From positions 124,623 through 188,622 of the forward strand of contig NZ_RBZV01000010.1 of NCBI RefSeq assembly GCF_003628145.1: a stretch of DNA of 64,000 nucleotides, in the 5' to 3' direction. The DNA is from Trinickia fusca. Its GTDB lineage: Bacteria > Pseudomonadota > Gammaproteobacteria > Burkholderiales > Burkholderiaceae. Below are positions 1 to 64,000 of the stretch, piece after piece (position 1 is the first letter of the stretch; each line of letters begins with the position of its first letter). The position numbers and the translations under genes were made by a program. A model generated the notes under the pieces. The model was not told the origin of the DNA. It worked only from the letters and a program-made list of their open reading frames with translations, and did no database searches.

Positions 1-764
1 GCAAGGATCATCCACGTGTACGCTTCGGCGCCGAGCAGCGCGTAGCCGACGATCGCCTCAACCGAGGTCTGGAAGTCGAGCGTTTGTGTCACGCGCCACC
101 AGACGTAGCGGCCCATCGCGAGCAGCGCCAGCGCGGCGAGCAGCAACACCGGCAGCCGTCCCGGCAAGCGCCGGATCACGAGCGCGAAGGCCACCGTCAC
201 GGCGAAGAACTCGAACTGCGGGCCCGGCCGCAGCGGCGAAAAGCCGACGCCGACCCACAACACGAGGCCCAGCGCGACCAGCAGCAGCAACAGCCAGCGG
301 ATGTGGCCCACGCGCTGCGTCACACGTTCGAGGCCGCTTCCCCAGCGCTGCCAAGGCAGCCACGCCAGCGTCGCTTCGACCCGATGCCATACGGCGCGCA
401 CGGCGACAAACACAGGGACGAGCGTTACGTCGATCCAGCGCAGCACTTCACTCGCACGCCGCACGTTGGCGGTACGGTGCGCCTTGGGTGGACGCACGAA
501 TGCTCGCCAGAGCCAGCCGCGCCAGTCGTGTGGATCGAGCACGCCCCACTTGCGGGCCAGGCCGAGCAGCACGGTTTGCACCCAGCGGCGCGCGTAGTCA
601 GGCTTGCCTGGCGCCGACGGCATGAAGAAGAGCCGCACGAACCAATCGAGCACCGTGCGTTCGCGCGGCAACCCGAGGCCCGTGGCGAACCACTCGACGA
701 TGCGGGTAAGCCACGCGCGTGGCGGACGATGCGTGGCGGGCTTCGTCTGTTGCATCTCGTTCAT
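1..764 (-). CDS. bcsA: Cellulose synthase catalytic subunit BcsA, N-terminal part (cut by window edge)
   Basis: Open frame on the minus strand from ATG at 764 with no stop before base 1; about 254 residues are visible. BcsA is the inner-membrane glycosyltransferase that polymerises UDP-glucose into cellulose under c-di-GMP control. The visible part is the N-terminal membrane region only: a basic, Trp-rich start, hydrophobic segments near residues 125-200, and the conserved RYVWWR stretch followed by TLDF and AYTWMI, which match the start of enterobacterial BcsA. The glycosyltransferase and PilZ domains lie outside. Its ATG overlaps the bcsQ stop in an ATGA, so translation is probably coupled. 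It appears to be the seventh gene of the operon, after bcsB, Z, C, E, F and Q. Confidence 0.85.
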   Translation of the reverse strand, partial: MNEMQQTKPATHRPPRAWLTRIVEWFATGLGLPRERTVLDWFVRLFFMPSAPGKPDYARRWVQTVLLGLARKWGVLDPHDWRGWLWRAFVRPPKAHRTANVRRASEVLRWIDVTLVPVFVAVRAVWHRVEATLAWLPWQRWGSGLERVTQRVGHIRWLLLLLVALGLVLWVGVGFSPLRPGPQFEFFAVTVAFALVIRRLPGRLPVLLLAALALLAMGRYVWWRVTQTLDFQTSVEAIVGYALLGAEAYTWMIL

Positions 765-1540
765 CCCTTGCGCGTGACGCCGCGGGCCGCGACAGGGCCG
801 AGCCACGTGTCGAGCCAGTTCGCGAGACCTTGCAGGTCATGCGCGGCCTGCGAATGCGGCGCATCGTCGAAGAACCACGTACCGCGAGCGAACGCTTCGG
901 GCATGGCGGCATCGAGGTGCACGCGCTGATCGAGCGTCGTCGTTGCGCCAACGGCAGCCTGCAGCAGCGAGAGTGCATCGCGCTGCATGTCCCGCGCCGG
1001 GTTCAGCCGGTTCACCACGATTTGCAGGTGCGCGCTTGCGCGTCGCAGCGGCGCGAGGTGACGCACGAGCGTGGCGCACGCGGCGGGCTCCGGTGGCGTC
1101 AGACACAACACGAGGTCGGCGCAACGCACCGCATGCGCGGCCTGCGGCGACGGATAGCGCGGCGTATCGACGAACGCAACCGCGCTATCGGGCAAATCGA
1201 TCTGCGCGAGCGCCTGCGCTAGCCAGCGAGGCTCCGAAACGAGCCGCGCTTCACTGGCGGTACGCTCATCGAGTGCAAGCTCGCCATGCGGCGCGAACAG
1301 CACGCCTTCGTCGTTGCGCCACGTATGCTCGCGCCACGGGGCGGTACGGCCCAGCATTGCATCGGCAAGCCCCACCTTTGAAAACGTGTCGAGCCCGAGG
1401 TGGGCGCCGAGCAGGTTCTGCGGATCGAAGTCGACTGCGACCACCGCACGGCGCCGCCGCGCGAGCAGCACGGCCAGCGCCGCAGTCAGCGTCGTTCGTC
1501 CTGTGCCGCCGGCCGTCGACACGAGCGCGATCGTCTTCAT
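761..1540 (-). CDS. bcsQ: BcsQ, MinD/ParA-like ATPase of the cellulose synthase complex
   Basis: 259 residues. It starts MKTIALVSTAGGTGRTT, a ParA/MinD-type P-loop at residues 8-16 in which the usual KGGVGKT is AGGTGRT, so the signature lysine at the deviant Walker A position is Ala. A later VDFDPQN resembles the switch I region and AFVDTPR the Walker B/switch II strand. BcsQ proteins support polar localisation and assembly of the cellulose machinery together with BcsE and BcsR. It overlaps the upstream small membrane gene and downstream bcsA by ATGA junctions. Family call is strong; whether it hydrolyses ATP is not shown by sequence. Confidence 0.85.
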   Translation of the reverse strand: MKTIALVSTAGGTGRTTLTAALAVLLARRRRAVVAVDFDPQNLLGAHLGLDTFSKVGLADAMLGRTAPWREHTWRNDEGVLFAPHGELALDERTASEARLVSEPRWLAQALAQIDLPDSAVAFVDTPRYPSPQAAHAVRCADLVLCLTPPEPAACATLVRHLAPLRRASAHLQIVVNRLNPARDMQRDALSLLQAAVGATTTLDQRVHLDAAMPEAFARGTWFFDDAPHSQAAHDLQGLANWLDTWLGPVAARGVTRKG

Positions 1541-1746
1541 CGTGTCGCCTCCTCAACATGATCGGCCTCAGGCAGCAGCCGACCATTGAGCACCACAGGC
1601 TCGATTTCAACCACGACGGCGTCACGCGGATCGAAGCGCTTCGCATCCACCCAGCCTTGGCGCGCACGGACGCGCTGAAGCCCGATCCATGCCGGCACCG
1701 CGCCCACTACGCCGGCTGCGAAGCACAGCAGCAAGAAGGTCGTCAT
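1537..1746 (-). CDS. bcsF: BcsF-like small single-pass membrane protein
   Basis: 69 residues with one N-terminal hydrophobic helix (about residues 3-23) followed by a basic, charged cytoplasmic tail. Size, topology and position directly after bcsE match BcsF of the enterobacterial bcsEFG operon, where BcsF is a membrane partner of BcsE. Sequence identity to enterobacterial BcsF is low by eye, so the name rests mainly on context. Its ATG overlaps the bcsE stop and its stop overlaps the bcsQ start, both as ATGA, so it is embedded in the operon. No bcsG follows. Confidence 0.6.
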   Translation of the reverse strand: MTTFLLLCFAAGVVGAVPAWIGLQRVRARQGWVDAKRFDPRDAVVVEIEPVVLNGRLLPEADHVEEATR

Positions 1747-3833
1747 GTCGTTTCTCCCCGGCCGCGTACGAGCGGCATCATATGGCGCTCGGCGCGGCGC
1801 CGCGGCATGGCCATGGATGTTGGCGCGCGCTCGGCCGCTTGGGCGTCGGTGCCACGGTTGGCGTCGGCGGCGGCTTCGTTTTCGGTACCCGGATCGGCAT
1901 CGCTATTGGCACGGACCGACTCTCCGTCGATGTGCGCCAGGATGGCTTCGACCGCCTGCAATTGCGAGGCCGCCTCACGCGCCCGTTCGATGTCGTGCTT
2001 GCGCGGGCCGACCTTGAGACCCGCCTTGCCGCTGGCACGTTGCGCAGGCGTCGAAGCCGAAGCCGAAGCCGAAACGGCCACCGCGACTTGCGTCGAGGCC
2101 GCAGGAAAGACATCGCTGTAATCGGCAATCGGCGCGCGGCGATTCGCCTCGGCGAGCGCCTTGACTTCGCGCGCGATACTGGCTTCGGCCAAGTAGACGA
2201 GCCGATCGGACCAGCGCTCGACCGGCACGTCGAAGATGTGCGCAAGCGCTGCATCGGCATCGGGTAGCCGGCATGCGAACAAGAACACATACAGATTGGC
2301 CTCATCAGCCGTGAATACGTCGCCCGCGCGGCGCGGCTTGCAACTCTTCATCGCCTCGAGGTGCGACACCTGCGGCAGCAGCGGCAGCTTCGCGAGCACG
2401 TGAGGCAGGCTCAATTGCGCGCCACGCTCGAGCACGGCCTGAGCCCGCTCGCAAAACGCTGCAACGGGCAGGTAGCCACGCACGGCGTCGGTCAGCGCGG
2501 CCGCCAGCGCGGCCTTGTAGTCGGTCGCGACGGGGCGCGTGTCGACCTGGCCTTGCAGCGAGCGCAGCAACGATTGCACACGCGAGAACGGCAGATCACG
2601 CCCCAACAGCAGATTGGCGCCGAGACTCAGCAGCAACAACTCGTACTGATGACGCAGCACCTCGCCTCGTTCGACGACGACGATCTTAAGCGCGCGGCCG
2701 CATTGGCGCCGCAGCGTGTGCACGGTTGCGCACAATGCCTCGAGGCTCGCGCCGTCGGTGTAGTCGAGCAGCACCGTCGTCGCAACAGCACCCGTGCACG
2801 CCACGTGCACGGCATCGTAATCGTCGGCGACCGTCCACTCGGCCGGCACCCAGCGTTCATCTCTCACGACGGCCCGCGTCGCGACGACGCGCTCTTCATC
2901 GCCGGCAAGCCGCGACATGGCTGCTTGCGCGGCCGGCGCGGCCGCGAGTTCGGGGGCAACCGTCAAACGCCCGGCCTCGGTGAAGCGCAGCGAATGAACT
3001 TCGCCGGTCGTAAGCGCATGGCCGGAACGCCAAAAGTCGACGCGCCACAACAGCTCGCCGTGCGTGCGATGCAGGTGCGCGACACCCGTGCACGCTCCAT
3101 GGAATTCGCGCCGGTCCGCGGAATTCGCGTGCATCGAGAAGCGATCTTCACGCGCCAGGGCGTCTTTGTCTGCGCCTGCCTCGGCATCGAGGGTCGAGTC
3201 GAGCAGCAGCACGAGCGTGATCTTGCGCGCCTCGCACCAGTTCGCCAGCAGACGCCCTTCGCGAGCGAGCACGTCGGGGTCGCTCCAGGTAAACCAACGC
3301 TCGGCATGCTCGACGAAATACAGTGCGTGCGAACGGAAGCCGAAGCGCTTGAGCGCACGCAACGCCCCGAACAGGTGGGCGAATGCCGGCCGTGCAGCGT
3401 GCGAAGACGCCCGTTCGTTCGCTGGTTCCGCGTGCTCTGCCGCCTGACTTGCCTGCGGCATCGCCAGTACGTTCAAGCGTCGCGGCCACCCAAGCGCCGC
3501 GACGCCCGGCGCGAAGCCGCGCTCGCGCATCCGCTCCGCTGCGGCCGCGCGCGTGCTGGCAAGCACGACGGTCACATGGCGCGAGCGCGCCTCGCGCACG
3601 GTATCCCACAGCAAGGCATTGCAACCGGGCCAGCCCATGCGCGCATAGATCGCGTACAAGCGCCCAGGGCTCAGATCGGCGAGCTGGTCGGGAAGTGCAT
3701 CGATGGCGAGCCGGTTCGCCTCGGTCGCGCGCAGCGCGAACGCATCGCGCACCGCAGCGACGAGCGACGCCCGCCTCTCTGAAGTGGACGCATCGGCACG
3801 GATCGGATCGGGACTCACGCGAGGTCTTTGCAT
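1743..3833 (-). CDS. bcsE: BcsE, c-di-GMP-binding cellulose synthesis regulator
   Basis: 696 residues from ATG 3833, which lies 4 bases after the bcsC stop; the frame is open further upstream inside bcsC, but that would be antagonistic overlap and is not used. BcsE is a cytosolic c-di-GMP receptor that boosts cellulose output. Family signatures are clear: HTLRRQ followed by ALKIVV and a degenerate GGDEF-like block (SLGANLLLGRDLPFSR), then the I-site region CKPRRAGD, corresponding to the RxGD c-di-GMP site, followed by VFLFACRL and AHIFDVP. The C-terminal 110 or so residues are Ala/Glu-rich, low complexity and unlike the E. coli protein, which is shorter (523 residues). Overlaps bcsF by ATGA. 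Confidence 0.88.
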   Translation of the reverse strand: MQRPRVSPDPIRADASTSERRASLVAAVRDAFALRATEANRLAIDALPDQLADLSPGRLYAIYARMGWPGCNALLWDTVREARSRHVTVVLASTRAAAAERMRERGFAPGVAALGWPRRLNVLAMPQASQAAEHAEPANERASSHAARPAFAHLFGALRALKRFGFRSHALYFVEHAERWFTWSDPDVLAREGRLLANWCEARKITLVLLLDSTLDAEAGADKDALAREDRFSMHANSADRREFHGACTGVAHLHRTHGELLWRVDFWRSGHALTTGEVHSLRFTEAGRLTVAPELAAAPAAQAAMSRLAGDEERVVATRAVVRDERWVPAEWTVADDYDAVHVACTGAVATTVLLDYTDGASLEALCATVHTLRRQCGRALKIVVVERGEVLRHQYELLLLSLGANLLLGRDLPFSRVQSLLRSLQGQVDTRPVATDYKAALAAALTDAVRGYLPVAAFCERAQAVLERGAQLSLPHVLAKLPLLPQVSHLEAMKSCKPRRAGDVFTADEANLYVFLFACRLPDADAALAHIFDVPVERWSDRLVYLAEASIAREVKALAEANRRAPIADYSDVFPAASTQVAVAVSASASASTPAQRASGKAGLKVGPRKHDIERAREAASQLQAVEAILAHIDGESVRANSDADPGTENEAAADANRGTDAQAAERAPTSMAMPRRRAERHMMPLVRGRGETT

Positions 3834-3837
3834 TCGT

Positions 3838-6800
3838 CTAATAACTTGAATATAGACGCACGGGCGACAGCCAGAAGCTGTCATCGTCCTTGCGCGCATT
3901 GAACGAGTAACGCACGTACACCATCGCCGAACTCGGCGCGTAGTCGTGAGCATGGTCGATCGCGACGCGTGCCCCCGCGACGACGTGTCCGTTGAAGCGG
4001 TACTGCACCATGCCGCTGACGCCGTATGAGAAGCCGAGCGCACTCGAGCCGCCGGCATGGACGAGGTCGCCGAAGCTTTGCCCGGGCGGCAGCCCGGCAC
4101 CGCTGGGCAAGCCGTCCGGGTAGTACGGCGAATCCTTCTCATACGAGTTCGACACGCCGACCGTCGTCGTCACATCCCACTTGAGCCCGCCCTGCTTGCC
4201 CGCCCATTCGATCGGCACGCCCAGCGACAAATAGCGCTGCGGGCTGTAGTAGCCGCCTTGACCGTAGGTATAAAAACGCAGGTTCCTCGTGTAGTGCCAG
4301 GCATTGCCGACGAGCCCCGTGTTGAACCGCATGTTCGCGCGCTCGTACACCGGCACCATGAAGCCCGTGCGCAGGGTGATCTCCTGATTGTCGGCGACAT
4401 GACGGCCCGTGAGCTCGCCAGCCCCGACCTCGGAGAAGACGTTGACGCGGCCGATGTCGATGCTCGTCCGCCAATCGACGCCGTCGCGGCGCACGCCGCC
4501 CCATACGGCATGCGTCCAGGGATCGCGCAGCCCCGCGTAGGACAGCTCGCTGCTGGTCTCCGGCCGCCGCGACGCGCTGACCGAGAAGCTCGCCGGGCCC
4601 GCATCGAAGCGGTAGCGCACCCCACCGACCAGGTAATGGACAGGAAAGCCGAGCGGCGTCGTGCCGACGTCGAAGCGCCACGCATCGGAGGTATATCCCG
4701 TGCCGATCGCGACGCCATTCGCACGCTGATGCAGATCGGTGTCAGCGACAGGCGGCAGTGCCTTCCCGCTGTCGACGAACGCCGAATACGTGCCGAACGT
4801 CTGCAACGCGTAGGTCGGCGGGTTCGTGACGTCGAGCGTACCTGCATCGAGATGCACGGCATCCAGGTGCACGAAGAAGTGCCCATCGTAGCGATACGGA
4901 ATCTGCACGTAGACCGGCACCTGCTGCGCGTGATAGTCGGAAGCGCCGGCATCGCCCGACTTGTAGGCCGGCATCCAACCCACCTCGACCTCGGGATCGC
5001 GACGCTGCTCGAGGTCGTCCAACGCGGCCTGCGCAGGCGTGGCGTCGGACCCGCGTGCGCCGATGCCAGCGGCACGCTCCTGCGTCAACGACACGCGGTA
5101 AAGCGCGGCAGCCTGCTCGTAGTGTCCCGTGTCGGCAGCCAGCCGGCCCGCCTCGACGGTCACGTCGGGCCGCGCCGGATAGGCATCGCGTAGCGCGGAC
5201 GTGATGCGCTCGGCCTGCGCGGGACGGCGCAGCGCTGCGAGCCGCCGGGCGGCCGACAAGCGCGTCTCGACATCCTCGGGCGGCGTTGCCTCGAGCACTT
5301 GTTCGACGATGGCGAGCGCTTCGTCTTGCTGGCCGCTCTGCTCGAACACGCGAGCCAGCGCGAGCTGCGCATCAGCGTCGTCGGGCGTGCGTGCGAGCAC
5401 AGGCGCCAATGCGGCCTGCGCGGCCGCGTAATGCCCCTGTGTTCGTTCGAGATCGGCCAGTTCGAGCGCGTAGCGCTTATCGCGCTTGCCAGCCGAACTC
5501 GCCTGCGCGAGCGTGCGCCGCGCACGCGCAAAGTCGCGCTGCTCGAGCGCCGCGTCAGTCTCGCGCAGCACTAGACGCAGCGCTTGGTCTTCGAGGCGCT
5601 GCGTCTGCTCCGCCGTCAGATGCGGGTCGCCACGCAAGTCGTCGAGCCACGCTCGAAGCGTGTCGTTGCGTCCCGCACTGCCGAGCAGGTCGCCATAACG
5701 CAAGCGCACGTCGGCATCGACTTCGCGCGGATGCCCGGCCATCCAGTCGCGCATGAGCGTCAGGCCGCGGTCGGCCTGCCCTTCGCCGATGAGCAGCGCA
5801 GCAACCGACGCTGTCATGGACGCATCGTCGGCACCGAGCGTACGCGCGCGCTCGAACGCGTCGCGCGCCGCATCTTGCGCGCCGTTTGCGAACGCTCGCC
5901 GCGCATCGGCCAGCGCTTGCTCCGCATCGAGCCTGCGTGCGAGCGCATGCATGCCTTCGCTACGCGCGGCCTCGGGCACCGGTGCCAACACGGCCTGTGC
6001 ACCGGCCACATCGTCGATCGAATTGCGGTAAAGCGCGCTCGCATAGCGCATCTCAGGGGACGACGACACGGCGATGCCCTCGTCCATGACGGCTCGGCCC
6101 AACTGCGGCAAGCCGAGGTCGCGATATAGACGCGCGAGCGCAAAGCGTGTCCACGGCGCATCGGGCGCCACGCGCAATGCCGCTTCGTAGCGTTGCGCGG
6201 CCGGGCCACGCTTGCCTGCCGCGGCGAGGCGCTGGGCGTCGTTCGCAAGCGCGTCGGCGCGCAGCTGCGCAAGTCCCGCACGCTCATCGGCCGCGTGAAA
6301 GCGCGTTTGCAGCGCATCGAGCAACGGACCGACCTCGTCGGCTCGGCCGGTGTCTTGCAGCAATGTCTGCATGCTGCGCGCCGCGCCCAGGCTCGGCTCG
6401 CGTGCCGTCAGCAACTCACGAAGCAATGGCTCAGCGGCATGCCAGTTGCGCTCGGCAAGCCACGCATCGGCCAGCATCAGCTTCGCCTGCGTATTCGACT
6501 CATCCATCGACAAAGCAGCCTTGGCCGCCTGCTCGGCGTCCTGGGGGCGGCCGGCTTCAGCCGCCTGTCGTCCCTGCGCCAGCGTGCCCCACAGCAGCGC
6601 GGTGCGCGCGAGGCTTTCCCATTTCGCGCGGTCGACGCCGTTCAATGCCGCCGCCCGTTGAAACAGCTCGCGCGCTTCCCCATGCCGCGCTTGACGCAAG
6701 CGCACGAGCCCAAGGCCACCCACCGCCTGTTCGTCGTGCGCACGGTTTTGTGCCGCGCGTGACAGCAGAGGATCTGCCGCGGCCAGATCGCCATGCGCGA

Positions 6801-7740
6801 GTGCGCGCAGGCCCTGCTGTTCGGCGATGTAATCGGGCTCGCGCTCGAGTGCGCGCTGCGCCTCGAGTCGGGCCTGAAGGTGGGCTACGCGCTCGCCGAA
6901 TTCGCTATCGCCCGGGACCATCGAAAGGTAGGCACGCAACGCATCGAGATAGGCCGGATCTTCGCCGGCCAAGCTGAGCACGTTGCGCCAGGCATTCATG
7001 GCAGCGGTATGGTCGACATCGGTGCGACGCGCCAGGCTCCAGGCCAAACGGTTCGCCTCGGCGCGTGTTTCGCTTCGGTCATCGAGCAAAGCGACAAGCG
7101 CAAGCGCTGCGTCGGTGTCGCTCGCATCGGCCGCCACGCGCTGCCGCAACGCGGCCACCGCCTGCGCATAGCCGGCAGGCGTGCCCGCGAGAACGCGGTA
7201 ATACTCGGCGCCCAGCGCACCCGCCGGCGCGCCGTGCGGAAACAGCGCGGTGAGCCGGCGCGTCGCTTCCTGCGTCTGCCCACTGCGCGCGTACAGGCGA
7301 ATCATCGCGAGCGCTTCGCGGCCATTCGTTGCCGCATGGAATTCGTCCTCGAGTCGCAGCGTCGCCGGGACATTCGGCGCGAGCGTCTTCAATCGCGCGA
7401 GCGTCGTCTGTGCCGTGCGCGCATCGCCGAGCCGCAGGTCGATGCGGATCGCCTCGCCCAGCAGCACCGTATCGTCGGGCGCGATCAACAACGCTTTGCG
7501 CAGGGCTTGCCGCGCGAGGTCATCGCGATGCTTGGCCGACCACATGCGCGCCGTCGCGAGCAGACGCGCGGCCGGTGTCGCAGCACCCGCGGTCCCGGCC
7601 GACTGCCCGTCGACAGACGAAGCGGACGACTCGGCATACGCTGCGCCCGCCAACGCGATGCACGTGGCGAACCACGCGAGCCTCGCCGTCGCGCGTCGCG
7701 CGCGGATCAACGCGCCCCCGCGCCGCACGGCCCGCTCCAT
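3838..7740 (-). CDS. bcsC: BcsC, TPR scaffold and outer-membrane cellulose exporter
   Basis: 1300 residues, somewhat longer than E. coli BcsC (1157). A basic N-terminus and hydrophobic stretch ending GAAYAES looks like a signal peptide. Residues about 45-950 are Ala/Leu/Arg-rich helical TPR repeats in the periplasm; the last 330 or so residues switch to aromatic and Gly-rich alternating strands and end in SPVRLYSSY, typical of the BcsC outer-membrane beta-barrel. It exports the glucan through the outer membrane. The ATG at 7740 lies 34 bases inside the end of bcsZ in another frame, which fits translational coupling. Confidence 0.92.
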   Translation of the reverse strand: MERAVRRGGALIRARRATARLAWFATCIALAGAAYAESSASSVDGQSAGTAGAATPAARLLATARMWSAKHRDDLARQALRKALLIAPDDTVLLGEAIRIDLRLGDARTAQTTLARLKTLAPNVPATLRLEDEFHAATNGREALAMIRLYARSGQTQEATRRLTALFPHGAPAGALGAEYYRVLAGTPAGYAQAVAALRQRVAADASDTDAALALVALLDDRSETRAEANRLAWSLARRTDVDHTAAMNAWRNVLSLAGEDPAYLDALRAYLSMVPGDSEFGERVAHLQARLEAQRALEREPDYIAEQQGLRALAHGDLAAADPLLSRAAQNRAHDEQAVGGLGLVRLRQARHGEARELFQRAAALNGVDRAKWESLARTALLWGTLAQGRQAAEAGRPQDAEQAAKAALSMDESNTQAKLMLADAWLAERNWHAAEPLLRELLTAREPSLGAARSMQTLLQDTGRADEVGPLLDALQTRFHAADERAGLAQLRADALANDAQRLAAAGKRGPAAQRYEAALRVAPDAPWTRFALARLYRDLGLPQLGRAVMDEGIAVSSSPEMRYASALYRNSIDDVAGAQAVLAPVPEAARSEGMHALARRLDAEQALADARRAFANGAQDAARDAFERARTLGADDASMTASVAALLIGEGQADRGLTLMRDWMAGHPREVDADVRLRYGDLLGSAGRNDTLRAWLDDLRGDPHLTAEQTQRLEDQALRLVLRETDAALEQRDFARARRTLAQASSAGKRDKRYALELADLERTQGHYAAAQAALAPVLARTPDDADAQLALARVFEQSGQQDEALAIVEQVLEATPPEDVETRLSAARRLAALRRPAQAERITSALRDAYPARPDVTVEAGRLAADTGHYEQAAALYRVSLTQERAAGIGARGSDATPAQAALDDLEQRRDPEVEVGWMPAYKSGDAGASDYHAQQVPVYVQIPYRYDGHFFVHLDAVHLDAGTLDVTNPPTYALQTFGTYSAFVDSGKALPPVADTDLHQRANGVAIGTGYTSDAWRFDVGTTPLGFPVHYLVGGVRYRFDAGPASFSVSASRRPETSSELSYAGLRDPWTHAVWGGVRRDGVDWRTSIDIGRVNVFSEVGAGELTGRHVADNQEITLRTGFMVPVYERANMRFNTGLVGNAWHYTRNLRFYTYGQGGYYSPQRYLSLGVPIEWAGKQGGLKWDVTTTVGVSNSYEKDSPYYPDGLPSGAGLPPGQSFGDLVHAGGSSALGFSYGVSGMVQYRFNGHVVAGARVAIDHAHDYAPSSAMVYVRYSFNARKDDDSFWLSPVRLYSSY

Positions 7741-8960
7741 CGAACGTCGAGCGTGCCGTCAGGCGCAAAACGATAGCGGCCGTCGCGCCATCCGAGGCCG
7801 AACAACGTCAGCACACTCGTGTAGTAGCCGGGCGCATGCTGGGCGTCGAGCGTATCGACGCGTGCGGCCTGAGCGTCCGTCAGCGCCGATTGCCCGTGCG
7901 CCGTCAGGAACGGCACGGCCGCCGCAGAGAAGCCGGCGTTGCCGAGATGGTCGCCAGGGGCGGCCGTCGCCGTATCGATCTTTTCGGGCGGTGCGCCATG
8001 CGTGGCGACGTATTGAGCGAACGGCGAGAAATGCGCGACGAGATCGGCTGCGCCGTCCGCCTGCGAGTCGAGCATGCCCGCCCACAGATAAACGCGAATC
8101 GCATCGTAGCTGCCCTGCGCCGGCGCCTCGGGGCCGGACGTGAAGCCGCGCCCGCTCCGATACAGCACCCAGTCGGGCGCGAAACCGCGCGGCGCCGTTT
8201 CGCGCAGTACCTTCGCCGCGCTCGCGGCAAGACGTGGCCAGCGGGCATCGTCGGTCATCCTTGCCCCGATGCCGCGTATCACTTGCAGCGGCATATAGCT
8301 GGGGTTCAGGCGCCAGGTGTTCGGCGCCGGATGAAAGCCCACCGGGCCAGGCAGCAAGGTCAGGCCCAGCCCCGGCAGTGCCGCGGTTTCCTCGTCGAGC
8401 ACGCGCTTGGCCAGTACGGTGCCGCGCGCCGTGTAACTGCGCTCATGCCATAAGCGGCCGGCTTCGAGCAGCGCATAGGCGATCCAGAGATCCGCATCGG
8501 AGGCTGAATTCGCATCGAGCACGGCCCAGCGGCCATCTTTCGCGTGGCCCCACAGCCATGCGGGCAAGTGAGCGGTCAGATCGCCTTGCGCGAGGTTGTT
8601 CTCGGTCCAATGCAAGATCGTGTCGAATGCCTCGCGGTCGTCGGCGACGAGCGCAAAGAAGAGCGCATAGGACTGCCCCTCCGATACCGTGCGCTCGTCG
8701 GCCGAGCCGACGTCGATCACGCGCCCGTCAGGCGCTACGAAATCGTGCTTGAACTGCGCCCAGCGCGGCCACACCGGCTGGCAGGCGCCATGCGTCGCGC
8801 CCGCGGCATCCGCCATGCTGGCGGCCCGCGCCGCTCCAGCAGACTCGGCCGCGTTCGCTGCGCCAAGCGCTGCCACGCTGGCCAGCACGCCGGCCACGAC
8901 ACGGCTCGACGCCCAGCTCGACACGTCCAACCGCAAGTGCCGCTTCGTCAGGAGCCGCAT
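7707..8960 (-). CDS. bcsZ: BcsZ, periplasmic endo-1,4-beta-glucanase (GH8)
   Basis: 417 residues. The hydrophobic N-terminal region with Ala-rich c-region ending near residue 37 is a likely signal peptide; the mature enzyme then starts near CQPVWPRW. GH8 landmarks are present: GRVIDVGS, the TVSEGQSYAL block holding the proposed general acid Glu, WTENNLAQGDL, LPAWLWG, and NSASDADLWIAYALLEAGRLW in two adjoining blocks with the conserved Asp. BcsZ trims or releases nascent glucan and is required for normal cellulose export. It sits 3 bases after bcsB and overlaps bcsC. Confidence 0.93.
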   Translation of the reverse strand: MRLLTKRHLRLDVSSWASSRVVAGVLASVAALGAANAAESAGAARAASMADAAGATHGACQPVWPRWAQFKHDFVAPDGRVIDVGSADERTVSEGQSYALFFALVADDREAFDTILHWTENNLAQGDLTAHLPAWLWGHAKDGRWAVLDANSASDADLWIAYALLEAGRLWHERSYTARGTVLAKRVLDEETAALPGLGLTLLPGPVGFHPAPNTWRLNPSYMPLQVIRGIGARMTDDARWPRLAASAAKVLRETAPRGFAPDWVLYRSGRGFTSGPEAPAQGSYDAIRVYLWAGMLDSQADGAADLVAHFSPFAQYVATHGAPPEKIDTATAAPGDHLGNAGFSAAAVPFLTAHGQSALTDAQAARVDTLDAQHAPGYYTSVLTLFGLGWRDGRYRFAPDGTLDVRWSGPCGAGAR

Positions 8961-8963
8961 CGG

Positions 8964-11258
8964 TCAGAGCCCCCGACGTCGTGCGGACAGCTCCTGCAGC
9001 GCTGTAAACGCGCCGATCGCAAGCAACAGGCCAGCGATGGCCCCCAGCACGCCGAGCAGAATCGGATGGCGCATCGCGTGCCCCCAGATCTGCGCATACC
9101 AGGGCACATAGCCGACGACATACGTATCATGCACACGCATGCTGTCGACGCGCCCATCGCGCACGACGGCGACATCGCCCTGCACCTGCGCAATGCGTCC
9201 CGGCTTCTCGAAGACGTCGAGCAGCCCGATGAGACGCGCACTGTCGGTGCCCGTCAGCGCGACGACGCTATGGCCATCGCTGCCCGGCAGCTCGAAGCCG
9301 AGCAGCGCCGCGAGCGGACCGCTTTCGTCGAGCCGCACGCTGCCTTCATCGACCTGCGTGCCGTTGCGCCAGTACTCCTTGACCGAGAATGCCGTCCGAG
9401 CGATGTGGCCGCCCGGTGTGGCCGCAATCGCCAACGGCAACGCGTGCCCCCAGGCGTCAGGCAGCACGCCGGAGGTGCTGTCGCCGATCACGAGCAAGTC
9501 CTTCGCCGCCACGCGCGGCACCGCATCGGGACGCACGATCTGGACCCGCAACGCGGGAAAGCCGGTCCATTGGCCCATATGCCCAAGCATCGTCAGCAGC
9601 GTCTCGAGATCCTGTGCCGATGGCTGGCGCGGCACGACGACGGCCGTCTGCGCGAGGTCGGCATAGCGCGTGAACGGAAAGCCGCTATTGGCGAAATACG
9701 CGAGGTTCGGCATGCGCGCGTAGTGGACGAAGTGCGAGAAGTCGATCGTCGAATCGGGATCGATGGCCGCCCGGGCCGGGTTCTGCGCGACACCCTCGCA
9801 CAGCGCCGACTTCTGCGACTCGAGATTGAACGTCAGCTGAAGCTGGTTCGCACTGCCCACCCGAAATGCCGGGATGTCGAGCGCGTTGCTCGTGCGCGCA
9901 TCGGCGTTCGCCAACAACGGCAACTGCAGACGGCCCTGCGTGTTCTCCGCATTGGCCGGCGGCAGCCGGTACGACTTGACGAGCTGTTCGTTGATCGCGA
10001 TCGCGAGCGCCGAATTGTTCTGCACCGTGGGCGCCGTATAGCGGTACTTGAGATTCATCGGCACGCCCTGACCGGTCCACGAATAGAGGTCGGCCGGCAC
10101 GCGCAAGTTCAAGCGGATCGCGTCGGGACGGCTGCCGCTGACCTGCAGCTGGCTCGGGTCGTCGACGAGCGACTTGAACGGGATCGGCTTGCCGAGCGGC
10201 AGCCAGCGCGGTGCGTCGTAGGGCTTGCGCGGCGCACCGATATCGACTTGGGCGACGTGCGCAGACGAACCCGACAACGCCGCTTTGCCGAGCACGAGCG
10301 CATCGGCGGCCCGCTCCACTTCGGCGGCGTCGCGCCCGGTAACGACGAGCAGCTTCCTGTGCTCCGCAGCCGGATTGTCGACGACGATCAGCATCGGCCC
10401 ATCGATGGCCGGCAGCGTAAGACCGGCCGGCAACTGGGCGCGCGTGCCCACGACGATGGCATGCGCATCGGACGGTAGCGCGCTCATGACCGGAAAGCGC
10501 GCCTGACGATAGTCGGCCAGCGCGCCGAACCACGAAGCGAGCACGCCTGCGCTCTTGAGCATCGCGTCGTCGGGTGCGGCAGGCAGCACGAACGGCAGAC
10601 GCAGACGGCTGACGTCACGCCGATCGAAGAATGGCGCCGGTAGCAGGGCCAGGTCGTTGGGCAGCGTCAAAGGCGCCGTATCGAGGATGACTTCGCTCGT
10701 GGGGCTCACGTCCGCCCAGAGCGTGGAGTTGTCCGGGTCTTCGCAATGATCGAGCGAGTAATGCGCGATAAGCCGCAAATCGAGCTGGTTGTAGTCGGCG
10801 AAGAAACGCGGGTCGAGCGCGATGTCTTGCGTCAGCATCTGCCCTGCGTGCTCGCGATCGAACGGTACCGTCGCCACGGCTTCGCCGTTGATCAGCACCT
10901 TCATATGCGAAATGGGAAACACGAGCGCCGGCGAATACGTGTAGCGCAGACGCAACTTCGCAGCCGTCACGACGCGATCGAGCGGGACACCGACGTTGAC
11001 GGTGCGCGCATCTTCGACGCCGCGCAGATGCATCGGCAAGTAGGCGCCCAATGCGGCAAAGGGGAGCTCGAGCGTCGACGATGAAGTGGTAGCGAAAGCG
11101 CTGGCAGCCGATGGTGCCGCAATGGCGGCCGGCACAACCGCGAAACAGACCGCGCTCGCAAGCGCTTTGAACCACAAGGGAATTGATGAGACGAATTTCA
11201 TGAACAGCTTGGTTGTATGCGGGCTAGCTGCGCTGATCGCTTCGACCACCTTGGCCAT
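8964..11258 (-). CDS. bcsB: BcsB, periplasmic c-di-GMP-dependent cellulose synthase subunit
   Basis: 764 residues from ATG 11258, chosen because a GAGGGAG ribosome site lies just upstream; an internal ATG at 11201 (MKFVSSIP) would also leave a complete signal peptide. The leader ends in VVPAAIAAPSA. The body has the BcsB pattern of two carbohydrate-binding and flavodoxin-like halves, with LHCR-like LRGVEDARTVNVG, YSLDHCEDPDNSTLWADVS and a C-terminal transmembrane helix near residues 725-750 that anchors it next to BcsA. Being first in the operon, ahead of bcsZ and far from bcsA, differs from the enterobacterial bcsA-bcsB order. Confidence 0.92.
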   Translation of the reverse strand: MAKVVEAISAASPHTTKLFMKFVSSIPLWFKALASAVCFAVVPAAIAAPSAASAFATTSSSTLELPFAALGAYLPMHLRGVEDARTVNVGVPLDRVVTAAKLRLRYTYSPALVFPISHMKVLINGEAVATVPFDREHAGQMLTQDIALDPRFFADYNQLDLRLIAHYSLDHCEDPDNSTLWADVSPTSEVILDTAPLTLPNDLALLPAPFFDRRDVSRLRLPFVLPAAPDDAMLKSAGVLASWFGALADYRQARFPVMSALPSDAHAIVVGTRAQLPAGLTLPAIDGPMLIVVDNPAAEHRKLLVVTGRDAAEVERAADALVLGKAALSGSSAHVAQVDIGAPRKPYDAPRWLPLGKPIPFKSLVDDPSQLQVSGSRPDAIRLNLRVPADLYSWTGQGVPMNLKYRYTAPTVQNNSALAIAINEQLVKSYRLPPANAENTQGRLQLPLLANADARTSNALDIPAFRVGSANQLQLTFNLESQKSALCEGVAQNPARAAIDPDSTIDFSHFVHYARMPNLAYFANSGFPFTRYADLAQTAVVVPRQPSAQDLETLLTMLGHMGQWTGFPALRVQIVRPDAVPRVAAKDLLVIGDSTSGVLPDAWGHALPLAIAATPGGHIARTAFSVKEYWRNGTQVDEGSVRLDESGPLAALLGFELPGSDGHSVVALTGTDSARLIGLLDVFEKPGRIAQVQGDVAVVRDGRVDSMRVHDTYVVGYVPWYAQIWGHAMRHPILLGVLGAIAGLLLAIGAFTALQELSARRRGL

Positions 11259-11331
11259 ACGCTCCCTCGCATAGAAAAAGTCGGCAACTGGCAGCGACGC
11301 GAACGTGTCGTTCGTTTCGTTATATACGACA

Positions 11332-11360
11332 ATTCGAGCGAAAACTTTACAGGCCGTCAA
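11332..11360 (-). promoter_or_regulatory. Candidate sigma-70 promoter for the bcs operon
   Basis: Reading the minus strand, TTGACG (11360-11355) is followed after 17 bases by TCGAAT (11337-11332). The -35 matches five of six consensus bases and the -10 four of six. It would give a leader of about 65 bases before the bcsB ATG at 11258. A TATATA element slightly downstream is an alternative -10. Prediction only. Confidence 0.4.
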
Positions 11361-11442
11361 GCAACCAAGCCAGGAACGGCAAGGACATCAAGTACTCCGA
11401 AGCAAAGGGGCGCACGACCACGCGCTTGATAGCACTGCCTCA

Positions 11443-11480
11443 CGTCAATTGGACAAATCGCCCCGTCTGTCCAATTGACG
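11443..11480. promoter_or_regulatory. Perfect 13-bp inverted repeat in the bcsB/dgkA divergent region
   Basis: Arms CGTCAATTGGACA (11443-11455) and TGTCCAATTGACG (11468-11480) are exact reverse complements separated by 12 bases. Neither strand has a U-run after the hairpin, so an operator is more likely than a terminator. It lies about 85 to 125 bases upstream of the proposed bcs -35 element, a position suited to an activator, and about 100 bases upstream of dgkA. Confidence 0.6.
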
Positions 11481-11576
11481 AAAAATGGGGCAGGATAGCA
11501 GAGATATCCTTGGCAAACCCATCTGTGTCCAAGCCCTTCGTGCTGGATACAACATCCTCAAGAAGAACTAACTTTC

Positions 11577-11993
11577 ATGAGCCGTCGCCCCGATTCGCCC
11601 TCCCCCAAGTCCCCGAAACACAGCGGCTTGTTGCACCTCTTCTTCGCGCTCAAACATTCGGTGCAAGGCATCCGGGCCACATTGCGTGCCGAAAGCGCGT
11701 TTCGTCAGGAGGTTGCGGTGGCTGCGGTTGCCGTGCCGGTCGCCGCGCTCCTGCCCGTCACAGCGGTCGAGCACGTGATGCTGATCGTGTCGGTGCTACT
11801 CGTTCTGCTGGTCGAACTGCTCAATTCCGCCATCGAAGCGGCAATCGACCGCATCTCACTCGATCGCCACGAGCTCTCCGGGCGTGCCAAAGACTGCGGC
11901 AGCGCCGCAGTGGCAATAGCGTTGCTGATCTGCGTCGTGACGTGGGGCCTGCTGTGCGGCCCGCTGCTCATTCAGTGGCTCAGTCGTCACTGA
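11577..11993 (+). CDS. dgkA: Diacylglycerol kinase DgkA
   Basis: 138 residues, a small trimeric inner-membrane lipid kinase that phosphorylates diacylglycerol to phosphatidic acid, recycling lipid by-products of envelope glycan synthesis. After a Pro/Ser/Lys-rich start there is the amphipathic entry region (HSVQGIRATLRAESAFRQE), three transmembrane helices, and the family signature VELLNSAIEAAIDRIS with the catalytic Glu and Asn, followed by KDCGSAAV. Length is close to the usual 120-140 residues. Transcribed divergently from the cellulose operon. Confidence 0.95.
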   Translation: MSRRPDSPSPKSPKHSGLLHLFFALKHSVQGIRATLRAESAFRQEVAVAAVAVPVAALLPVTAVEHVMLIVSVLLVLLVELLNSAIEAAIDRISLDRHELSGRAKDCGSAAVAIALLICVVTWGLLCGPLLIQWLSRH

Positions 11994-12399
11994 CACCGCA
12001 TTGCCGATGATGCGTCACAGCGCCCCATCAGGGGGAATGGAAATAATTACCCACCCCCCGTTTAAAGCCTTCATTTTTCTTTCAAATCAAGCACCTATCG
12101 AGCGCCCGCCAGCGCCTGTCAGGCATACACTTGATTTGACTCGGTCAAGTTTTCTTGTTACGCCGAGATGAAAAAATTGCCGAAAACCCTTAATTCGCTT
12201 TTTTCGTACATTTTATTGGGAAGGGATTGCTTTCGTGCCTGGCCCTTCTTAGAATGCGTCTCACGCGGTTGTTACAAGATGTAACTCGATGTATCAAATG
12301 CCGCACAGGGCGAAGCAAGAAATCATCAGGCCCGGTCAGACAAAAATTACACGGTACTAATTACCGGCTTTGTTAAACGGGGGCTTCGGAAAGTGAGCC
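11994..12399 (+). other. dgkA-flhD intergenic region, AT-rich flhDC leader
   Basis: About 400 bases without a gene. It is clearly more AT-rich than its neighbours, with poly-A/T tracts near 12070-12220, and holds a small TTGAC-TCG-GTCAA dyad at 12136-12148. This is typical of the long regulated leader of flhDC, where many regulators bind in other bacteria; specific sites cannot be assigned from sequence. Confidence 0.6.
12227..12255 (+). promoter_or_regulatory. Candidate sigma-70 promoter for flhDC
   Basis: TTGCTT (12227-12232) and TAGAAT (12250-12255) with a 17-base spacer, about 145 bases ahead of the flhD ATG. Good -10, moderate -35. A long untranslated leader would be consistent with flhDC post-transcriptional control in other bacteria. 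Prediction only. Confidence 0.45.
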
Positions 12400-12720
12400 A
12401 TGAACCGCAGCAAAGAAACGCTGGACTCGATCCGCGAAATTAACCTGTCGTACATCATGCTTGCGCAGCGCATGCTGCGTGAGGACAAGGCCATCGGCAT
12501 GTTCCGGTTGGGCCTGTCGTCGGAACTGGCGGATCTGCTTGCCGGGCTCACGCTCGCGCAAAGCGTGAAGCTTGCATCGTCCGATCATTTGCTGTGCTTC
12601 TTCCGCTTCAACGATCACGCGATGCTATCGGCGTTGACGCAAACGGCGAAGAATACCGACGTTGCCGCCACGCATACTGCGATCCTGCTTGCGGGCCAAC
12701 CGGCTGAACAATTCGCCTGA
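12400..12720 (+). CDS. flhD: Flagellar master regulator FlhD
   Basis: 106 residues. FlhD pairs with FlhC in a heterohexamer that activates class II flagellar promoters. Recognised from the block IREINLSYIMLAQRML, the GLSSELADLLAGLT stretch and the LASSDHLLCFFRF segment, all family-typical, with the usual length (about 105-119). The start ATG follows a GGAAAGTGAGCC leader. flhC begins 13 bases after the stop, so the two form an operon. Confidence 0.95.
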   Translation: MNRSKETLDSIREINLSYIMLAQRMLREDKAIGMFRLGLSSELADLLAGLTLAQSVKLASSDHLLCFFRFNDHAMLSALTQTAKNTDVAATHTAILLAGQPAEQFA

Positions 12721-12733
12721 ATGAAGGTGTGAG

Positions 12734-13303
12734 ATGGTGCAGAAGAAGAGCCTCACCGAAGACGCCCAGGAAGTATTCCGCGCGATCGCGCTGATCGAAC
12801 TGGGCGCGCGCATGCAAGTGCTCGAGAGCGAGCTCACGCTGTCGCGCGACCGGATGATACGTCTTTATCGCGAGATCAAGGGAGCCTCGCCGCCGAAGGG
12901 CATGCTGCCCTTCTCGGCCGACTGGTATATGACGTGGCTCGCGAACATCCACGCGTCGCTCTTCTACAACACTTACGTATTCCTGAAGAATCAGGCGGGC
13001 TGCTCGCACCTCGATGCCCTGACCAAAGGCTATCGCCTGTATCTCGAACATTGCCGCCATAGCCAGGCGGAGGCCGTGCTCGATCTGACGCGCGCCTGGA
13101 CGCTCGTGCGCTTTTTCGACGCAGACATTCTTCAGCTCACGCCTTGCTGCCGGTGCAGCGGCAAGTTCGTGGCCCACAAGCACGAGTTGCAACACAACGT
13201 CGTATGCGGTGCATGCCAGCCGCCTTCGCGCGCCGGCAAGACCAAGAAGGCCGCTGCGGCCAAGGAAATGGCAACGGCCGTCGAGCCCGCCATCGCCGCA
13301 TAA
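12734..13303 (+). CDS. flhC: Flagellar master regulator FlhC
   Basis: 189 residues. DNA-binding and zinc-binding partner of FlhD. Conserved blocks are ELGARMQVLESE, KGMLPFSADWYMTW, NIHASLF, and TRAWTLVRFF; the zinc site is visible as CCRCSGKF and CGACQPPSR near residues 138-160. The C-terminal tail is Ala/Lys-rich and variable, as usual. A strong terminator follows within 30 bases, and motAB or che genes do not follow in the window, unlike the arrangement in many relatives. Confidence 0.95.
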   Translation: MVQKKSLTEDAQEVFRAIALIELGARMQVLESELTLSRDRMIRLYREIKGASPPKGMLPFSADWYMTWLANIHASLFYNTYVFLKNQAGCSHLDALTKGYRLYLEHCRHSQAEAVLDLTRAWTLVRFFDADILQLTPCCRCSGKFVAHKHELQHNVVCGACQPPSRAGKTKKAAAAKEMATAVEPAIAA

Positions 13304-13332
13304 GCCGCAAAAGGCAGTCGATCCGCGAGCTA

Positions 13333-13382
13333 ACGCCGCGCACGTGACCGGTTTCGGTCAGGTGCGCGGCGTTTGGCTTTTT
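13333..13382 (+). terminator. Rho-independent terminator after flhDC
   Basis: A 17-bp stem (13333-13349 with 13356-13372, one mismatch) rich in GC, with a 6-base loop, followed by a T-rich run TTGGCTTTTT to 13382. It lies 30 bases after the flhC stop and closes the flhDC transcript. Confidence 0.85.
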
Positions 13383-13603
13383 CAGCCAGTCAGATGCATG
13401 AGCTCTAATCTGGACGAACGCGGTATTTATTCATACAAATAAGCCGCGCACTTGCGGCGAATCGCCACGCACGGAAATATTTACTTATTTATTTAGCCGG
13501 CGAAGTACCCATTGAAGCTAAAGCCCCCCCCCGATTTACCCTAATACCCGCGGTAATTTTGTCGCGCCGCATGAAGCCCGATGATGCTTAGGGCTCCGTT
13601 GGA
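13383..13603. other. Intergenic region with poly-C tract
   Basis: No convincing gene. It holds an AT-rich patch near 13470-13496 and a run of nine C residues near 13523-13532. Nothing further can be assigned. Confidence 0.4.
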
Positions 13604-14005
13604 CTACGCGTACTTGTCGCCGACCGTGCTGCGAACCGGATGCGTGTCGTAAACGATGGTCATCTTTTCGATCAGTCCATCTTCGTCGAATTCGAATACG
13701 TCGACGCACTCGAAGCGGACGGCGGAGCCGTCCTTGAGGCCCCAGTCGTACACGAAATAGCCCGTCGCCCGCCTCGCGCCCGTCGTGCTGACGCAGATGT
13801 CGATGAGGGTGATCTTGCTTTGCCCCGACGCCGCGCTGACCTTGGCAAAGAAGGGCTCAGGCTCCATCCAGCCGAGAAACGGCGAGAAGATCTGGGCGTT
13901 GCGCGTGAACAACGCGCAAATCGCGGCGACATCGCCGCGTTCGAGCTCGTGCAGATAGGCACGGATCTGCTGCGTATATCGCGATTCCGGCGATGTCGTC
14001 GTCAT
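13604..14005 (-). CDS. NTF2-like / SnoaL-type fold protein
   Basis: 133 residues. The pattern is that of the SnoaL-like NTF2 superfamily: an N-terminal helix pair (IRAYLHELERGDVAAICALFT), then a strand-rich half with FECVDVFEFDEDGLIEKMTIVYD, typical of small polyketide-cyclase or isomerase-like barrels. No catalytic residues can be named with confidence. It stands alone, convergent with flhC, with an AT-rich region upstream. Function unknown. Confidence 0.7.
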   Translation of the reverse strand: MTTTSPESRYTQQIRAYLHELERGDVAAICALFTRNAQIFSPFLGWMEPEPFFAKVSAASGQSKITLIDICVSTTGARRATGYFVYDWGLKDGSAVRFECVDVFEFDEDGLIEKMTIVYDTHPVRSTVGDKYA

Positions 14006-14262
14006 TGCTGCTCCCCGATCGTTCGTTAGCGACGCGGCTCATTCGGATGAACCATGCACGCAGTGCAGCGACTATACCTGTTGCAAATTGTCTTCGAAAT
14101 GAGCAGCACTTGTCTCCGACGCTATTTCTCGCTCGAAATCGCCGACATCGACTGTGAGACAAAAATCCCCCGCGATATTCGGGTCGAACTCCAAACAGAT
14201 TCAAGCTTTGAACCGCATGGAAATTTTTACCCCCATTAATCTGGCACCAGCCACAAGTCCAA

Positions 14263-14299
14263 GGTGATCAATTAGATCATTTCAGGAAATTAGATCACC
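14263..14299. promoter_or_regulatory. Nested direct and inverted repeat, putative operator
   Basis: AATTAGATCA occurs at 14270-14279 and again at 14288-14297, an 18-base period, and the unit is framed by GGTGATC (14263-14269) and GATCACC (14293-14299) as an inverted repeat. This looks like a regulator binding site rather than a terminator. Confidence 0.45.
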
Positions 14300-14573
14300 A
14301 TCTTTTGCAATTATCGCAAAGAGCCAGATCAATAAACCTATCACTCGGCGGTAACCATTCGAACAATTCGGGGGGGACAGGCTCCCCCTCCCCACTCCAG
14401 GCTCCATGCCTGCCCGCCGCTGCCTCGCCGATCGGAAAAAAGTCTGTTGAATGCCTTGCTGCGCAAGCATTTTGACGCCAACACCCGACACGCCTCGATA
14501 ATTATTTCCAGCGCCAGATCGCCAAACAGATAATCATCACTCAAATGATGTCATTTTTTCCATTTAATTTCTT

Positions 14574-14603
14574 TTGACCCAAATCAGATTGCTCATGTAG
14601 CAT
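14574..14603 (+). promoter_or_regulatory. Candidate promoter for the secreted glycoside hydrolase
   Basis: TTGACC (14574-14579), 18-base spacer, TAGCAT (14598-14603), about 48 bases before the chosen GTG start at 14651. Moderate match to sigma-70 consensus. Confidence 0.35.
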
Positions 14604-14650
14604 ACGGCCGGCCTAATTCATCAGATTCTACGTTGCAAAAGGGTCGCACA

Positions 14651-17209
14651 GTGCCTCATTCATCAGTCACAAATCCTCCCATATTCGCCAACCCGCACTG
14701 GCGGATTAATGCTAGAAGCTTTCTTAACAAGGCATTATCCGCGTCACTCCTATTACTTTTGAGCATCACCACGCTGTGGACTTCGAGCGCTCATGCTCAA
14801 AGCACGCTCTACGTAAATGGGGTCACCTATACGCTTTGCGCACAAGAGAACCAGTTCTGTTCGTTCACCGGGACCGCAAACGTCGTCTTCGGCACCAGCA
14901 CCCAGTACAACGTCAACGGACCATTTACGAATGGTGTGAACTGTGCGAATGGCGTCGTCTCTCACACGGATCCGGCCTACGGGTCCCCGAAGAGCTGCTG
15001 GTATGGCGCTTCGACGTCGAGCAGCACCAACACGAGCACAAGCTCGAGCCCAAGCACCGGCACATCGACGCCGTCGACGACCTCGTGGACCAAATGTGCG
15101 TCTGAGAATGGCTACTGCTCGTTCACGGGGACGGTGAATGTCCTCTACGGCGCCAGCACGACCGCCAGCAACATGACCAAGAGCTTCACCAATGGTGTGA
15201 CCTGCTCGAATGCAGCGTTCGGTAACGATCCCGCCTACGGCACCACGAAGAGTTGCTGGATTCCGTCATCGGGCACCACCGCCGCGACTTCCGGTTCGAC
15301 CCCGCCGGCATCGGGTTCAACCTCGCCGACCACGGGCTCGACATCGACGACATCGGGCTCAACCTCGACGTCGCCTACGTCGCCGACATCGACGACACCA
15401 ACATCAACCACGAACTCCGCATCGAACCCGACATCGACCGGCACCCTCACCTGCTCCGCGCCCACCGCGGCCGCAGGTGGCAGCACCAACGGCCTGATCT
15501 CCGCCGATACGCCGAGCTCGGATGGGACGCGCCTGTTCGCCGCGGGCAGCACGTTCAAGCTGTCACTCGTCACTAACGCGCCGGCATCCGACTCCGTCGT
15601 GTGGTCCATCCAGGATCATGTCGGCAACATCAAGGGCAGCGGCACATTCCCCGTTGCAGCCGGTGCGCAGACGAACACGCTCTCGTGCCAGTCCTCCCTC
15701 GGCGGCTACTTCGCCGTGACCGCGACGCTGACCCATGCGGGCGGCACCTTGCCGCAAGCCGGCACCCGTCCGACCGGTATCGCCACGTTCGGCATCCTGC
15801 CCAACGTATCGGGTATCGTGCCGGCCGTGACGTTCGCGCATCAAGATCAGCATCGCTTCGGGATGCAAGGCTTCAACAGCAATGCGGCCGCCCTGTCGGA
15901 CCTTGGCGTGTCGCAAACGATCGACGACCGCGAGCTCTCCGCCATGGAGCCCAACGGACCCAACACGTGGACCCCGTCGCTCTCCGGACTCAACCCGTCC
16001 TACACGAGCGGCAAGACCATGCGCCTCGTTCGCCTCGACGGCATTCCCGCGTGGGCCAGCCCGACCGGGGCATTCCAGGACGACACGAACGCCCCGACGA
16101 ATCTCACCTACTACCGGAGCTACATGTCCCGCGTCGGCACGGATACGGAGGCGATTCGCAAGACCTACTTCCCGAGCCAGCTGAATAATTACTACCAGGT
16201 GACGTGGGAACCGCAGTGGGTCGATTCGCCCTCGAACTTCGTCTCGATGTATGCCGCCGTCTACGCCGGCCTGCACTCGACGGACCCGAACGCTGTCGTC
16301 ATGGGCACGACCAACCCGTTCCCGGCGAACTGCCAGACCCAATGCACGAGCGGCTATCTGCAAACCTACGCCGCACTGGGATTGGGCCAGTACATCGACG
16401 GCATCACGACGCACGGCTACTACAACGCGGGCACTTACCCGGCGCATCCGCCCGAGTTGTACGACACGGACCCGAACCCGGCGAACGTCGCCAACGCGCT
16501 CGACAAGCAGATGCAGGCGCTGCGCGCGGAAATGCAGTCGGTCAAGCCGAACATGAAGCTCTGGTCGACCGAACTCGGCATCAGTTACGACGCCGGCGCG
16601 GCTTACGGTCCGAACTACCCGTCGGCCAACCAGTTGTATGCTCAGGCCGCCGTTGCCGCGCGCGCGCATCTGATCATCCTTGGGGAAGGCGCGCAGGTAA
16701 CGTACTTCTTCTATGGGCCCGACTACCCGGGTGAAGTCGGATACGGTTCGTTCTTCGACATCGTCGATCCGCAGGGCCAATACGGCGCAACGAACCTGAG
16801 CCCCAAGCCGGAAGCCATGGCATTCGCCGCGATGACGCGCATCATCGATGGCACGCAGACACTCGGACGCCTGAAAGGCTTGCCGTCGATGGTGTATGGC
16901 TACGCGTTCCAGCAACTCGGGGGCAGTACCGTCATCACCGCGTTGTGGACGCATAACAACGCGCAATGGCCCACTTCGGCGGGTAGCTATAGCCCGACCT
17001 ACAGCACCAACTACGCGTTGACCGTCGATGCAAGCGGCACCAGCGGCAATGTGACGGTGCTCGACATCATGGGCAATGCGAGTACCGTCCCTTACACGAA
17101 TGGCGTGGTCAATCTGAAGCTGACCGAGTCGCCGATCTACGTCGTGTCGTCGAACGCGTCCGTGATGAAGGCCAACGCCACAGTGCCTGTCGGTTACACG
17201 GGGCAATAA
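14651..17209 (+). CDS. Secreted modular glycoside-hydrolase-like protein with two Cys-rich domains
   Basis: 852 residues from GTG 14651, preferred over an in-frame TTG at 14633 because AAAAGGG lies 7 bases upstream. Order: signal peptide ending SSAHAQ near residue 50; two homologous 55-residue modules, each with CA-EN--CSFTG, FTNGV-C and K-SCW cysteines (near residues 62-115 and 150-207); Ser/Thr/Pro linkers around them; an Ig-like strand region (residues 275-385); then a TIM-barrel-like catalytic domain. WEPQW (Glu near 520) and WSTELG (Glu near 641) resemble the acid/base and nucleophile of clan A hydrolases such as GH39 and GH5. Substrate unknown, plausibly an exopolysaccharide. An intrinsic terminator follows, so it is a single-gene unit. 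Confidence 0.7.
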   Translation: MPHSSVTNPPIFANPHWRINARSFLNKALSASLLLLLSITTLWTSSAHAQSTLYVNGVTYTLCAQENQFCSFTGTANVVFGTSTQYNVNGPFTNGVNCANGVVSHTDPAYGSPKSCWYGASTSSSTNTSTSSSPSTGTSTPSTTSWTKCASENGYCSFTGTVNVLYGASTTASNMTKSFTNGVTCSNAAFGNDPAYGTTKSCWIPSSGTTAATSGSTPPASGSTSPTTGSTSTTSGSTSTSPTSPTSTTPTSTTNSASNPTSTGTLTCSAPTAAAGGSTNGLISADTPSSDGTRLFAAGSTFKLSLVTNAPASDSVVWSIQDHVGNIKGSGTFPVAAGAQTNTLSCQSSLGGYFAVTATLTHAGGTLPQAGTRPTGIATFGILPNVSGIVPAVTFAHQDQHRFGMQGFNSNAAALSDLGVSQTIDDRELSAMEPNGPNTWTPSLSGLNPSYTSGKTMRLVRLDGIPAWASPTGAFQDDTNAPTNLTYYRSYMSRVGTDTEAIRKTYFPSQLNNYYQVTWEPQWVDSPSNFVSMYAAVYAGLHSTDPNAVVMGTTNPFPANCQTQCTSGYLQTYAALGLGQYIDGITTHGYYNAGTYPAHPPELYDTDPNPANVANALDKQMQALRAEMQSVKPNMKLWSTELGISYDAGAAYGPNYPSANQLYAQAAVAARAHLIILGEGAQVTYFFYGPDYPGEVGYGSFFDIVDPQGQYGATNLSPKPEAMAFAAMTRIIDGTQTLGRLKGLPSMVYGYAFQQLGGSTVITALWTHNNAQWPTSAGSYSPTYSTNYALTVDASGTSGNVTVLDIMGNASTVPYTNGVVNLKLTESPIYVVSSNASVMKANATVPVGYTGQ

Positions 17210-17259
17210 GGGTCGCGGGGAACGTAGCAGCACCCAGCGAAAAAGAGCGCTGAAATAGG

Positions 17260-17297
17260 ACCTGCCAAGTGCCGACGGTGCTTGGCAGGTTTTTTTT
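17260..17297 (+). terminator. Rho-independent terminator
   Basis: Stem CCTGCCAAG / CTTGGCAGG (17261-17269 with 17281-17289, extended by an outer A-T pair) followed by eight T residues. It lies 50 bases after the secreted hydrolase stop. Confidence 0.93.
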
Positions 17298-17323
17298 CGG
17301 GTGCGCGTATTCCGTGGAGGCGG

Positions 17324-17986
17324 CTAGTTCAGGCCGACAAGAAAATCGGGGACCGCACTTCCAATCGAGGCAAGATATCCCGCCATCGCACCGGCAACTT
17401 TTCGCACGGCAGGACGTGCGGTCATCCGTTCACGCCAAGCCAGCAGGTTGGGCGTCTCTCCTGTCATCGGCGCTCCCTTGCGCGCGCCGAACAGCTGCGC
17501 CATGTAAAACGCAATGTCGGCATAAGAATAGGTTTCGGCCAGAAATTCTCGATTCGCAAGAACTCGTTCCATACGTCGATAGTATTGCCACGCTTCGTTG
17601 CGCGCGGTCTGCGCCGCAGGATCGTCCGGCGTATTCTCGAGCCCCATCAGTCGGACAATGTGCGGAAAATAGATCTCATCGCTGCAGTGTTCGAGCTGAC
17701 GCGCCATGGCGCGCGCCCCTGGATGCGCCGGCCATAAGGCAGGAGTGGGCTTCAGGTCTTCCAGGTACTCGAATATTTGCGTGGAATCGAAAATCTCCAG
17801 GTTGCCGTCTATCAGCACCGGCACCTGGCGCTTCGGATTGATGCGCAATACATCCGGATGTTTGGGATCGTAACCGCGCAGCTGGTCGAACGGAGTCATC
17901 ACCAGTTCGAAGTCGATACCCTTCTCGTGCGCCGCAATCTCGACCTTGGCACCGAACATACTTAGGGGTCCGGAAATTATCTTCAT
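17324..17986 (-). CDS. Glutathione S-transferase family protein
   Basis: 220 residues from ATG 17986 (GAAGGA 6 bases upstream; the ATG two codons earlier is too close to it). N-terminal thioredoxin-like domain with the family feature NPKRQVPVLIDGNLEIFDSTQI, i.e. the cis-Pro and Glu/Asp-Ser glutathione contact, then an all-helical C-terminal domain with the N-capping SYADIAFY motif. It probably conjugates or isomerises an electrophile; substrate unknown. It begins 10 bases after the NIPSNAP gene and is likely co-transcribed with it, opposite a WYL regulator. Confidence 0.85.
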   Translation of the reverse strand: MKIISGPLSMFGAKVEIAAHEKGIDFELVMTPFDQLRGYDPKHPDVLRINPKRQVPVLIDGNLEIFDSTQIFEYLEDLKPTPALWPAHPGARAMARQLEHCSDEIYFPHIVRLMGLENTPDDPAAQTARNEAWQYYRRMERVLANREFLAETYSYADIAFYMAQLFGARKGAPMTGETPNLLAWRERMTARPAVRKVAGAMAGYLASIGSAVPDFLVGLN

Positions 17987-17996
17987 GTGCATTCCT

Positions 17997-18734
17997 TCAC
18001 GCGTGGGTAGCCGAGCGAGCAGTGGGCACGAGCCGATGCGTCTCGGTAAGCCGAACCGGCCAGTGCGCCAGTTGGGGAGCAACCTCGCGCGCCCATAGGT
18101 TCGAACGGCCAAATTCGTCGAAACGTGCGAGGTCGGGAAACACCGCAATGCCCATCAACACCTGCTCATTCGCTCGAACCGGCAATCGAGGAAAATTGTT
18201 TTCGCGCGGCTCAGTGACGTACCACCCCTGGGCTGCGGCACCGCCAGCGTCAAGAACGCTCTGCATGCGTTCGCGGCAAAACGCCAGAAACTGCGCTGAT
18301 GCTGGCTCGTTTAGATAGAAGATCGTTATATCGACAAATCCCGGCGGTATCGCCACAGCGTCTTGGCCCGCTCGACGAGTCAGGTCGATGGGTAGGTGTG
18401 CGCCCTCCCAGGCTGGGCGCAACAACAATACGTTATCCGAATCGATCATCGTGGCGTTGGCCGCGTTTCTATGCGTTTGCCAGGTGGGGCCACCGTAAAA
18501 ATCCGTTAGGCCGCTCAGGCGGGTCTCCATGCTCTCGAACCCTCGCAGCCAGACAAACAGATCAGGGTGATCGAGGTCGCGGAATTGCCCCATGACCGTC
18601 ATGCCGACCGATTCTTGTGTCTCGACAAGCTCACGATCGAAGAGATCGATCAACACGTCACGTTTGTGGGGATGAAGGGTGTATTGGCGTAGTTCGACGA
18701 CCTCGAGTTGCTTGCCGTGAATGCTCTCGTTCAT
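17997..18734 (-). CDS. NIPSNAP-family protein
   Basis: 245 residues from ATG 18734, which has GAAGG at a good distance; an ATG five codons earlier is possible. Opens with VVELRQYTLHPHKRDVLIDLF and MGQFRDLDHPDLFVWLRGFESM, the conserved pattern of NIPSNAP and dimeric alpha/beta-barrel proteins, and seems to hold two such halves. In bacteria these genes often accompany small-molecule detoxification enzymes, matching the GST downstream, but no reaction can be given. Confidence 0.8.
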   Translation of the reverse strand: MNESIHGKQLEVVELRQYTLHPHKRDVLIDLFDRELVETQESVGMTVMGQFRDLDHPDLFVWLRGFESMETRLSGLTDFYGGPTWQTHRNAANATMIDSDNVLLLRPAWEGAHLPIDLTRRAGQDAVAIPPGFVDITIFYLNEPASAQFLAFCRERMQSVLDAGGAAAQGWYVTEPRENNFPRLPVRANEQVLMGIAVFPDLARFDEFGRSNLWAREVAPQLAHWPVRLTETHRLVPTARSATHA

Positions 18735-18801
18735 GTTTGACCTTCGCATTGATCATCGATCGATCAGATTAGGAATGCGGCAAATCATAAGTCCGATAAC
18801 A

Positions 18802-18816
18802 TGACACCTTATGTCA
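18802..18816. promoter_or_regulatory. TGACA-N5-TGTCA palindrome, putative operator
   Basis: Arms TGACA (18802-18806) and TGTCA (18812-18816) lie between the divergent NIPSNAP/GST operon and the WYL regulator, where an autoregulatory operator would be expected. Short, so only suggestive. Confidence 0.4.
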
Positions 18817-18840
18817 GGTATTTGAGGTAAGGGGCCATTG

Positions 18841-19818
18841 ATGAAAGCCAGCCGCCTTTTGTCGATCATGATGATGCTGCAAGCACGCGGGCGCATGACA
18901 GCACCGGCTTTGGCCGAGGCATTGGAAGTTTCCGAGCGCACGATCTTGCGCGATATCGATCAGCTGTCCACAGCTGGCGTGCCTATCTGGGGGGATCGAG
19001 GTCGCAACGGGGGATTTCAATTGCGCGAGGGTTGGAGTACCGATCTCACAGGGCTCACAGAGCACGAAGCGCACGCGCTGTTTCTGGCCGGTTTGCCTGG
19101 GCCGGCGACAGAACTGGGCTTGGACGGCATGGCAACCTCTGCGCGGCTGAAGATGATTGCCAGCCTGCCTCCGGACGCGCGCGAGCAGGCTGATCGTGTC
19201 GCCAGCCGACTGCACATCGATACTGTCGATTGGTACCGTGCGCAAGAAACCCCGTTATTTCTGCGTGAAGTCGCCGATGCCGTGTGGAGTTCGTATCGTA
19301 TCGAAGTGAAGTATGAGAGTTGGCGTGGTTTATCGCATCGCGAACTCGAGCCGCTCGGTCTGGTGCTCAAGGGGGGGGCCTGGTACCTGATTGCCAAGGT
19401 GGTGGGCAGGCCTGGCGCACTGACCTTTCGGCTAGCGAATATTTGTGAACTCAAGTCCTCCCGCCGCCGTTTCAAGCGGCCTGCGCGATTCGATCTGGCG
19501 AAGCACTGGCGTGACGCCATGAACCGGTACGAGACCGATCTTTATCGGTTGACGGCACATATCGCCGTGTCGCCGCGCGCCGAGAATTGGTTGGCCAACG
19601 CGCGTATCAAAACCGCTCCTGTTTTGCAGGATGCAGGTAGTCCAGACGTGCCGCCAGGATGGAAAGAGTTTTTGATGCCCATCGAATCCATCGAGCATGG
19701 TGTGCGGAAGCTGCTGGGATACGGTTCAAATTTGAAAATCGTAGGGCCGCAGGAGCTCAAGAATAAATTGATGGAAGAGTTGTCGCAGGTGACAGCGCTC
19801 TATAAGAGGAAAGCGTAA
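18841..19818 (+). CDS. WYL-domain transcriptional regulator (YafY type)
   Basis: 325 residues from ATG 18841 behind AAGGGG. N-terminal winged HTH of the HTH_11 type (LLSIMMMLQARGRMTAPALAEAL, then SERTILRDIDQLSTAGVPI and GGFQLREG), and a WYL domain around residues 150-215 with YESWRG, LEPLGLVLKGGAWYLIAKV and FRLANI. WYL domains are thought to bind small ligands or nucleic acid and control the HTH. Divergent from the NIPSNAP-GST pair, which is the likely target. Confidence 0.88.
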   Translation: MKASRLLSIMMMLQARGRMTAPALAEALEVSERTILRDIDQLSTAGVPIWGDRGRNGGFQLREGWSTDLTGLTEHEAHALFLAGLPGPATELGLDGMATSARLKMIASLPPDAREQADRVASRLHIDTVDWYRAQETPLFLREVADAVWSSYRIEVKYESWRGLSHRELEPLGLVLKGGAWYLIAKVVGRPGALTFRLANICELKSSRRRFKRPARFDLAKHWRDAMNRYETDLYRLTAHIAVSPRAENWLANARIKTAPVLQDAGSPDVPPGWKEFLMPIESIEHGVRKLLGYGSNLKIVGPQELKNKLMEELSQVTALYKRKA

Positions 19819-19848
19819 TCGGAGAACACCCTCGTCCGTCAGGCCCCT

Positions 19849-20757
19849 TCACGTCCGTTCCCATGGCGGCACACCGGCAAACGCGTTGACCAGAAAATCG
19901 ATTGCTGCACGCACCTTTGCACTCAGGTGGCGACGACTCGGATAGAGCGCGAGGATATCGATATCCGGTAAGCGGTATTCAGGCAGCACCCGAACGAGCG
20001 TGCCCGCGCGAAGGTCATCGCCAATGAGAAACGTTGGCTGCCAGATCACGCCTTGCCCCGCAAGCGCGGCCGCGCGTGCTGTATCCCCGTTATTGGTGTG
20101 CATGTGACAGGCGACCTCGACAGGGTGAGCTTTGCCATTGCTGTCGGTCAGTTGCCATTCGTCCGCTGTGGCCGCGTAGCGGTAGCCGATGCATCGGTGT
20201 CTGAGCAAGTCCGCCGGTATTTCCGGATGTCCCCAACGGCTCAGATAGTCGGGAGACGCGCACAAGACGTTTCTCGACGTCGCCAGTTTGCGGGCGGCAT
20301 GTTCAGCGGTGCCAGCACGCGAGATGCGAATAGCCAAGTCGAAGCCCTCCTCGACGAGGTCGACGACGCGGTCAGTGAGCGCAATGTCGAGTTCGACATC
20401 GGGATATCTCTGCATGAATCGAGGCCACAGCGGCGCCAGATGCAGGATCCCGAAGCTGACTGGCGCATTGACGCGCAGCCGTCCGCGCGGTTCGATCGAC
20501 GTTGTCGACACGAGCCCTTCCGTTTCGGCCACCTCTTCGAGGATTGTCTTGCACCGCGAATAAAGGGTTTCGCCGCCTTCGGTAAGCGATAACTTGCGGG
20601 AGGTGCGATTGAGTAGTCGCGCACCGAGATGCGTCTCCAGTTCATTGACATAGCGGGTCACGTTCGCGGGTGACGTTTCGAGTGCATCGGCCGCGCGCGC
20701 AAAGCTGCCCCGATCGACTACCGTCACGAAAACCTCATAGGCGCGAAGTCGGTCCAT
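19849..20757 (-). CDS. LysR-family transcriptional regulator
   Basis: 302 residues from ATG 20757 with TTGAGG upstream. Typical LysR HTH: MDRLRAYEVFVTVVDRGSFARAADAL, then SPANVTRYVNELETHLG and LLNRTSRKLSLTEGG. The periplasmic-binding-protein-like effector domain follows. It resembles the CrgA/YhjC-type branch of LysR proteins that control adjacent oxidoreductases. Divergent from the SDR gene at 20897 with a 139-base shared promoter region, so that gene is the probable target. Confidence 0.92.
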   Translation of the reverse strand: MDRLRAYEVFVTVVDRGSFARAADALETSPANVTRYVNELETHLGARLLNRTSRKLSLTEGGETLYSRCKTILEEVAETEGLVSTTSIEPRGRLRVNAPVSFGILHLAPLWPRFMQRYPDVELDIALTDRVVDLVEEGFDLAIRISRAGTAEHAARKLATSRNVLCASPDYLSRWGHPEIPADLLRHRCIGYRYAATADEWQLTDSNGKAHPVEVACHMHTNNGDTARAAALAGQGVIWQPTFLIGDDLRAGTLVRVLPEYRLPDIDILALYPSRRHLSAKVRAAIDFLVNAFAGVPPWERT

Positions 20758-20896
20758 ATCGTGCCTCAATCATTCACAAAAGCTGAATGATACAACCAGC
20801 TTTTTCGTCTTCGCTTACCAAGAAGTAAATCCTATAGTGCGTCTCAAGGGGCCGACGCATAGGGCATCGGTCCACAAATGAAGCGGGAGATTGAAC

Positions 20897-21661
20897 ATGC
20901 AACGTTTGACGGGAAAAGTCGCCATCGTGACTGGCGCGAGCGCAGGGATTGGTCGCGCGGCAGCAAAGTTGTTCGCCGCAGAAGGCGCGAAGGTCGTGGT
21001 GGCAGCGCGTCGCGAAGCCGAGCTCGAGGCGCTCGTGACGGAAATTACCCGCGAAGGCGGTACCGCCGTGTCGCTCGCGGGTGACGTGCAATCCGAAGAC
21101 TTCGCGAAAGCGCTGGTCGCCCTCGCCGTCAGCCGCTTCGGTCGTCTCGACATCGCCTATAACAATGCGGGGACGCTCGGTGAAATGGGCCCGTCCACAG
21201 CGGTTTCGGAAGCGGGCTGGTCAGCCACGTTGGCCACCAACCTGACGAGCGCGTTTCTCGGCGCCAAGCATCAGATACCGGAAATGGTCAAGCAAGGCCG
21301 TGGATCAATCATTTTCACCTCGACGTTCGTCGGCTATTCGTTCGCCTTCCCAGGAAGTGCGGCCTATGCGGCCAGCAAAGCGGGACTGATTGGGTTGACG
21401 CAAGCGCTTGCGGCCGAATACGGGCCGCAAGGTGTGCGCGTCAACGCAATCCTGCCGGGCGCAGTGGACACGGAGATGTACCGCGGTATGAATGACACGG
21501 CCGAATCGCAAGCGTTCGTGACAGACCTGCATGCCCTGAAGCGAGTCGCGAAGCCGGAAGAGATCGCACGGTCGGCGCTCTATCTTGCATCCGACGATTC
21601 GTCCTTCGTGACGGGTACGGCTTCATTGGTCGATGGCGGGGTTTCGATTACCCGCACATGA
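20897..21661 (+). CDS. Short-chain dehydrogenase/reductase (classical SDR)
   Basis: 254 residues from ATG 20897 (GGGAGA upstream; an in-frame TTG lies two codons earlier). All classical SDR marks are present: TGASAGIG at residues 12-19 for NAD(P) binding, NNAG near 88, catalytic Ser in IIFTSTFVG and Tyr-Lys in YAASK near 155-159, and a C-terminal VTGTASLVDGG. AARREAEL after the second strand, with Arg residues, suggests NADPH preference. Substrate unknown. Likely controlled by the divergent LysR protein. Confidence 0.93.
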   Translation: MQRLTGKVAIVTGASAGIGRAAAKLFAAEGAKVVVAARREAELEALVTEITREGGTAVSLAGDVQSEDFAKALVALAVSRFGRLDIAYNNAGTLGEMGPSTAVSEAGWSATLATNLTSAFLGAKHQIPEMVKQGRGSIIFTSTFVGYSFAFPGSAAYAASKAGLIGLTQALAAEYGPQGVRVNAILPGAVDTEMYRGMNDTAESQAFVTDLHALKRVAKPEEIARSALYLASDDSSFVTGTASLVDGGVSITRT

Positions 21662-21728
21662 GCGGTTTGAAGGCGCCGTCTGCCGGGAAACAGAGGTTCG
21701 GCGACGGCGCGCCATCGTCATACTAAGG

Positions 21729-22484
21729 TCACGCCCGAACAACACTCACGCCGGTAGCCTCCAGTGCCTCCGTCAGCGCAATATCGGTCGACGCCTCGAC
21801 GATAATCGTCTGCGCGAGCGTCACGTCGCCTATCGAGTAAGCCGAAGCGGCATTGATTTTTTCCTTTGACGCGAGGACGACGGTCTCCGCCGACCGCGCC
21901 GCCAACGCTCGCTTCACATAAGCCTCTTCGAGATCGCCCGTGCTGAGCCCCGCTGTCGAATGCACGCCGGTTACGCCCATGAAGTACAAGTCGGCGTGAA
22001 TATGCGACATCGCCTCGATGGCGGCGGCCCCCACCGTCACGATCGAATGCTTGTACAACCTGCCGCCGATCACGATCACCTCGATCGACGGATGATCGAC
22101 CAGTGCGACGGCAATCGTCGGGCTATGCGTCACGATCGTCGCCGACAAGGAGTGAGGGATATGCCTGACCAGTTCAGCGCAAGTCGTCCCACCGTCGACG
22201 ATGACGACCTGGCCAGGCGCGATCATGGACGCGGCGGCCATTCCGATCGCACGCTTGCCCGACGACTCGAGCGTGCGTCTCACCGAAAACGGAGCAACGG
22301 CCGACGAGGCAGGTAACGCGCCCCCGTGAACCCGCTGCAACAACCCTTCTGCTGCCAGTTCACGCAGATCGCGTCGTACCGTGTCCTCCGACACGCCGAA
22401 CTCCACGGCAAGCGGCGCTGCGAGGACCTGCCCGTCTCGTGCCAGCCATTCGAGAATGATTTTCTTGCGTTGTGTCGTCAACAT
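21729..22484 (-). CDS. DeoR-family transcriptional regulator
   Basis: 251 residues from ATG 22484 (a GTG four codons earlier is possible). MLTTQRKKIILEWL and VSEDTVRRDLRELAAEGLLQRVHGGAL form the canonical DeoR winged HTH; the C-terminal DeoRC domain contains VDGGTTCAEL, HSPTIAVAL and IGGRLYKHS, a sugar-phosphate-binding isomerase-like fold. It faces a nucleoside-deoxyribosyltransferase-like gene across a region with a palindromic motif, so a nucleoside or sugar-phosphate signal is reasonable. Confidence 0.92.
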   Translation of the reverse strand: MLTTQRKKIILEWLARDGQVLAAPLAVEFGVSEDTVRRDLRELAAEGLLQRVHGGALPASSAVAPFSVRRTLESSGKRAIGMAAASMIAPGQVVIVDGGTTCAELVRHIPHSLSATIVTHSPTIAVALVDHPSIEVIVIGGRLYKHSIVTVGAAAIEAMSHIHADLYFMGVTGVHSTAGLSTGDLEEAYVKRALAARSAETVVLASKEKINAASAYSIGDVTLAQTIIVEASTDIALTEALEATGVSVVRA

Positions 22485-22506
22485 TTGGATTTGCACGTTT
22501 TATCTT

Positions 22507-22532
22507 GATATTGCACGAATGTGCACGATATC
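22507..22532. promoter_or_regulatory. Palindromic element in DeoR divergent promoter
   Basis: TGCAC-GAAT-GTGCA forms a core dyad (22512-22525) flanked by GATAT and ATATC. It sits between the DeoR ATG at 22484 and the divergent gene at 22567, the expected place for a DeoR operator. A further TTTGCACG copy lies at the start of the DeoR gene. Confidence 0.5.
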
Positions 22533-22566
22533 ATGATTGCTCCTACCTGACGGAGCAGCGTACCGA

Positions 22567-22950
22567 ATGACACCCCAACTCATACTCGTCGCCGGCCCTT
22601 ACCGTAGCGGCACACAAGGCGATCCCGAGCGCATTGCACTCAATCTCGAACGTCTCGAACAGACGGCGCTGCGCGTCTATCAGCAAGGACATGTCCCGAT
22701 GATCGGCGAATGGGTAGCGCTCCCCCTCGCGGCGGTTGCCGGCTCTAAGGCGATAGGCGACGAAATCAGCGAAGCGTTCCTGTATCCCGTCGCCAGCCGG
22801 CTAATCGAGCAGTGCGATGCGGTACTTCGTATCGAAGGCGAATCGCGAGGAGCCGATGAGGACGTCAGGTTGGCAACCGAACTGGGGAAGCCCGTCTATT
22901 GGAGCGTTTCGGATATTCCCGCTGTCACGCCCCGCTCCTCGGGCTCCTGA
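22567..22950 (+). CDS. Nucleoside 2-deoxyribosyltransferase-like protein (DUF4406 type)
   Basis: 127 residues. The opening LILVAGPYRSGTQGDP, GHVPMIGEWVALPL, then SRLIEQCDAVLRIEG and a C-terminal Glu-rich DVRLATELGKPVYW follow the pattern of small nucleoside-deoxyribosyltransferase-like and DUF4406 proteins, in which the first motif binds the nucleotide. The reaction is not certain. A GGAG ribosome site precedes the ATG. The DeoR regulator is divergent, and the gene ends one base before a convergent SH3 gene. Confidence 0.65.
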   Translation: MTPQLILVAGPYRSGTQGDPERIALNLERLEQTALRVYQQGHVPMIGEWVALPLAAVAGSKAIGDEISEAFLYPVASRLIEQCDAVLRIEGESRGADEDVRLATELGKPVYWSVSDIPAVTPRSSGS

Positions 22951-22951
22951 A

Positions 22952-23740
22952 CTAGTGGTTCGGCTGATGGTCCTGATGGTCCTCATGTTCGCCGCCACCG
23001 CCTTCGCCACCACGGGGCTGACCGCCTCGCTCTTCGGCGCCTCCGCGCTGCATAGGCGCGGCTCCAGGGCCACCGTGCGTGGGCGGGCCCCCCATTGAAT
23101 GAGCGGGTCCGCTCTCCGGCTGAGCACCGGGGTGAGGTTGAGGACCGCCCGTATGCGGCGCCGGTTGTTCCATCGGGCGAGCAAGCCCGGGCTGGGGCCG
23201 AGCCTGTGGTGGACCGCCGTGCACGGGTGCTCCCGGGGCACGGTCATTGGGCGGCGGCGCATGTCCCGGATACGGCCCCGGCGGCCGGCCCATTTCGCCA
23301 TGCTCGGGCGGTCGGGCGACACGCGAAGGCGGTTGATGATGGGCCCAGCGCGACTCATCGTGGTACCACGAACGATCACGGTAATAACGGCCCCAATACG
23401 AGTCGATCGAAAATACAACGACAGGTAACCCGATCGTCGCGCCATAAGTGACGATGGGAACCTCCGCGCCCTGGTACGGATAGCTGAGGTACTCGGCGTA
23501 AACCCATCCGCGCAGGCCAGGCGCAGCGACATCGCACCAGCTGTAATCCTCGACGCACCCCATCACGGCAAGGGCCGTGCCCTCCGGCACCTGAGCGACG
23601 ACGGGGTAATCGGGCGCGGGGCCAGCATAGATCTCCACCGGTGCATTGGTGTAGGCCTGCGTTTGCGCCAGCGTCGTGCCGGAAAGCATCAGCAGGCCGA
23701 CTCCGGCCGCGATAGCTGGCATGGCGAAGTGCTTTTGCAT
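22952..23740 (-). CDS. Secreted SH3-domain protein with Pro/Gly/His-rich tail
   Basis: 262 residues. Signal peptide ending in SGTTLAQ (residue 26), a bacterial SH3b domain at about 30-90 (VEIYAGPAPDYPVVAQVPEG, CVEDYSWCDV, GWVYAEYL), then a YXGRYYRDRSWY segment and a 130-residue tail almost wholly of Pro, Gly, His, Gln and Glu. It is probably envelope-associated; the His-rich end could bind metal, which is inference. Strong GGAGGG ribosome site. Single gene. Confidence 0.75.
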   Translation of the reverse strand: MQKHFAMPAIAAGVGLLMLSGTTLAQTQAYTNAPVEIYAGPAPDYPVVAQVPEGTALAVMGCVEDYSWCDVAAPGLRGWVYAEYLSYPYQGAEVPIVTYGATIGLPVVVFSIDSYWGRYYRDRSWYHDESRWAHHQPPSRVARPPEHGEMGRPPGPYPGHAPPPNDRAPGAPVHGGPPQARPQPGLARPMEQPAPHTGGPQPHPGAQPESGPAHSMGGPPTHGGPGAAPMQRGGAEERGGQPRGGEGGGGEHEDHQDHQPNH

Positions 23741-23907
23741 GGTGTCCCTCCTATCCGCGCGGCAGCGGACCCGGTATCTCTATTTAGGATATGCCATGCA
23801 AGTTTCGTGCAGCGTCATAGCGTTTCAACCTACCAATCCCCGCGTCCCGATCACCGTTGCTCGTGGCATTCGCCGCCCAACTTGACTGGTCACCCGCGTC
23901 ATCCTCC

Positions 23908-26214
23908 CTACCGCGCGAGAGCGAGCGCCTCGATACCTGCGAAATCCAGTGCCTCGACGTACCGCCTCAGCTCGGTCAAAAACGCGCCGCACGCGGGATG
24001 ATTGACGTTCATCCTGTCTACCCATCGCTCTATGTCGGTCAGGCGTCCATCTTTCGCAAGCACCGCCAGTTCTCGACGGTCATTCTCGGGCGGTACGCAC
24101 GCCGCCAGCTGGCGTTTTTGCTGCTGAGAGATTTCGGCGGGGCCGCTCGACCAATACGGGATGATGCTCGACGAGGAAGCATCGGCCGCATCCGTCATGG
24201 GCACGACGATTTCAAAAGAAAATGAGGTGCCGCGATTCGGTGCGCTCGAAACGCGCAGCTCGCCGCCCATGATGTCGACGATGCGCTGCGCGATGGAAAG
24301 GCCAAGGCCGTTGGTGCCGCTCGTGGACTGCATCGGGCGAAAACCCGAAAAGAGGTTCGCCTGATGCTCGGTGTCCATCCCAATGCCGGTGTCCACGACC
24401 TCGAAACCGATGAGCCATTGTGTCTCATGCCGGCGTGCCCTCACCGTCATCATGACGACGCCGTCACGCGTAAACTTCGACGCATTGGACAAGAGATTGA
24501 GCAGGATCTGTTGCAGCCGGCGGCCATCGACCATCAGTCGGCTCGGCAGCGAGGTCAGGGCCTGAAAGTGGAACCGGTTATTGAGTTGAGTACAGAGCGC
24601 TGACGCATATTCGGCAATGTCGCTCAGCAACTCGGGCAGGTCGGTGACCACCGGCGCGATATCGAGCGGCTCCAATTCCGCCTTCGCATGCCCGATCAAC
24701 TCGTCGATCAAGCCGAGCTGATAGTTCACGCTGCGCTCGATTGCCTGGATCAGCGCGGCTTGTTTCGAATCGGCGGCGTTCAGCAGCAATTGGGCGTAGC
24801 TCGCAATCGTGGCGAGCGGAGCACGAAGGTCGTGACTGACATAGCGCAAGGTTTCGATCTTCTGCTGATTTTTCTCTTCCGCGTCGAGCAATGCGTCGTT
24901 CAGCGCAGAGGTTCGCTGTGCGACCTCATAACGGAGTCGGTCGTGCTCGCTCTCTTGCCAAGCCGACAGTTCGGCCCTGGCCTCGCCCCGTTGTTTCCCG
25001 ACATGGTTGATCCAGGCGGCGAGCACGATCAAATGCGTGGCCAATCCGATGATGGCGATGATTGGATTGGGCCGGATGTCGGAAGTCAGCCACGCTAATG
25101 CGGCCGGTAGCGCCCCTATCATATCGAGCGTGCGCAATGTCCCGTTGAACAGGGCAAAGCATACGGTGACCAGTATGACCCGAGCGGTCGGCGTGGATTG
25201 CCGCACGAGTACCGCAGCGATCCCCACCGGGACAACCGAGAACACTGCCGTCCCATACACGCCGACCTGCGAGAAAACGAACAGGCGTCCAAACGCAGCT
25301 CCGACCGCTGCAATGCCCTCCAGTACGGCAAAGCCCAACAAGACGCGGCGCGCGGGAATGTGGGCGTTCTCGCCGTCGGCGATGCGCAAAATGAAGACGA
25401 TGGCCAGCAGCACGCCGGTGCAGCCGAACACGGTAACGCTACGGGTACTCCAGTCGGCTGCGTGTGGCCACAGGTAGACCGTCGTATAACCACGAACCGC
25501 GGCTTCATATAACGCTGTCGACACACAGATGCCCGCGAGCACCAGAAACGAGCCGTTGCGAGAGAAATAGGCGATGAGCAACGCGCACCACGCAAGGGCC
25601 AAGACGCCACCGATGAATCCGGCGTCCCACAGCGCCGCACGCTTCTCGAGCGCATCGTATTCATCCGCCGAGTACAAATTCGGTTCCAACGTGATCGTCG
25701 TCTCGCTGGCCACGCGAATCAGGACAGAAACTTGTTCGCCGGGCGCGAGCGTGAATTGCACCTGCGGATAGCGGGACCGAGGTGTGCGGGCCATGACGGA
25801 ATCGACGTTCTCGTGTCGCCAGCCACTACCCGTACCGATATAAAAATCGACATGCTGAAGGCGCGGCTCCCTCAGCACGAGAACGAGCGACCGTTCCGTC
25901 GAGCCGCGGTTACTCGCAACGGCACGGAGCCACCATGCCGAACGCGAGAACCCGGGCTTCAGCCCCTTGCGCTCGACGAGCCGCCAACCGGGCGAGCCCC
26001 CGGTCGGCAGCGCAAGTACATCGTCCAATCGCTTGCTGGTCGAAGCGTCTTCGACTACCTGGATTTGGTCGAGTGCCGGCGTTTGCCTGACCGATTGCGG
26101 AGCGCGATCGGGATTGACTGCGAATGCGCACGTTGCCCATCCACTCAGACATAGGAGGCATAAGAACAATAGCCGACGTAGACCGCGGATTGTCATCGTC
26201 ACGTTACTCGGCAT
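23908..26214 (-). CDS. 7TM-DISM sensor histidine kinase
   Basis: 768 residues from ATG 26214 (overlapping the upstream regulator stop by 11 bases; ATG 26196 is an alternative). Signal-like N-terminus, then a periplasmic sensing domain (residues about 40-190, 7TMR-DISMED2-like), seven hydrophobic helices (about 195-405), a short coiled coil, HisKA with the phospho-His in SHDLRAPL near 459, and HATPase with NLLSNASKF, DTGIGM and GLGLSIAQR. About 100 residues follow the ATPase domain (ending near GIEALALAR) that are helical and resemble a small phosphotransfer-type bundle, though no clear active His is visible. Pairs with the response regulator upstream. Confidence 0.85.
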   Translation of the reverse strand: MPSNVTMTIRGLRRLLFLCLLCLSGWATCAFAVNPDRAPQSVRQTPALDQIQVVEDASTSKRLDDVLALPTGGSPGWRLVERKGLKPGFSRSAWWLRAVASNRGSTERSLVLVLREPRLQHVDFYIGTGSGWRHENVDSVMARTPRSRYPQVQFTLAPGEQVSVLIRVASETTITLEPNLYSADEYDALEKRAALWDAGFIGGVLALAWCALLIAYFSRNGSFLVLAGICVSTALYEAAVRGYTTVYLWPHAADWSTRSVTVFGCTGVLLAIVFILRIADGENAHIPARRVLLGFAVLEGIAAVGAAFGRLFVFSQVGVYGTAVFSVVPVGIAAVLVRQSTPTARVILVTVCFALFNGTLRTLDMIGALPAALAWLTSDIRPNPIIAIIGLATHLIVLAAWINHVGKQRGEARAELSAWQESEHDRLRYEVAQRTSALNDALLDAEEKNQQKIETLRYVSHDLRAPLATIASYAQLLLNAADSKQAALIQAIERSVNYQLGLIDELIGHAKAELEPLDIAPVVTDLPELLSDIAEYASALCTQLNNRFHFQALTSLPSRLMVDGRRLQQILLNLLSNASKFTRDGVVMMTVRARRHETQWLIGFEVVDTGIGMDTEHQANLFSGFRPMQSTSGTNGLGLSIAQRIVDIMGGELRVSSAPNRGTSFSFEIVVPMTDAADASSSSIIPYWSSGPAEISQQQKRQLAACVPPENDRRELAVLAKDGRLTDIERWVDRMNVNHPACGAFLTELRRYVEALDFAGIEALALAR

Positions 26215-27013
26215 CAACGTTAGCAGCCGGCGCATCTGCTCGGTCCTGAAAGCGAAATCCATCTCGGTAGACCGAAGGCGTCACGCCGAATCGCTCGCGA
26301 AATGCGGTAGCGAAATTCGCTGCGCTCGAAAAGCCAATTTCCTCGGCAATACTGGCGACGCTCAACGGCGTGGTGCTCAACAGGCTTTGCGCAACGCGCA
26401 GGCGTTCATGCCGCAGATACTCGAATACCGTTTGACCAAGGTTGTCACGAAAGGCACGCGACAGCCGCTTTTCGTTAGTCCCTACCAGGCGGGCGAGCTG
26501 TTCGACTGAGGGCGGCGCGCTCAGGTTCTGCGAAAGGTGTCGAATAGCTGCCCGCACGATGACGTCGTCGCCGGTGAGGTCCGGTGCGGTGATGTCTGCT
26601 TCGGCATGCCTTTGATCGCGTGCCCGCGTTAGGTGCACGCGAATCCGCGCCAGCACCTCGGCCGGCTCGAACGGCTTCAGCACGTAGTCGACGGCGCCGA
26701 TCTCCAGCCCCTCCAGACGCTCATGGAGCTCGCCGGCCACGGACAGAAAGATGATCGGAATGGCAGACGTACTGGGCGTCTCGGCGAGAAGCCGGCAGGC
26801 GGCAAAGCCATCCATTCGGGGCATGCGGACGTCCATCAGGATCAGGTCGGGCGAGATCGCCAATGCGCGTTGGTATGCCTGCGCTCCATCGAATGCGACG
26901 CTGATCCGGCATCCGGCGTTGCGCAAGATATCGATCAAGAGGCGAAGCTGGTCGGGCTGGTCGTCGACTACCAGAATGTGGGCATCGGCGAGAGCGATAT
27001 TTCGGTGAAGCAT
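26204..27013 (-). CDS. Response regulator with AraC-type DNA-binding domain
   Basis: 269 residues. REC domain at residues 10-130: HILVVDDQ acidic pair, phospho-Asp near 60 in LILMDVRMPRMDG, Lys in VLKPF; then an AraC/XylS double-HTH domain from about 160 (LARLVGTNEKRLSRAFRDNLG and IAEEIGFSSAANFATAFRERFGVTPSVYR). REC fused to AraC is a less common output architecture. It precedes and overlaps the histidine kinase, so the two form a two-component system, and it is divergent from the adhesin gene at 27314. Confidence 0.9.
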   Translation of the reverse strand: MLHRNIALADAHILVVDDQPDQLRLLIDILRNAGCRISVAFDGAQAYQRALAISPDLILMDVRMPRMDGFAACRLLAETPSTSAIPIIFLSVAGELHERLEGLEIGAVDYVLKPFEPAEVLARIRVHLTRARDQRHAEADITAPDLTGDDVIVRAAIRHLSQNLSAPPSVEQLARLVGTNEKRLSRAFRDNLGQTVFEYLRHERLRVAQSLLSTTPLSVASIAEEIGFSSAANFATAFRERFGVTPSVYRDGFRFQDRADAPAANVDAE

Positions 27014-27313
27014 GGCGAGCTGGGCCTGGCGGGTCGGTTTCTTTTCACTTGTCGGCGGGCATGCTCGATTCGATAACGCGAGCCATCACGAAAATTGCGT
27101 CGACCAAAGCCGACGAATGCCTGCACCAAATAAATATTCTCTCAAACAAAACGTTTTTCCGCTCAGGAAAACACATGCGGATTCTTCGCCGGCCAGAATC
27201 CGTGCCGGCGTCCGGGCATGTCTTGGCCAAGTTGAAGATATTGGGCCTCTGATTGCGCTCATGGGCGAGAGTAAAAGCGATACCCGCTCCGTGTTGACAA
27301 ACAGTTCTCTAAG
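27014..27313. other. Divergent region between two-component system and adhesin
   Basis: 300 bases with no gene. AT-rich around 27115-27180 with an AAATAAATATT stretch and a possible TTGACA at 27295. It must hold promoters for both directions. No clear dyad was found. Confidence 0.5.
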
Positions 27314-28570
27314 ATGAAAAAGCGACTTTCAGCCATCTCCATTGCGGTAATTTCCATTGCGTCGAGCAACGCCCATGCGGATAACTTCGCGTTCGGTAGC
27401 GAGACCCCCACTACGACCGTCACGATTGGCGGGGCGGCAGCCGCGCCGGCCGCCACCACGGGCGGCGGGGTACCGGCAACGGCCGGCTCCGACGGCACGA
27501 GCCAGAATCAGGCGTACGGTTTGATATCCAGCGCAAAAGGTGGCGCCGCGCTATCGATCGGCGATACGGTGCAAGCGGCGGGTAGAAACGCGACGTCTGT
27601 CGGTAGCAATTCCAATGCGGTTGGTAATAACTCAGTCTCATTTGGCGGCGCTGCGAATTCGACCGGCGTAGGCTCGAGCGCAATCGGCGCTAGCGCTACC
27701 GCAACGGCCAATAATTCCGTGGCGCTCGGCGCGGCTTCGGTGGCCGATCGCGTCAATTCGGTTTCAGTTGGCTCGGTTGGCAGCGAACGACAAGTGACGA
27801 ACGTGGCTGCCGGCGGGTTGAGCGCTACGAGCACGGATGCGGTCAATGGCTCGCAGTTGTATTCGACGGCACAGAGCGTCACGAACCTCAGCAACCAGGT
27901 ATCTCAACTTGGCAATCAGTCGACGCAAATGACGGCGGCCGTAACCGCGGAAGCCACGCGTGCGACCAATGCCGAAGCCGCGTTGCAAAGCCAAATGGCC
28001 AACAACAACAGCTGGATGACTCGAGCCCAAAATGGTTCGATCGGCGCAGGGGCAAACGCGACTGGGAAGAATGCCACCGCAATCGGCAACGCCACGGCGA
28101 GCGGGAACAATTCAGTGGCTATCGGCCAGGGCTCTGTCGCCGATCGCGCCAATTCCTTCTCGGTCGGCGCGAAGGGAAGCGAACGTCAGGTCACGAACGT
28201 CGCGGCCGGCACCGCCGCCACCGATGCCGTCAATGTGCAGCAGCTCAACAACGGGATCAGTCAAGCGACCCAAGCGTCGCAGAACTATACGGACGCTCGC
28301 GTCGGACAACTACAGAATTCGCTCGACTCGATGAAGTCGGATATGTATGGCGGCGTAGCTGCCGCGCTGGCGGTTGCAGGGCTGCCGCAGCCGACCGCGC
28401 CGGGACGTTCGATGGTCAGCGCTGCGACGTCGAATTACCACGGCCAGCAGGGTTTCGCCGCGGGCTACTCCTACGTGACGCAGAACAACAAATGGGTGGT
28501 GAAAGCGTCGGCCACGTCCTCGACCCGTGGAGATTTTGGCGGGGTTGTCGGCGCGGGTTATCAGTTCTGA
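27314..28570 (+). CDS. Trimeric autotransporter adhesin, YadA-like
   Basis: 418 residues. Signal peptide MKKRLSAISIAVISI ending near NAHAD; Gly/Asn/Ser-rich YadA head repeats (SVGSNSNAVGNNSVSFGG, TANNSVALGAASVADR), a neck motif DAVNGSQLYS, a short coiled-coil stalk near residues 200-240, a second small head and neck (NNSVAIGQGSVADRANSF, TDAVNVQQLN), and a C-terminal YadA anchor ending GAGYQF, with terminal Phe as expected for BAM-inserted barrels. Very compact compared with most Burkholderia family members. The two GSERQVTNVAAG blocks are internal repeats. Divergent from the two-component system. Confidence 0.93.
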   Translation: MKKRLSAISIAVISIASSNAHADNFAFGSETPTTTVTIGGAAAAPAATTGGGVPATAGSDGTSQNQAYGLISSAKGGAALSIGDTVQAAGRNATSVGSNSNAVGNNSVSFGGAANSTGVGSSAIGASATATANNSVALGAASVADRVNSVSVGSVGSERQVTNVAAGGLSATSTDAVNGSQLYSTAQSVTNLSNQVSQLGNQSTQMTAAVTAEATRATNAEAALQSQMANNNSWMTRAQNGSIGAGANATGKNATAIGNATASGNNSVAIGQGSVADRANSFSVGAKGSERQVTNVAAGTAATDAVNVQQLNNGISQATQASQNYTDARVGQLQNSLDSMKSDMYGGVAAALAVAGLPQPTAPGRSMVSAATSNYHGQQGFAAGYSYVTQNNKWVVKASATSSTRGDFGGVVGAGYQF

Positions 28571-28605
28571 TGCCAGCCGTTTCGTAGCGCTCGTCGCCCC
28601 AAAAA

Positions 28606-28630
28606 GCGCCCGGCCCACCAAGGCCGGGCG
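28606..28630 (-). terminator. GC-rich hairpin, terminator on the minus strand
   Basis: CGCCCGGCC (28607-28615) and GGCCGGGCG (28622-28630) form a 9-bp stem with 6-base loop. Read on the minus strand it is followed by GCTTTTT, so it fits termination of the DUF4148 transcript, and it can act bidirectionally after the adhesin. Confidence 0.7.
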
Positions 28631-28677
28631 AAACCGTCGGGTTGCCAACGGCGGAGGTAATACGTTGTCCTATGCAA

Positions 28678-28706
28678 CGAGCCTGCTTTGATCGAAAGCA
28701 GGCTCG
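28678..28706. terminator. 12-bp perfect hairpin between convergent genes
   Basis: CGAGCCTGCTTT (28678-28689) and AAAGCAGGCTCG (28695-28706) with a GATCG loop. It has no clear U-run on either strand, so it may be a bidirectional terminator or a stabilising 3' structure between the adhesin and the DUF4148 gene. Confidence 0.55.
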
Positions 28707-28768
28707 TCGTGTCTTGCAGAAAGAGAAAGCGAGAGATGCGGCATCGGGCGATGCGACCTCACCGAGGC

Positions 28769-29104
28769 TTATTGACCGAAGAAAATCGACTTCTCAGCGG
28801 CCCCTGCGGCATGGCCCGCTTGGACCTTGACGTCAGCCACGCCGCCGACATCGTTCGCCGCCGTCTGCGTCACCGCCGCTTGTTGCGTACCGGCGTGTTG
28901 CGCGGCGACACGCGCTTCTGCTGCCTGAATGTCGGCCGGATAGTACGGGTCGTTGCCGCGCGAGGGAACGTAGCCGACCTTGGCCAGATCAACGAGTTGC
29001 TGCTGAACGTCTGCACGCGTCACCGGCTGGTTCGATTGGGCAAACGAAGCGATCGGGGTGGCAAGAACGGCGGCAAGAGCGACGGCACTGATGAGCGATT
29101 TCAT
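28769..29104 (-). CDS. DUF4148 small secreted protein
   Basis: 111 residues from ATG 29104 behind GGAGG. Signal peptide MKSLISAVALAAVLATP ending SFAQS, then VTRADVQQQLVDLAKVGYVPSRGNDPYYPADIQAAEARV split over two blocks, the DUF4148 core common and multi-copy in Burkholderia. Function unknown; it is often stress- or regulator-controlled. An imperfect dyad, GAATCTATAGG and CCTAGATTC, lies upstream at 29183-29209 and may be an operator. Confidence 0.88.
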   Translation of the reverse strand: MKSLISAVALAAVLATPIASFAQSNQPVTRADVQQQLVDLAKVGYVPSRGNDPYYPADIQAAEARVAAQHAGTQQAAVTQTAANDVGGVADVKVQAGHAAGAAEKSIFFGQ

Positions 29105-29275
29105 GGTAACTACCTCCAAGGATTATTTCGTAATCAGCTATAAACGGTTGTCTCTAGCTGTTGAAATGAATTCTAGGAGCAAGAATCTATAGGGTAAATA
29201 CCTAGATTCCGAAAACACTGTTTCCGTTGGCAAGACAATCGCGCGCCCTTCCCCTTGACCCTCACGTTGCGTCAC

Positions 29276-30691
29276 TCAGTCGCGATAGCCGAGACTCGTC
29301 GTCGTGGGTGCCTCGATCCCAGCTTTTTTGGCGCGCGGCGGCCGAGAAGCGATCCACCAGACAAGGGCAGCGAGCGCCGACAACCCGATCACCCCAGCCA
29401 TGACTAGATACATCGCCGTCTGGAACGCGTGCAGCACCGAAATCAGCGTGCCGAAGATCGCCACGCCGAGCGCGGCACCGCTCTGGCGTGCCGAGTTCAG
29501 TACCGCCGCAGCGACGCCCGCACGGCTTTTCTCGACCGTGCCCAGCGCCGGTGAAGTAGCGGCCGGCGAGATGAAACCCGACGCCAAGCCGATCGCGAGC
29601 ATCGGCACGATAGCCTGCCAGTAAGGCGAGTTCGCCGTGGCAAGACTCATGCCCGCGGCGCCCGCCGCATACAGGCCGAATGCCGCACACATCGAGAAGC
29701 GCGCGCCGAAGCGCTGGACGAGGCGGCTCGAGAACAGCCCGCCCGTCGCGACCATCCCCGTCATCGGCAAGAACGCAAGCCCCGCCTCGAGCGGTGAGGC
29801 GCCGCGCACTTGCTGATAGTAGAGACTGAACGTGAACAGCATCCCGTAGAACACGAACGCCGATGCCATCGATACAAACGTCGATCCCGAAAACAGGCTA
29901 CTGCGGAAGAAACCGAGCGGCAGCATCGGGTCGGCGCTACGCGCTTCGACGAAGAAGAAGGCGATCCATGCGAGCAGGCTCGCGATCATGCCCGCGATGA
30001 GCGGCGTCGAGCGCCAGCCGAGCACCGGGCCTTCGATCAGCACGCCAATGAGCGCGCCGAGCGCGACGATCGCAGCCGCCTGGCCGGCCCAATCGAAGTG
30101 CCGCGTCTTCGACGTTGCCGTCGGGGCGACCGAAGCAGTCAGCCACAAGCCGACGATGCCGATCGGTACGTTGACGAAAAAGATGCTGCGCCACCCGAAC
30201 AGGTGGATCAGGATGCCGCCGATCAGCGGCCCCGATGCCATCGCCGCGCCACCGCAGCCCATCCAGATACTCACGGCTGCCGCGCGGCGCGCCGGGTCGG
30301 GACACGCGTCATTGATCAACGCAAGCGAGCACGGCACGAGCATTGCGCTGCCCACTCCCTGCAACGCACGTGCCAGCGCGAGCGTCGTCATATCGGGCGC
30401 GACGCCGCAAAGGACCGAGGCAGCGACGAAGACCGCCAAGCCGGCGAAGTAGATATTGCGCGAGCCGAGCCGGTCGCCGAGTGTGCCGCCGGTCATCAGC
30501 AAGCTCGCGAACGTCAGCGTATAGGCGTTGACGACCCATTGCAGTCCCGCCATGTTGCTGCCGAACGTGCGGCTGATCTGTTCGAGCGCGACGTTGACGA
30601 TCGACGCATCGAGCAGAACGACCGTATAGCTAACGCTCGTCGCCGCCAAAACGCGGCGTGCGGCCGACTGACCTGCTCCTCCCTCGATCAT
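29276..30691 (-). CDS. MFS drug/metabolite exporter (DHA2, EmrB/QacA type)
   Basis: 471 residues from ATG 30691, overlapping the upstream NTF2-like stop as ATGA. Fourteen-helix DHA2 features: LDASIVNVALEQI in helix 1 (motif D1), TGGTLGDRLGSRNIYF (motif A), LALARALQGVGSAMLVPCS (motif B), and repeated Gly-rich helices. It likely exports a hydrophobic or aromatic compound by proton antiport. A divergent ArsR-type regulator suggests ligand-inducible control. Confidence 0.9.
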   Translation of the reverse strand: MIEGGAGQSAARRVLAATSVSYTVVLLDASIVNVALEQISRTFGSNMAGLQWVVNAYTLTFASLLMTGGTLGDRLGSRNIYFAGLAVFVAASVLCGVAPDMTTLALARALQGVGSAMLVPCSLALINDACPDPARRAAAVSIWMGCGGAAMASGPLIGGILIHLFGWRSIFFVNVPIGIVGLWLTASVAPTATSKTRHFDWAGQAAAIVALGALIGVLIEGPVLGWRSTPLIAGMIASLLAWIAFFFVEARSADPMLPLGFFRSSLFSGSTFVSMASAFVFYGMLFTFSLYYQQVRGASPLEAGLAFLPMTGMVATGGLFSSRLVQRFGARFSMCAAFGLYAAGAAGMSLATANSPYWQAIVPMLAIGLASGFISPAATSPALGTVEKSRAGVAAAVLNSARQSGAALGVAIFGTLISVLHAFQTAMYLVMAGVIGLSALAALVWWIASRPPRAKKAGIEAPTTTSLGYRD

Positions 30692-31125
30692 GACTGGCCG
30701 ACTCCCTTTTTGAGCGCCTCGGTCAAAGACCGGAACCCGACCCACCCCCAATACACGCGATGATGGGTGATGAGGCCGTCCGCGACGTCCATGACCTCGA
30801 CGAGATCGACTTGATCGCCATGCGGCGTTTTGCGCGGGTATTCCCACGTCAGTTGCCTGCCGTTCGAAAAAAAAGTACCCGTCCGATACCAGCGGTTGAG
30901 GCTACCACCGAGCTTTCGTAGGCCTGCTTCGAAAAATTCCCCGATATTTCGCTTTCCTTCGAGGATGCCACTTTCATTTTCCGGCAATGTCACTAAGATA
31001 AGCGGCGTTTCGAGCGTGGCATCCTCTGCGTAGAGCGACATTAGACCGTCGAGATCACGGCTTACTATCGTTTCGTGCCATCTTTCGTAGATATGTAGGA
31101 TTTGCGAATCCGTGGCGGCCATCAT
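30688..31125 (-). CDS. NTF2-like / SnoaL-type protein
   Basis: 145 residues from ATG 31125 with GGGAG upstream. Helix block ILHIYERWHETIVSRDLDGLMSLYAEDATLETP and strands LTWEYPRK, VDLVEVMDVADGLITHHRVYWGWVG are classical for the SnoaL-like superfamily, often found in tailoring or detoxification operons. Directly coupled to the MFS exporter. Not closely similar by eye to the NTF2-like protein at 13604. Confidence 0.8.
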   Translation of the reverse strand: MMAATDSQILHIYERWHETIVSRDLDGLMSLYAEDATLETPLILVTLPENESGILEGKRNIGEFFEAGLRKLGGSLNRWYRTGTFFSNGRQLTWEYPRKTPHGDQVDLVEVMDVADGLITHHRVYWGWVGFRSLTEALKKGVGQS

Positions 31126-31181
31126 CAACGCTCCCTATTTGATCGTTCTGAATGCCACCAGTTTAGCGGCCATAATTTTTA

Positions 31182-31207
31182 GATGCTTCGACACGAATCG
31201 AAACATC
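31182..31207. promoter_or_regulatory. Imperfect inverted repeat, putative ArsR-type operator
   Basis: GATGCTTCG (31182-31190) and CGAAACATC (31199-31207) are reverse complements with one mismatch and an 8-base spacer, located between the divergent NTF2/MFS operon and the ArsR-type gene. Confidence 0.5.
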
Positions 31208-31227
31208 AATGCTGTGGGTCCGGTACT

Positions 31228-31239
31228 ATCAACGTTGAT
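31228..31239. promoter_or_regulatory. Perfect 12-bp palindrome ATCAACGTTGAT
   Basis: Self-complementary 12-mer 18 bases ahead of the ArsR-type ATG at 31258. Together with the neighbouring 26-base dyad it may give autoregulation. Confidence 0.4.
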
Positions 31240-31257
31240 GAGCTCGAGGGATTGACC

Positions 31258-31989
31258 ATGAACCAAGATCACAATGTCGCTTCCGTCGCCTTTTTAATTG
31301 CCGACCCTGCGCGCGCGGCGATGCTGATGTTTCTTGGCGACGGTCGGGCGCGAGCGGCTGGCGAACTGGCGCATGTTGCCGGCGTCACGGCACAAACGGC
31401 CAGTTCCCACTTGAGCAAACTCCTGGCCGGTGGCTTGCTAGCGGTAGAGTCGATGGGGCGCCATCGCTTTTACCGGCTGGCCGGGGCCGAAGTCGCCGCT
31501 GTGCTCGAAAAGCTGGCGGCTATCTCGCCGAACAAGCTCGTCAATCCGAAGCACGCGAGCCGGGCACTACAGGATCTGCGCTTTGCCCGGTGCTGCTACG
31601 ACCATCTGGCGGGCCGCCTTGGGGTGGCCGTGACGCGAGCGATGCAGGAGCGCGACCTGATCGTCGCCATGCCCGAGCAGCGCTACGGCATCACCGCGGC
31701 CGGCGTCGACTGGTTCCGCCAGATCGGGCTCGACGCGCTGCACCTGGACGATTGCGGCATCCACCTCGCCAGCCAGTGCCTCGACTCCACCGAACGGCGG
31801 CACCATCTGGCGGGGCCTCTCGGCAAGCATTTCATGAGCACCCTCTTTTCAAAGGGGTGGCTTCATCGCCGAGAACGCTCGCGTGCGATTTCCGTCACGC
31901 CCGACGGATGGTCCGGACTGAAGGCACTGCTCAATCTCGACGAACAATCGCTGCGGCTATCCGATTGGGAGTGTGAGGTCGATGCCTGA
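31258..31989 (+). CDS. ArsR-type winged-helix regulator
   Basis: 243 residues from ATG 31258 with GAGGG upstream. ArsR-like N-terminus: LIADPARAAMLMFLGDGRARAAGELAHVAGVTAQTASSHLSKLL in consecutive blocks, then GGLLAVESMGRHRFYRLAG. The extra C-terminal 130 residues contain Cys in LRFARCCYDHLAGRLGVAV and a second DNA-binding-like region, matching the longer YczG-type subgroup rather than the 100-residue metal sensors. It likely represses the divergent NTF2/MFS operon; it also lies directly upstream of the N-N cluster. Confidence 0.85.
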   Translation: MNQDHNVASVAFLIADPARAAMLMFLGDGRARAAGELAHVAGVTAQTASSHLSKLLAGGLLAVESMGRHRFYRLAGAEVAAVLEKLAAISPNKLVNPKHASRALQDLRFARCCYDHLAGRLGVAVTRAMQERDLIVAMPEQRYGITAAGVDWFRQIGLDALHLDDCGIHLASQCLDSTERRHHLAGPLGKHFMSTLFSKGWLHRRERSRAISVTPDGWSGLKALLNLDEQSLRLSDWECEVDA

Positions 31990-32237
31990 CATCCTCTGCT
32001 CCCCGCTTGCCCTAGCCCACCCGCTCTGACGTCGCCTGGGACAAGGCAACGCAGTCGTGTCGTCACCAATAACGATCATTTCATTCCGAGGGACATCGAG
32101 CGTTAGCATCCATTCAATATTTTTCTCCTCAAACAATAACATTATTCTTCGCTTCGCAATAAATCGAGCTTACCGGATCGAGGGAAGCTCGCGCGCCTGA
32201 TTCGGCGCACCCCCAATTTTCTTGTAGGAATGTGCTA
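31990..32237 (+). promoter_or_regulatory. Leader and promoter region of the hydrazine-type operon
   Basis: About 250 bases, AT-rich in 32100-32165, then GC-rich. It must carry the operon promoter. A small AATAA-CA-TTATT dyad and a TAGGA ribosome site 8 bases before the ATG at 32238 are visible; no promoter could be assigned with confidence. Confidence 0.5.
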
Positions 32238-33608
32238 ATGGACAAGGATCAGTATCACCTGATTGGCGTCGGCATTGGCCCTGCCAATCTCAGCCTGGCC
32301 GCATTGCTGCAGCCGTGCAACGATATCAAACGTATCTTCCTCGACCGCAGAAATGAATTTATCTGGCACCCTGGATTGCTTTTTTCAAACGCAGAATTGC
32401 AGGTGGCGTACCTCAAGGATTTGGTCAGCCTCGTAGCACCGACGAGTCCGTATTCTTTTCTTGAATTTCTCCGTGAAAATGGCCGCCTCTACAGTTTTAT
32501 TAATGCGAATTTTCCGCATGTACTGCGCCGGGAGTTCAACGAATATTACCGCTGGGCATGTGGAAAACTTCCGGATCTCGAATTCGGTTCTGAGGTGACG
32601 TCGATCGACGTGGGCCGCGGCGGTTTCGAGGTCGCGACGTCGCTCGGCGTACGGCATGCCGAACATCTCGTGATCGGCACGGGGCTCGTGCCGAATATCC
32701 CGGCCTATGCGGAGCCGTTCCTCGGCGACACCCTGTTTCACGCGTCCGAATTTCTGCGACGCAAGGTCGACGCCAAAGGACGCCGTGTCGCGATCATCGG
32801 CGGTGGACAGACGGGCGCCGAGGTATTCCTGAATCTCATGACTTCCGATGCGACGCTGCCGGCATCGATTTCGTGGATTTCCCGCCGCCCGAACTTCCTG
32901 CCGCTCGACGATACGCCGTTCATCAACGAGCAGTTCACTCCCGGCTACAGCGACTACTTCTTCGGACTGCCGCAGCCCGTTCGCGAGTCGATCATCGAGG
33001 CTCAGAAGCTGACGAGCGACGGCATCTCGCCGTCGACGCTCGAGAGTATTTACCGCCGGCTCTACGAACTGAAGTTCCTGGCGAGGCACGAGTGCGCATG
33101 GGAGCTACGACCGGGGCGTTCGCTCGAGCGCATTGCGCGCGCAACCGCGGGATTCGATCTGACGATGCGAGATGCCGCGACCGGCCAGATGCAGTCGCTC
33201 CAAGCCGACCTCGTCATCCTTTGTACGGGGTATACCGCCCGTCTGCCGAAGTGCCTCGCACCGATTCGCGATCGCATTGCGCTCAATAGCCGGGGCGAGT
33301 ATGTGGTGCGCCCCGACTATTCGATCGAATGGGCCGGTCCCTCTCACCACAAGATCTACGTGCAAAACGCTTCGCGCACGCAGCGCGGGCTCGCCGATCC
33401 GAATCTGAGTTTGCTCTCGTGGCGGAGCGCGAAGATCGTCAACAGCGTGGCCAGGCGCACCGTCTACGACGTCGACAACAATCAATCGATTCTCGATTGG
33501 CCGCAGGCGCATCACGCAGCGCTCGCCCACGAGACACCGGCGGCCGCGCCGCGCTCATTCGCCTTGATGAGGGACGCTGAACCAGCCGCCGACGCCGTCC
33601 GCGGATGA
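32238..33608 (+). CDS. Lysine/ornithine N-hydroxylase (IucD/PvdA/SidA family)
   Basis: 456 residues from ATG 32238. FAD site GVGIGPANLSLAAL at residues 10-23; family blocks EFIWHPGLL and LQVAYLKDLV with SPYSFLEFL; NADPH site VAIIGGGQTGAEV; substrate region SWISRRPNFLPLDDTPFINE and PGYSDYFFGLP; the C-terminal CTGY motif corresponding to ATGY. This family hydroxylates the side-chain amine of lysine or ornithine. In siderophore loci it sits with NRPS or IucA/C genes; none are present here. With the downstream MetRS-like and cupin genes it is more likely the Spb38-type lysine N6-hydroxylase that starts hydrazine formation. First gene of a seven-gene plus-strand operon. Confidence 0.9.
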   Translation: MDKDQYHLIGVGIGPANLSLAALLQPCNDIKRIFLDRRNEFIWHPGLLFSNAELQVAYLKDLVSLVAPTSPYSFLEFLRENGRLYSFINANFPHVLRREFNEYYRWACGKLPDLEFGSEVTSIDVGRGGFEVATSLGVRHAEHLVIGTGLVPNIPAYAEPFLGDTLFHASEFLRRKVDAKGRRVAIIGGGQTGAEVFLNLMTSDATLPASISWISRRPNFLPLDDTPFINEQFTPGYSDYFFGLPQPVRESIIEAQKLTSDGISPSTLESIYRRLYELKFLARHECAWELRPGRSLERIARATAGFDLTMRDAATGQMQSLQADLVILCTGYTARLPKCLAPIRDRIALNSRGEYVVRPDYSIEWAGPSHHKIYVQNASRTQRGLADPNLSLLSWRSAKIVNSVARRTVYDVDNNQSILDWPQAHHAALAHETPAAAPRSFALMRDAEPAADAVRG

Positions 33609-33651
33609 TGCGGTCGGAGCGCGAGACCATCGACATTGGAGAGGCAGCAAC

Positions 33652-34290
33652 ATGGATCTGTATGGTGATTTGATTTCGAGCAGTACGCGGCGGGTGCTCG
33701 TGACGGCAGATTGCGTCAACGCGCCAATCGCGTTCAAGGTCGTCGACATCGTCAAGAAGGAAAACCGGCACGACGCATTCCTGCAGCTCAACCCGAACGG
33801 GACGATCCCTGCTTTCGTGGATGGTGACATCGTGCTGTTCGAAGCGTCGGCGATCATGACTTACCTGGCCGAGAAGTACGGCTCCGAGCTGCTGCCGAAA
33901 GGGGCTCGGCGCATCGAGACGCTGAAATGGACGCTGTGGGCCGCTGAGCATTTTCGTCAGGGGCCGAATCTGCTGCTCGAGGAGCGCTACCTCAAGAAAA
34001 TTCATGGAGAGCCAGAGAACCCGTGGGCCGTGGCGCACGGAGAAATGCTGACGCGCAAATACGCAGCCGTGCTCGACGAGCATCTCGCGCATCGCCGCTT
34101 CGTGACCGGTGACACGGTGACGTTGGCCGACTTCGATCTTGCTGCTCCGTTTAGCCATCTGACGCGCTCGCGCGCACCACTCGACGAATACCCGAACCTC
34201 GTCGAGTGGCATACACGCCTGCTCGAGCAGGTACCCGCGTGGGCCAGGCGCGGCGCCGATCTCGAGCGGCGCATTCGTGAATTGAACTGA
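33652..34290 (+). CDS. Glutathione S-transferase-like protein in the hydrazine-type operon
   Basis: 212 residues with a GGAG ribosome site. Thioredoxin-like N-terminal half with NPNGTIPAFVDGDIVLFEASAIMTYLAEKYG in adjoining blocks (cis-Pro and Glu-Ala-Ser glutathione site), catalytic Ser likely in SSSTRRVL near residue 10, and a helical C-terminal half with TLADFDLAAPF. It may detoxify or isomerise a reactive hydrazine or diazo intermediate; that is inference from its place as the second gene. Not an element of the characterised s56-p1 core. Confidence 0.85.
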   Translation: MDLYGDLISSSTRRVLVTADCVNAPIAFKVVDIVKKENRHDAFLQLNPNGTIPAFVDGDIVLFEASAIMTYLAEKYGSELLPKGARRIETLKWTLWAAEHFRQGPNLLLEERYLKKIHGEPENPWAVAHGEMLTRKYAAVLDEHLAHRRFVTGDTVTLADFDLAAPFSHLTRSRAPLDEYPNLVEWHTRLLEQVPAWARRGADLERRIRELN

Positions 34291-34394
34291 ACGGGCATTG
34301 CTCTCCCGTGCATCGATATGCGCGTGTGCCGCTGCACGCTCGTCGATACCGCACGTAGAGGCCATGCCCCGAGAAACATGAAGGAGATGACAGC

Positions 34395-35525
34395 ATGCAT
34401 GAAACGACTGACGCGATCGTGGTCGGTGGCGGCTCGACGGGGTGCAGCATCGCTTATCACCTGCTTGGGCGAGGGCTGAAGGTTCTCGTGCTGGAGCGCG
34501 CTGCGCTTGGCTCGGGAACGACGGCTTATTCGCCGGCCATCATCCGCCAGAACTACGCCGACATCCGCGTATCGAAGCTGGCTCACGAAAGTATCCGCGT
34601 CTTCGAGCATTGGCACGAGGAAGTCGGCGGCAACTGCGGCTTCGTTCAATGCGGATTTCTCACGGCGTTCGCAGAGGAAGACCGCGCGCTTCAACAGGGG
34701 CGAGCCGAAGACATGAAGCGTCACGGCATAGCCGTCGACGTGCTCGATCCCGACGATATCGTCGCGCTGCAGCCCGACTTCAACCGTGAGGGCATCGCTG
34801 GCGGCGTGTTCGAAACGCGCGGCGGCTATTGCGATACGGCCGCCACGATCGAATCGCTGAGCCGCGGTATCCGGCGTCGCGGCGGCACGATTCATGAGCA
34901 CTGCGACGTCATGGCGTTGCGTGTCGCCGGAGATCAGGTGGTCGGCGTGCAAACGCGCCAAGGCGCGATCGATGCGCCGATCGTGATCAACGCGGCTGGC
35001 GCATGGGCCGGGCAGTTGGCCAAGACCGCAGACATCGACCTGCCGATCACCGTATCGCGTCATTGCATTGCCCTGTTTACACAGCCGGTCGTCAGCGCAC
35101 TGCCGCGACTCTTTGCGTACCAGGAGCGGCGAGTCGATCGGCTCTACATGCGCTCGATGATCGGCGGGTTGAGCATGGTCGGTTCGTTCGATGCCGCCGA
35201 CAGCTTCGCGGCGCAAGCCGACCACCACAGCACGGTCGCCGACGAGGAGAAAGTGGCGCAATACCAGGTGCGCGCCGCGCGCCGCTTCGGCCGCTTCGCC
35301 ACCGCACGCGCGCTGGGCGGATGGGCATCCGTGTTCGACGACACAGCGGACGGCAACCCGCTCATCGGCGCGGACCCCGACGTTCGTGGCCTCTACGTTG
35401 CCGCGGGCATGAACGGACACTGCTTCAAGCTCGCCCCCGTCATCGGCCAGGGCCTGGCGGAAATCGTCACTGACGGCGCGACCTCGATCGACCTTGGCGT
35501 ATTCGCACCGGGGCGGTTCAGATAA
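34395..35525 (+). CDS. FAD-dependent DAO-family oxidoreductase 1
   Basis: 376 residues, GGAG ribosome site. Rossmann FAD site AIVVGGGSTGCSIAYHL at residues 8-24, VLERAALGSGTTAYSPAIIR (DAO-type GSGT-x-x loop near the flavin, no obvious covalent-attachment Cys pattern), and a C-terminal DGNPLIGADPDVRGLYVAAGMNGH block that closes the FAD site. This is the glycine oxidase/sarcosine oxidase branch of DAO enzymes. In s56-p1 a DAO-like flavoenzyme (Spb39) oxidatively cleaves the lysine-derived hydrazine; this protein or the next one is the best candidate. Confidence 0.88.
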   Translation: MHETTDAIVVGGGSTGCSIAYHLLGRGLKVLVLERAALGSGTTAYSPAIIRQNYADIRVSKLAHESIRVFEHWHEEVGGNCGFVQCGFLTAFAEEDRALQQGRAEDMKRHGIAVDVLDPDDIVALQPDFNREGIAGGVFETRGGYCDTAATIESLSRGIRRRGGTIHEHCDVMALRVAGDQVVGVQTRQGAIDAPIVINAAGAWAGQLAKTADIDLPITVSRHCIALFTQPVVSALPRLFAYQERRVDRLYMRSMIGGLSMVGSFDAADSFAAQADHHSTVADEEKVAQYQVRAARRFGRFATARALGGWASVFDDTADGNPLIGADPDVRGLYVAAGMNGHCFKLAPVIGQGLAEIVTDGATSIDLGVFAPGRFR

Positions 35526-35573
35526 GCCACCCGACACACACCGTCACTCGACAGATACTGAGGACTCGACGTT

Positions 35574-36641
35574 ATGCGTAGAACCGAGCAGTACGACCTC
35601 GCCATCGTGGGAGGCGGCATTATCGGCGCGTGGACGCTCTATCTGGCCGCCACGCGGTTTCCGAACTGGCGCACGGTACTCATCGAGCGCTCGACGATCG
35701 GCAGCGGAGCCACGGCCCATTCCGCGGGTGTCTGGGTAGCGATCGGCCGAACGCCGATCGAGCGCGCGCTCGCCACACGAAGCATGCACCTGTACGCGCA
35801 GGTGCGCGCGCAGTTGAACATCGACATGACGCCAGCGAAGTCGTACTGGGTCTCGTCATCCCATACGTTCGATGCAGCAAGGGAATCGATTCTCGACCTC
35901 GGCGGCGCCGGGCACGAGATCATGCCGGCGGAACTCGCCTCACAGTTCGATTTTTCGGTGCGCATTCCCGATGGCGAGCGAATTCAGCTCGGCGGGACAC
36001 CCGCGAGCTGTGATCCTGGCGGCATCGCGCGTGCACTCGTCGCGTATGGCCGACGGCAATCGCAGGTTTCATGCTGGGAAGGCATCGACGTGTCCGCGGT
36101 GCGGCCCGCAGGTGACGGAGTCGACATCGCCCTCGCGAACGGCGACACCGTGGCGGCTTCGCGTGCCGTCGTCGCCGTCGGCCCCTGGCTACCGGCCGGG
36201 CTCGTGCCAGCCAGCATCAGCTCGTCGGTCCGGATCAAGCGCGTCGTTGCGCTGCACGTGGACAAACGCCCGCCGCCCGATGCGCCCGCGTTGTTTTTTC
36301 CCGATGCCGATGCCTACTTGATGCCGTTGCAGACACGCCAGCAATGGCTCTTCAGCTTTCATAGAAAGCAATGGGGCTGTCGCCCCGACGACGTCGAGCA
36401 AGCCGTGAACGCCGCGGACGAGGACGAGGCGCTAGCCGCATTGCGGCGCTATCTGCCCGAGCTCGCCGCCCATTGTCGAGGCGGCCGCGCGTTCTGCGAC
36501 GCCTATGCGCAAGACGGTGAACCGGTGATTGCCGCGAGCCCCGATGCCGGGCAGATCGTGATTGCCGGCGCCGGCGCGGGAAAAGGCTTTCGACTGTCGC
36601 CGGGCATCGCGGAAGCCGCGCTGGCCCGGCTCGCCTCCTGA
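35574..36641 (+). CDS. FAD-dependent DAO-family oxidoreductase 2
   Basis: 355 residues. FAD site LAIVGGGIIGAWTLYLA (residues 8-24), LIERSTIGSGATAHSAGVWV, and the C-terminal DGEPVIAASPDAGQIVIAGAGAGKGF block. Same fold as the preceding gene but clearly divergent in the substrate domain, so the pair is not a recent duplicate. It could act as an imine-forming oxidase in cleaving the N-N product or in oxidising it to a hydrazone. 48 bases after the previous stop and 34 before the MetRS-like gene. Confidence 0.88.
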   Translation: MRRTEQYDLAIVGGGIIGAWTLYLAATRFPNWRTVLIERSTIGSGATAHSAGVWVAIGRTPIERALATRSMHLYAQVRAQLNIDMTPAKSYWVSSSHTFDAARESILDLGGAGHEIMPAELASQFDFSVRIPDGERIQLGGTPASCDPGGIARALVAYGRRQSQVSCWEGIDVSAVRPAGDGVDIALANGDTVAASRAVVAVGPWLPAGLVPASISSSVRIKRVVALHVDKRPPPDAPALFFPDADAYLMPLQTRQQWLFSFHRKQWGCRPDDVEQAVNAADEDEALAALRRYLPELAAHCRGGRAFCDAYAQDGEPVIAASPDAGQIVIAGAGAGKGFRLSPGIAEAALARLAS

Positions 36642-36675
36642 CGTCGCCCCCCTTAACGCGTGGACGTTTTCAATC

Positions 36676-38160
36676 ATGAAAGATTACTTACTGATACCGG
36701 TCATGCCGACCCCGAATGGCCCACTCCATCTCGGACATATCGGAGGGCCGTTCCTCAGAATGGATGTCCTGGCTCGCCAGCTCAGGCAGGCGGGCCACAA
36801 GGTATCGATCGTCTCTGCTTCCGATCCGTGGGAAACGCACGTCTTGCTGCGCGCTCATGGCGTCGACTCCGCACCGGCCGACGTCTGCCATCGCTATCAC
36901 GATGAGATCGCTGCCAGTCTGGCCGCGCTGAACATTCGCTACGATCGTTTCATCCACGTCCTCGATGCGCCCGAGAACGAGGTCATGCCGCGTCTGGCGC
37001 AACGCGTGATCGATCGCCTGGCGGCACACACGGGGGCACTGCGTGTCATCAATGAGCGCTTCCCCTACAGCATCAAGTACGGCGTGCCGATCGTAGGCGG
37101 GTTGATCGAAGGCAGATGTCCAAGCTGCGGCTCGTCGATGGGGGGCTTCTTCTGCGAGCGGTGTGGCGCCGAGTCATCGCCGGACAAGCTGCTCGAGCCG
37201 CGATCGCGGTTGTCCGACGATCGGTGGGAATGGCGCAACGCCGACAGCCTCTTCCTGCATGTGGCCGATGTCGCCACGATGCGCGCCACGGCAGAACGGA
37301 TCTGCCAGGACGGCAAGCTCGTCGACACCGCCTTCCGCGGCCTGCAGCTCAACGAGAATCTGATCCGGCTCACGCACCCCGGCAACTGGGGCATACCGTG
37401 CACGGCGCCCGGCGTATCGCCGGGCTCGGTCATCTTCACGTATCCGGCGTTGCTCGCACTGTCGTTGCTATGCGCGGGGGACATGGGGCATGGCGAGCCA
37501 GCGGAGGGCACGGCCTTCGAACCGGACCGCGACACGGTGACGATCGCGAGCTTCGGTGTCGACAACGCCATGCCCTACCTCGTCTCGGTGCTCGGCCAGG
37601 CGATGAGCGCGGGCAACATCAAGCCGTTCGATCACTATCTGACGAACTACTTCGGCACACTCGACGGCAAGAAATTCTCGACGAGCCGCAATCACGCGAT
37701 ATGGGCGCTCGACGCCCAGCGGCTGTTGCAAGCGCGTACCGACACGATTCGCGCTTACCTCGCGCTCGTCAATCCGCAGCACGGCGAGGAGGATTTTTCC
37801 GTCGCGGAGTTCGGTGAGTTCAAGCTCGAGTGGGAAGACCGTCTCGATGCACTGATCGATACCGCGCGTACTGCTCGGCACGTCGATTCGGGCACGCTCG
37901 ATCTAGCCCGCCTGTCGCGTCTGCTAGAGGCGCGCGACGTCGCGCTCGACCCTGCCCGCTTCGAGTTGAGCGACGCGGCAAAGGCGGTCCATGAATGGAT
38001 CCGCGCCGGTGCGTCCGAAGGGGCAACTCAGGCCTGGGCATTGGGATTGTCGGTGCTCGCTTATCCGATCATGCCCGAGCTTGCCGAGCGGATCTGGCAA
38101 GAAGACGGCATGCCGGGGCTGCCGAAATTCGATGCGCTTTCGCAGCGACTGCCGGCTTGA
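36676..38160 (+). CDS. Methionyl-tRNA-synthetase-like enzyme (hydrazine synthetase, MetRS part)
   Basis: 494 residues from ATG 36676, chosen because an upstream in-frame start would lie inside the previous gene. Class I synthetase motifs: PTPNGPLHLGH with HLGH at 18-21, a zinc knuckle CPSC/CERC (Cys 148, 151, 160, 163), and KKFSTSRN at 332-339 in the KMSKS place. The C-terminal anticodon-binding half is short and divergent, so tRNA charging is unlikely. In Spb40-type hydrazine synthetases the MetRS-like domain activates an amino acid and esterifies it to N6-hydroxylysine. Those enzymes are fused to a cupin; here the cupin is separate, two genes downstream. No strong ribosome site is seen, consistent with coupling. 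Confidence 0.88.
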   Translation: MKDYLLIPVMPTPNGPLHLGHIGGPFLRMDVLARQLRQAGHKVSIVSASDPWETHVLLRAHGVDSAPADVCHRYHDEIAASLAALNIRYDRFIHVLDAPENEVMPRLAQRVIDRLAAHTGALRVINERFPYSIKYGVPIVGGLIEGRCPSCGSSMGGFFCERCGAESSPDKLLEPRSRLSDDRWEWRNADSLFLHVADVATMRATAERICQDGKLVDTAFRGLQLNENLIRLTHPGNWGIPCTAPGVSPGSVIFTYPALLALSLLCAGDMGHGEPAEGTAFEPDRDTVTIASFGVDNAMPYLVSVLGQAMSAGNIKPFDHYLTNYFGTLDGKKFSTSRNHAIWALDAQRLLQARTDTIRAYLALVNPQHGEEDFSVAEFGEFKLEWEDRLDALIDTARTARHVDSGTLDLARLSRLLEARDVALDPARFELSDAAKAVHEWIRAGASEGATQAWALGLSVLAYPIMPELAERIWQEDGMPGLPKFDALSQRLPA

Positions 38161-38218
38161 GCATGCGCGACCCGACGCCTCTCGAGGCGTTCGGCCACAC
38201 TCGTAGGAGACAACGATC

Positions 38219-39685
38219 ATGAAGAGAAAGACACTGATCCTCGGCGGCGGCATCGTCGGCGTGGCGGCGTTCGTCAGCCTCGTCCGGCATCGCGGCGCCG
38301 AGGCGATCGACATCGTCAATCCCGGGCCGATCGGCCTCGGCCGCGCCTTCGCCACCACGGAAACACCGTTGTTGACGAATACGTCCGTCGATACGCTGTC
38401 GATCCTCGCCGACGACAAGGACGATTTTCTCGACTACCTGCGTGCGCGCGGCGTGCCCGCCAACCCGGGCAGCTGTGTGCCGCGCTTCTATGTCTCGCAG
38501 TACGCTCGCGATCGGTACGACCAGTATGCGCGAGCCGCAGCCCAAGCCGGCATCGCGCATCGCCATCACCGCGCGATGGCGATCGAAGTGCGTAAAGTCG
38601 GGCAGCACGCCTACCAGGTGCAGCTCGATACGGGCGAAATCGTCGAAGCCGACAATGTGATGATCTGCTGCGGCTTCGGCCAACCGCTCGTGCCCGAGTA
38701 TGTCGCTCCACACGTGGGGAAAGACGGCTTGTTCGTGACGCCGTATCCCGAAGGGGCCCTGTTGGCCGCATTACCGCAGTCCTCCCGCGTGCTCGTGCTC
38801 GGTACGCGGCTGTCGGCGATCGACGCTGCCCTGCTGCTGTGCGGACAAGGGCATTCCGTCGTGATGGCCTCGCGCTCCGGCGAACTGCCTTCCGTGCGCA
38901 CTCAACTGCTGCGCTTGCCGCCGGGCCGTATCGACAAACGACGTTTTGCCACGCTGGCGCTGACTGGACCAAACCTGCGCCGCCAACTGCTGCGCTTGAT
39001 CGGCGCAAGTGCGCGCGTGGTCCCGGCCTTGCCGCTGAGCAAGCAGGTGAGCCGCGCGACGGACATCGAAACGCGCCTGCGCGAGGAGATCCAACTTGCC
39101 GAGAGCGGGCAGAACAACTGGCAGAACATCATCATCGAGCTGCTGGAGATGGCCGATACCCTGCTCGTGTCGGCAGGGCCAGCTGTCCAGCAGCGTGTGC
39201 TCGATGCCTGCTGGAGCCTGGTCCAACGGTATCTGTTCTCGTTTCCGGTGGGCAATGCCAAAGCGCTCTTGTCCTACATCGAATCGGGCCGGCTGAAGAT
39301 CATCGCGGGTGCGCCGCGCGAGTTGGCCGAGCAGGCCGGCGAGTGGGCCGTTACGTGGGCCGACGACAGCGTGCAAACATTCGACGCGGTGGTGTGCGCA
39401 ACGGGATTTCATCGCCCTCGCTTTCATGCCCGAGCGCAGGAGATCGAGATCGTCACGGACCTCTCGCGCCGTGCGGAGCCGCCGGCGGTGGGCCCCGATC
39501 TGCGCGTGACGCTACCCGAGTCGCAGTCTCCTGAGGATATCTGGCTGATCGGCGTGTCGTCCTATCTGCGCTCGGCGCTGACGAGCATCGTCTATCAGGG
39601 AGCGAAACAAGCGGATGCGATCGCGTCGGCAATGAGCCGCGACAACGTCGATAACACCAGCGAACTGGCAGGGAGCCTGCAATGA
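38219..39685 (+). CDS. FAD/NAD(P)-binding protein (Pyr_redox_9-like)
   Basis: 488 residues behind TAGGAGA. N-terminal FAD site TLILGGGIVGVAAFVSL, IGLGRAFATTETPLLTNTS, VMICCGFG, a middle NAD(P)-type strand RVLVLGTRLSAIDAALLL, and CATGF before the C-terminal FAD closure. Such HI0933/Pyr_redox_9-type proteins are often flavin oxidoreductases acting with biosynthetic partners. Its role in the cluster is unknown; oxidation of a hydrazine to azo, hydrazone or diazo is one possibility. It overlaps the cupin start as ATGA, which links it tightly to N-N formation. Confidence 0.8.
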   Translation: MKRKTLILGGGIVGVAAFVSLVRHRGAEAIDIVNPGPIGLGRAFATTETPLLTNTSVDTLSILADDKDDFLDYLRARGVPANPGSCVPRFYVSQYARDRYDQYARAAAQAGIAHRHHRAMAIEVRKVGQHAYQVQLDTGEIVEADNVMICCGFGQPLVPEYVAPHVGKDGLFVTPYPEGALLAALPQSSRVLVLGTRLSAIDAALLLCGQGHSVVMASRSGELPSVRTQLLRLPPGRIDKRRFATLALTGPNLRRQLLRLIGASARVVPALPLSKQVSRATDIETRLREEIQLAESGQNNWQNIIIELLEMADTLLVSAGPAVQQRVLDACWSLVQRYLFSFPVGNAKALLSYIESGRLKIIAGAPRELAEQAGEWAVTWADDSVQTFDAVVCATGFHRPRFHARAQEIEIVTDLSRRAEPPAVGPDLRVTLPESQSPEDIWLIGVSSYLRSALTSIVYQGAKQADAIASAMSRDNVDNTSELAGSLQ

Positions 39686-40047
39686 GTGAAGCGAATCAAG
39701 CGCATCATGTGCCGCGCCTGAACTTCGGCGACGAATTCGACATCGCCGATGGCGTGACGGTCTGGCCGATCGCCTTTCCGCACGACTTGGCGCATCCGCC
39801 GTTCGAGTCCACGGTCTTCATCATCGAGCCGGGCAAGTGCTCGCCGCCGGACAGCCATGCCGTGGAGGAGACATGGGTCATTCTCAAAGGAGCGGGACGG
39901 CTCGATTACGATGGGCAGTCGATGCGCTTGTCGGGCGGTGACAAGGTCTTCTTTCCGTCGCATCGGACACACCAAGTGACGAACGATGCTGACGGTCCGT
40001 TGGAGATTCTGTCGATTTATTGGGAGCCGCACGCGCAAAACGCGTAA
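39682..40047 (+). CDS. Stand-alone cupin (hydrazine synthetase, cupin part)
   Basis: 121 residues, a single small cupin barrel. Motif 1 SPPDSHAVEETWVILKGAG supplies His59 and Glu62/63 (with Asp57 nearby), motif 2 KVFFPSHRTHQVTN supplies His94/His97, enough for one metal. In Spb40 and related enzymes the cupin domain performs the rearrangement of the O-aminoacyl hydroxylysine ester that makes the N-N bond. Here it is a separate polypeptide encoded next to the MetRS-like gene. Last gene of the operon; a hairpin lies at 40190. Confidence 0.88.
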   Translation: MSEANQAHHVPRLNFGDEFDIADGVTVWPIAFPHDLAHPPFESTVFIIEPGKCSPPDSHAVEETWVILKGAGRLDYDGQSMRLSGGDKVFFPSHRTHQVTNDADGPLEILSIYWEPHAQNA

Positions 40048-40189
40048 CGCCCCGCATCGTCACTGCGCGAAGCCGCTCGCCGCAGGCGGGGGGTTCGTCG
40101 ACGCCACGCCTCCCACGCTCGAGCGTGAGTCATCCGCCCATGAAAGTGTCTGCGGGTGACTCCGGTCAACCACCGCTTCTTTCATCGCG

Positions 40190-40216
40190 ACTCGCACGCG
40201 CCCAGCGCGTGCGAGT
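40190..40216. terminator. 11-bp perfect hairpin between convergent units
   Basis: ACTCGCACGCG (40190-40200) and CGCGTGCGAGT (40206-40216), loop CCCAG, in the gap between the cupin gene and the convergent spherulin-4-like gene. No U-run, so a bidirectional transcript-end structure rather than a textbook terminator. Confidence 0.55.
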
Positions 40217-40248
40217 ACGGGCGCGATCCAAACGGCGCTAGCCTGTCG

Positions 40249-41133
40249 TCACTGGCGCAGCCCACCGGCGTAGCCGATCTCGGCATTCAGATAGCTCGGA
40301 ATCGCTGTCCACGGGTTGAGGTACGGGCCGACCATAAACGCATCGGTCGCGTCCACGTAGGCGGCGAAGCGCCCAAACGCCTTATTGACTACGGTCGCCC
40401 AATCGGCGTTGCCGGTGTTGTAGACGAGGTGCCAGAAGCGCGGGCCGTATTCCGCGCCCGACGCGTATTGGCCGTTTGCAATGATGTTGCCCCCGACCCA
40501 GCCGTACGCCCAACCGTTGGCCGACGCATCGACCAAGTAGTGGGCGGCCGTGTCTTCGAAGGTGATGAAGACGTCCGCCGTGTCGTTGCCGGCTTGCAGA
40601 TAGCAGTCGGGCACCGCCGTGCCTAGGTTGTTGACGACAAAGCTCTGAACGCCAGGGAGCTTCGAGGTGACGTAGACGCGCGCAGCGCGCAACTTGTCGC
40701 GCCATTCCGTGCTGGTGGCGCTCGCGCCGCAAAGATTAGGCACCTCGTCGAAAAAGATGCCGTCGTAATGCACCGAGCCGTTACGCGCGTTGAGGTAGCG
40801 GTCGACGCTCGCCTTGATGTCGTCAAGCGATCGCAGGGCCTTGTCCGTGTGGACGTAGCCGATCACCTTCACCGGCCCCCCATTGGCCGCCGTGCGTGCG
40901 CGCAGCAGGTCTGCGTCATGGTCGAGGATCGACTCGTCGGCATCGCCGTTGCCGATGTTCACGATGACGACGGACGGCGGCACCGGCGTTTTAACCGGAT
41001 CCTCGAGCGTAGTCAGGAACGGGTCGCCGGGATACACATAGGCCGGCAGGCCGACTTCGATCCCACGCGCCGATGCGGGCAAGGCGACTGACGCGAGCAT
41101 GGCGGCGGCCACGCCGCCGATGAGCCATTTCAT
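40249..41133 (-). CDS. Secreted spherulin-4-like protein (GH114-type TIM barrel)
   Basis: 294 residues from ATG 41133 behind GGAG. Signal peptide ending in PASARG (near residue 24). The body carries the spherulation-specific family 4 pattern: LPAYVYPGDPF, VVIVNIGNGD, KVIGYVHTDKALRSLDDIKASVDRYL in adjacent blocks, YDGIFFDEVPN, and VNNLGT and ITFEDT. The fold is related to GH114 (endo-alpha-1,4-polygalactosaminidase) proteins; the Asp/Glu in FFDE are probable active-site residues. It faces the hydrazine-type operon tail-to-tail, so no functional link is implied. Confidence 0.85.
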   Translation of the reverse strand: MKWLIGGVAAAMLASVALPASARGIEVGLPAYVYPGDPFLTTLEDPVKTPVPPSVVIVNIGNGDADESILDHDADLLRARTAANGGPVKVIGYVHTDKALRSLDDIKASVDRYLNARNGSVHYDGIFFDEVPNLCGASATSTEWRDKLRAARVYVTSKLPGVQSFVVNNLGTAVPDCYLQAGNDTADVFITFEDTAAHYLVDASANGWAYGWVGGNIIANGQYASGAEYGPRFWHLVYNTGNADWATVVNKAFGRFAAYVDATDAFMVGPYLNPWTAIPSYLNAEIGYAGGLRQ

Positions 41134-41321
41134 TTGCTTCTCCTTTCTTCGTTTGACCGAACAACGGTTATGAGCATGAGGCGGCGGCGAGCCGGCGAAT
41201 AGCCTGAATTTCCGTAGGGATGCGCGGCTCCAATGCGGTTCGGCAAATTGAATTGCTCTGGTTTCGCGTAGGCCGCTCGCCGCGTCGGCGGCGAGCCTGC
41301 GCATTGGCAGCTATCGATATT

Positions 41322-41972
41322 TCATTGGCCCACCGAAAGGGAGCCTGTCCTTGCAAGCGCCACGGCCTGCTCTAGCGCGGCTTCTCGGATCGCCCCACTG
41401 ATCTCGGGACCCTGGAGCGTTTGCTCGACGACGATCGATTCGACCTCGGTCACGCCGACGAATCGCAGCCACATTTCCATGAACGGTCGCTGAAAATCGA
41501 ATAAATGCGCGGGCGTGCTCCCGCCCACCGAAAAATCGAGCCCTCGCGCATAAATGACCACCGCCTTCTTGCCTTTCAGCAATCCGGCGCTCCCCTGCTC
41601 GTCAAACGAAAAGAGGATGTTCCGCTGTGACACGACGTCAATGAAATGCTTGAGCTTGTACGGAATGGAAAAATTCCACAGGGGCACGGAGAACAGCAGC
41701 GTATCGGCGTCGTGCAATTGTTGCGCAAGCGCCCGGATGCTCGTCCACACCTGCTGTTGCTCGACGCTCAGTGCCGTACCGCTCAGGTCCGCGTATTTGG
41801 CATCGAGCGCGTCGCCGTCGAATTCCGGCAATCTCGCTGCCCACAGGTCGAGCACGTCGATCCGATGGGTTGGATGGGCGTGGCGATAAGCCTCCAGATA
41901 CGTGCGCGCGACGTCGAGTGATACGGACTGTCGCTTACGTGGCGACGCTTCGATATGCAGCAAAGTAGGCAT
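41322..41972 (-). CDS. FMN-dependent NADH azoreductase (AzoR family)
   Basis: 216 residues from ATG 41972 with GAGG upstream. Flavodoxin-2 fold with LLHIEASPRKRQSVS (FMN phosphate loop), VPLWNFSIPYKLKHFIDVV split over two blocks (the conserved P-x-W-N-x-x-x-P substrate/FMN region) and ARGLDFS. Such quinone/azo reductases reduce azo and quinone compounds with two-electron transfer. Divergent from a LysR gene that is its likely regulator. An azo- or hydrazo-active enzyme about 1.3 kb from the N-N cluster is of note, but it belongs to another transcript. Confidence 0.9.
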   Translation of the reverse strand: MPTLLHIEASPRKRQSVSLDVARTYLEAYRHAHPTHRIDVLDLWAARLPEFDGDALDAKYADLSGTALSVEQQQVWTSIRALAQQLHDADTLLFSVPLWNFSIPYKLKHFIDVVSQRNILFSFDEQGSAGLLKGKKAVVIYARGLDFSVGGSTPAHLFDFQRPFMEMWLRFVGVTEVESIVVEQTLQGPEISGAIREAALEQAVALARTGSLSVGQ

Positions 41973-42081
41973 CAAATGACCTCAAATGTTTGAAGCCATC
42001 ATCACAACATATTTCAATTCACAATATAAATGAAGTATTGTCTTGGCACTCAGTTCGAATTGCACTGAATTAGGAGGCACC

Positions 42082-42984
42082 ATGTTCGATACCGTCCTGC
42101 TGCGATCTTTCGTGGCAGTCGTACAGGAAGGAGGCTTCACGCACGCTGCCGCACGTCTCAATCTGACGCAGTCCGCGGTTAGCGCGCATTTGCGGCGACT
42201 GGAGAAACAGATCGGCCGCGACTTGCTCGAGCGCACCACGCGCTCGGTTGCACTGACGCCGGATGGCGAGCTGCTGCTGGGCTACGCGCGCGCCATCCTC
42301 GCGCTGAATCATGACGCACGGGCTCAACTGTTGCGCAAACCTACCGAAGGAGCGATCCGTGTCGGGCTGTCCGAAGACCTCGCCAACGTCAGGCTGATGA
42401 ACGTCGTGCAGGGGCTTGCGGTGCGTTACCCACTCATCGCGTTCAGCGTCAGAGTCGGTATTCCGGCCGATTTGTTGCAGGCGATGGATCAGGGCGAACT
42501 CGATGTAGTGATTGGCGGGCGATGTTCGGGTGCCCGCACCGGGCGGGTGTTATGGCGAGAGCCGCTCGTGTGGGCTGGCGCCGAATGGGCCTCGCTTACG
42601 CTCGGCGCGCCGGTGGCGCTCGCGCTGCTGCCGGAGCCCTGCCCGTATCGTGAGGCTGCACTGGCCGCGCTCGCGCGGGCTGGCGTCGATTACCGGATCG
42701 CGTTCGTTTGCGCCAGCAGCGCCGGCCTGGGCGCCGCAGCGCTGGCCGGCTTTGCGGTAACGCCGATCGCCCATAGCCAGCTTGTGCATGGGCTGCGTGT
42801 GGTTTCGTCTGATACCGGCTTGCCGGCTCTGCCCGATGTCGAGTTCACGATGTTCGCCGCGGCGGGGCCATCGGCGTACGTCGCGGATGAATTGGGTGAG
42901 GCGATCGCGATCGCATTCGGGCACAAACATGGAGCCGGGGACCCGCTGGGGAAGCGGGCGATGGAGGCCGCGGCACTTCTCTGA
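42082..42984 (+). CDS. LysR-family transcriptional regulator
   Basis: 300 residues, AGGAGG 5 bases upstream of ATG 42082. HTH: MFDTVLLRSFVAVVQEGGFT, AAARLNLTQSAVSAHLRRLE, LLERTTRSVALTPDGE. The effector domain is typical (GAIRVGLSED, GELDVVIGGRC). The 109-base gap to the divergent azoreductase is AT-rich, as expected of LysR-regulated promoters, and no other target is obvious. Confidence 0.92.
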   Translation: MFDTVLLRSFVAVVQEGGFTHAAARLNLTQSAVSAHLRRLEKQIGRDLLERTTRSVALTPDGELLLGYARAILALNHDARAQLLRKPTEGAIRVGLSEDLANVRLMNVVQGLAVRYPLIAFSVRVGIPADLLQAMDQGELDVVIGGRCSGARTGRVLWREPLVWAGAEWASLTLGAPVALALLPEPCPYREAALAALARAGVDYRIAFVCASSAGLGAAALAGFAVTPIAHSQLVHGLRVVSSDTGLPALPDVEFTMFAAAGPSAYVADELGEAIAIAFGHKHGAGDPLGKRAMEAAALL

Positions 42985-43057
42985 TGCTTGGCGAAGTGGA
43001 GCGCGCGGTTCTCATGGACGACCATCGATTCTCGTCGTCCGATGAGCACGTGGTCGG

Positions 43058-44029
43058 TCAGAGGACGACGACCATCTTTCCGCCAGCTTCGTTGGCTTCC
43101 ATCACGCGATGCGCTTCGCGGATTTCATCGAAACCGAACACACGGGACGGCTTTGCCTTGAGACGGCAGGCGGCGACGTCTTCGGCGATCTCTTGAAGCG
43201 GGACATCGGAAAGCGGAAAACCGGGCGTGCCGAACACGAAGCTGGCGAAGAACGTCAGATCGACGCCGCTCGACATTTGCGCCAGCGGATTGAAATCGGC
43301 TATGGGAGCGAGGCCACCGAGCCAGCCTGCAAGACAAGCACGGCCGCCGCGCCGCAACATGGCGAGCGAATCTAGAATCGTACTGTTGCCGACGAGGTCG
43401 AGCACGGCATCGATGCGCTTTGCCTCGGCGATCCGATTCGACAGATCGGGGCCTTCGATCTCGACGCGCGAAGCGCCCAAGCCTTCGAGCATCGCGAAAC
43501 GCGCCGGATTGCGTGTGGTCGCGATGACCTTCGCGCCGGCGTTCACGGCGAGGTTCACTGCAGCCTGCCCGAACGACGACGTCGCGCCGCGGACGACCAC
43601 CGTTTGCCCTTTTTCGATCTCGAGATTGCGGAACAGGCACGTCCACGCAGTCGCATAAGTTTCGGGAATCGCCGCGAGCTCGGCCCATGGCAGGTCGGAC
43701 TCGATCAGCGCCACGTTCGCCACAGGCGCCCGCGTGTATTGCGCATAGCTGCCGTTGATGGTTCGTCCGAGGTCGCCCATCAATGCAGCGACTTTCGCGC
43801 CGACAGGAAATTCGCCGCCAGGACACGACTTCACCACGCCCACGCATTCGATGCCGCTGACCTTGGCAGCCTCGGCCCACTCGCCGCGCCGCATATGCAG
43901 CTCGGCATGGTTGAGACCGAAAGCCTTGATTTCGATGACCACATGCCCTTCCAGTGGCTCGGGTTCCGGCAGTTCCGTATAGACGAGGCTATCGAGGCCG
44001 CCGAACTTTTCGAGCACGATTGCACGCAT
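43058..44029 (-). CDS. Zinc-free quinone oxidoreductase / MDR-family reductase
   Basis: 323 residues, GGAGAAG ribosome site. Medium-chain dehydrogenase/reductase pattern: VLEKFGGLDSL, GLNHAELHMRRGEW, IECVGVV, then Rossmann VVVRGATSSFGQAAVNLAV and VIATTRNPAR. The structural zinc Cys cluster and catalytic zinc ligands are absent, as in QOR/zeta-crystallin types. NADPH-dependent reduction of quinones or enones is likely. It ends convergent with the LysR gene and lies upstream of no obvious partner. Confidence 0.88.
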   Translation of the reverse strand: MRAIVLEKFGGLDSLVYTELPEPEPLEGHVVIEIKAFGLNHAELHMRRGEWAEAAKVSGIECVGVVKSCPGGEFPVGAKVAALMGDLGRTINGSYAQYTRAPVANVALIESDLPWAELAAIPETYATAWTCLFRNLEIEKGQTVVVRGATSSFGQAAVNLAVNAGAKVIATTRNPARFAMLEGLGASRVEIEGPDLSNRIAEAKRIDAVLDLVGNSTILDSLAMLRRGGRACLAGWLGGLAPIADFNPLAQMSSGVDLTFFASFVFGTPGFPLSDVPLQEIAEDVAACRLKAKPSRVFGFDEIREAHRVMEANEAGGKMVVVL

Positions 44030-44086
44030 GACTCTTCTCCATAACGTTTGATGGCACTGCAGTTGATGCTGACGAGGCGCTATACG

Positions 44087-44941
44087 TCAGCGAATGAGGA
44101 ATTCGGAAATGGCCGCGGCGATCTCCTCGGCGTGCGTTTCCAGCGCGAAATGTCCAGTGTCGAAGAAGCGCACTACTGCACCCGGTATGTCGCGCCGGAA
44201 TGCCTCGGCGCCAGCCGGCAAGAAGAACGGATCATTCTTTCCCCACACGGCGAGCAAGGGTGGCTGATGAGTGCGGAAATACTGTTGAAATGCGGGGTAC
44301 AGCGCGACGTTGCTGCGGTAGTCGCCGAACAGATCGAGCTGAACCTCGTCCGCGCCCGGTCGCCTCAGATAGAAGTCGTCGAGCGAGTAGCCGTCCGGTG
44401 ACACGCGAGTCTTGTCGTGAACGCCATGCGTGTATTGCCAGACAGTCGTTTCGTGCGTGAGCAGCGCGCGAAGGGCCTCGCGATTGGCGCTCGAAGCATC
44501 CTGCCAATACGCGCGGATCGGATTCCAGCCCTCGCTCAACCCTTCTTCGTAAGCGTTGCCGTTCTGCGAAATGATCGCGGCGATCCGTTCGGGATGTTTG
44601 AGCGCAAGCCGGAAACCGGTCGGCGCACCGTAGTCGAACACGTAGACCGCAAAGCGATCGAAACCGATCACCTCAGTGAAGCGGTCGATGACGTCGGCGA
44701 TGTTGTCGAACGTGTACACAAATCGGCTCCGACTCGGCATGTCCGACTGTCCGAAGCCGGGCAGATCCGGAGCAACGATGTGAAACCGGTCCGCGAGCTT
44801 TGGGATCAAGTCGCGGAACATGTGGCTCGCACTCGGAAAACCGTGCAGGAGCAGGAGTTTCGGAGCGCCCGATCGACCGGCTTCGCGATAGAAGACCTTG
44901 AAACCGTCGACGTCGGCATGGCGATAGGCAATAGAGGCCAT
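44087..44941 (-). CDS. Alpha/beta hydrolase, epoxide hydrolase/dehalogenase-like
   Basis: 284 residues from ATG 44941 behind GAGGGAAA. Alpha/beta-hydrolase fold: LLLLHGFPSASHMFRDLIP oxyanion loop, APDLPGFGQSDMP, nucleophile elbow VFDYGAPTG with Asp as nucleophile (rather than Ser), and the C-terminal DTGHFALE His. Asp nucleophiles are typical of epoxide hydrolases and haloalkane dehalogenases. The duplicated operator and CGNR regulator are divergent, which suggests it is the regulated gene. Confidence 0.9.
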   Translation of the reverse strand: MASIAYRHADVDGFKVFYREAGRSGAPKLLLLHGFPSASHMFRDLIPKLADRFHIVAPDLPGFGQSDMPSRSRFVYTFDNIADVIDRFTEVIGFDRFAVYVFDYGAPTGFRLALKHPERIAAIISQNGNAYEEGLSEGWNPIRAYWQDASSANREALRALLTHETTVWQYTHGVHDKTRVSPDGYSLDDFYLRRPGADEVQLDLFGDYRSNVALYPAFQQYFRTHQPPLLAVWGKNDPFFLPAGAEAFRRDIPGAVVRFFDTGHFALETHAEEIAAAISEFLIR

Positions 44942-45041
44942 GGTTTCCCTCTTCAGATAAGCAGAACTAAACAAGTGATGAACGCCGGCGTCCGGCTATC
45001 AGCACGGCAGGTCGCTGACGCTCACACATCGGCGGCACGAA

Positions 45042-45116
45042 ATGTAACCTCTCAAGCTACGCTTTAAAGGTTACTTATGGCTTATGTAACTTGTCAAGCG
45101 CATTTTTAGTGGTTAC
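45042..45116. repeat. Tandem duplicated 33-bp operator-like element
   Basis: ATGTAAC-N20-GGTTAC occurs at 45042-45074 and again at 45084-45116, period 42 bases (four helical turns). Each copy is itself an inverted GTAAC/GTTAC repeat and shares an internal TCAAGC. It fills the divergent region between the alpha/beta hydrolase and the CGNR regulator, so it is most simply the regulator's operator. Confidence 0.7.
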
Positions 45117-45152
45117 GATGAACGCATCGTTACTTCACATTCATCATGAGAG

Positions 45153-45785
45153 ATGGACTACCGTCAGATTCCCGCGATATTCGTGGCCGATGCCCCGGGC
45201 CTCGATTTCCTGAACTCGGTTGCAACGCCGGTGGATGAGGAAGTCGACTGGATCAGAGACGGGGACGGCTTGCTGACCTGGTTGGAACAGGCAGGGCTGG
45301 TGCCTTGCGCCGTGCTCGCGACAATACGAACGCGGTCGACGCCGGCTCAACTCGACGCCGTTGCGGAGCAGGCGCGCGCGCTGCGGGAGTGGTTCAGGGG
45401 ATTTGTCCAGAAGCGAAAGGGGCGGCCGTTAGTCGCCAGGGATGTGCGTGAGCTGGAGCCACTGAATCAACTGCTCGAGCGGGACGAACGAAATGGCGAA
45501 GTCGTCGCTGAGGTCACGAATGGCGTGACGACGTTTGAATTTCGTGAGAATCGACGCTGGCAATCACCGGAGTCGTTGCTGATGCCCATAGCCGAGGTGT
45601 TGGCGAAACTCGTGTGTGAAGAGGATTTCACGCACGTGAAGGCGTGCGAAGGTCCACGGTGCACGTTGATGTTTGCCGATCACACGCGAGGCCACGCGCG
45701 CCGGTGGTGCAGCATGGCGATCTGCGGGAACCGTGCGAAGGTTGCAGCGCACCGGAAGCGGCTCAAGGAACAGGAGAACGGCTGA
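45153..45785 (+). CDS. CGNR zinc-finger / ABATE-domain regulator
   Basis: 210 residues. N-terminal ABATE domain (PGLDFLNSVATP, WLEQAGLVP) and a C-terminal CGNR zinc finger: CEGPRCTLMFADHTRGHARRWCSMAICGNRAKVAAHRKR in consecutive blocks (four Cys and the CGNR motif). These proteins are stress- or drug-responsive transcription factors in many bacteria. ABATE may bind a ligand. Its promoter holds the duplicated 33-bp element, so autoregulation and control of the divergent hydrolase are likely. Confidence 0.9.
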   Translation: MDYRQIPAIFVADAPGLDFLNSVATPVDEEVDWIRDGDGLLTWLEQAGLVPCAVLATIRTRSTPAQLDAVAEQARALREWFRGFVQKRKGRPLVARDVRELEPLNQLLERDERNGEVVAEVTNGVTTFEFRENRRWQSPESLLMPIAEVLAKLVCEEDFTHVKACEGPRCTLMFADHTRGHARRWCSMAICGNRAKVAAHRKRLKEQENG

Positions 45786-45933
45786 CACGACGGCGGCAGC
45801 GGTAGCAAACCGGCTGTCGTGCTGATCTTCCTTCAGGAGGCTGTCCCCCGCTCCCGGCCGCAGACAGATTTAAAAATGCCTTAGCGCGAAACGCCAACCC
45901 TCATCGATTGGCGCTTCGCGACTGTCCGGCTGA

Positions 45934-47868
45934 CTACGCCGCTCCACCCTGGTTCGTCCAATGCCAGGCCCCACTGCCCCACCAGTTGGACCAAAGGTTA
46001 CCGTCGCTGCCTTTGACAAAGACATAGGGGCGGCCGCCGTCGACCGTGATGGCTCCCACCGCACTTGTAATGCCGACTCCGGGCGGCGTGCCTTGATTGC
46101 TCCAATGCCAAGCCGAGCCATCCCACCAATTTACCCATAGGTTGCCGTCGCTGCCGTGGATAAAGGCGTAAGGTCGGCCGCCATCAACTGTGATGGCCCC
46201 CACCGCGCTTGCGATGCCTGCGCCGCTCGGTCGTCCCTGGTTGCTCCAATGCCAGGCCGAACCATTCCACCAATTGACCCATAGGTTGCCGTCACTTCCT
46301 TGGATAAAGGCATAAGGTCGGCCGCCGTCAACCGTGATGGCCCCCACCGCGCTTGCAATACCGGCACCGCTCGGTTGTCCCTGGTTGCTCCAGCTCCAGG
46401 CTGAGCCGCTCCACCAGTTCACCCAGAGGTTACCGTCGCTAGCTTTGACAAAAGCGTAGGGGCGGCCACCATCGACGGTGATCGCGCCTACCGATTCGAC
46501 GATCGTTGCGCCTTGGGGCTTGCTCTGGTTGCTCCAACTCCAGGCCGAACCGCTCCACCAGTTCACCCAGAGGTTACCGTCGCCACCTTTGACGAAAGCA
46601 TAGGGGCGGCCGCTATCGACGGTGATCGCGCCTACCGCACCGGCAATTGCCGTACCGTCCGGCTTGCCTTGGTTGCTCCAGCTCCAGGCTGATCCGCTCC
46701 ACCAATTCACCCACATATTGCCGTCCGATCCTTGAACGAACAGATAGGGACGGCCGCCGTCTACGGTGGTAGCGCCGACCGTGCTACTGACGGCCACGCC
46801 GCTCGGCCTGCCCTGGTTGGCCCAGTACCAGGCCGAACCGCCCCAGTAGTCGACCCAGACATTGCCGTCGGTGCCCTCCACAAATGCATAGGGGCGGCCG
46901 CCGTCGACCGTAATTACGCCCAGTGCCCGACTGATTCCGGCAGGCATTTCGCTTTCGATCCGCGAAAAAGAAATGATCGACCACATGCCGGCGTCAATGC
47001 CGCATTGGCCATAGCCTATGAGGAAATAGCCGCCCATGCCCCAGCCCGTACCCCAACTGTTCTTGCATAGCCAAGCCTGTTGATTGTCATCGTAGCCAAT
47101 CACGCTGATGCAATGACCGCCTTCGTATGGGGCGCTGCCGTTGTATCGATACACGCCGGACGAATAGCCATAGAAATCGGCGTAGACGGAAAAGCAGGCG
47201 ATCAAAGGGCCTCTCGTCGCAAGCCACTGTTTCATCGCGACGGGAGTCGTCAGGTAACCCGACTGGTTCAATGTGGTCAGTTTGGTTTGCCAGCCGGCGT
47301 TGAGCCGACAGGGCTGATCCCCCGCCTCGTAGGGGAAATACGACTCCGGCGCTACGCCGGTCACTTGGGCATAGTTCAATGCGCTCGCGGGCCACCAACC
47401 CGTTGCACACGTGCGACCGTCCTGCCCCTCCGCACCGCAGTAGAACAGCTGGGCTTCCGACAAGTCCTGCATGGCGTTGCCAAAGACCGAATTCACTGGG
47501 GTCTTGCGCACCACGCGCGCGCTACCGTCCAGGGTGGCGGCCGTCCCGAATGCGACGCAGGAACCGCAACTGCCCTGATCCTTAATCGCACTGATGTAAT
47601 TGTTCCCACCCACGTTGCGCCAATCCCAAGTCAATGGATAGGTCGACTGCGGGCCCGCCGTCACCGCGCCTGTCGGCTGGTAAGCCAAGCTGGCAGTGCG
47701 CTCCCGCTCCGGCAGCGTGGGTTCCCCGGGCCCGGGAACGTAACCCAGCCTGGCCTTTCGTTCCGGCGCGCTCAGATTTAACAATGAAGTCGGTCCTGCT
47801 TGCCAGGTCACACCTTTTTGCTTATTTGTTGCGAGCAAATTGTCCAGAAATACCTGATCAAGAGCCAT
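45934..47868 (-). CDS. Papain-like (C1A) cysteine protease with seven-repeat propeller
   Basis: 644 residues from ATG 47868 (GGAG upstream). N-terminal propeptide-like region, then C1A catalytic domain (about 75-310): KDQGSCGSCVAFG with Cys104, GGHCISVIGYD with His252, CKNSWGTGWGMGGYF with Asn270. No signal peptide is visible. Residues about 317-644 are seven near-identical 47-residue repeats with GAITVDGGRPYAF, GSDGNLWVNWW and SAWxWSNQG, predicted to form a seven-bladed lectin-like propeller (PLL/tectonin type). A chagasin-like inhibitor gene is 169 bases upstream on the same strand, so this is a protease-inhibitor pair. Confidence 0.9.
   Translation of the reverse strand: MALDQVFLDNLLATNKQKGVTWQAGPTSLLNLSAPERKARLGYVPGPGEPTLPERERTASLAYQPTGAVTAGPQSTYPLTWDWRNVGGNNYISAIKDQGSCGSCVAFGTAATLDGSARVVRKTPVNSVFGNAMQDLSEAQLFYCGAEGQDGRTCATGWWPASALNYAQVTGVAPESYFPYEAGDQPCRLNAGWQTKLTTLNQSGYLTTPVAMKQWLATRGPLIACFSVYADFYGYSSGVYRYNGSAPYEGGHCISVIGYDDNQQAWLCKNSWGTGWGMGGYFLIGYGQCGIDAGMWSIISFSRIESEMPAGISRALGVITVDGGRPYAFVEGTDGNVWVDYWGGSAWYWANQGRPSGVAVSSTVGATTVDGGRPYLFVQGSDGNMWVNWWSGSAWSWSNQGKPDGTAIAGAVGAITVDSGRPYAFVKGGDGNLWVNWWSGSAWSWSNQSKPQGATIVESVGAITVDGGRPYAFVKASDGNLWVNWWSGSAWSWSNQGQPSGAGIASAVGAITVDGGRPYAFIQGSDGNLWVNWWNGSAWHWSNQGRPSGAGIASAVGAITVDGGRPYAFIHGSDGNLWVNWWDGSAWHWSNQGTPPGVGITSAVGAITVDGGRPYVFVKGSDGNLWSNWWGSGAWHWTNQGGAA
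45937..46920 (-). repeat. Seven tandem 141-bp protein-coding repeats
   Basis: The 3' half of the cysteine protease gene is made of seven head-to-tail 138-141 bp units coding the propeller blades. The middle units are the most alike at the DNA level, suggesting recent expansion or conversion. Divergence increases toward both ends. Confidence 0.9.
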
Positions 47869-48037
47869 TTTTCGTCTCCATTTCGTTACCAGCAACTGCC
47901 GGGAATCGGCTAGCCGGTCCCTTCAGCATCCGTTTTGCGTAGACTCATGCGTGCACAACCGGCGCATGCCCGTTAATCACATGGCGCACGCCGCTGCCCA
48001 TCCTGACCACTATTTCGAATTAATCACCTCGCGCCTA

Positions 48038-48358
48038 CTAATTCAAAACTTGCACAGTCAGCCGGCAACGCGAAATGACCGAACCCTCGCCTTGCCATTC
48101 TCGCCACAGCTTGGCTCGTATGGAAAACTCACCCGGTTGATCGATCTGGAACACCCAGCGCCGAATCCCCCCGGCACCCGGCGGCGCACCATCCGCCAGC
48201 GCAAGATCGGATGACAGCAAGGTCAGCGCTTGGTCGAAATCGAGTTGCCAGCGATAGCCGGTAGTAGGCGTTTCTTCGAGTTCGAGCGCAAATTCCCCTG
48301 GCGTTGGAAGCACACGCATACTTCCGTCATCGGCCTGACTGAACACCGGTAGCGTCAT
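48038..48358 (-). CDS. Chagasin-family cysteine protease inhibitor (I42)
   Basis: 106 residues from ATG 48358 behind GGAGG. Chagasin marks: LELEETPTTGYRWQLDF near residue 30-45 (the NPTTGY loop, here TPTTGY), SSDLALADGAPPGAGGIRRWVF, and GEFSIRAKLWREW for the RPW-like loop. Chagasin-like proteins inhibit papain-type proteases with nanomolar affinity by wedging three loops into the active site. No signal peptide. It precedes the C1A protease on the same strand, presumably to guard the producing cell. Confidence 0.85.
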   Translation of the reverse strand: MTLPVFSQADDGSMRVLPTPGEFALELEETPTTGYRWQLDFDQALTLLSSDLALADGAPPGAGGIRRWVFQIDQPGEFSIRAKLWREWQGEGSVISRCRLTVQVLN

Positions 48359-48703
48359 GGCGAACCTCCGCGTCGAAACGGGCATACCCGAAGGTCTGGA
48401 GATCGAGAAGTGCTCGGGCACACCGACCATCAAACAAAACAAAATTTCCGTCGAACGTTTGATTGATTTATCGACCGTAACGCGCAAAGCCCTCGACCTG
48501 CCTCGAGCAAACTTCGATTCGCATCGGAAATATATTTTTTTGCAAATTATCGTACATGAAATCGACGCATGCCACTGTCACTTTTAGCTGATTTAGTCAC
48601 TGCGCATCATTTTTTAATGAAGTATTGATTTTCGAAGTACTGTCACGCCAATCCGCTTCTCGGCAGGCACGCGTTCATCGTTCCAACGAGTGAGTGAGTC
48701 GTA

Positions 48704-48892
48704 ATGGGCCTGACCGACTTGATCTATTACATTGACCCGGAGGGCGGACCGCTAACGCCCACTGCCGAAGAGCGCCTCAACCGACTCCCCGACGGCGCCA
48801 CAAATCTTTCATTTTCATTTCAAATTCCTCACCCCCTCCCCCGCCTAGCCCTCACAAACGTGCATAAAACAGTACCTTGCATAAAACACTAG
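48704..48892 (+). CDS. Possible small hypothetical protein
   Basis: 62 codons from ATG 48704, starting MGLTDLIYYIDPEGG. No recognisable motif. The ribosome site is only a GAGTGAGTGAG stretch upstream, and the C-terminal half runs into the repeated promoter elements. It may be a remnant or spurious. Confidence 0.2.
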   Translation: MGLTDLIYYIDPEGGPLTPTAEERLNRLPDGATNLSFSFQIPHPLPRLALTNVHKTVPCIKH

Positions 48893-48929
48893 TGCCTGCT
48901 ACAGTTCGTGCCATACAAAGTACCTTGCA
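48861..48929. promoter_or_regulatory. Interleaved direct repeats upstream of padR
   Basis: TGCATAAAACA occurs at 48861-48871 and 48878-48888 (17-base period), and AGTACCTTGCA occurs at 48871-48881 and 48919-48929. The block ends 30 bases before the PadR start and may be a PadR operator array. Confidence 0.5.
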
Positions 48930-48958
48930 ATGCACAACACAGAGCGCAGTTAAGCCGA

Positions 48959-49300
48959 ATGAAGACCCAACTAAAGAAAGGCACGCTCGACATGTGTGTA
49001 CTCGCCGTACTCGCCCGTGGTGACAGCTATGCCTACGAACTCGTATCGACGTTGTCGCAGACGATGGAGATCAGCGAAGGCACGATCTACCCGCTCATGC
49101 GCCGCTTGCAGGCCGAAGCGTGGGTATCGACCTACCTGGTCGAGTCGAGCTCGGGGCCACCGCGCAAGTACTACTCGCTGACGGCCGTGGGCCGCCGCAG
49201 CCTCGAGGACATGCAGGAAGAATGGAGCAGTTTCGTCGACGAAGTGAATAGCGTGCTCGGCGTGTCCGGCACGATGCATAAGAAAGGGGAACAGCAATGA
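48959..49300 (+). CDS. PadR-family transcriptional regulator
   Basis: 113 residues from ATG 48959. PadR winged helix: MKTQLKKGTLDMCVLAVLARGDSYAYELVSTL in two blocks, SEGTIYPLMRRLQAEAWVSTYL, SSGPPRKYYSLTAVGRRSL. PadR proteins are repressors that respond to envelope stress or phenolics, and this short type typically pairs with DUF1700 membrane proteins. Overlaps the DUF1700 gene as ATGA. Confidence 0.93.
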   Translation: MKTQLKKGTLDMCVLAVLARGDSYAYELVSTLSQTMEISEGTIYPLMRRLQAEAWVSTYLVESSSGPPRKYYSLTAVGRRSLEDMQEEWSSFVDEVNSVLGVSGTMHKKGEQQ

Positions 49301-50481
49301 AGCAGGAGGCATTCATCCAGCAGTTGCGGCAGGCGCTCGAGGGCCTGCCCAAGCACGCCGTCGACGAGATCGTGGCCGACTATCGCGAGTACATCGGTGA
49401 TGCACTGGCCGCCGGTCGCAGCGAAGAGGACGTCATTGCCGCGCTCGGCGACCCGGCCAAGCTCGCCCGCGAGCTCAAGGCACAGGCCAGCTACCGTCAA
49501 TGGCAGCAAAGTCGCTCGTTCGGCAATCTGGCCCACGTGATCGTATCGATCGCGGGGCTCGGTCTGCGCAATGTCCTGCTGCTGGTGCCATTCATGCTCT
49601 ATCTGGTCGTGCTGACTGTCGGCTACGCGATCTCGAGCGCGCTGACGATCGCCGGGCTCGTGGCCGTCGTTGGCCTGGGCAGCCATTACATGTTCGGCTG
49701 GCCTGCACTCGATTCAACACCGATCAACGTCACGACGCAGGGCCACCGCCAAAGCAAGAACGTTGCAGAAGCCGCCGGCGACGCATTGAGCGCCCAGAGC
49801 GATATCAAGGACGTGAAGGTCGTCGGCGATCGCCTCGTGCTGAAGCTGCGCGACGGCAGCAAAGCGTCGATCCTCACGCACTCGGGCACGATCGTCATCA
49901 AGAACGAAGACGGCCAGAACAAAGTGGTCGCGCTCGGCAGCGGCGTGCTGGATTCGCTGACGAAGACCGACGACGGCACCTACAGCATCCGCACGGCTGA
50001 TGTGGTGGTGTTCAAGCTGAAAGACGACGATGACAACTCTGTATCCATCGTGCACGGTTCGAACAACTCGTTCATCTGGGACATCCGCGACGACAATGCC
50101 GACAACGGCCACGTCCGTTTCGAGCAGGATGCGCAAGGCACTCCGAAGAACGTGACGCTCGATAGCGGCGACGAGTCGGTTTCCATCGATGGAGCCAACG
50201 GCCTCTCCGTCAAGAGCGGTGACGATTCGGTCGTCATCAACGGGGCTAGCGGCCTTTCCGTCAACAGCGGCAACCAATCGGTTCACATCGGCGGGCTCAA
50301 GGGAGCAACGCTGGCAGGCATCGGATTCATCTATGCAGTCGCCTTGCTGATCGGCGGCGTGCTCGGCCTGTCGCTGTGCATATGGCTGACCCGCGCCACC
50401 TGGCGCGCCCTCGCCCGCTACGTGCACCGCCAGATCGATGCAATTACGGCACGGCTCGACGGTCGCGAACAACAGGCCTGA
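49297..50481 (+). CDS. DUF1700 membrane protein with beta-helix-like repeats
   Basis: 394 residues. N-terminal DUF1700 helical domain (FIQQLRQALEGLP, DYREYIGDALAAGRSEEDVIAALGDP), two or three transmembrane helices (about 77-130), then a long Asp/Ser/Gly-rich strand region resembling the DUF4097 adhesin-like domain (160-335), a final transmembrane helix (about 340-365) and a basic tail. It probably works with PadR as a two-gene envelope-response unit. Function unproven. Confidence 0.8.
   Translation: MKQEAFIQQLRQALEGLPKHAVDEIVADYREYIGDALAAGRSEEDVIAALGDPAKLARELKAQASYRQWQQSRSFGNLAHVIVSIAGLGLRNVLLLVPFMLYLVVLTVGYAISSALTIAGLVAVVGLGSHYMFGWPALDSTPINVTTQGHRQSKNVAEAAGDALSAQSDIKDVKVVGDRLVLKLRDGSKASILTHSGTIVIKNEDGQNKVVALGSGVLDSLTKTDDGTYSIRTADVVVFKLKDDDDNSVSIVHGSNNSFIWDIRDDNADNGHVRFEQDAQGTPKNVTLDSGDESVSIDGANGLSVKSGDDSVVINGASGLSVNSGNQSVHIGGLKGATLAGIGFIYAVALLIGGVLGLSLCIWLTRATWRALARYVHRQIDAITARLDGREQQA
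50164..50299 (+). repeat. Three short coding repeats in the DUF1700 gene
   Basis: The DNA codes three tandem 16-17 residue units, DSGDESVSIDGANGLSVK, SGDDSVVINGASGLSVN and SGNQSVHIGGLKG, giving regular beta turns near the end of the outer domain. Confidence 0.7.
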
Positions 50482-50564
50482 TTCGCACCATCGAGCGGTT
50501 TGACAAAACGCAGTAGAGCGAAGGTCGGCATGGCGCCGACCGGACCAACCACCTAGGAGTCCTT

Positions 50565-51353
50565 ATGAACCTCCACTATCTGACCCATATTTCGAAGGTA
50601 ACACGCCGTCGTCCCGCGCCCGCTCCGGTGCATCTCGACGGCCTGCAGCTCGACGCGATGTTCGTGATGGATTGGCTCGCGCTCGGTTGGCGTGCGGTAC
50701 GTGCCCAACCGCTGCTGTGGTTCGCCGCGATGCTCGTGTGCTCCGCTTGTGCCTTCGCTTGCAAGTTCGTGCCGCTCGTACGGCCGCTCATCGTGCTGAT
50801 CGCCCCGCTCGTCGTCGGCGCGCTGATGGTGGCGCAAGAGCGCCTGCGCATCGGCCGCCCTGCTTCGCTGCGTGAGATCGGCGCGGCCATCAGCCGTCAT
50901 CACAACGCATTGCTCGCAATCGGGCTCGCCAGCGGCGCGATCATCGTGCTCGGCTATGTGCTCGTGATCGCCGCGCTGCATACGTCGTTCGTGCAATCGT
51001 TCGTCGTCAACGGCGTACATCACCTGTCGATCAGCTACGGTGGTAATGGTGTGCGCGGCATCGTCGCGACGCTCGTGGCCGTGCCAGTCTTCACGGTCGC
51101 CCTGGGTGCGGCGTGGTTCGCCCCGGCGCTCGTCGTGCTGCACGGTGCCTCACCGCTCGATGCGATGGTGGCCAGCCTGCACGGCGTAGCGCGCAACTGG
51201 CGCACGACGCTGATCTTCGTGGTCGCGCTGACCGATGCCGTCCTGCTCGCACCGCACATCCCGCTGATCGCGAGCGCGCTCATGCTGACGCCGCTGATGC
51301 TGCTGTCGATCTACGGCGGCTACCGCGACCTCTACACCGCGCCTACCGTGTAA
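50565..51353 (+). CDS. BPSS1780-type multipass membrane protein
   Basis: 262 residues. N-terminal cytoplasmic part, then about six hydrophobic helices with the family motif FVMDWLALGWRAVRAQPLLWF. Similar proteins (BPSS1780 type) are common in Burkholderia and of unknown role. 83 bases after the DUF1700 gene and likely co-transcribed. Confidence 0.75.
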   Translation: MNLHYLTHISKVTRRRPAPAPVHLDGLQLDAMFVMDWLALGWRAVRAQPLLWFAAMLVCSACAFACKFVPLVRPLIVLIAPLVVGALMVAQERLRIGRPASLREIGAAISRHHNALLAIGLASGAIIVLGYVLVIAALHTSFVQSFVVNGVHHLSISYGGNGVRGIVATLVAVPVFTVALGAAWFAPALVVLHGASPLDAMVASLHGVARNWRTTLIFVVALTDAVLLAPHIPLIASALMLTPLMLLSIYGGYRDLYTAPTV

Positions 51354-51362
51354 ACTCGCTGC

Positions 51363-52268
51363 ATGATTCGACTCGACGATCTCACGATATTCGTACTCGC
51401 CGCCGACAACGGCAGCCTGTCGGCGGCGGCCCGTTTGCTGAACCTCGCACCGGCCGTCGCGAGCTCGGCCATCAAGCGACTCGAGGGCGAGCTCAACGTG
51501 AGGCTGTTTGCGCGCTCGACGCGCAGCCTGCGGCTCACGCCCGACGGCGAGCGCTACGTCGAATTCGCCCGCAACGCGCTCGCCGAACTACGCGCAGGCA
51601 AAGACGCGCTGATGCAGGACAAGGAAGCGCTGCACGGCACACTCACGCTGTCGATCCCGTCAGATCTTGGCCGCCACGCGCTCGCAGGCTGGCTCGATGC
51701 GTTCATCGAATGCCATCCGACGCTGGCGCTGAACGTGCGCATCGGCGATACGCTCGTCGACATGTTCCGTCAGCCCGTCGACGCTGTCCTGCGCTACGGC
51801 GTGCCGGACGATTCATCGCTCGTCGCGCTGCCGCTGGCGCCCGACAACCGTCGCGTGCTGTGCGCGTCACCGGATTATTTCGCGCGGCACGGCAAGCCCG
51901 CGTCGCCCGACGATCTGCATCAACACAACTGTCTGCGTTACGCGCTCAGCGCGTCGACCTACGAACGCTGGACGTTCTATTCGGGCACTGGCGCGAAGAC
52001 GGTGAAGGTAACGGGCAATCGCGTTAGTGACGACGGCGAACTCGTGCGCCGCTGGTGCGTCGCCGGGCATGGCCTCGCCTACAAGTCGCGGCTCGATGTG
52101 CTGGCCGACCTGCGCGCCGGTCGGCTCGAACCGGCGCTCGAAGACTGGACCGGGGAGTTCACCCCGCTCAATCTCGTCACGACACATCGGCTCGCGTTGA
52201 CGCCGGCGCTCGACAAGCTGCGCGCCTTCTTGCAGCAGCGAGTGGCGGTCTATCTGGAGAGTCAGTGA
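51363..52268 (+). CDS. LysR-family transcriptional regulator
   Basis: 301 residues starting 9 bases after the membrane protein stop, so probably read through. HTH: MIRLDDLTIFVLAADNGSLSAAARLLNLAPAVASSAIKRLE in two blocks, and LFARSTRSLRLTPDGER. The effector domain has LSIPSDLGRHAL and the CrgA-like DAVLRYGVPDDSSLVA. Target unknown. Its end overlaps the convergent antitoxin-like gene by 7 bases. Confidence 0.92.
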   Translation: MIRLDDLTIFVLAADNGSLSAAARLLNLAPAVASSAIKRLEGELNVRLFARSTRSLRLTPDGERYVEFARNALAELRAGKDALMQDKEALHGTLTLSIPSDLGRHALAGWLDAFIECHPTLALNVRIGDTLVDMFRQPVDAVLRYGVPDDSSLVALPLAPDNRRVLCASPDYFARHGKPASPDDLHQHNCLRYALSASTYERWTFYSGTGAKTVKVTGNRVSDDGELVRRWCVAGHGLAYKSRLDVLADLRAGRLEPALEDWTGEFTPLNLVTTHRLALTPALDKLRAFLQQRVAVYLESQ

Positions 52269-52654
52269 TTCGCAGCGAGGCAGCGTAGCACCTCCTCGGT
52301 GCGCCCGTCGGACACGAGCTGCTCGGCCGTCTTGTAGCCGAACTCGGACAGCGGCTCGTTCCGATACCAGAACAAGGCTCGACCGACGTCGCCCGACGCA
52401 TCGGTGGCCGCGCAAATCACACGCAGCGCCTCGCGCAGGAACCGCTGCACGCTTTCCGAAGCCGGCATGCGACTCAATGTGTTGCGGTGCACGTGCGCTT
52501 GCTTCGCCAGCGTTTGCAAATCAATGTTCAGCGCCTCGGAAAAACGCCGCGCCGACACGACCGGCGCCGGCAATTCCGGATCGCGCAAAGCATTCAAGAA
52601 TTGCTCGAAGCTCGCGCTCGGAGCCAGTTCGCCGGTATCGACCGTCGAGTCCAT
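52262..52654 (-). CDS. Xre/MbcA/ParS-type antitoxin-like protein (orphan)
   Basis: 130 residues from ATG 52654 (AAGG at 6 bases). HTH-like N-terminal part (ALNIDLQTLAKQAHVHRNTLSRM) and the C-terminal toxin-binding domain of the Xre/MbcA/ParS type (ALFWYRNEPLSEFGYKTAEQLVSDGRTEEVLRCLAA in two blocks). The usual RES-domain toxin gene is absent: one side is a LysR gene, the other the efflux operon. It may be a solitary regulator. Confidence 0.8.
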   Translation of the reverse strand: MDSTVDTGELAPSASFEQFLNALRDPELPAPVVSARRFSEALNIDLQTLAKQAHVHRNTLSRMPASESVQRFLREALRVICAATDASGDVGRALFWYRNEPLSEFGYKTAEQLVSDGRTEEVLRCLAANH

Positions 52655-52699
52655 CGTCAACCTTGCACCCATTACGCACAAACATACCCATTTGAAAGC

Positions 52700-52728
52700 G
52701 CCCGCGCTGCAGACAACGCAGCGCGGGC
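52700..52728 (-). terminator. Terminator hairpin after the RND efflux operon
   Basis: GCCCGCGCTGC (52700-52710) and GCAGCGCGGGC (52718-52728), 11-bp stem with a 7-base loop. Minus-strand reading continues into GCTTTCAAA, a weak T-rich tract, which fits the end of the outer-membrane gene transcript at 52745. Confidence 0.6.
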
Positions 52729-52744
52729 GCCAGAAGCGACAACG

Positions 52745-54289
52745 TTACTGCTTCGTGACTTTCGACGTACCGCTGCTGTCGCTATCGACGAGGTCGATCG
52801 CCTTGGGCGCCGACATGTCCCCCCAACCACCGCCGAGGGCACGAATGAGGCTCACTGTCGATTCGGCCTGCGCGCCGGTCAGCTGGCTCGCCTGCCGCTC
52901 GGCCGCCAGTACCGACCGCTCGCTGTCGAGCACGTCGAGGTAGCTGATCTGCCCTTCGCGGTATTGCGTCTGCGACAGATGCTGAGCGCGCTTGGCCGCG
53001 TCGACCGCGTCGTTCTGCGCGTGGATCTGATCGTCGAGCAGACGCAGATCGGAGAGGCTGTCCTCGACTTCACGGAACGCCGTCAGCACCTGCGAGCGAT
53101 ACTGCGCAACGTCTTCGTCGTATTGCGCATGCGCTTGGGTCAGTTGCGCCTTGCGGCGACCACCGTCGAAAATCGGCAGCGACAGCGCCGTACCCGCGAA
53201 CGGCCCGAGCAGGAACGTGCGGCTCGACCACATGAAGAGCTCGCCGAGCCCTGCCGACTCATAGCCGAACGCCCCCGTGATATCGAGCTTCGGGAAGAAC
53301 GCCGACCGGGCCAGCCCCACACGCGCGTTCGCCGCGGCCATCGCACGCTCGGCCGCCGCAATGTCGGGCCGCCGTTCGAGCAGCGCCGACGGCAGACCCG
53401 GCGGCACTTTCGCGGTGACCGGCACGAGCGGCTGCTGCGCGAACGAGAAGTCCGACGGTAGCTTGCCGAGCAAGATCGCGAGACTGTGCTCGGCCGCCGC
53501 ACGCTGCCGCGCGACGCCGACCGCATCGGCCTGCGCCGATGCCAGCGAGTTCTTGGCCTGCGACAGATCGAGCTCGCTGACTTCGCCTTCGTCGAAACGA
53601 CGCTGAACGAGCTTCACACCCTCCTCGCGCAAGGCCACCGTGCGGCTGAACAGATCCTGTTCGGTGTCGAGCTCGCGCAGCGCAAAGTACGTGGCCGCGA
53701 CATCGGCCTGCAGCGCAAGCTGCACCGACCGGTACAAAGCCTCGCTCTGCTGCGAGTCGGCACGCGCAGCAGAGACGTTCGACCCCACGCGGCCGAACAA
53801 GTCGGCCTCGTAGGAGGCCGTCGCCTGCGCGCGCCACAACGTCATCGGCGGCACATCCGCGTTCTGCGGCAGGCCCTGCGAGGCCGGCGACAGACGCTCA
53901 CGCGTCGGGCCAAAGCCCGCGTCGAGCTCGGGGAACCATGCCGAGCGCGCTACGTCGAGCGACGCACGCGACTGCCGCACACGCGCGGCAGCGGCCTTCA
54001 AGTCGGGGTTCGCGGCCCGCGCCTGCTCCTCGAGCTTGTTCAGCGTCTCGTCGCCGAAAATCGTCCACCACTGTCCGCGCTCGAGCGCATCGGACGGCTG
54101 GGCCGCCTTCCAGGTCCCCTCGTGTTGCAACGCTTCCGGCGTTTCCTTGAACGCCGACGGTACGCCCATGTCGGGACGCTTGTACTGCGGCTCGAGCGAG
54201 CACGCCGCCACGAGCGCCATCAAGAGGCCACCGGCCAGGACACGCTGCGCGGTGCGCATGATGCCGGCTGCCGAATCAAACCTTTTCAT
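52745..54289 (-). CDS. RND efflux outer-membrane lipoprotein (OprM/NodT family)
   Basis: 514 residues. Lipoprotein signal: MRTAQRVLAGGLLMALVAAC with lipobox and Cys near residue 29, followed by SLEPQYKRPDM. The body has the two tandem OEP (TolC-like) repeats, e.g. SRASLDVARSAWFPELDAGFG and AALEPAANARVG-type blocks, and RALGGGWGD near the end. It forms the channel of the tripartite pump with the two genes upstream. It corresponds in position to opcM/oprC. Confidence 0.92.
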   Translation of the reverse strand: MKRFDSAAGIMRTAQRVLAGGLLMALVAACSLEPQYKRPDMGVPSAFKETPEALQHEGTWKAAQPSDALERGQWWTIFGDETLNKLEEQARAANPDLKAAAARVRQSRASLDVARSAWFPELDAGFGPTRERLSPASQGLPQNADVPPMTLWRAQATASYEADLFGRVGSNVSAARADSQQSEALYRSVQLALQADVAATYFALRELDTEQDLFSRTVALREEGVKLVQRRFDEGEVSELDLSQAKNSLASAQADAVGVARQRAAAEHSLAILLGKLPSDFSFAQQPLVPVTAKVPPGLPSALLERRPDIAAAERAMAAANARVGLARSAFFPKLDITGAFGYESAGLGELFMWSSRTFLLGPFAGTALSLPIFDGGRRKAQLTQAHAQYDEDVAQYRSQVLTAFREVEDSLSDLRLLDDQIHAQNDAVDAAKRAQHLSQTQYREGQISYLDVLDSERSVLAAERQASQLTGAQAESTVSLIRALGGGWGDMSAPKAIDLVDSDSSGTSKVTKQ

Positions 54290-54304
54290 TATTTCTCCTA
54301 AGCC

Positions 54305-57300
54305 TCAAGCATCCGTGACCGACAGCTGGGGGACCGCCGCATCGTCCTTCGCATGGCCGGTCGAATGGCCGCCGTTCGAATCTTCGTTCGAGTCCTTGCC
54401 CGCAACGTGGATCTTGCCGCCCGCAAGCGTGCGCAGCACCACGTAGAAGATCGGCGTCAGCATGAGCCCGAACAGCGTCACGCCGAGCATCCCGAAGAAC
54501 ACCGCGATCCCCATGGCATGGCGCATTTCCGAACCTGCACCCGTCGACAGCACGAGCGGCACGACCCCCATGATGAACGCGATCGACGTCATCAGAATCG
54601 GGCGCAGCCGCAGCCGGCTCGCCTCGATGGCAGCAGCCATCGGCGTACGGCCGTCATGTTCGAGTTCGCGCGCGAACTCGACGATCAGGATCGCGTTCTT
54701 CGATGCGAGACCCACCAGCACCATCAAGCCAATCTGCGTGAAGATGTTGTTGTCGCCTTTCAGCAGCCACACGCCCGTCAACGCCGACAGCACGCTCATC
54801 GGCACGATCAGGATCACCGCGAGCGGCAGCGTGAGGCTTTCATACAGCGCTGCCAGCACGAGGAACACGAGCAGCACGCTGATCGGGAACACCCAGATTG
54901 CCGCGTTGCCGGCCAGCACTTGCTGATACGTGAGGTCGGTCCACTCGAACTTCACGCCGCGCGGCAGCGTTTCCTTCGCGATGCGTTCGATCGCCGCTTG
55001 CGCTTGGCCCGACGAGTAGCCCAGCGCCGGACCGCCGTTGATGTCGGCAGCCGTGTAGCCGTTGTAGCGCACCACCATCTCCGGACCGAACGTGGGCGAA
55101 ACCTTCACGACCGACGACAGCGGCACCATCTCGCCGGCGGCGTTACGCGTCTTTAGTTGCAGGATATCGTCCGGGTGCGCACGGAACGGCGCATCGGCTT
55201 GCACGCGCACTTGATAGACGCGACCGAACTTGTTGAAGTCGTTCACATAGAGCGAGCCCAGATAGATCTGCATCGTGTCGAAGATATCCGTCACCGACAC
55301 GCCGAGCTGCTTCGCCTTCACGCGATCCAGGTCGACGTCCAACTGCGGCACGTTGATCTGGTAGTTCGTGAAGAGCGGCCCGAGCTCCGGCGCCTGCTGC
55401 GCACGCTTGATGAACGCGTTCGTCGCCTCATCGAGCTGTGCGTAGCCGAGTGCGCCGCGATCCTCGAGCTGCAGCTTGAAGCCGCCGAGCTGACCGAGGC
55501 CCATCACCGGCGGCGGCGGAAACACCGCAACAAATGCACCCTTGATACCGGCGTACTTCATATTCAACGCGCCCGCGATCGCACCCGCGGACAAGGCCTT
55601 CGAGCCGCGCTCCTTGAACGGCTTGAGCGTCACGAACACAATGCCCGCGCTCGAGCTGTTCGTGAAGCCGTTCACGGACAGGCCCGGGAACGCCACGGCC
55701 GATTCGACGCCGGGCTGCTTCAGCGCGAAATCGCCCATTTCACGGATGACACCTTCGGTGCGGTCAAGCGTGGCGCCGTTCGGCAATTGCGCGAACGCGA
55801 TCAAGTACTCCTTGTCCTGCGCGGGCACGAAGCCGCCCGGCACGACGTGTGTGACGAGCAGCGTCGCGCCGATGAGCACCGCATAGATGCCGAGCATGAC
55901 CGACTTGTGACCGATCACGCGCGTCACGCCGTGGCCATACGATGTCGAACCGCGATTGAAGACCTTATTGAATTGCTTGAAGAACCCGCCGAATACGCGG
56001 TCCATCGCGCGCGTCAGCCAATCTTTCGGTTCGTCGTGTCCACGCAGCAAGATCGCGCAAAGTGCCGGCGACAATGTCAGCGAGTTGAACGCCGAAATGA
56101 CGGTGGAGATCGCGATCGTCATCGCGAACTGCTTGTAGAACTGGCCCGTCAACCCGCTCATGAACGCAAGCGGCACGAACACGGCGACAAGCGTCAATGC
56201 AATAGCGATGATTGGCCCGCTCACCTCTCGCATCGCTCGATAGGTTGCGGCTCTCGCACTAAGCCCCGCGGAGATATTGCGTTCGACGTTTTCCACCACG
56301 ACGATCGCATCGTCCACCACGATCCCGATCGCCAGCACCATCCCGAACAGCGACAGCGCGTTGATCGAAAAACCGAAGGCGAGCAACAGCGAGAACGTCC
56401 CCACGATCGACACGGGCACCGCGACGAGCGGAATGATCGACGCACGCCAGGTCTGCAAGAACACGATCACGACGATGACGACGAGCGCAATCGCTTCGAG
56501 CAGCGTATGTATCACGGCCTCGATACTCGAACGCACGAACTGCGTCGGGTCATAGACGATGCTGTAGTCGACGCCGGCCGGGAAGTCCTTCTTCAGCTCG
56601 GCCATGTCCTTGCGAACCTGGTCGGAAATCGCAAGCGAATTCGCGCCAGGCTGCTGGTTGATACCGAGCGCAATAGCCGGCTTGTTGTCGAGCAGCGAGC
56701 GCAGCCCGTACTCGGAAGCGGCCAGCTCGACGCGCGCGACATCACGCAGGTACGTCACGCCACCGTCGGGCGAAGTCTTGATGACGATTGCACCGAACTG
56801 TGCTTCGTTTTGCAAACGGCCGCGCGCGTTCACCGACAGTTGCAGCGGCACGCCCGGCAGGGACGGCGAGCCGCCGATCACACCCGCAGCCACCTGGACG
56901 TTCTGCTCGCGAATGGCATTGACGACGTCGTCGGCCTTCAGGTTGCGCTCGGCGAGCTTGTTCGGATCGAGCCAGACTCGCATCGCGTAGTCGCCGCCCC
57001 CCCACAGCTGCACTTCGCCGACACCCGCGATACGATCGAGCCGATCCTTGACGTTGATCAGCGCGTAGTTGCGCAGATACGTCATGTCGTAGCGGTGGTC
57101 GGGCGAAATCAAGTGCACGACCATCGTCAGCGTCGGCGAGCTCTTGATCGTCGTCACGCCGAGCCGTTGCACGTCGTCGGGCAGACGCGGCAACGCCTGC
57201 GACACGCGATTTTGCACGAGCTGCTGCGCCTTGTCGGGATCGGTGCCGAGCTTGAACGTGACCGTCAGCGTGAGGTTGCCGTCGCTGTTTGCTTGCGACT

Positions 57301-57541
57301 GCATGTAGAGCATGTTCTCGACGCCGTTGATCTGCTCTTCGAGCGGCGATGCGACGGTCTCGGCGATCACCTTCGGGTTCGCGCCCGGATACTGCGCGTG
57401 CACGACGACCGATGGCGGAACGACCTCGGGATACTCGGAGATCGGCAGCTGGAACAGCGCGATCACGCCGGCCAGCAAGATCAGAACCGACAACACGCCG
57501 GCAAAGATCGGTCGATCGATGAAGAATTTAGAAATATTCAT
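54305..57541 (-). CDS. RND multidrug efflux pump, inner-membrane transporter (HAE1)
   Basis: 1078 residues. HAE1 family start MNISKFFIDRPIFAGVLSVLI, PISEYPEVVPPSVVV, then twelve transmembrane helices with the usual large periplasmic loops; the proton relay Asp-Asp is visible in GIVVDDAIVVVENVERNI and Lys/Arg later in the TM10 region. It exports drugs by proton antiport; substrate pattern is expected to resemble CeoB/BpeF. 15 bases ahead of the outer-membrane gene. Confidence 0.95.
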   Translation of the reverse strand: MNISKFFIDRPIFAGVLSVLILLAGVIALFQLPISEYPEVVPPSVVVHAQYPGANPKVIAETVASPLEEQINGVENMLYMQSQANSDGNLTLTVTFKLGTDPDKAQQLVQNRVSQALPRLPDDVQRLGVTTIKSSPTLTMVVHLISPDHRYDMTYLRNYALINVKDRLDRIAGVGEVQLWGGGDYAMRVWLDPNKLAERNLKADDVVNAIREQNVQVAAGVIGGSPSLPGVPLQLSVNARGRLQNEAQFGAIVIKTSPDGGVTYLRDVARVELAASEYGLRSLLDNKPAIALGINQQPGANSLAISDQVRKDMAELKKDFPAGVDYSIVYDPTQFVRSSIEAVIHTLLEAIALVVIVVIVFLQTWRASIIPLVAVPVSIVGTFSLLLAFGFSINALSLFGMVLAIGIVVDDAIVVVENVERNISAGLSARAATYRAMREVSGPIIAIALTLVAVFVPLAFMSGLTGQFYKQFAMTIAISTVISAFNSLTLSPALCAILLRGHDEPKDWLTRAMDRVFGGFFKQFNKVFNRGSTSYGHGVTRVIGHKSVMLGIYAVLIGATLLVTHVVPGGFVPAQDKEYLIAFAQLPNGATLDRTEGVIREMGDFALKQPGVESAVAFPGLSVNGFTNSSSAGIVFVTLKPFKERGSKALSAGAIAGALNMKYAGIKGAFVAVFPPPPVMGLGQLGGFKLQLEDRGALGYAQLDEATNAFIKRAQQAPELGPLFTNYQINVPQLDVDLDRVKAKQLGVSVTDIFDTMQIYLGSLYVNDFNKFGRVYQVRVQADAPFRAHPDDILQLKTRNAAGEMVPLSSVVKVSPTFGPEMVVRYNGYTAADINGGPALGYSSGQAQAAIERIAKETLPRGVKFEWTDLTYQQVLAGNAAIWVFPISVLLVFLVLAALYESLTLPLAVILIVPMSVLSALTGVWLLKGDNNIFTQIGLMVLVGLASKNAILIVEFARELEHDGRTPMAAAIEASRLRLRPILMTSIAFIMGVVPLVLSTGAGSEMRHAMGIAVFFGMLGVTLFGLMLTPIFYVVLRTLAGGKIHVAGKDSNEDSNGGHSTGHAKDDAAVPQLSVTDA

Positions 57542-57592
57542 AATGCGTTCTTAGTAATTGAGCGCTTCCTCGTGCCCTGGCTAGCCGGCACG

Positions 57593-58819
57593 TTACGAAT
57601 TGGCCGTCGCGGTCTTGCCCGACGCGTTCGCGTTCTCGCTCGATTCACCCGGAGCCGTGTCGTCGCCGCCCGTCATCGGCACCATGTGGGCATTGACCGT
57701 CATGCCGGGCCGGACACGCTGCACACCGTTCACGACGATACGTTCGCCGTCGTGCAGACCGGCCGAGATCACGCGCAGATTGCCGTGCGATGTGCCGAGC
57801 TTGACTTCGCGATAGCCCACGCGGCCGGCCGGGTCGACGACCAGCACGAACTTCTTGTCCTGATCGGTGCCGATCGCCGCTTCGTCGATGAGCAGCGACG
57901 CATGCGGATCACCGCCGCCGACCTTCACGCGCGCATAGAGGCCCGGCACGAGCGTGCCGTCGGTATTGTCGAAGCGCGCGCGCACGCGGATCGTGCCCGA
58001 GGACGTATCGAGCCGGTTGTCGACCGAGGCGATCGTGCCCGAGCGCGAATACCCCGTTTCGTTGGCCAGGCCGAGATTCACGGGCACGTTTGCACCGTTG
58101 CGGGAACGACCGATGTATTGCAGGTAGGTCTGCTCATCGACGTCGAACGACGCGTAGATCGGCGAAACCGACACCAATGTCGTCAGCGGTGCGGCGCCGG
58201 CGCCCGCCGACACCACGTTGCCGACCGTGATCTCGGCGCGCGAGACACGGCCCGCGACCGGCGCGACGATCTTCGTATAGCCGAGGTTGATGTTCGCGGC
58301 CTCGAGCGCGGCTTGGGCCGCCTTGACGTTGGCGCTCGCCTCGCGTGCGGCGTTTTGCTTCTCGTCGTAGTCGCGCTTGGCGATCGCGTTGTCGGTCACG
58401 AGCCGCTGCGCGCGCTGCCAGTCGGTTTGCGCGTAGCCGTCACGAGCCTTGGCGGCGGCGAGCTGGGCGTCGGCGCGGTCGACTTCGGCCGCGTACGGGC
58501 GCGGATCGATGACGAACAGCACGTCGCCCTTCTTCACGAGCGCGCCGTCCTTGAAGTTGACCGAGACGATCGTGCCGGAGACGAGCGGACGCACGTCGAC
58601 CTTGTCGATGGCCTCGAGACGCCCCGAGTACGACTGCCAGTCGCTGACGGTCTTATTCAGTACGGTGGCCACGTCGACCTCCGGCGCCATTTGCGCGGCT
58701 GCCTTGTTGGGCGAGCTCGCGTTCACGCGAATCGCGCTGAACGTGGCAATGCCCGCGACAGCGACAAGGGCAATCACCGCGCTGGCAATGCGGGTACGAG
58801 AAAGGGGCTGTTTGGTCAT
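57593..58819 (-). CDS. RND efflux periplasmic adaptor (MFP family)
   Basis: 408 residues from ATG 58819 behind GGAG. A single N-terminal anchor helix or signal (ASAVIALVAVAGIATFSAI), beta-barrel and lipoyl domains with VDVRPLVSGTIVSVNFKDGALVKKGDVLFVIDPRP in two blocks, a coiled-coil hairpin (about 105-170) and the membrane-proximal domain. It bridges the pump and outer-membrane channel. Position matches ceoA/bpeE. Confidence 0.93.
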   Translation of the reverse strand: MTKQPLSRTRIASAVIALVAVAGIATFSAIRVNASSPNKAAAQMAPEVDVATVLNKTVSDWQSYSGRLEAIDKVDVRPLVSGTIVSVNFKDGALVKKGDVLFVIDPRPYAAEVDRADAQLAAAKARDGYAQTDWQRAQRLVTDNAIAKRDYDEKQNAAREASANVKAAQAALEAANINLGYTKIVAPVAGRVSRAEITVGNVVSAGAGAAPLTTLVSVSPIYASFDVDEQTYLQYIGRSRNGANVPVNLGLANETGYSRSGTIASVDNRLDTSSGTIRVRARFDNTDGTLVPGLYARVKVGGGDPHASLLIDEAAIGTDQDKKFVLVVDPAGRVGYREVKLGTSHGNLRVISAGLHDGERIVVNGVQRVRPGMTVNAHMVPMTGGDDTAPGESSENANASGKTATANS

Positions 58820-58886
58820 ACGAGGCTCCGGTTTGATGATGTTTTTCTTGCTATCTGTTGCTTTTGTCTTGCTATGACGCGGCAGG

Positions 58887-59732
58887 TCAGGCGCTTGCGA
58901 CCGCCACCCGCTCCAGACGACTCTGGAAAAACCGCACGGCGTCCTGCAATGCCTGCGGCTCGTTCGCGATCTTTTCGTGCGACACGCTGGCGTAGCGCGC
59001 GACCTGGGTAGGCACACCCGCACCGATCAGCCGCGCCGCATAGGTTTCCGCCTCCACGTGCAGCACGTCGTTCTGCGCCGTGGCGATGAACGTGGGCGGC
59101 AGGCCGCTCAGCCGCGTCGATTCGAGCGGCGCCGCATAAGGGTGCATGCGCTGGGACGCTTGCGGCAGGTACGCCCGGTAGCTGGCCGCGCACTGGCGCG
59201 GCGAGATGTCCGACGTGACGCGTCGCTCGTCGGCCAGGCACGTCATGCTGGGATCGAGCATCGGGCTGAACAGGGTCTGCGCCTCGACGTGCACGTCGCC
59301 ACGATCGCGCGCGACGAATGCCAGCCCGTTGGCGACATGGCCGCCCGAGCAGTAGCCCGCCAGCAACAGGCGCTTGCCGTTGCCGCCATGGGCGCGGCCC
59401 GCGCTCTCCGCCCAGCGCGCGGCGCGATAGGCGTCTTCGAGCGCTGCCGGGAACGGATATCGGGGGGCCAACGAATAATCTACCGATATGACCAATGCGT
59501 CGAGCCGCTCGGCAAAGTGACGCGCGGCGAAATCGGCGTCGTCGAGCGAGCCGCGCAAGAATCCGCCGCCATGGAAATAAAGCACGACCGGCAACGCACG
59601 CCCACCCGCGCGGCGATAAAGCCGCAAGTCGATATTGCGCTGATATCCGGCAATCTGAACCTCGCTCACCTCCAACGGCGGATCATCGCATAGGGCGCCG
59701 GCCGAAAGATTACGGGAACGCGTAGTTGGCAT
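58887..59732 (-). CDS. Alpha/beta hydrolase (LlpE-like, HSL family)
   Basis: 281 residues from ATG 59732. HSL-type motif YFHGGGFLRGSLDDAD (HGGG oxyanion), nucleophile elbow AGYCSGGH (Ser), and C-terminal Asp/His of HSL esterases. The position between the LysR regulator and the efflux adaptor matches llpE of the ceoR-llpE-ceoAB-opcM locus. Possibly hydrolyses an ester-type substrate or signal; role in efflux unclear. Confidence 0.85.
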   Translation of the reverse strand: MPTTRSRNLSAGALCDDPPLEVSEVQIAGYQRNIDLRLYRRAGGRALPVVLYFHGGGFLRGSLDDADFAARHFAERLDALVISVDYSLAPRYPFPAALEDAYRAARWAESAGRAHGGNGKRLLLAGYCSGGHVANGLAFVARDRGDVHVEAQTLFSPMLDPSMTCLADERRVTSDISPRQCAASYRAYLPQASQRMHPYAAPLESTRLSGLPPTFIATAQNDVLHVEAETYAARLIGAGVPTQVARYASVSHEKIANEPQALQDAVRFFQSRLERVAVASA

Positions 59733-59910
59733 GATCGAACGCGCAAAGCGCGATAGTTTCACAATGGAACGAATTGTCGGTTCGGCAACGTTTCGGATAA
59801 ATGCCTATAATCCGGCAACACAATTCACCGCTTGCGAACAATGGCGCGTTCCGTGCCCTCAATTGACTGAACCGTGCGCGGGTGGTGTGTCATTTCCCCG
59901 GAGAACCACG
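59733..59910. promoter_or_regulatory. Divergent promoter of regulator and efflux operon
   Basis: 178 bases between the LlpE-like ATG and the divergent LysR ATG at 59911. Expected to hold the LysR-binding box and both promoters. Moderately AT-rich near 59750-59830. No single site was assigned. Confidence 0.5.
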
Positions 59911-60915
59911 ATGGATCGGCTTCAGGCCATGCAAGTGTTCACACGTGTGGTCGACACGAACAGCTTCACCAAGGCCGCGGAAACGCTCGATCTGCCGCGC
60001 GCCTCCGTCACGACGATCATCCAGAATCTAGAGGGTTACCTCGGTGTGCGGCTCATGCATCGCACGACGCGCCGCCTGAGCCTGACCCCGGACGGCGCAG
60101 CATACTACGAACGCTGCGTTCGCATCCTGGCCGACGTCGATGAGACGGAGAGCAGCCTGCAGAGCGGCAGCAAGAAACCCCACGGCAAATTGCGCGTCGA
60201 CATGCCGGGCTCGCTCGGCCGCTCGATCGTCATCCCCGCGCTGTGCGAATTCCACCAGCGCTACCCCGACATCGACCTGCAGCTCGGCTTCTCCGATCGC
60301 CCCGTCGATCTGTTGCAGGAAGGCGTCGATTGCGTGCTCCGCGTCGGGGCGCTGCAGGATTCCTCACTGGTCGCGCGCCGTATCGGGCTGTTCGAGGGCG
60401 TCACCTGCGCGTCGCCCGACTACCTCGCGCGCGCCGGCGAACCGCGCACGCTCGAGGAGCTGAGCCAGTTCAAGGCCATCAACTACTTCTCGAGCCGCAC
60501 GGGGCGCATCATCAACTGGTCGTTCCTGGTCGATGGCAAGGAAGTCGAAGTGAAGATGGAAGGCGGCGTGTCCGTCAACGATGCGGATGCCTACGTGACC
60601 TGCGCGCTGGAAGGCTTCGGCCTCATTCAGCCCGCGCTGTTCATGGTGTTGCCGCATCTGCGCTCGGGCGCGCTCAAGGAAGTGTTGCCGGCCTGGAAGC
60701 CGCTGCCGATGCCGATCTCGGCCGTGTACCCGCACAGCCGGCATCTGTCGCCGAAGGTGCGCGTGTTCGTCGACTGGGTCGCGGAGGTGTTCGATCGGTG
60801 CCCGCTGCTGAGCGGGCGGCAAAGCCTCGACAAGGTGTGCAGCAAGCGCACGCTCGAAGACCTCGAAAACGCCGCGCCGCTCGATACGCCCGTGCTTTCC
60901 GAGTGGGTTGCCTAA
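59911..60915 (+). CDS. LysR-family regulator of the efflux locus (CeoR/BpeT-like)
   Basis: 334 residues from ATG 59911 (GGAG upstream; an in-frame start at 59731 is ignored because it would run through the promoter). HTH MDRLQAMQVFTRVVDTNSFTKAAETLDLPRASV in two blocks, LMHRTTRRLSLTPDG, and effector-domain features typical of this subgroup. Divergent from llpE and the efflux operon, where CeoR/BpeT acts as an inducer-responsive activator in Burkholderia. Confidence 0.9.
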   Translation: MDRLQAMQVFTRVVDTNSFTKAAETLDLPRASVTTIIQNLEGYLGVRLMHRTTRRLSLTPDGAAYYERCVRILADVDETESSLQSGSKKPHGKLRVDMPGSLGRSIVIPALCEFHQRYPDIDLQLGFSDRPVDLLQEGVDCVLRVGALQDSSLVARRIGLFEGVTCASPDYLARAGEPRTLEELSQFKAINYFSSRTGRIINWSFLVDGKEVEVKMEGGVSVNDADAYVTCALEGFGLIQPALFMVLPHLRSGALKEVLPAWKPLPMPISAVYPHSRHLSPKVRVFVDWVAEVFDRCPLLSGRQSLDKVCSKRTLEDLENAAPLDTPVLSEWVA

Positions 60916-61223
60916 TTCCAATTATCTGCTCATATATCTGTTATCAGTCATCATCTATGGCACCGCGCGGCGGCTTTGCAATTAGCTTGGCCGCCGCCCG
61001 CCTCGCGAATACGCCAGCCACTGACTAAATGGACTCGTTTCACCTGTCAGTTCTAGTAGTTGTTCGCTATTCCAATCGCATTGTTTAATGCCCTCCAGCA
61101 GCGCTGCATCGCCGCATAAGCCGCAACGCCGCTTCATATGCCGGGCAACACCCGCCCCCGGCGTCACCGTCGCGTAGCAGTCCCCGTTCTGTCTTCGATA
61201 CCCCAGCGGAGTCCGGAGGATTT
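60916..61223. other. Intergenic region, no gene seen
   Basis: About 308 bases. A small AT-rich stretch near 60918-60955 follows the LysR stop. Nothing in it resembles a gene. The end has an AGGA region with a GGAGG ribosome site for the next gene. Confidence 0.4.
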
Positions 61224-61646
61224 ATGTCTTTGCTTTCGAAAGACGCGCAGATCTTTTTAGCAACCGGCTTCAAGTCGGCTCCCGTTGCCAAGACGATGGG
61301 TTTGATTTTGACGTACGACGACGAAGGCAACGCGCAAATCGCGTGGAAGCGCGAGCCCGGTTACGACCACGGCATGGGGGACACGCACGGCGGCATCTTC
61401 TGCACGATGCTCGATAGCGCCGGGTGGTTCACCGTCGCTGCGCAGTGCAAGAAGATGGTCGTCACCTCGGACTTGCACGTGCGCATGCTCCAACCCGCCA
61501 AGCAACAAGACCTCGTCGCCACCGCCCGCATGGTGCGCAGCGGCGGCAAGCTCGCAGTAGCCAGCATGGAGCTGCATTCCGCGGACGGTCAGCTCGTCGC
61601 GACCGGCACCGCTTCCTTTGCCATCCTCGGCGACTTGCCGATCTGA
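61224..61646 (+). CDS. PaaI-type hotdog thioesterase
   Basis: 140 residues, GGAGG 4 bases upstream of ATG 61224. Hotdog fold thioesterase features: MGDTHGGIFCTMLDSAGWF with the catalytic Asp and His, then strands SDLHVRMLQPAKQQ, VATARMVRSGGKLAVASMEL and TGTASFAIL. Such proteins hydrolyse acyl- or aryl-CoA or ACP thioesters. It precedes a fatty acyl-AMP ligase gene and may act as a housekeeping thioesterase in that cluster. Confidence 0.88.
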   Translation: MSLLSKDAQIFLATGFKSAPVAKTMGLILTYDDEGNAQIAWKREPGYDHGMGDTHGGIFCTMLDSAGWFTVAAQCKKMVVTSDLHVRMLQPAKQQDLVATARMVRSGGKLAVASMELHSADGQLVATGTASFAILGDLPI

Positions 61647-61788
61647 CGGCGCAGCACGCGATACCGACGTGTCCGATAGACAAAGCGACAAATAAATAAG
61701 TTCTACTAAATAGCTTACGACAACAATACCGGACACGTCTTGGCGTGCGCAGACCCATTGATGCAACTCGCGAACGGTCCTCTCCAGC

Positions 61789-64000
61789 ATGAACGACATT
61801 TCTTCGATTCATTCGCATCGCACCATCATCGATCGCCTCTGCCATTGGCGTGAATTCAAGCCCGATGAAGCCGCGTATACATTCTTGAAGGATCGCTGCC
61901 GTCTCGACGGCGAGCTGACCTTCGCCGAGCTGCACGATGCCGTCGCCGCCCGTGCCACCGAGCTCATCGCCCGCGATCTCGCGGGACAGCGCGTCATGAT
62001 CGTGCTGCCCTCGGGCCTCGATTACATCGTGAGCTTTCTAGCCTGCCTGGCAGCCGGCGCGATCGCGGTGCCGATGTACCCCCCCACGACGCGGCGCGAC
62101 TGGGACAAGATCGGCGCCGTCGCGAAGAACTGCACGCCGCGCGCGGCCATTCTTGGCCACAAGGATACCGAGCAGCTCAGCGCCACCTTCGAGGCCGCGC
62201 TCGGGCCACGGCAGCTTGCGCTCATTCATGTCGACGCGCCGGCCGCCGATACGTCGCGCGCCCATCGTGCCGCGCCGCAGATGCCGCTCGTCGCGTTGCA
62301 GGACGTCGATCCGCAGCGCCTCGCCTTTCTTCAGTACACGTCGGGATCGACGGGCAATCCGAAAGGCGTGATGGTCTCGCACGAAAACATCCTGCATAAC
62401 GCGCGGCAACAGGCGAGCGCGATGCAAAGCGATTCGCGTTCCGTGCACGTGAGCTGGCTGCCGTTCTATCACGACATGGGGCTCATCGGTGTGATCCTGC
62501 AAGCGCTATCGGTCGGGGCACATGCCGTGCTGATGTCGCCGTTCAGCTTCCTGCGTCAGCCCTTGAGCTGGCTGCGGGCCGTCTCCGACTACGGCGGCAC
62601 GATCTCGGGCGGCCCTAACTTCGCCTTCGATCTGTGCGTGGAGCGAATCCTCGACGCCGACATCGACACGCTCGATCTCAGCACATGGCGCGTGGCGTTC
62701 AACGGCTCGGAGCAAATCAAGGCCTCGACGCTCGAACGCTTCGCCGCGCGCTTCGCCCGTGCCGGGTTTCACGCGCAGACGCTGTTTCCCTGCTATGGCC
62801 TCGCCGAAGCGACGCTGTTCGTCTCGGGCGGCCATCTGCAAGCCGAGACGGCCGCGCTGACGCTCGACCGTGCTGCGCTGGCCGCGCATCAAGTCGTGCC
62901 CGCAACGAGTCCGGCCACACCGGAAGAATCGACGGTGCAGATCGTCAACGTGCACGCGTGGCCCGGTGACCTGAAGACGGCCATCGTCGATCCCGGCACG
63001 TGGAAAGCGCGGCTTGATGGCTCGGTCGGCGAAATCTGGCTCAAGGGCAAGAACATCACGGGCGGCTACTGGGAGCGTCCTGTGGAAACGGCGGAGACGT
63101 TCCGCGCGTATCTGGCCGACACGGGCGAGGGGCCGTTCCTCCGTACGGGCGACCTGGGCTTTGTCCAGGAAGGGCGGCTCTACATCACGGGCCGCATCAA
63201 GGAATTGATCATCGTCCACGGCGCGAATCATTATCCGCAGGACATCGAAGCCACCGTCGAAGCGCTCGGCGATCCATTTCGCACGCACAGCGGCGCGGCG
63301 TTCTCGCTGTCCGACGACCGTGTCGCGATCGTGCAAGGGCTCAACCGTTCCAAGCTCGAGCCCGCCGAGATGGAAGCCGAGATCGAACGTATCCGGCGCG
63401 CGGTGTGGGACGCGCACGGCATTGCGCCGGCGTTCGTCGGGCTCGTTCAACCCGGCGAGATCGCCAAGACGAGCAGCGGCAAGATCCAGCGTGAGCTGAT
63501 CCGGCGCCGGCTCGCGACTGGCGAGCTCAATCTGCTCGCGTCTTGGTCGGCCCCGGCTTCGCCTGAAGAAACGACGCAGGCTGTGCGCGACGAGCCGGCT
63601 CAGGTGCCGCTGCTGCCGCTTGTGTCCACTGCGTCGCCCGATGTCGACGCACTGATCGCCTGGATCAAGGACTACTTCCCTCGCCGCGTGAACGCGCAGT
63701 TGATCGACGAGCGGCGCACGATCGCCCCTTATATCGTGCTCGACCTCGGCAATCGCGGCCTGCTCGGCATGTTGGCGCCAAGCACGGCTGGCGGCCTCGG
63801 GCTCGGGACGGCCGACTTCCTGCGTGTGCTCGAAGCGCTCGGCGCGAAGGATATGACGATCGCTTTGTTCGTCGGGCTCAACAACGCGCTCGGCATCCGC
63901 CCCATCGCCTTGCATGGCAGCGCCGACACACAGGCCCGGCATCTTGCGGCACTCGCCAGCGGCCGTGAACTCGCGGCGTTTGCATTGACCGAGCCAGGCG
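61789..64000 (+). CDS. Fatty acyl-AMP ligase fused to acyl-CoA dehydrogenase-like domain (runs off window)
   Basis: The frame is open from ATG 61789 to the right edge, 737 codons without a stop. Residues about 1-580 form an adenylating enzyme: YTSGSTGNPKGVMVSH (A3), SWLPFYHDMGLIGV and CYGLAEATL, TGDLGF, GRIKELIIVHGANHYPQDIE, features of FAAL rather than acyl-CoA ligases. From about residue 617 the sequence changes to an acyl-CoA dehydrogenase-like helical part (LGNRGLLGMLAPSTAGGLGLG) and reaches the AFALTEPG motif at the edge. FAAL-ACAD fusions load and oxidise fatty acids for lipopeptide or polyketide assembly lines, which should follow outside the window. Confidence 0.88.
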   Translation, partial: MNDISSIHSHRTIIDRLCHWREFKPDEAAYTFLKDRCRLDGELTFAELHDAVAARATELIARDLAGQRVMIVLPSGLDYIVSFLACLAAGAIAVPMYPPTTRRDWDKIGAVAKNCTPRAAILGHKDTEQLSATFEAALGPRQLALIHVDAPAADTSRAHRAAPQMPLVALQDVDPQRLAFLQYTSGSTGNPKGVMVSHENILHNARQQASAMQSDSRSVHVSWLPFYHDMGLIGVILQALSVGAHAVLMSPFSFLRQPLSWLRAVSDYGGTISGGPNFAFDLCVERILDADIDTLDLSTWRVAFNGSEQIKASTLERFAARFARAGFHAQTLFPCYGLAEATLFVSGGHLQAETAALTLDRAALAAHQVVPATSPATPEESTVQIVNVHAWPGDLKTAIVDPGTWKARLDGSVGEIWLKGKNITGGYWERPVETAETFRAYLADTGEGPFLRTGDLGFVQEGRLYITGRIKELIIVHGANHYPQDIEATVEALGDPFRTHSGAAFSLSDDRVAIVQGLNRSKLEPAEMEAEIERIRRAVWDAHGIAPAFVGLVQPGEIAKTSSGKIQRELIRRRLATGELNLLASWSAPASPEETTQAVRDEPAQVPLLPLVSTASPDVDALIAWIKDYFPRRVNAQLIDERRTIAPYIVLDLGNRGLLGMLAPSTAGGLGLGTADFLRVLEALGAKDMTIALFVGLNNALGIRPIALHGSADTQARHLAALASGRELAAFALTEPG

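What the first reader, a model, noticed from the sequence alone, without database searches (positions are those of the whole stretch)
32238..40047. Hydrazine (N-N bond) forming biosynthetic operon in a betaproteobacterium
Seen: a plus-strand run of an IucD-like amine N-hydroxylase, GST-like, two DAO flavoproteins, a MetRS-like enzyme with HLGH, KFSTS and Zn-knuckle motifs, a third flavoprotein and a cupin. Established: in s56-p1 biosynthesis a lysine N6-hydroxylase, a MetRS-cupin enzyme and a DAO-like oxidase (Spb38, Spb40, Spb39) make hydrazinoacetic acid from lysine and glycine; pyrazomycin-type pathways use relatives. Inferred: this operon makes a hydrazine-derived metabolite. No siderophore assembly genes accompany the N-hydroxylase.
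Basis: partly seen in the sequence, partly recalled or inferred. Interest (0 to 1): 0.92.

Follow-up and report, generated by a model that had tools for sequence, protein, structure and literature searches.

The report
Hydrazine-making operon with second N-oxygenase
A Trinickia bacterium carries a ten-gene cassette that very probably joins two amino acids through a nitrogen-nitrogen bond and then oxidises the product further with an unusual flavin enzyme, giving an unknown small reactive metabolite.

Summary
The seven genes are real, and the core is a hydrazine synthetase set: a lysine/ornithine-type N-hydroxylase, a standalone MetRS-like ligase and a cupin. The cupin's best solved match is RHS1 (5UQP), a proven N-N-forming zinc enzyme, and it keeps the catalytic Glu. 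The MetRS-like protein has KFSTS, not KMSKS, and a clade with canonical MetRS is rejected; the host has its own MetG. That core chemistry is known. New here: three more genes (MFS exporter, SnoaL-like protein, ArsR-like regulator) belong, and the ten-gene set recurs in eight loci of Trinickia, Paraburkholderia and Pseudomonas. The 'third flavoprotein' is predicted to have the fold of FzmM, which turns aspartate's amine into a nitro group, with the catalytic Asn kept. So the cassette has two kinds of N-oxygenase and two kinds of DAO oxidase, and no carrier protein, NRPS or PKS gene among its ten. Best reading: a carrier-free pathway that makes a free hydrazine and N-oxidises it to a small diazo, nitroso or nitramine-like product. 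Core: high confidence. Late steps: inferred. The window's MetRS-like protein appears to have other ancestry than those of its sister cassettes.

The parts
29276..30691 (-). MFS exporter, EmrB/DHA2 type (a GTG start at 30847 is possible but would overlap the next gene)
   Evidence: 51-55% identical homologue inside the cassette in 8 of 84 loci
30688..31125 (-). SnoaL-like small protein, tenth cassette gene
   Evidence: PF12680 37.5 bits; 50-58% identical copy next to FAD3 in the 8 full cassettes and in L107
31258..31989 (+). ArsR/HTH_20-type regulator (start 31183 also possible)
   Evidence: 47-50% identical copy in 8 of 84 loci
32238..33608 (+). NMO: lysine/ornithine-type flavin N-hydroxylase; K60 and N230 match SidA K107 and N293
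   Evidence: PF13434 347 bits; PDB alignments; residue check; role of K107 and N293 from PMC8009421 passages
33652..34290 (+). GST; SSxTRR and EASAI stretches invariant in ten cassette copies
   Evidence: present in 9 of 84 loci, the same nine as FAD3
34395..35525 (+). DAO1: sarcosine/glycine oxidase-fold flavoprotein
   Evidence: PF01266 218 bits; AlphaFold model pLDDT 87.5; top Foldseek hits L-proline dehydrogenase, glycine oxidase, DMGDH, sarcosine oxidase
35574..36641 (+). DAO2: second DAO flavoprotein, of the DAO type found at 41 of 84 hydrazine synthetase loci
   Evidence: PF01266 109 bits; profile over 100 bits in 41 of 84 loci; tree
36676..38160 (+). MetRS-like amino acid ligase half of the hydrazine synthetase (start uncertain: 36562, 36676 or 36703)
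38219..39685 (+). FAD3: FzmM-fold flavin monooxygenase, predicted second N-oxygenase
   Evidence: PF13454 97 bits; profile hit 8CP2 E 0.0032; model pLDDT 79.7; Foldseek top hits 8cp2/8cp5, E 1.8e-18; N54 matches catalytic Asn62, 18 of 18 rows
39682..40047 (+). Cupin half of the hydrazine synthetase; D57, H59, E63, H97
   Evidence: best PDB hit 5UQP = RHS1, E 3.1e-15; H59, E63, H97 invariant in 75 of 75 rows, position 57 D 51, H 22, E 2; RHS1 residues from PMC8664883

Best explanation
This is a ten-gene hydrazine pathway cassette. Step 1: the NMO hydroxylates the side-chain amine of an amino acid (lysine, ornithine or a shorter homologue). Step 2: the MetRS-like enzyme adenylates a second amino acid and passes it to the hydroxylamine oxygen as an unstable ester, without tRNA. 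Step 3: the cupin rearranges that ester into an N-N bond. Step 4: DAO2 oxidatively cuts a C-N bond and frees a small hydrazine; by analogy with Spb39 this would be hydrazinoacetate if glycine is the donor. Step 5: DAO1 oxidises the small hydrazine further, for instance to a hydrazone. Step 6: FAD3, an FzmM-type enzyme, adds oxygen to the terminal nitrogen, once or several times, giving a diazo, nitroso or nitramine product. The GST and SnoaL-like proteins finish or protect, the MFS protein exports and the ArsR-like protein regulates. Steps 1-3 rest on conserved catalytic residues and proven relatives; nothing here was assayed; steps 4-6 and the roles of GST, SnoaL, MFS and ArsR are inferred.
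For: Cupin: best solved match RHS1, same spacing of metal ligands and catalytic Glu. MetRS-like: KFSTS shared with the MetRS-like protein of a Rhodococcus cluster that encodes the exact RHS1 accession; clade with canonical MetRS rejected. NMO residues. Cassette conserved in 8 of 84 loci. FAD3: its three best Foldseek hits are FzmM, the next are lysine, ornithine and cadaverine N-hydroxylases; catalytic Asn kept; six Arg invariant in the cassette copies, in keeping with FzmM's Arg-rich substrate site. Of seven genomes with FAD3 at 42% identity or more, six also have the full-length hydrazine synthetase.
Against: FAD3's sequence link to FzmM is weak (E 0.0032, 129 profile positions), rmsd to 8CP2 is 5.9 A, 26 model residues have pLDDT under 50, and 814 PDB chains match the model at E 0.001 or better because the fold is common, so only the ranking speaks. 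FAD3 relatives of 31-37% identity occur in genomes without the synthetase, two of three beside an O-methyltransferase, so the wider family is not tied to hydrazines. Genome G408 has FAD3, GST, SnoaL, ArsR and MFS but no synthetase. Acidisphaera has the core with both DAOs but no FAD3 or GST hit within its 21.5 kb. The Rhodococcus MetRS-like protein compared here is from strain DK176; the tested one is from R. jostii RHA1. Donor and acceptor amino acids were not determined.
Confidence: 0.7

Rival explanations
1. Plain hydrazino amino acid pathway: DAO2 cuts the donor side (as Apy10 does), leaving an omega-hydrazino amino acid as product. FAD3 and GST do something other than nitrogen oxidation, such as C-oxygenation or detoxification.
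For: Both regiochemistries are known in one DAO family, Apy10 against Spb39 (PMC11705231 passages). FAD3 relatives occur outside hydrazine clusters.
Against: FAD3's nearest folds are N-hydroxylases, and FAD3 and GST travel together with the synthetase in the same 9 of 84 loci.
Confidence: 0.2
2. Two-sided excision: DAO1 and DAO2 each cut one side of the N-N conjugate, releasing free hydrazine, which another cassette enzyme then traps or transfers.
For: The two DAOs belong to different DAO clades found with hydrazine synthetases. A hydrazine synthetase route to free hydrazine has been hypothesised for albofungin (PMC11705231 passages).
Against: No asparagine synthase-like transferase, as in albofungin, among the ten genes. 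Acidisphaera has both DAOs without the other cassette genes nearby.
Confidence: 0.12
3. FAD3 is a true aspartate N-hydroxylase that supplies nitrosuccinate or nitrite, as in fosfazinomycin, in parallel with the hydrazine core.
For: Fold match to FzmM.
Against: No lyase partner among the ten cassette genes; FAD3 is 113 residues shorter than the 8CP2 chain (488 against 601). The rest of the genome was not searched for a lyase.
Confidence: 0.08
4. Not a hydrazine system: an N-hydroxylated siderophore, or a spare MetRS (resistance copy), in a chance neighbourhood.
For: NCBIfam's best names for the gene are methionine--tRNA ligase models, the best at 402 bits.
Against: All seven NCBIfam matches (six MetRS models, one CysRS) fall below their cut-offs. 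KFSTS instead of KMSKS, and the clade with MetGs is rejected. Cupin matches RHS1. No assembly gene among the 31 of 53 window genes scanned. The cassette recurs across genera.
Confidence: 0.04

Closest known systems
MetRS-like/cupin hydrazine synthetases (Spb40, PyrN, Tri28, AzaE; standalone pair with RHS1 of Rhodococcus jostii; Ral1-Ral2 of Ralstonia)
   Same: Adjacent NMO, MetRS-like ligase and cupin with the same catalytic residues; standalone pairs are already known (PMC8664883, PMC11705231 and PMC2922099 passages)
   Different: 29-30% identical to the MetRS-like protein of the Rhodococcus DK176 cluster; the MetRS-like protein has other ancestry than that of the sister cassettes
s56-p1, triacsin, azaserine, N-nitroglycine and Dob pathways (hydrazinoacetate route)
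   Same: NMO, MetRS-like/cupin and DAO logic
   Different: None of the ten genes matches the families PF02770, PF00501, PF13302 or PF03417 that PMC13061610 required in its mining; no carrier protein, NRPS or PKS among the ten; an FzmM-fold flavoenzyme where those papers have a diiron enzyme (Dob3) or haem-oxygenase-like and P450 candidates
FzmM/CreE/PcxL N-hydroxylases
   Same: Predicted fold with a helical insertion, catalytic Asn, conserved Arg set
   Different: Shorter, remote in sequence, and in a hydrazine cassette rather than beside a nitrite-releasing lyase
por gene cluster of Pseudomonas orientalis (Por9, Por11)
   Same: A Pseudomonas hydrazine cluster; joining of N5-hydroxyornithine or N4-hydroxydiaminobutyrate with glycine is reported (PMC11705231 passages)
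   Different: Not compared: no por sequence was available, so the Pseudomonas cassettes found here could be the same cluster or another one

Membership tests
MetRS-like/cupin hydrazine synthetase | Cupin with metal ligands D/H, H, H and an essential Glu at fixed spacing | tested here: met
   D57-x-H59-x3-E63 ... H97, same spacing as RHS1 D63, H65, E69, H103; best PDB hit 5UQP; metal content not testable here
MetRS-like/cupin hydrazine synthetase | MetRS paralogue with intact adenylation motifs, separate from the host's canonical MetRS | tested here: met
   HLGH and the first Lys of KFSTS kept; host MetG on contig C3 scores 533 bits, over the cut-off, the window protein 91 bits, under it; one clade with three MetGs rejected, p 0.00085
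MetRS-like/cupin hydrazine synthetase | Gene neighbourhood with a lysine/ornithine N-hydroxylase | tested here: met
   NMO in the same operon; substrate-binding Lys and Asn kept
MetRS-like/cupin hydrazine synthetase | ATP-dependent, tRNA-independent N-N bond formation | not testable with these tools
   needs an in vitro assay
Hydrazinoacetate (s56-p1 type) pathway | Lysine hydroxylation, glycine as donor, cut at C-epsilon by an Spb39-type oxidase | not testable with these tools
   substrates cannot be read from sequence here; no Spb39 sequence at hand
Hydrazinoacetate pathways with carrier-bound hydrazone (azaserine, triacsin, Dob) | GNAT, AMP ligase, acyl-CoA dehydrogenase, C45 peptidase and carrier protein genes in the cluster | tested here: not met
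   none of these Pfam families among the ten cassette genes; 22 of 53 window genes and the rest of the genome were not scanned for them
FzmM/CreE N-hydroxylase | Class B flavin fold with helical substrate domain | tested here: met
   AlphaFold model; top Foldseek hits 8cp2_B, 8cp2_A, 8cp5_B; a model, not a solved structure
FzmM/CreE N-hydroxylase | Catalytic Asn over the flavin C4a | tested here: met
   Asn62 aligned to N54 by the profile; N in 18 of 18 rows
FzmM/CreE N-hydroxylase | Arg cluster binding L-aspartate | tested here: inconclusive
   six Arg invariant in 10 of 10 cassette copies, but they could not be mapped onto FzmM's Arg positions

The most novel reading that the evidence does not exclude
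The cassette is a minimal, carrier-free, all-flavin route to a free N-oxidised hydrazine: the hydrazine synthetase product is released by a DAO oxidase, and an FzmM-type monooxygenase then oxidises its terminal nitrogen repeatedly, as FzmM turns aspartate's amine into a nitro group, to a free nitramine, N-nitroso or diazo acid such as N-nitroglycine or diazoacetate. That would be a new enzyme class for the N-oxidation step that remains unassigned in the azaserine and N-nitroglycine pathways.
Probability: 0.3. Interest if true: 0.82.

Novelty: new variant of a known kind. Interest (0 to 1): 0.62.

Why it matters
How nature oxidises hydrazines and hydrazones to diazo and nitramine groups is only partly known: one diiron enzyme (Dob3) has been shown, and the step in azaserine and N-nitroglycine is described as unresolved (PMC13061610 passages; PMC13274452 section 15). 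A compact cassette without carrier protein genes, conserved in Trinickia, Paraburkholderia and Pseudomonas, would make that question testable with free substrates and gives a candidate flavin enzyme for it.

Tried and rejected
Considered and rejected: a spare or drug-resistant MetRS, a siderophore operon (no assembly gene among 31 of 53 window genes scanned), and a diamine N-hydroxylase (K60 and N230 kept; the Robbsia NMO has lost both).

Led nowhere or stayed open: the MetRS pocket was not decoded into a donor amino acid, because the paper with the eight pocket residues (the review's reference 82) was not found in the library. I first took the actinobacterial loci L062-L091 for fused cupin-MetRS types; the check found 0 fused of 74 loci with both hits, so their DAO genes cannot stand for Spb39, and the tag SPB in that script is only a label. 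The one genome-contig scan was seeded with standalone-type proteins and kept the best 80 of 98, so its counts lean towards relatives of this gene. The 84 loci hold near-duplicates (the MetRS-like rows of L008 and L034 are identical; Burkholderia arboris occurs twice, L010 and L052).

Rows chosen for trees: one search used 81 of 84 loci for MetRS (L063, L065 and L084 fell out as short or cut) and its printed output was cut in the middle; one search used 33 loci that I picked to thin close kin and leave out the distant actinobacterial clade and L011; one search used 35 loci for DAO2 and 34 for the cupin; one search used 23 rows; one search used 40. The clade tested was named after I had seen the tree, so its p of 0.014 is not a blind test, and the window and Robbsia rows are long branches. 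The p of 5e-54 in the same call comes from a set that also shuts out L029, which sits inside the group, and says little about the window. The cupin tree did not reject a common clade with the sister cassettes (p 0.089). In one search the three MetGs fall, weakly (79), beside five actinobacterial and Deinococcus MetRS-like rows, so one single clade of all hydrazine synthetases was not shown; the A. oris MetG gave no match to my KMSKS pattern.
Full report
WHAT IS THERE. Directly upstream lie an ArsR-like regulator (plus strand) and, on the minus strand, a SnoaL-like gene and an EmrB-type MFS gene. No sigma-70-like promoter match was found in 30600-40400 (0, against 2.5 expected by chance), which says little.

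ORGANISM. The 16S gene of the genome is 97.1% identical to Burkholderia arboris over 95% of the query and 95.4% to a Caballeronia over 99%. Genome G393, listed as same genus, has a contig of 394,836 bases with FAD3 at 163285, exactly where the Trinickia soli record NZ_PNYB01000002.1, of the same length, has it. The window is therefore from a Trinickia species. Four of the 11 same-genus genomes listed (G000 included) have FAD3.

THE CASSETTE IS CONSERVED. One scan of genome contigs with a MetRS-like alignment gave 98 relatives, 80 kept. With four further loci, 84 were compared. All nine window proteins used as queries have a homologue in 8 of 84: Trinickia soli, Trinickia sp. Y13, a Paraburkholderia MAG, Paraburkholderia sejongensis, Pseudomonas lactucae, P. 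marginalis, P. trivialis and P. veronii. The tenth, the SnoaL-like protein, is in the same eight. Gene order there is SnoaL, FAD3, GST, ArsR (reversed), MFS, NMO, cupin, DAO2, MetRS, DAO1; the window has the same genes in another order. Partial sets: P. tuberum (contig edge; DAO2 cut, MetRS, DAO1), a Xanthobacteraceae MAG (FAD3, GST, NMO, cupin, DAO2, MetRS cut at the contig end; no MFS, ArsR or SnoaL hit) and Acidisphaera S103 (NMO, cupin, DAO2, MetRS in two frames, DAO1; no FAD3, GST, ArsR, MFS or SnoaL hit in 21.5 kb). By profile, FAD3 (over 700 bits) and GST occur in the same nine of 84 loci. The cassette is not common: with the window's MetRS-like protein, 2 of 369 genomes sampled from the class matched at 1e-30, the window's own included.

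THE N-N CORE. The cupin's best PDB match is 5UQP (E 3.1e-15), which PMC8664883 (parts 1-4 of 7 of the text read) identifies as RHS1, a zinc cupin proven to form the N-N bond. RHS1 uses D63, H65, E69 and H103; the window cupin has D57, H59, E63 and H97 at the same spacing, and the last three are invariant in 75 of 75 rows (position 57: D 51, H 22, E 2). The Rhodococcus plasmid locus L011 encodes RHS1's exact accession beside an NMO and a MetRS-like protein 30% identical to ours over 502 columns; it is strain DK176, while the tested protein is from R. jostii RHA1. Across 82 MetRS-like rows both HxGH His, the four Cys and K, S, T and S of KFSTS are invariant; D50, W238 and N297 are not. The host's MetG and E. 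coli MetG have KMSKS; holding the window protein with three MetGs is rejected (p-AU 0.00085, quick tree). All seven NCBIfam matches of the protein are under their cut-offs. The NMO keeps K60 and N230, the counterparts of SidA K107 and N293 that bind ornithine and are missing in the diamine enzyme SsDesB (PMC8009421 passages); across 78 rows these sites are K in 70 and N in 72. An amino acid rather than a diamine is the likely substrate, although SsDesB also accepts lysine. Lysine and ornithine cannot be told apart here.

THE THIRD FLAVOPROTEIN. FAD3 finds no PDB relative by single-sequence search at E 0.1. A profile of ten cassette copies finds 8CP2 first, weakly (E 0.0032). 8CP2 is the aspartate N-hydroxylase that makes nitrosuccinate in three rounds of hydroxylation (PMC10404684 passages). 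The AlphaFold model (mean pLDDT 79.7) has a helical stretch at about 240-355. Its three best Foldseek hits are 8cp2_B, 8cp2_A and 8cp5_B (E 1.8e-18 to 1.7e-17; TM 0.69-0.72 by query length; rmsd 5.9-6.7), followed by lysine, ornithine and cadaverine N-hydroxylases; 814 chains match at E 0.001 or better, so the ranking, not the match alone, carries the point. The profile alignment puts FzmM's catalytic Asn62 on N54 and Trp51 on F44. N54 is Asn in 18 of 18 rows, eight of them distant. R197, R227, R259, R279, R286 and R337 are invariant in the ten cassette copies and Arg in 12 of 48 cells of the eight distant rows. I conclude that FAD3 is probably a second N-oxygenase acting on a small acid. Its substrate is inferred.

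LINKAGE OF FAD3. In the window's family 13 of 299 genomes have a FAD3 match at 1e-15; in Pseudomonas 4 of 298 at 1e-40. Of the seven genomes with 42% identity or more, six also have a full-length hydrazine synthetase (G000; the others). The exception, G408, has SnoaL, FAD3, GST, ArsR, MFS and only a 143-residue DAO1 match. The three genomes with 31-37% relatives have no full-length synthetase match, and two of these genes sit beside an O-methyltransferase. Seven more family genomes have 27-34% matches; of the five whose surroundings I fetched (L109-L113) none showed an NMO, MetRS-like or cupin hit. FAD3 is thus linked to the cassette, but its wider family is not.

TWO OXIDASES. DAO1 and DAO2 fall in different clades of DAO genes found at hydrazine synthetase loci. 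DAO2 is the commoner type: its profile exceeds 100 bits in 41 of 84 loci, that of DAO1 in 13. By BLAST, DAO1 is closest to the Acidisphaera copy (48%), then to sister cassettes (37-41%), then to DAO genes of the loci L025, L034 and L040 (25-28%). DAO1's model matches L-proline dehydrogenase, glycine oxidase and sarcosine oxidase folds. In print, DAO relatives of this pathway cut either side of the N-N conjugate (Spb39 against Apy10, PMC11705231 passages), so the cut here cannot be read from family alone.

A MOSAIC COPY. NMO and DAO2 of the window fall with the sister cassettes (NMO fork 90/99, with Acidisphaera and a Telmatospirillum row; DAO2, one clade not rejected, p 0.45). The MetRS-like protein does not: it pairs with the Robbsia plasmid protein (99/98), and a clade with the nine sister loci and L029 is rejected (p-AU 0.014, group named after seeing an earlier tree). 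The cupin leans away from the sisters without rejection, but towards a Legionella and Obscuribacterales group, not to Robbsia (p 0.089). Long branches are involved, so an exchange of the synthetase genes, perhaps with a change of donor amino acid, is a suggestion only.

KNOWN AND NEW. The NMO, MetRS paralogue and cupin association was described in 2010 (PMC2922099 passages) and its chemistry since 2018 (PMC8664883; PMC11705231 passages). The core is therefore a new member of a known kind. What I did not find, in searches of an open-access library that lacks most subscription papers, is this ten-gene cassette or an FzmM-type enzyme joined to a hydrazine synthetase. PMC13061610 (passages) mined hydrazone clusters with filters (PF02770, PF00501, PF13302, PF03417 among them) that this cassette does not meet. 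PMC13274452 (passages and its section 15) calls the oxidation of the hydrazone to azaserine or N-nitroglycine unresolved and names haem-oxygenase-like and P450 candidates.

VERDICT. Hydrazine core: about 0.9. Second N-oxygenase role of FAD3: about 0.6. N-oxidation of the free hydrazine to a diazo or nitramine-like product: about 0.3.

Noticed in passing
L009 (Robbsia andropogonis plasmid p1), 7577-13832: A different hydrazine synthetase set beside a diaminobutyrate transaminase-like gene; its NMO has lost both substrate-binding residues (A and L), so a diamine acceptor is likely. IS6 and XopQ genes lie nearby.
   Followed up: partly
L107 (genome G408), 5304-10798: SnoaL, FAD3, GST, ArsR and MFS present, with only a 143-residue DAO1 match and no synthetase match in the genome: looks like a cassette that lost its core.
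   Followed up: partly
L106 about 8732-12810 and L121 about 7177-9475: FAD3 relatives (37% and 31% identical) sit beside an O-methyltransferase gene, in L106 also beside a P450, without hydrazine synthetase.
   Followed up: partly
L063 (Acidisphaera sp. S103), about 9938-12000: The MetRS-like gene matches in two segments, and the open frame of the first ends early; a frame break or assembly error.
   Followed up: no
L011 (Rhodococcus sp. DK176 pDK3), 3899-13886: The plasmid cluster carrying the exact RHS1 accession also has a lysine 2,3-aminomutase, a luciferase-like monooxygenase, an ATP-grasp and a GNAT gene.
   Followed up: no
PLSDB plasmids: 38 plasmid records hold a relative of the MetRS-like protein at 1e-20, among them Sinorhizobium, Rhizobium, Pantoea and Klebsiella; some are fused or adjacent to cupin or KamA genes by their annotation.
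   Followed up: no
literature, PMC11705231: The review gives Apy10 the accession WP_057724699.1, next in number to Por9 of Pseudomonas orientalis (WP_057724698.1); it may really be the por oxidase.
   Followed up: no
window 1743-11360: Cellulose synthesis genes (BcsE, BcsC-like, GH8, BcsB).
   Followed up: no
window 45934-47664: A papain-family protease domain together with propeller repeats.
   Followed up: no
window 40249-41304: Spherulin4-like protein directly downstream on the other strand.
   Followed up: no
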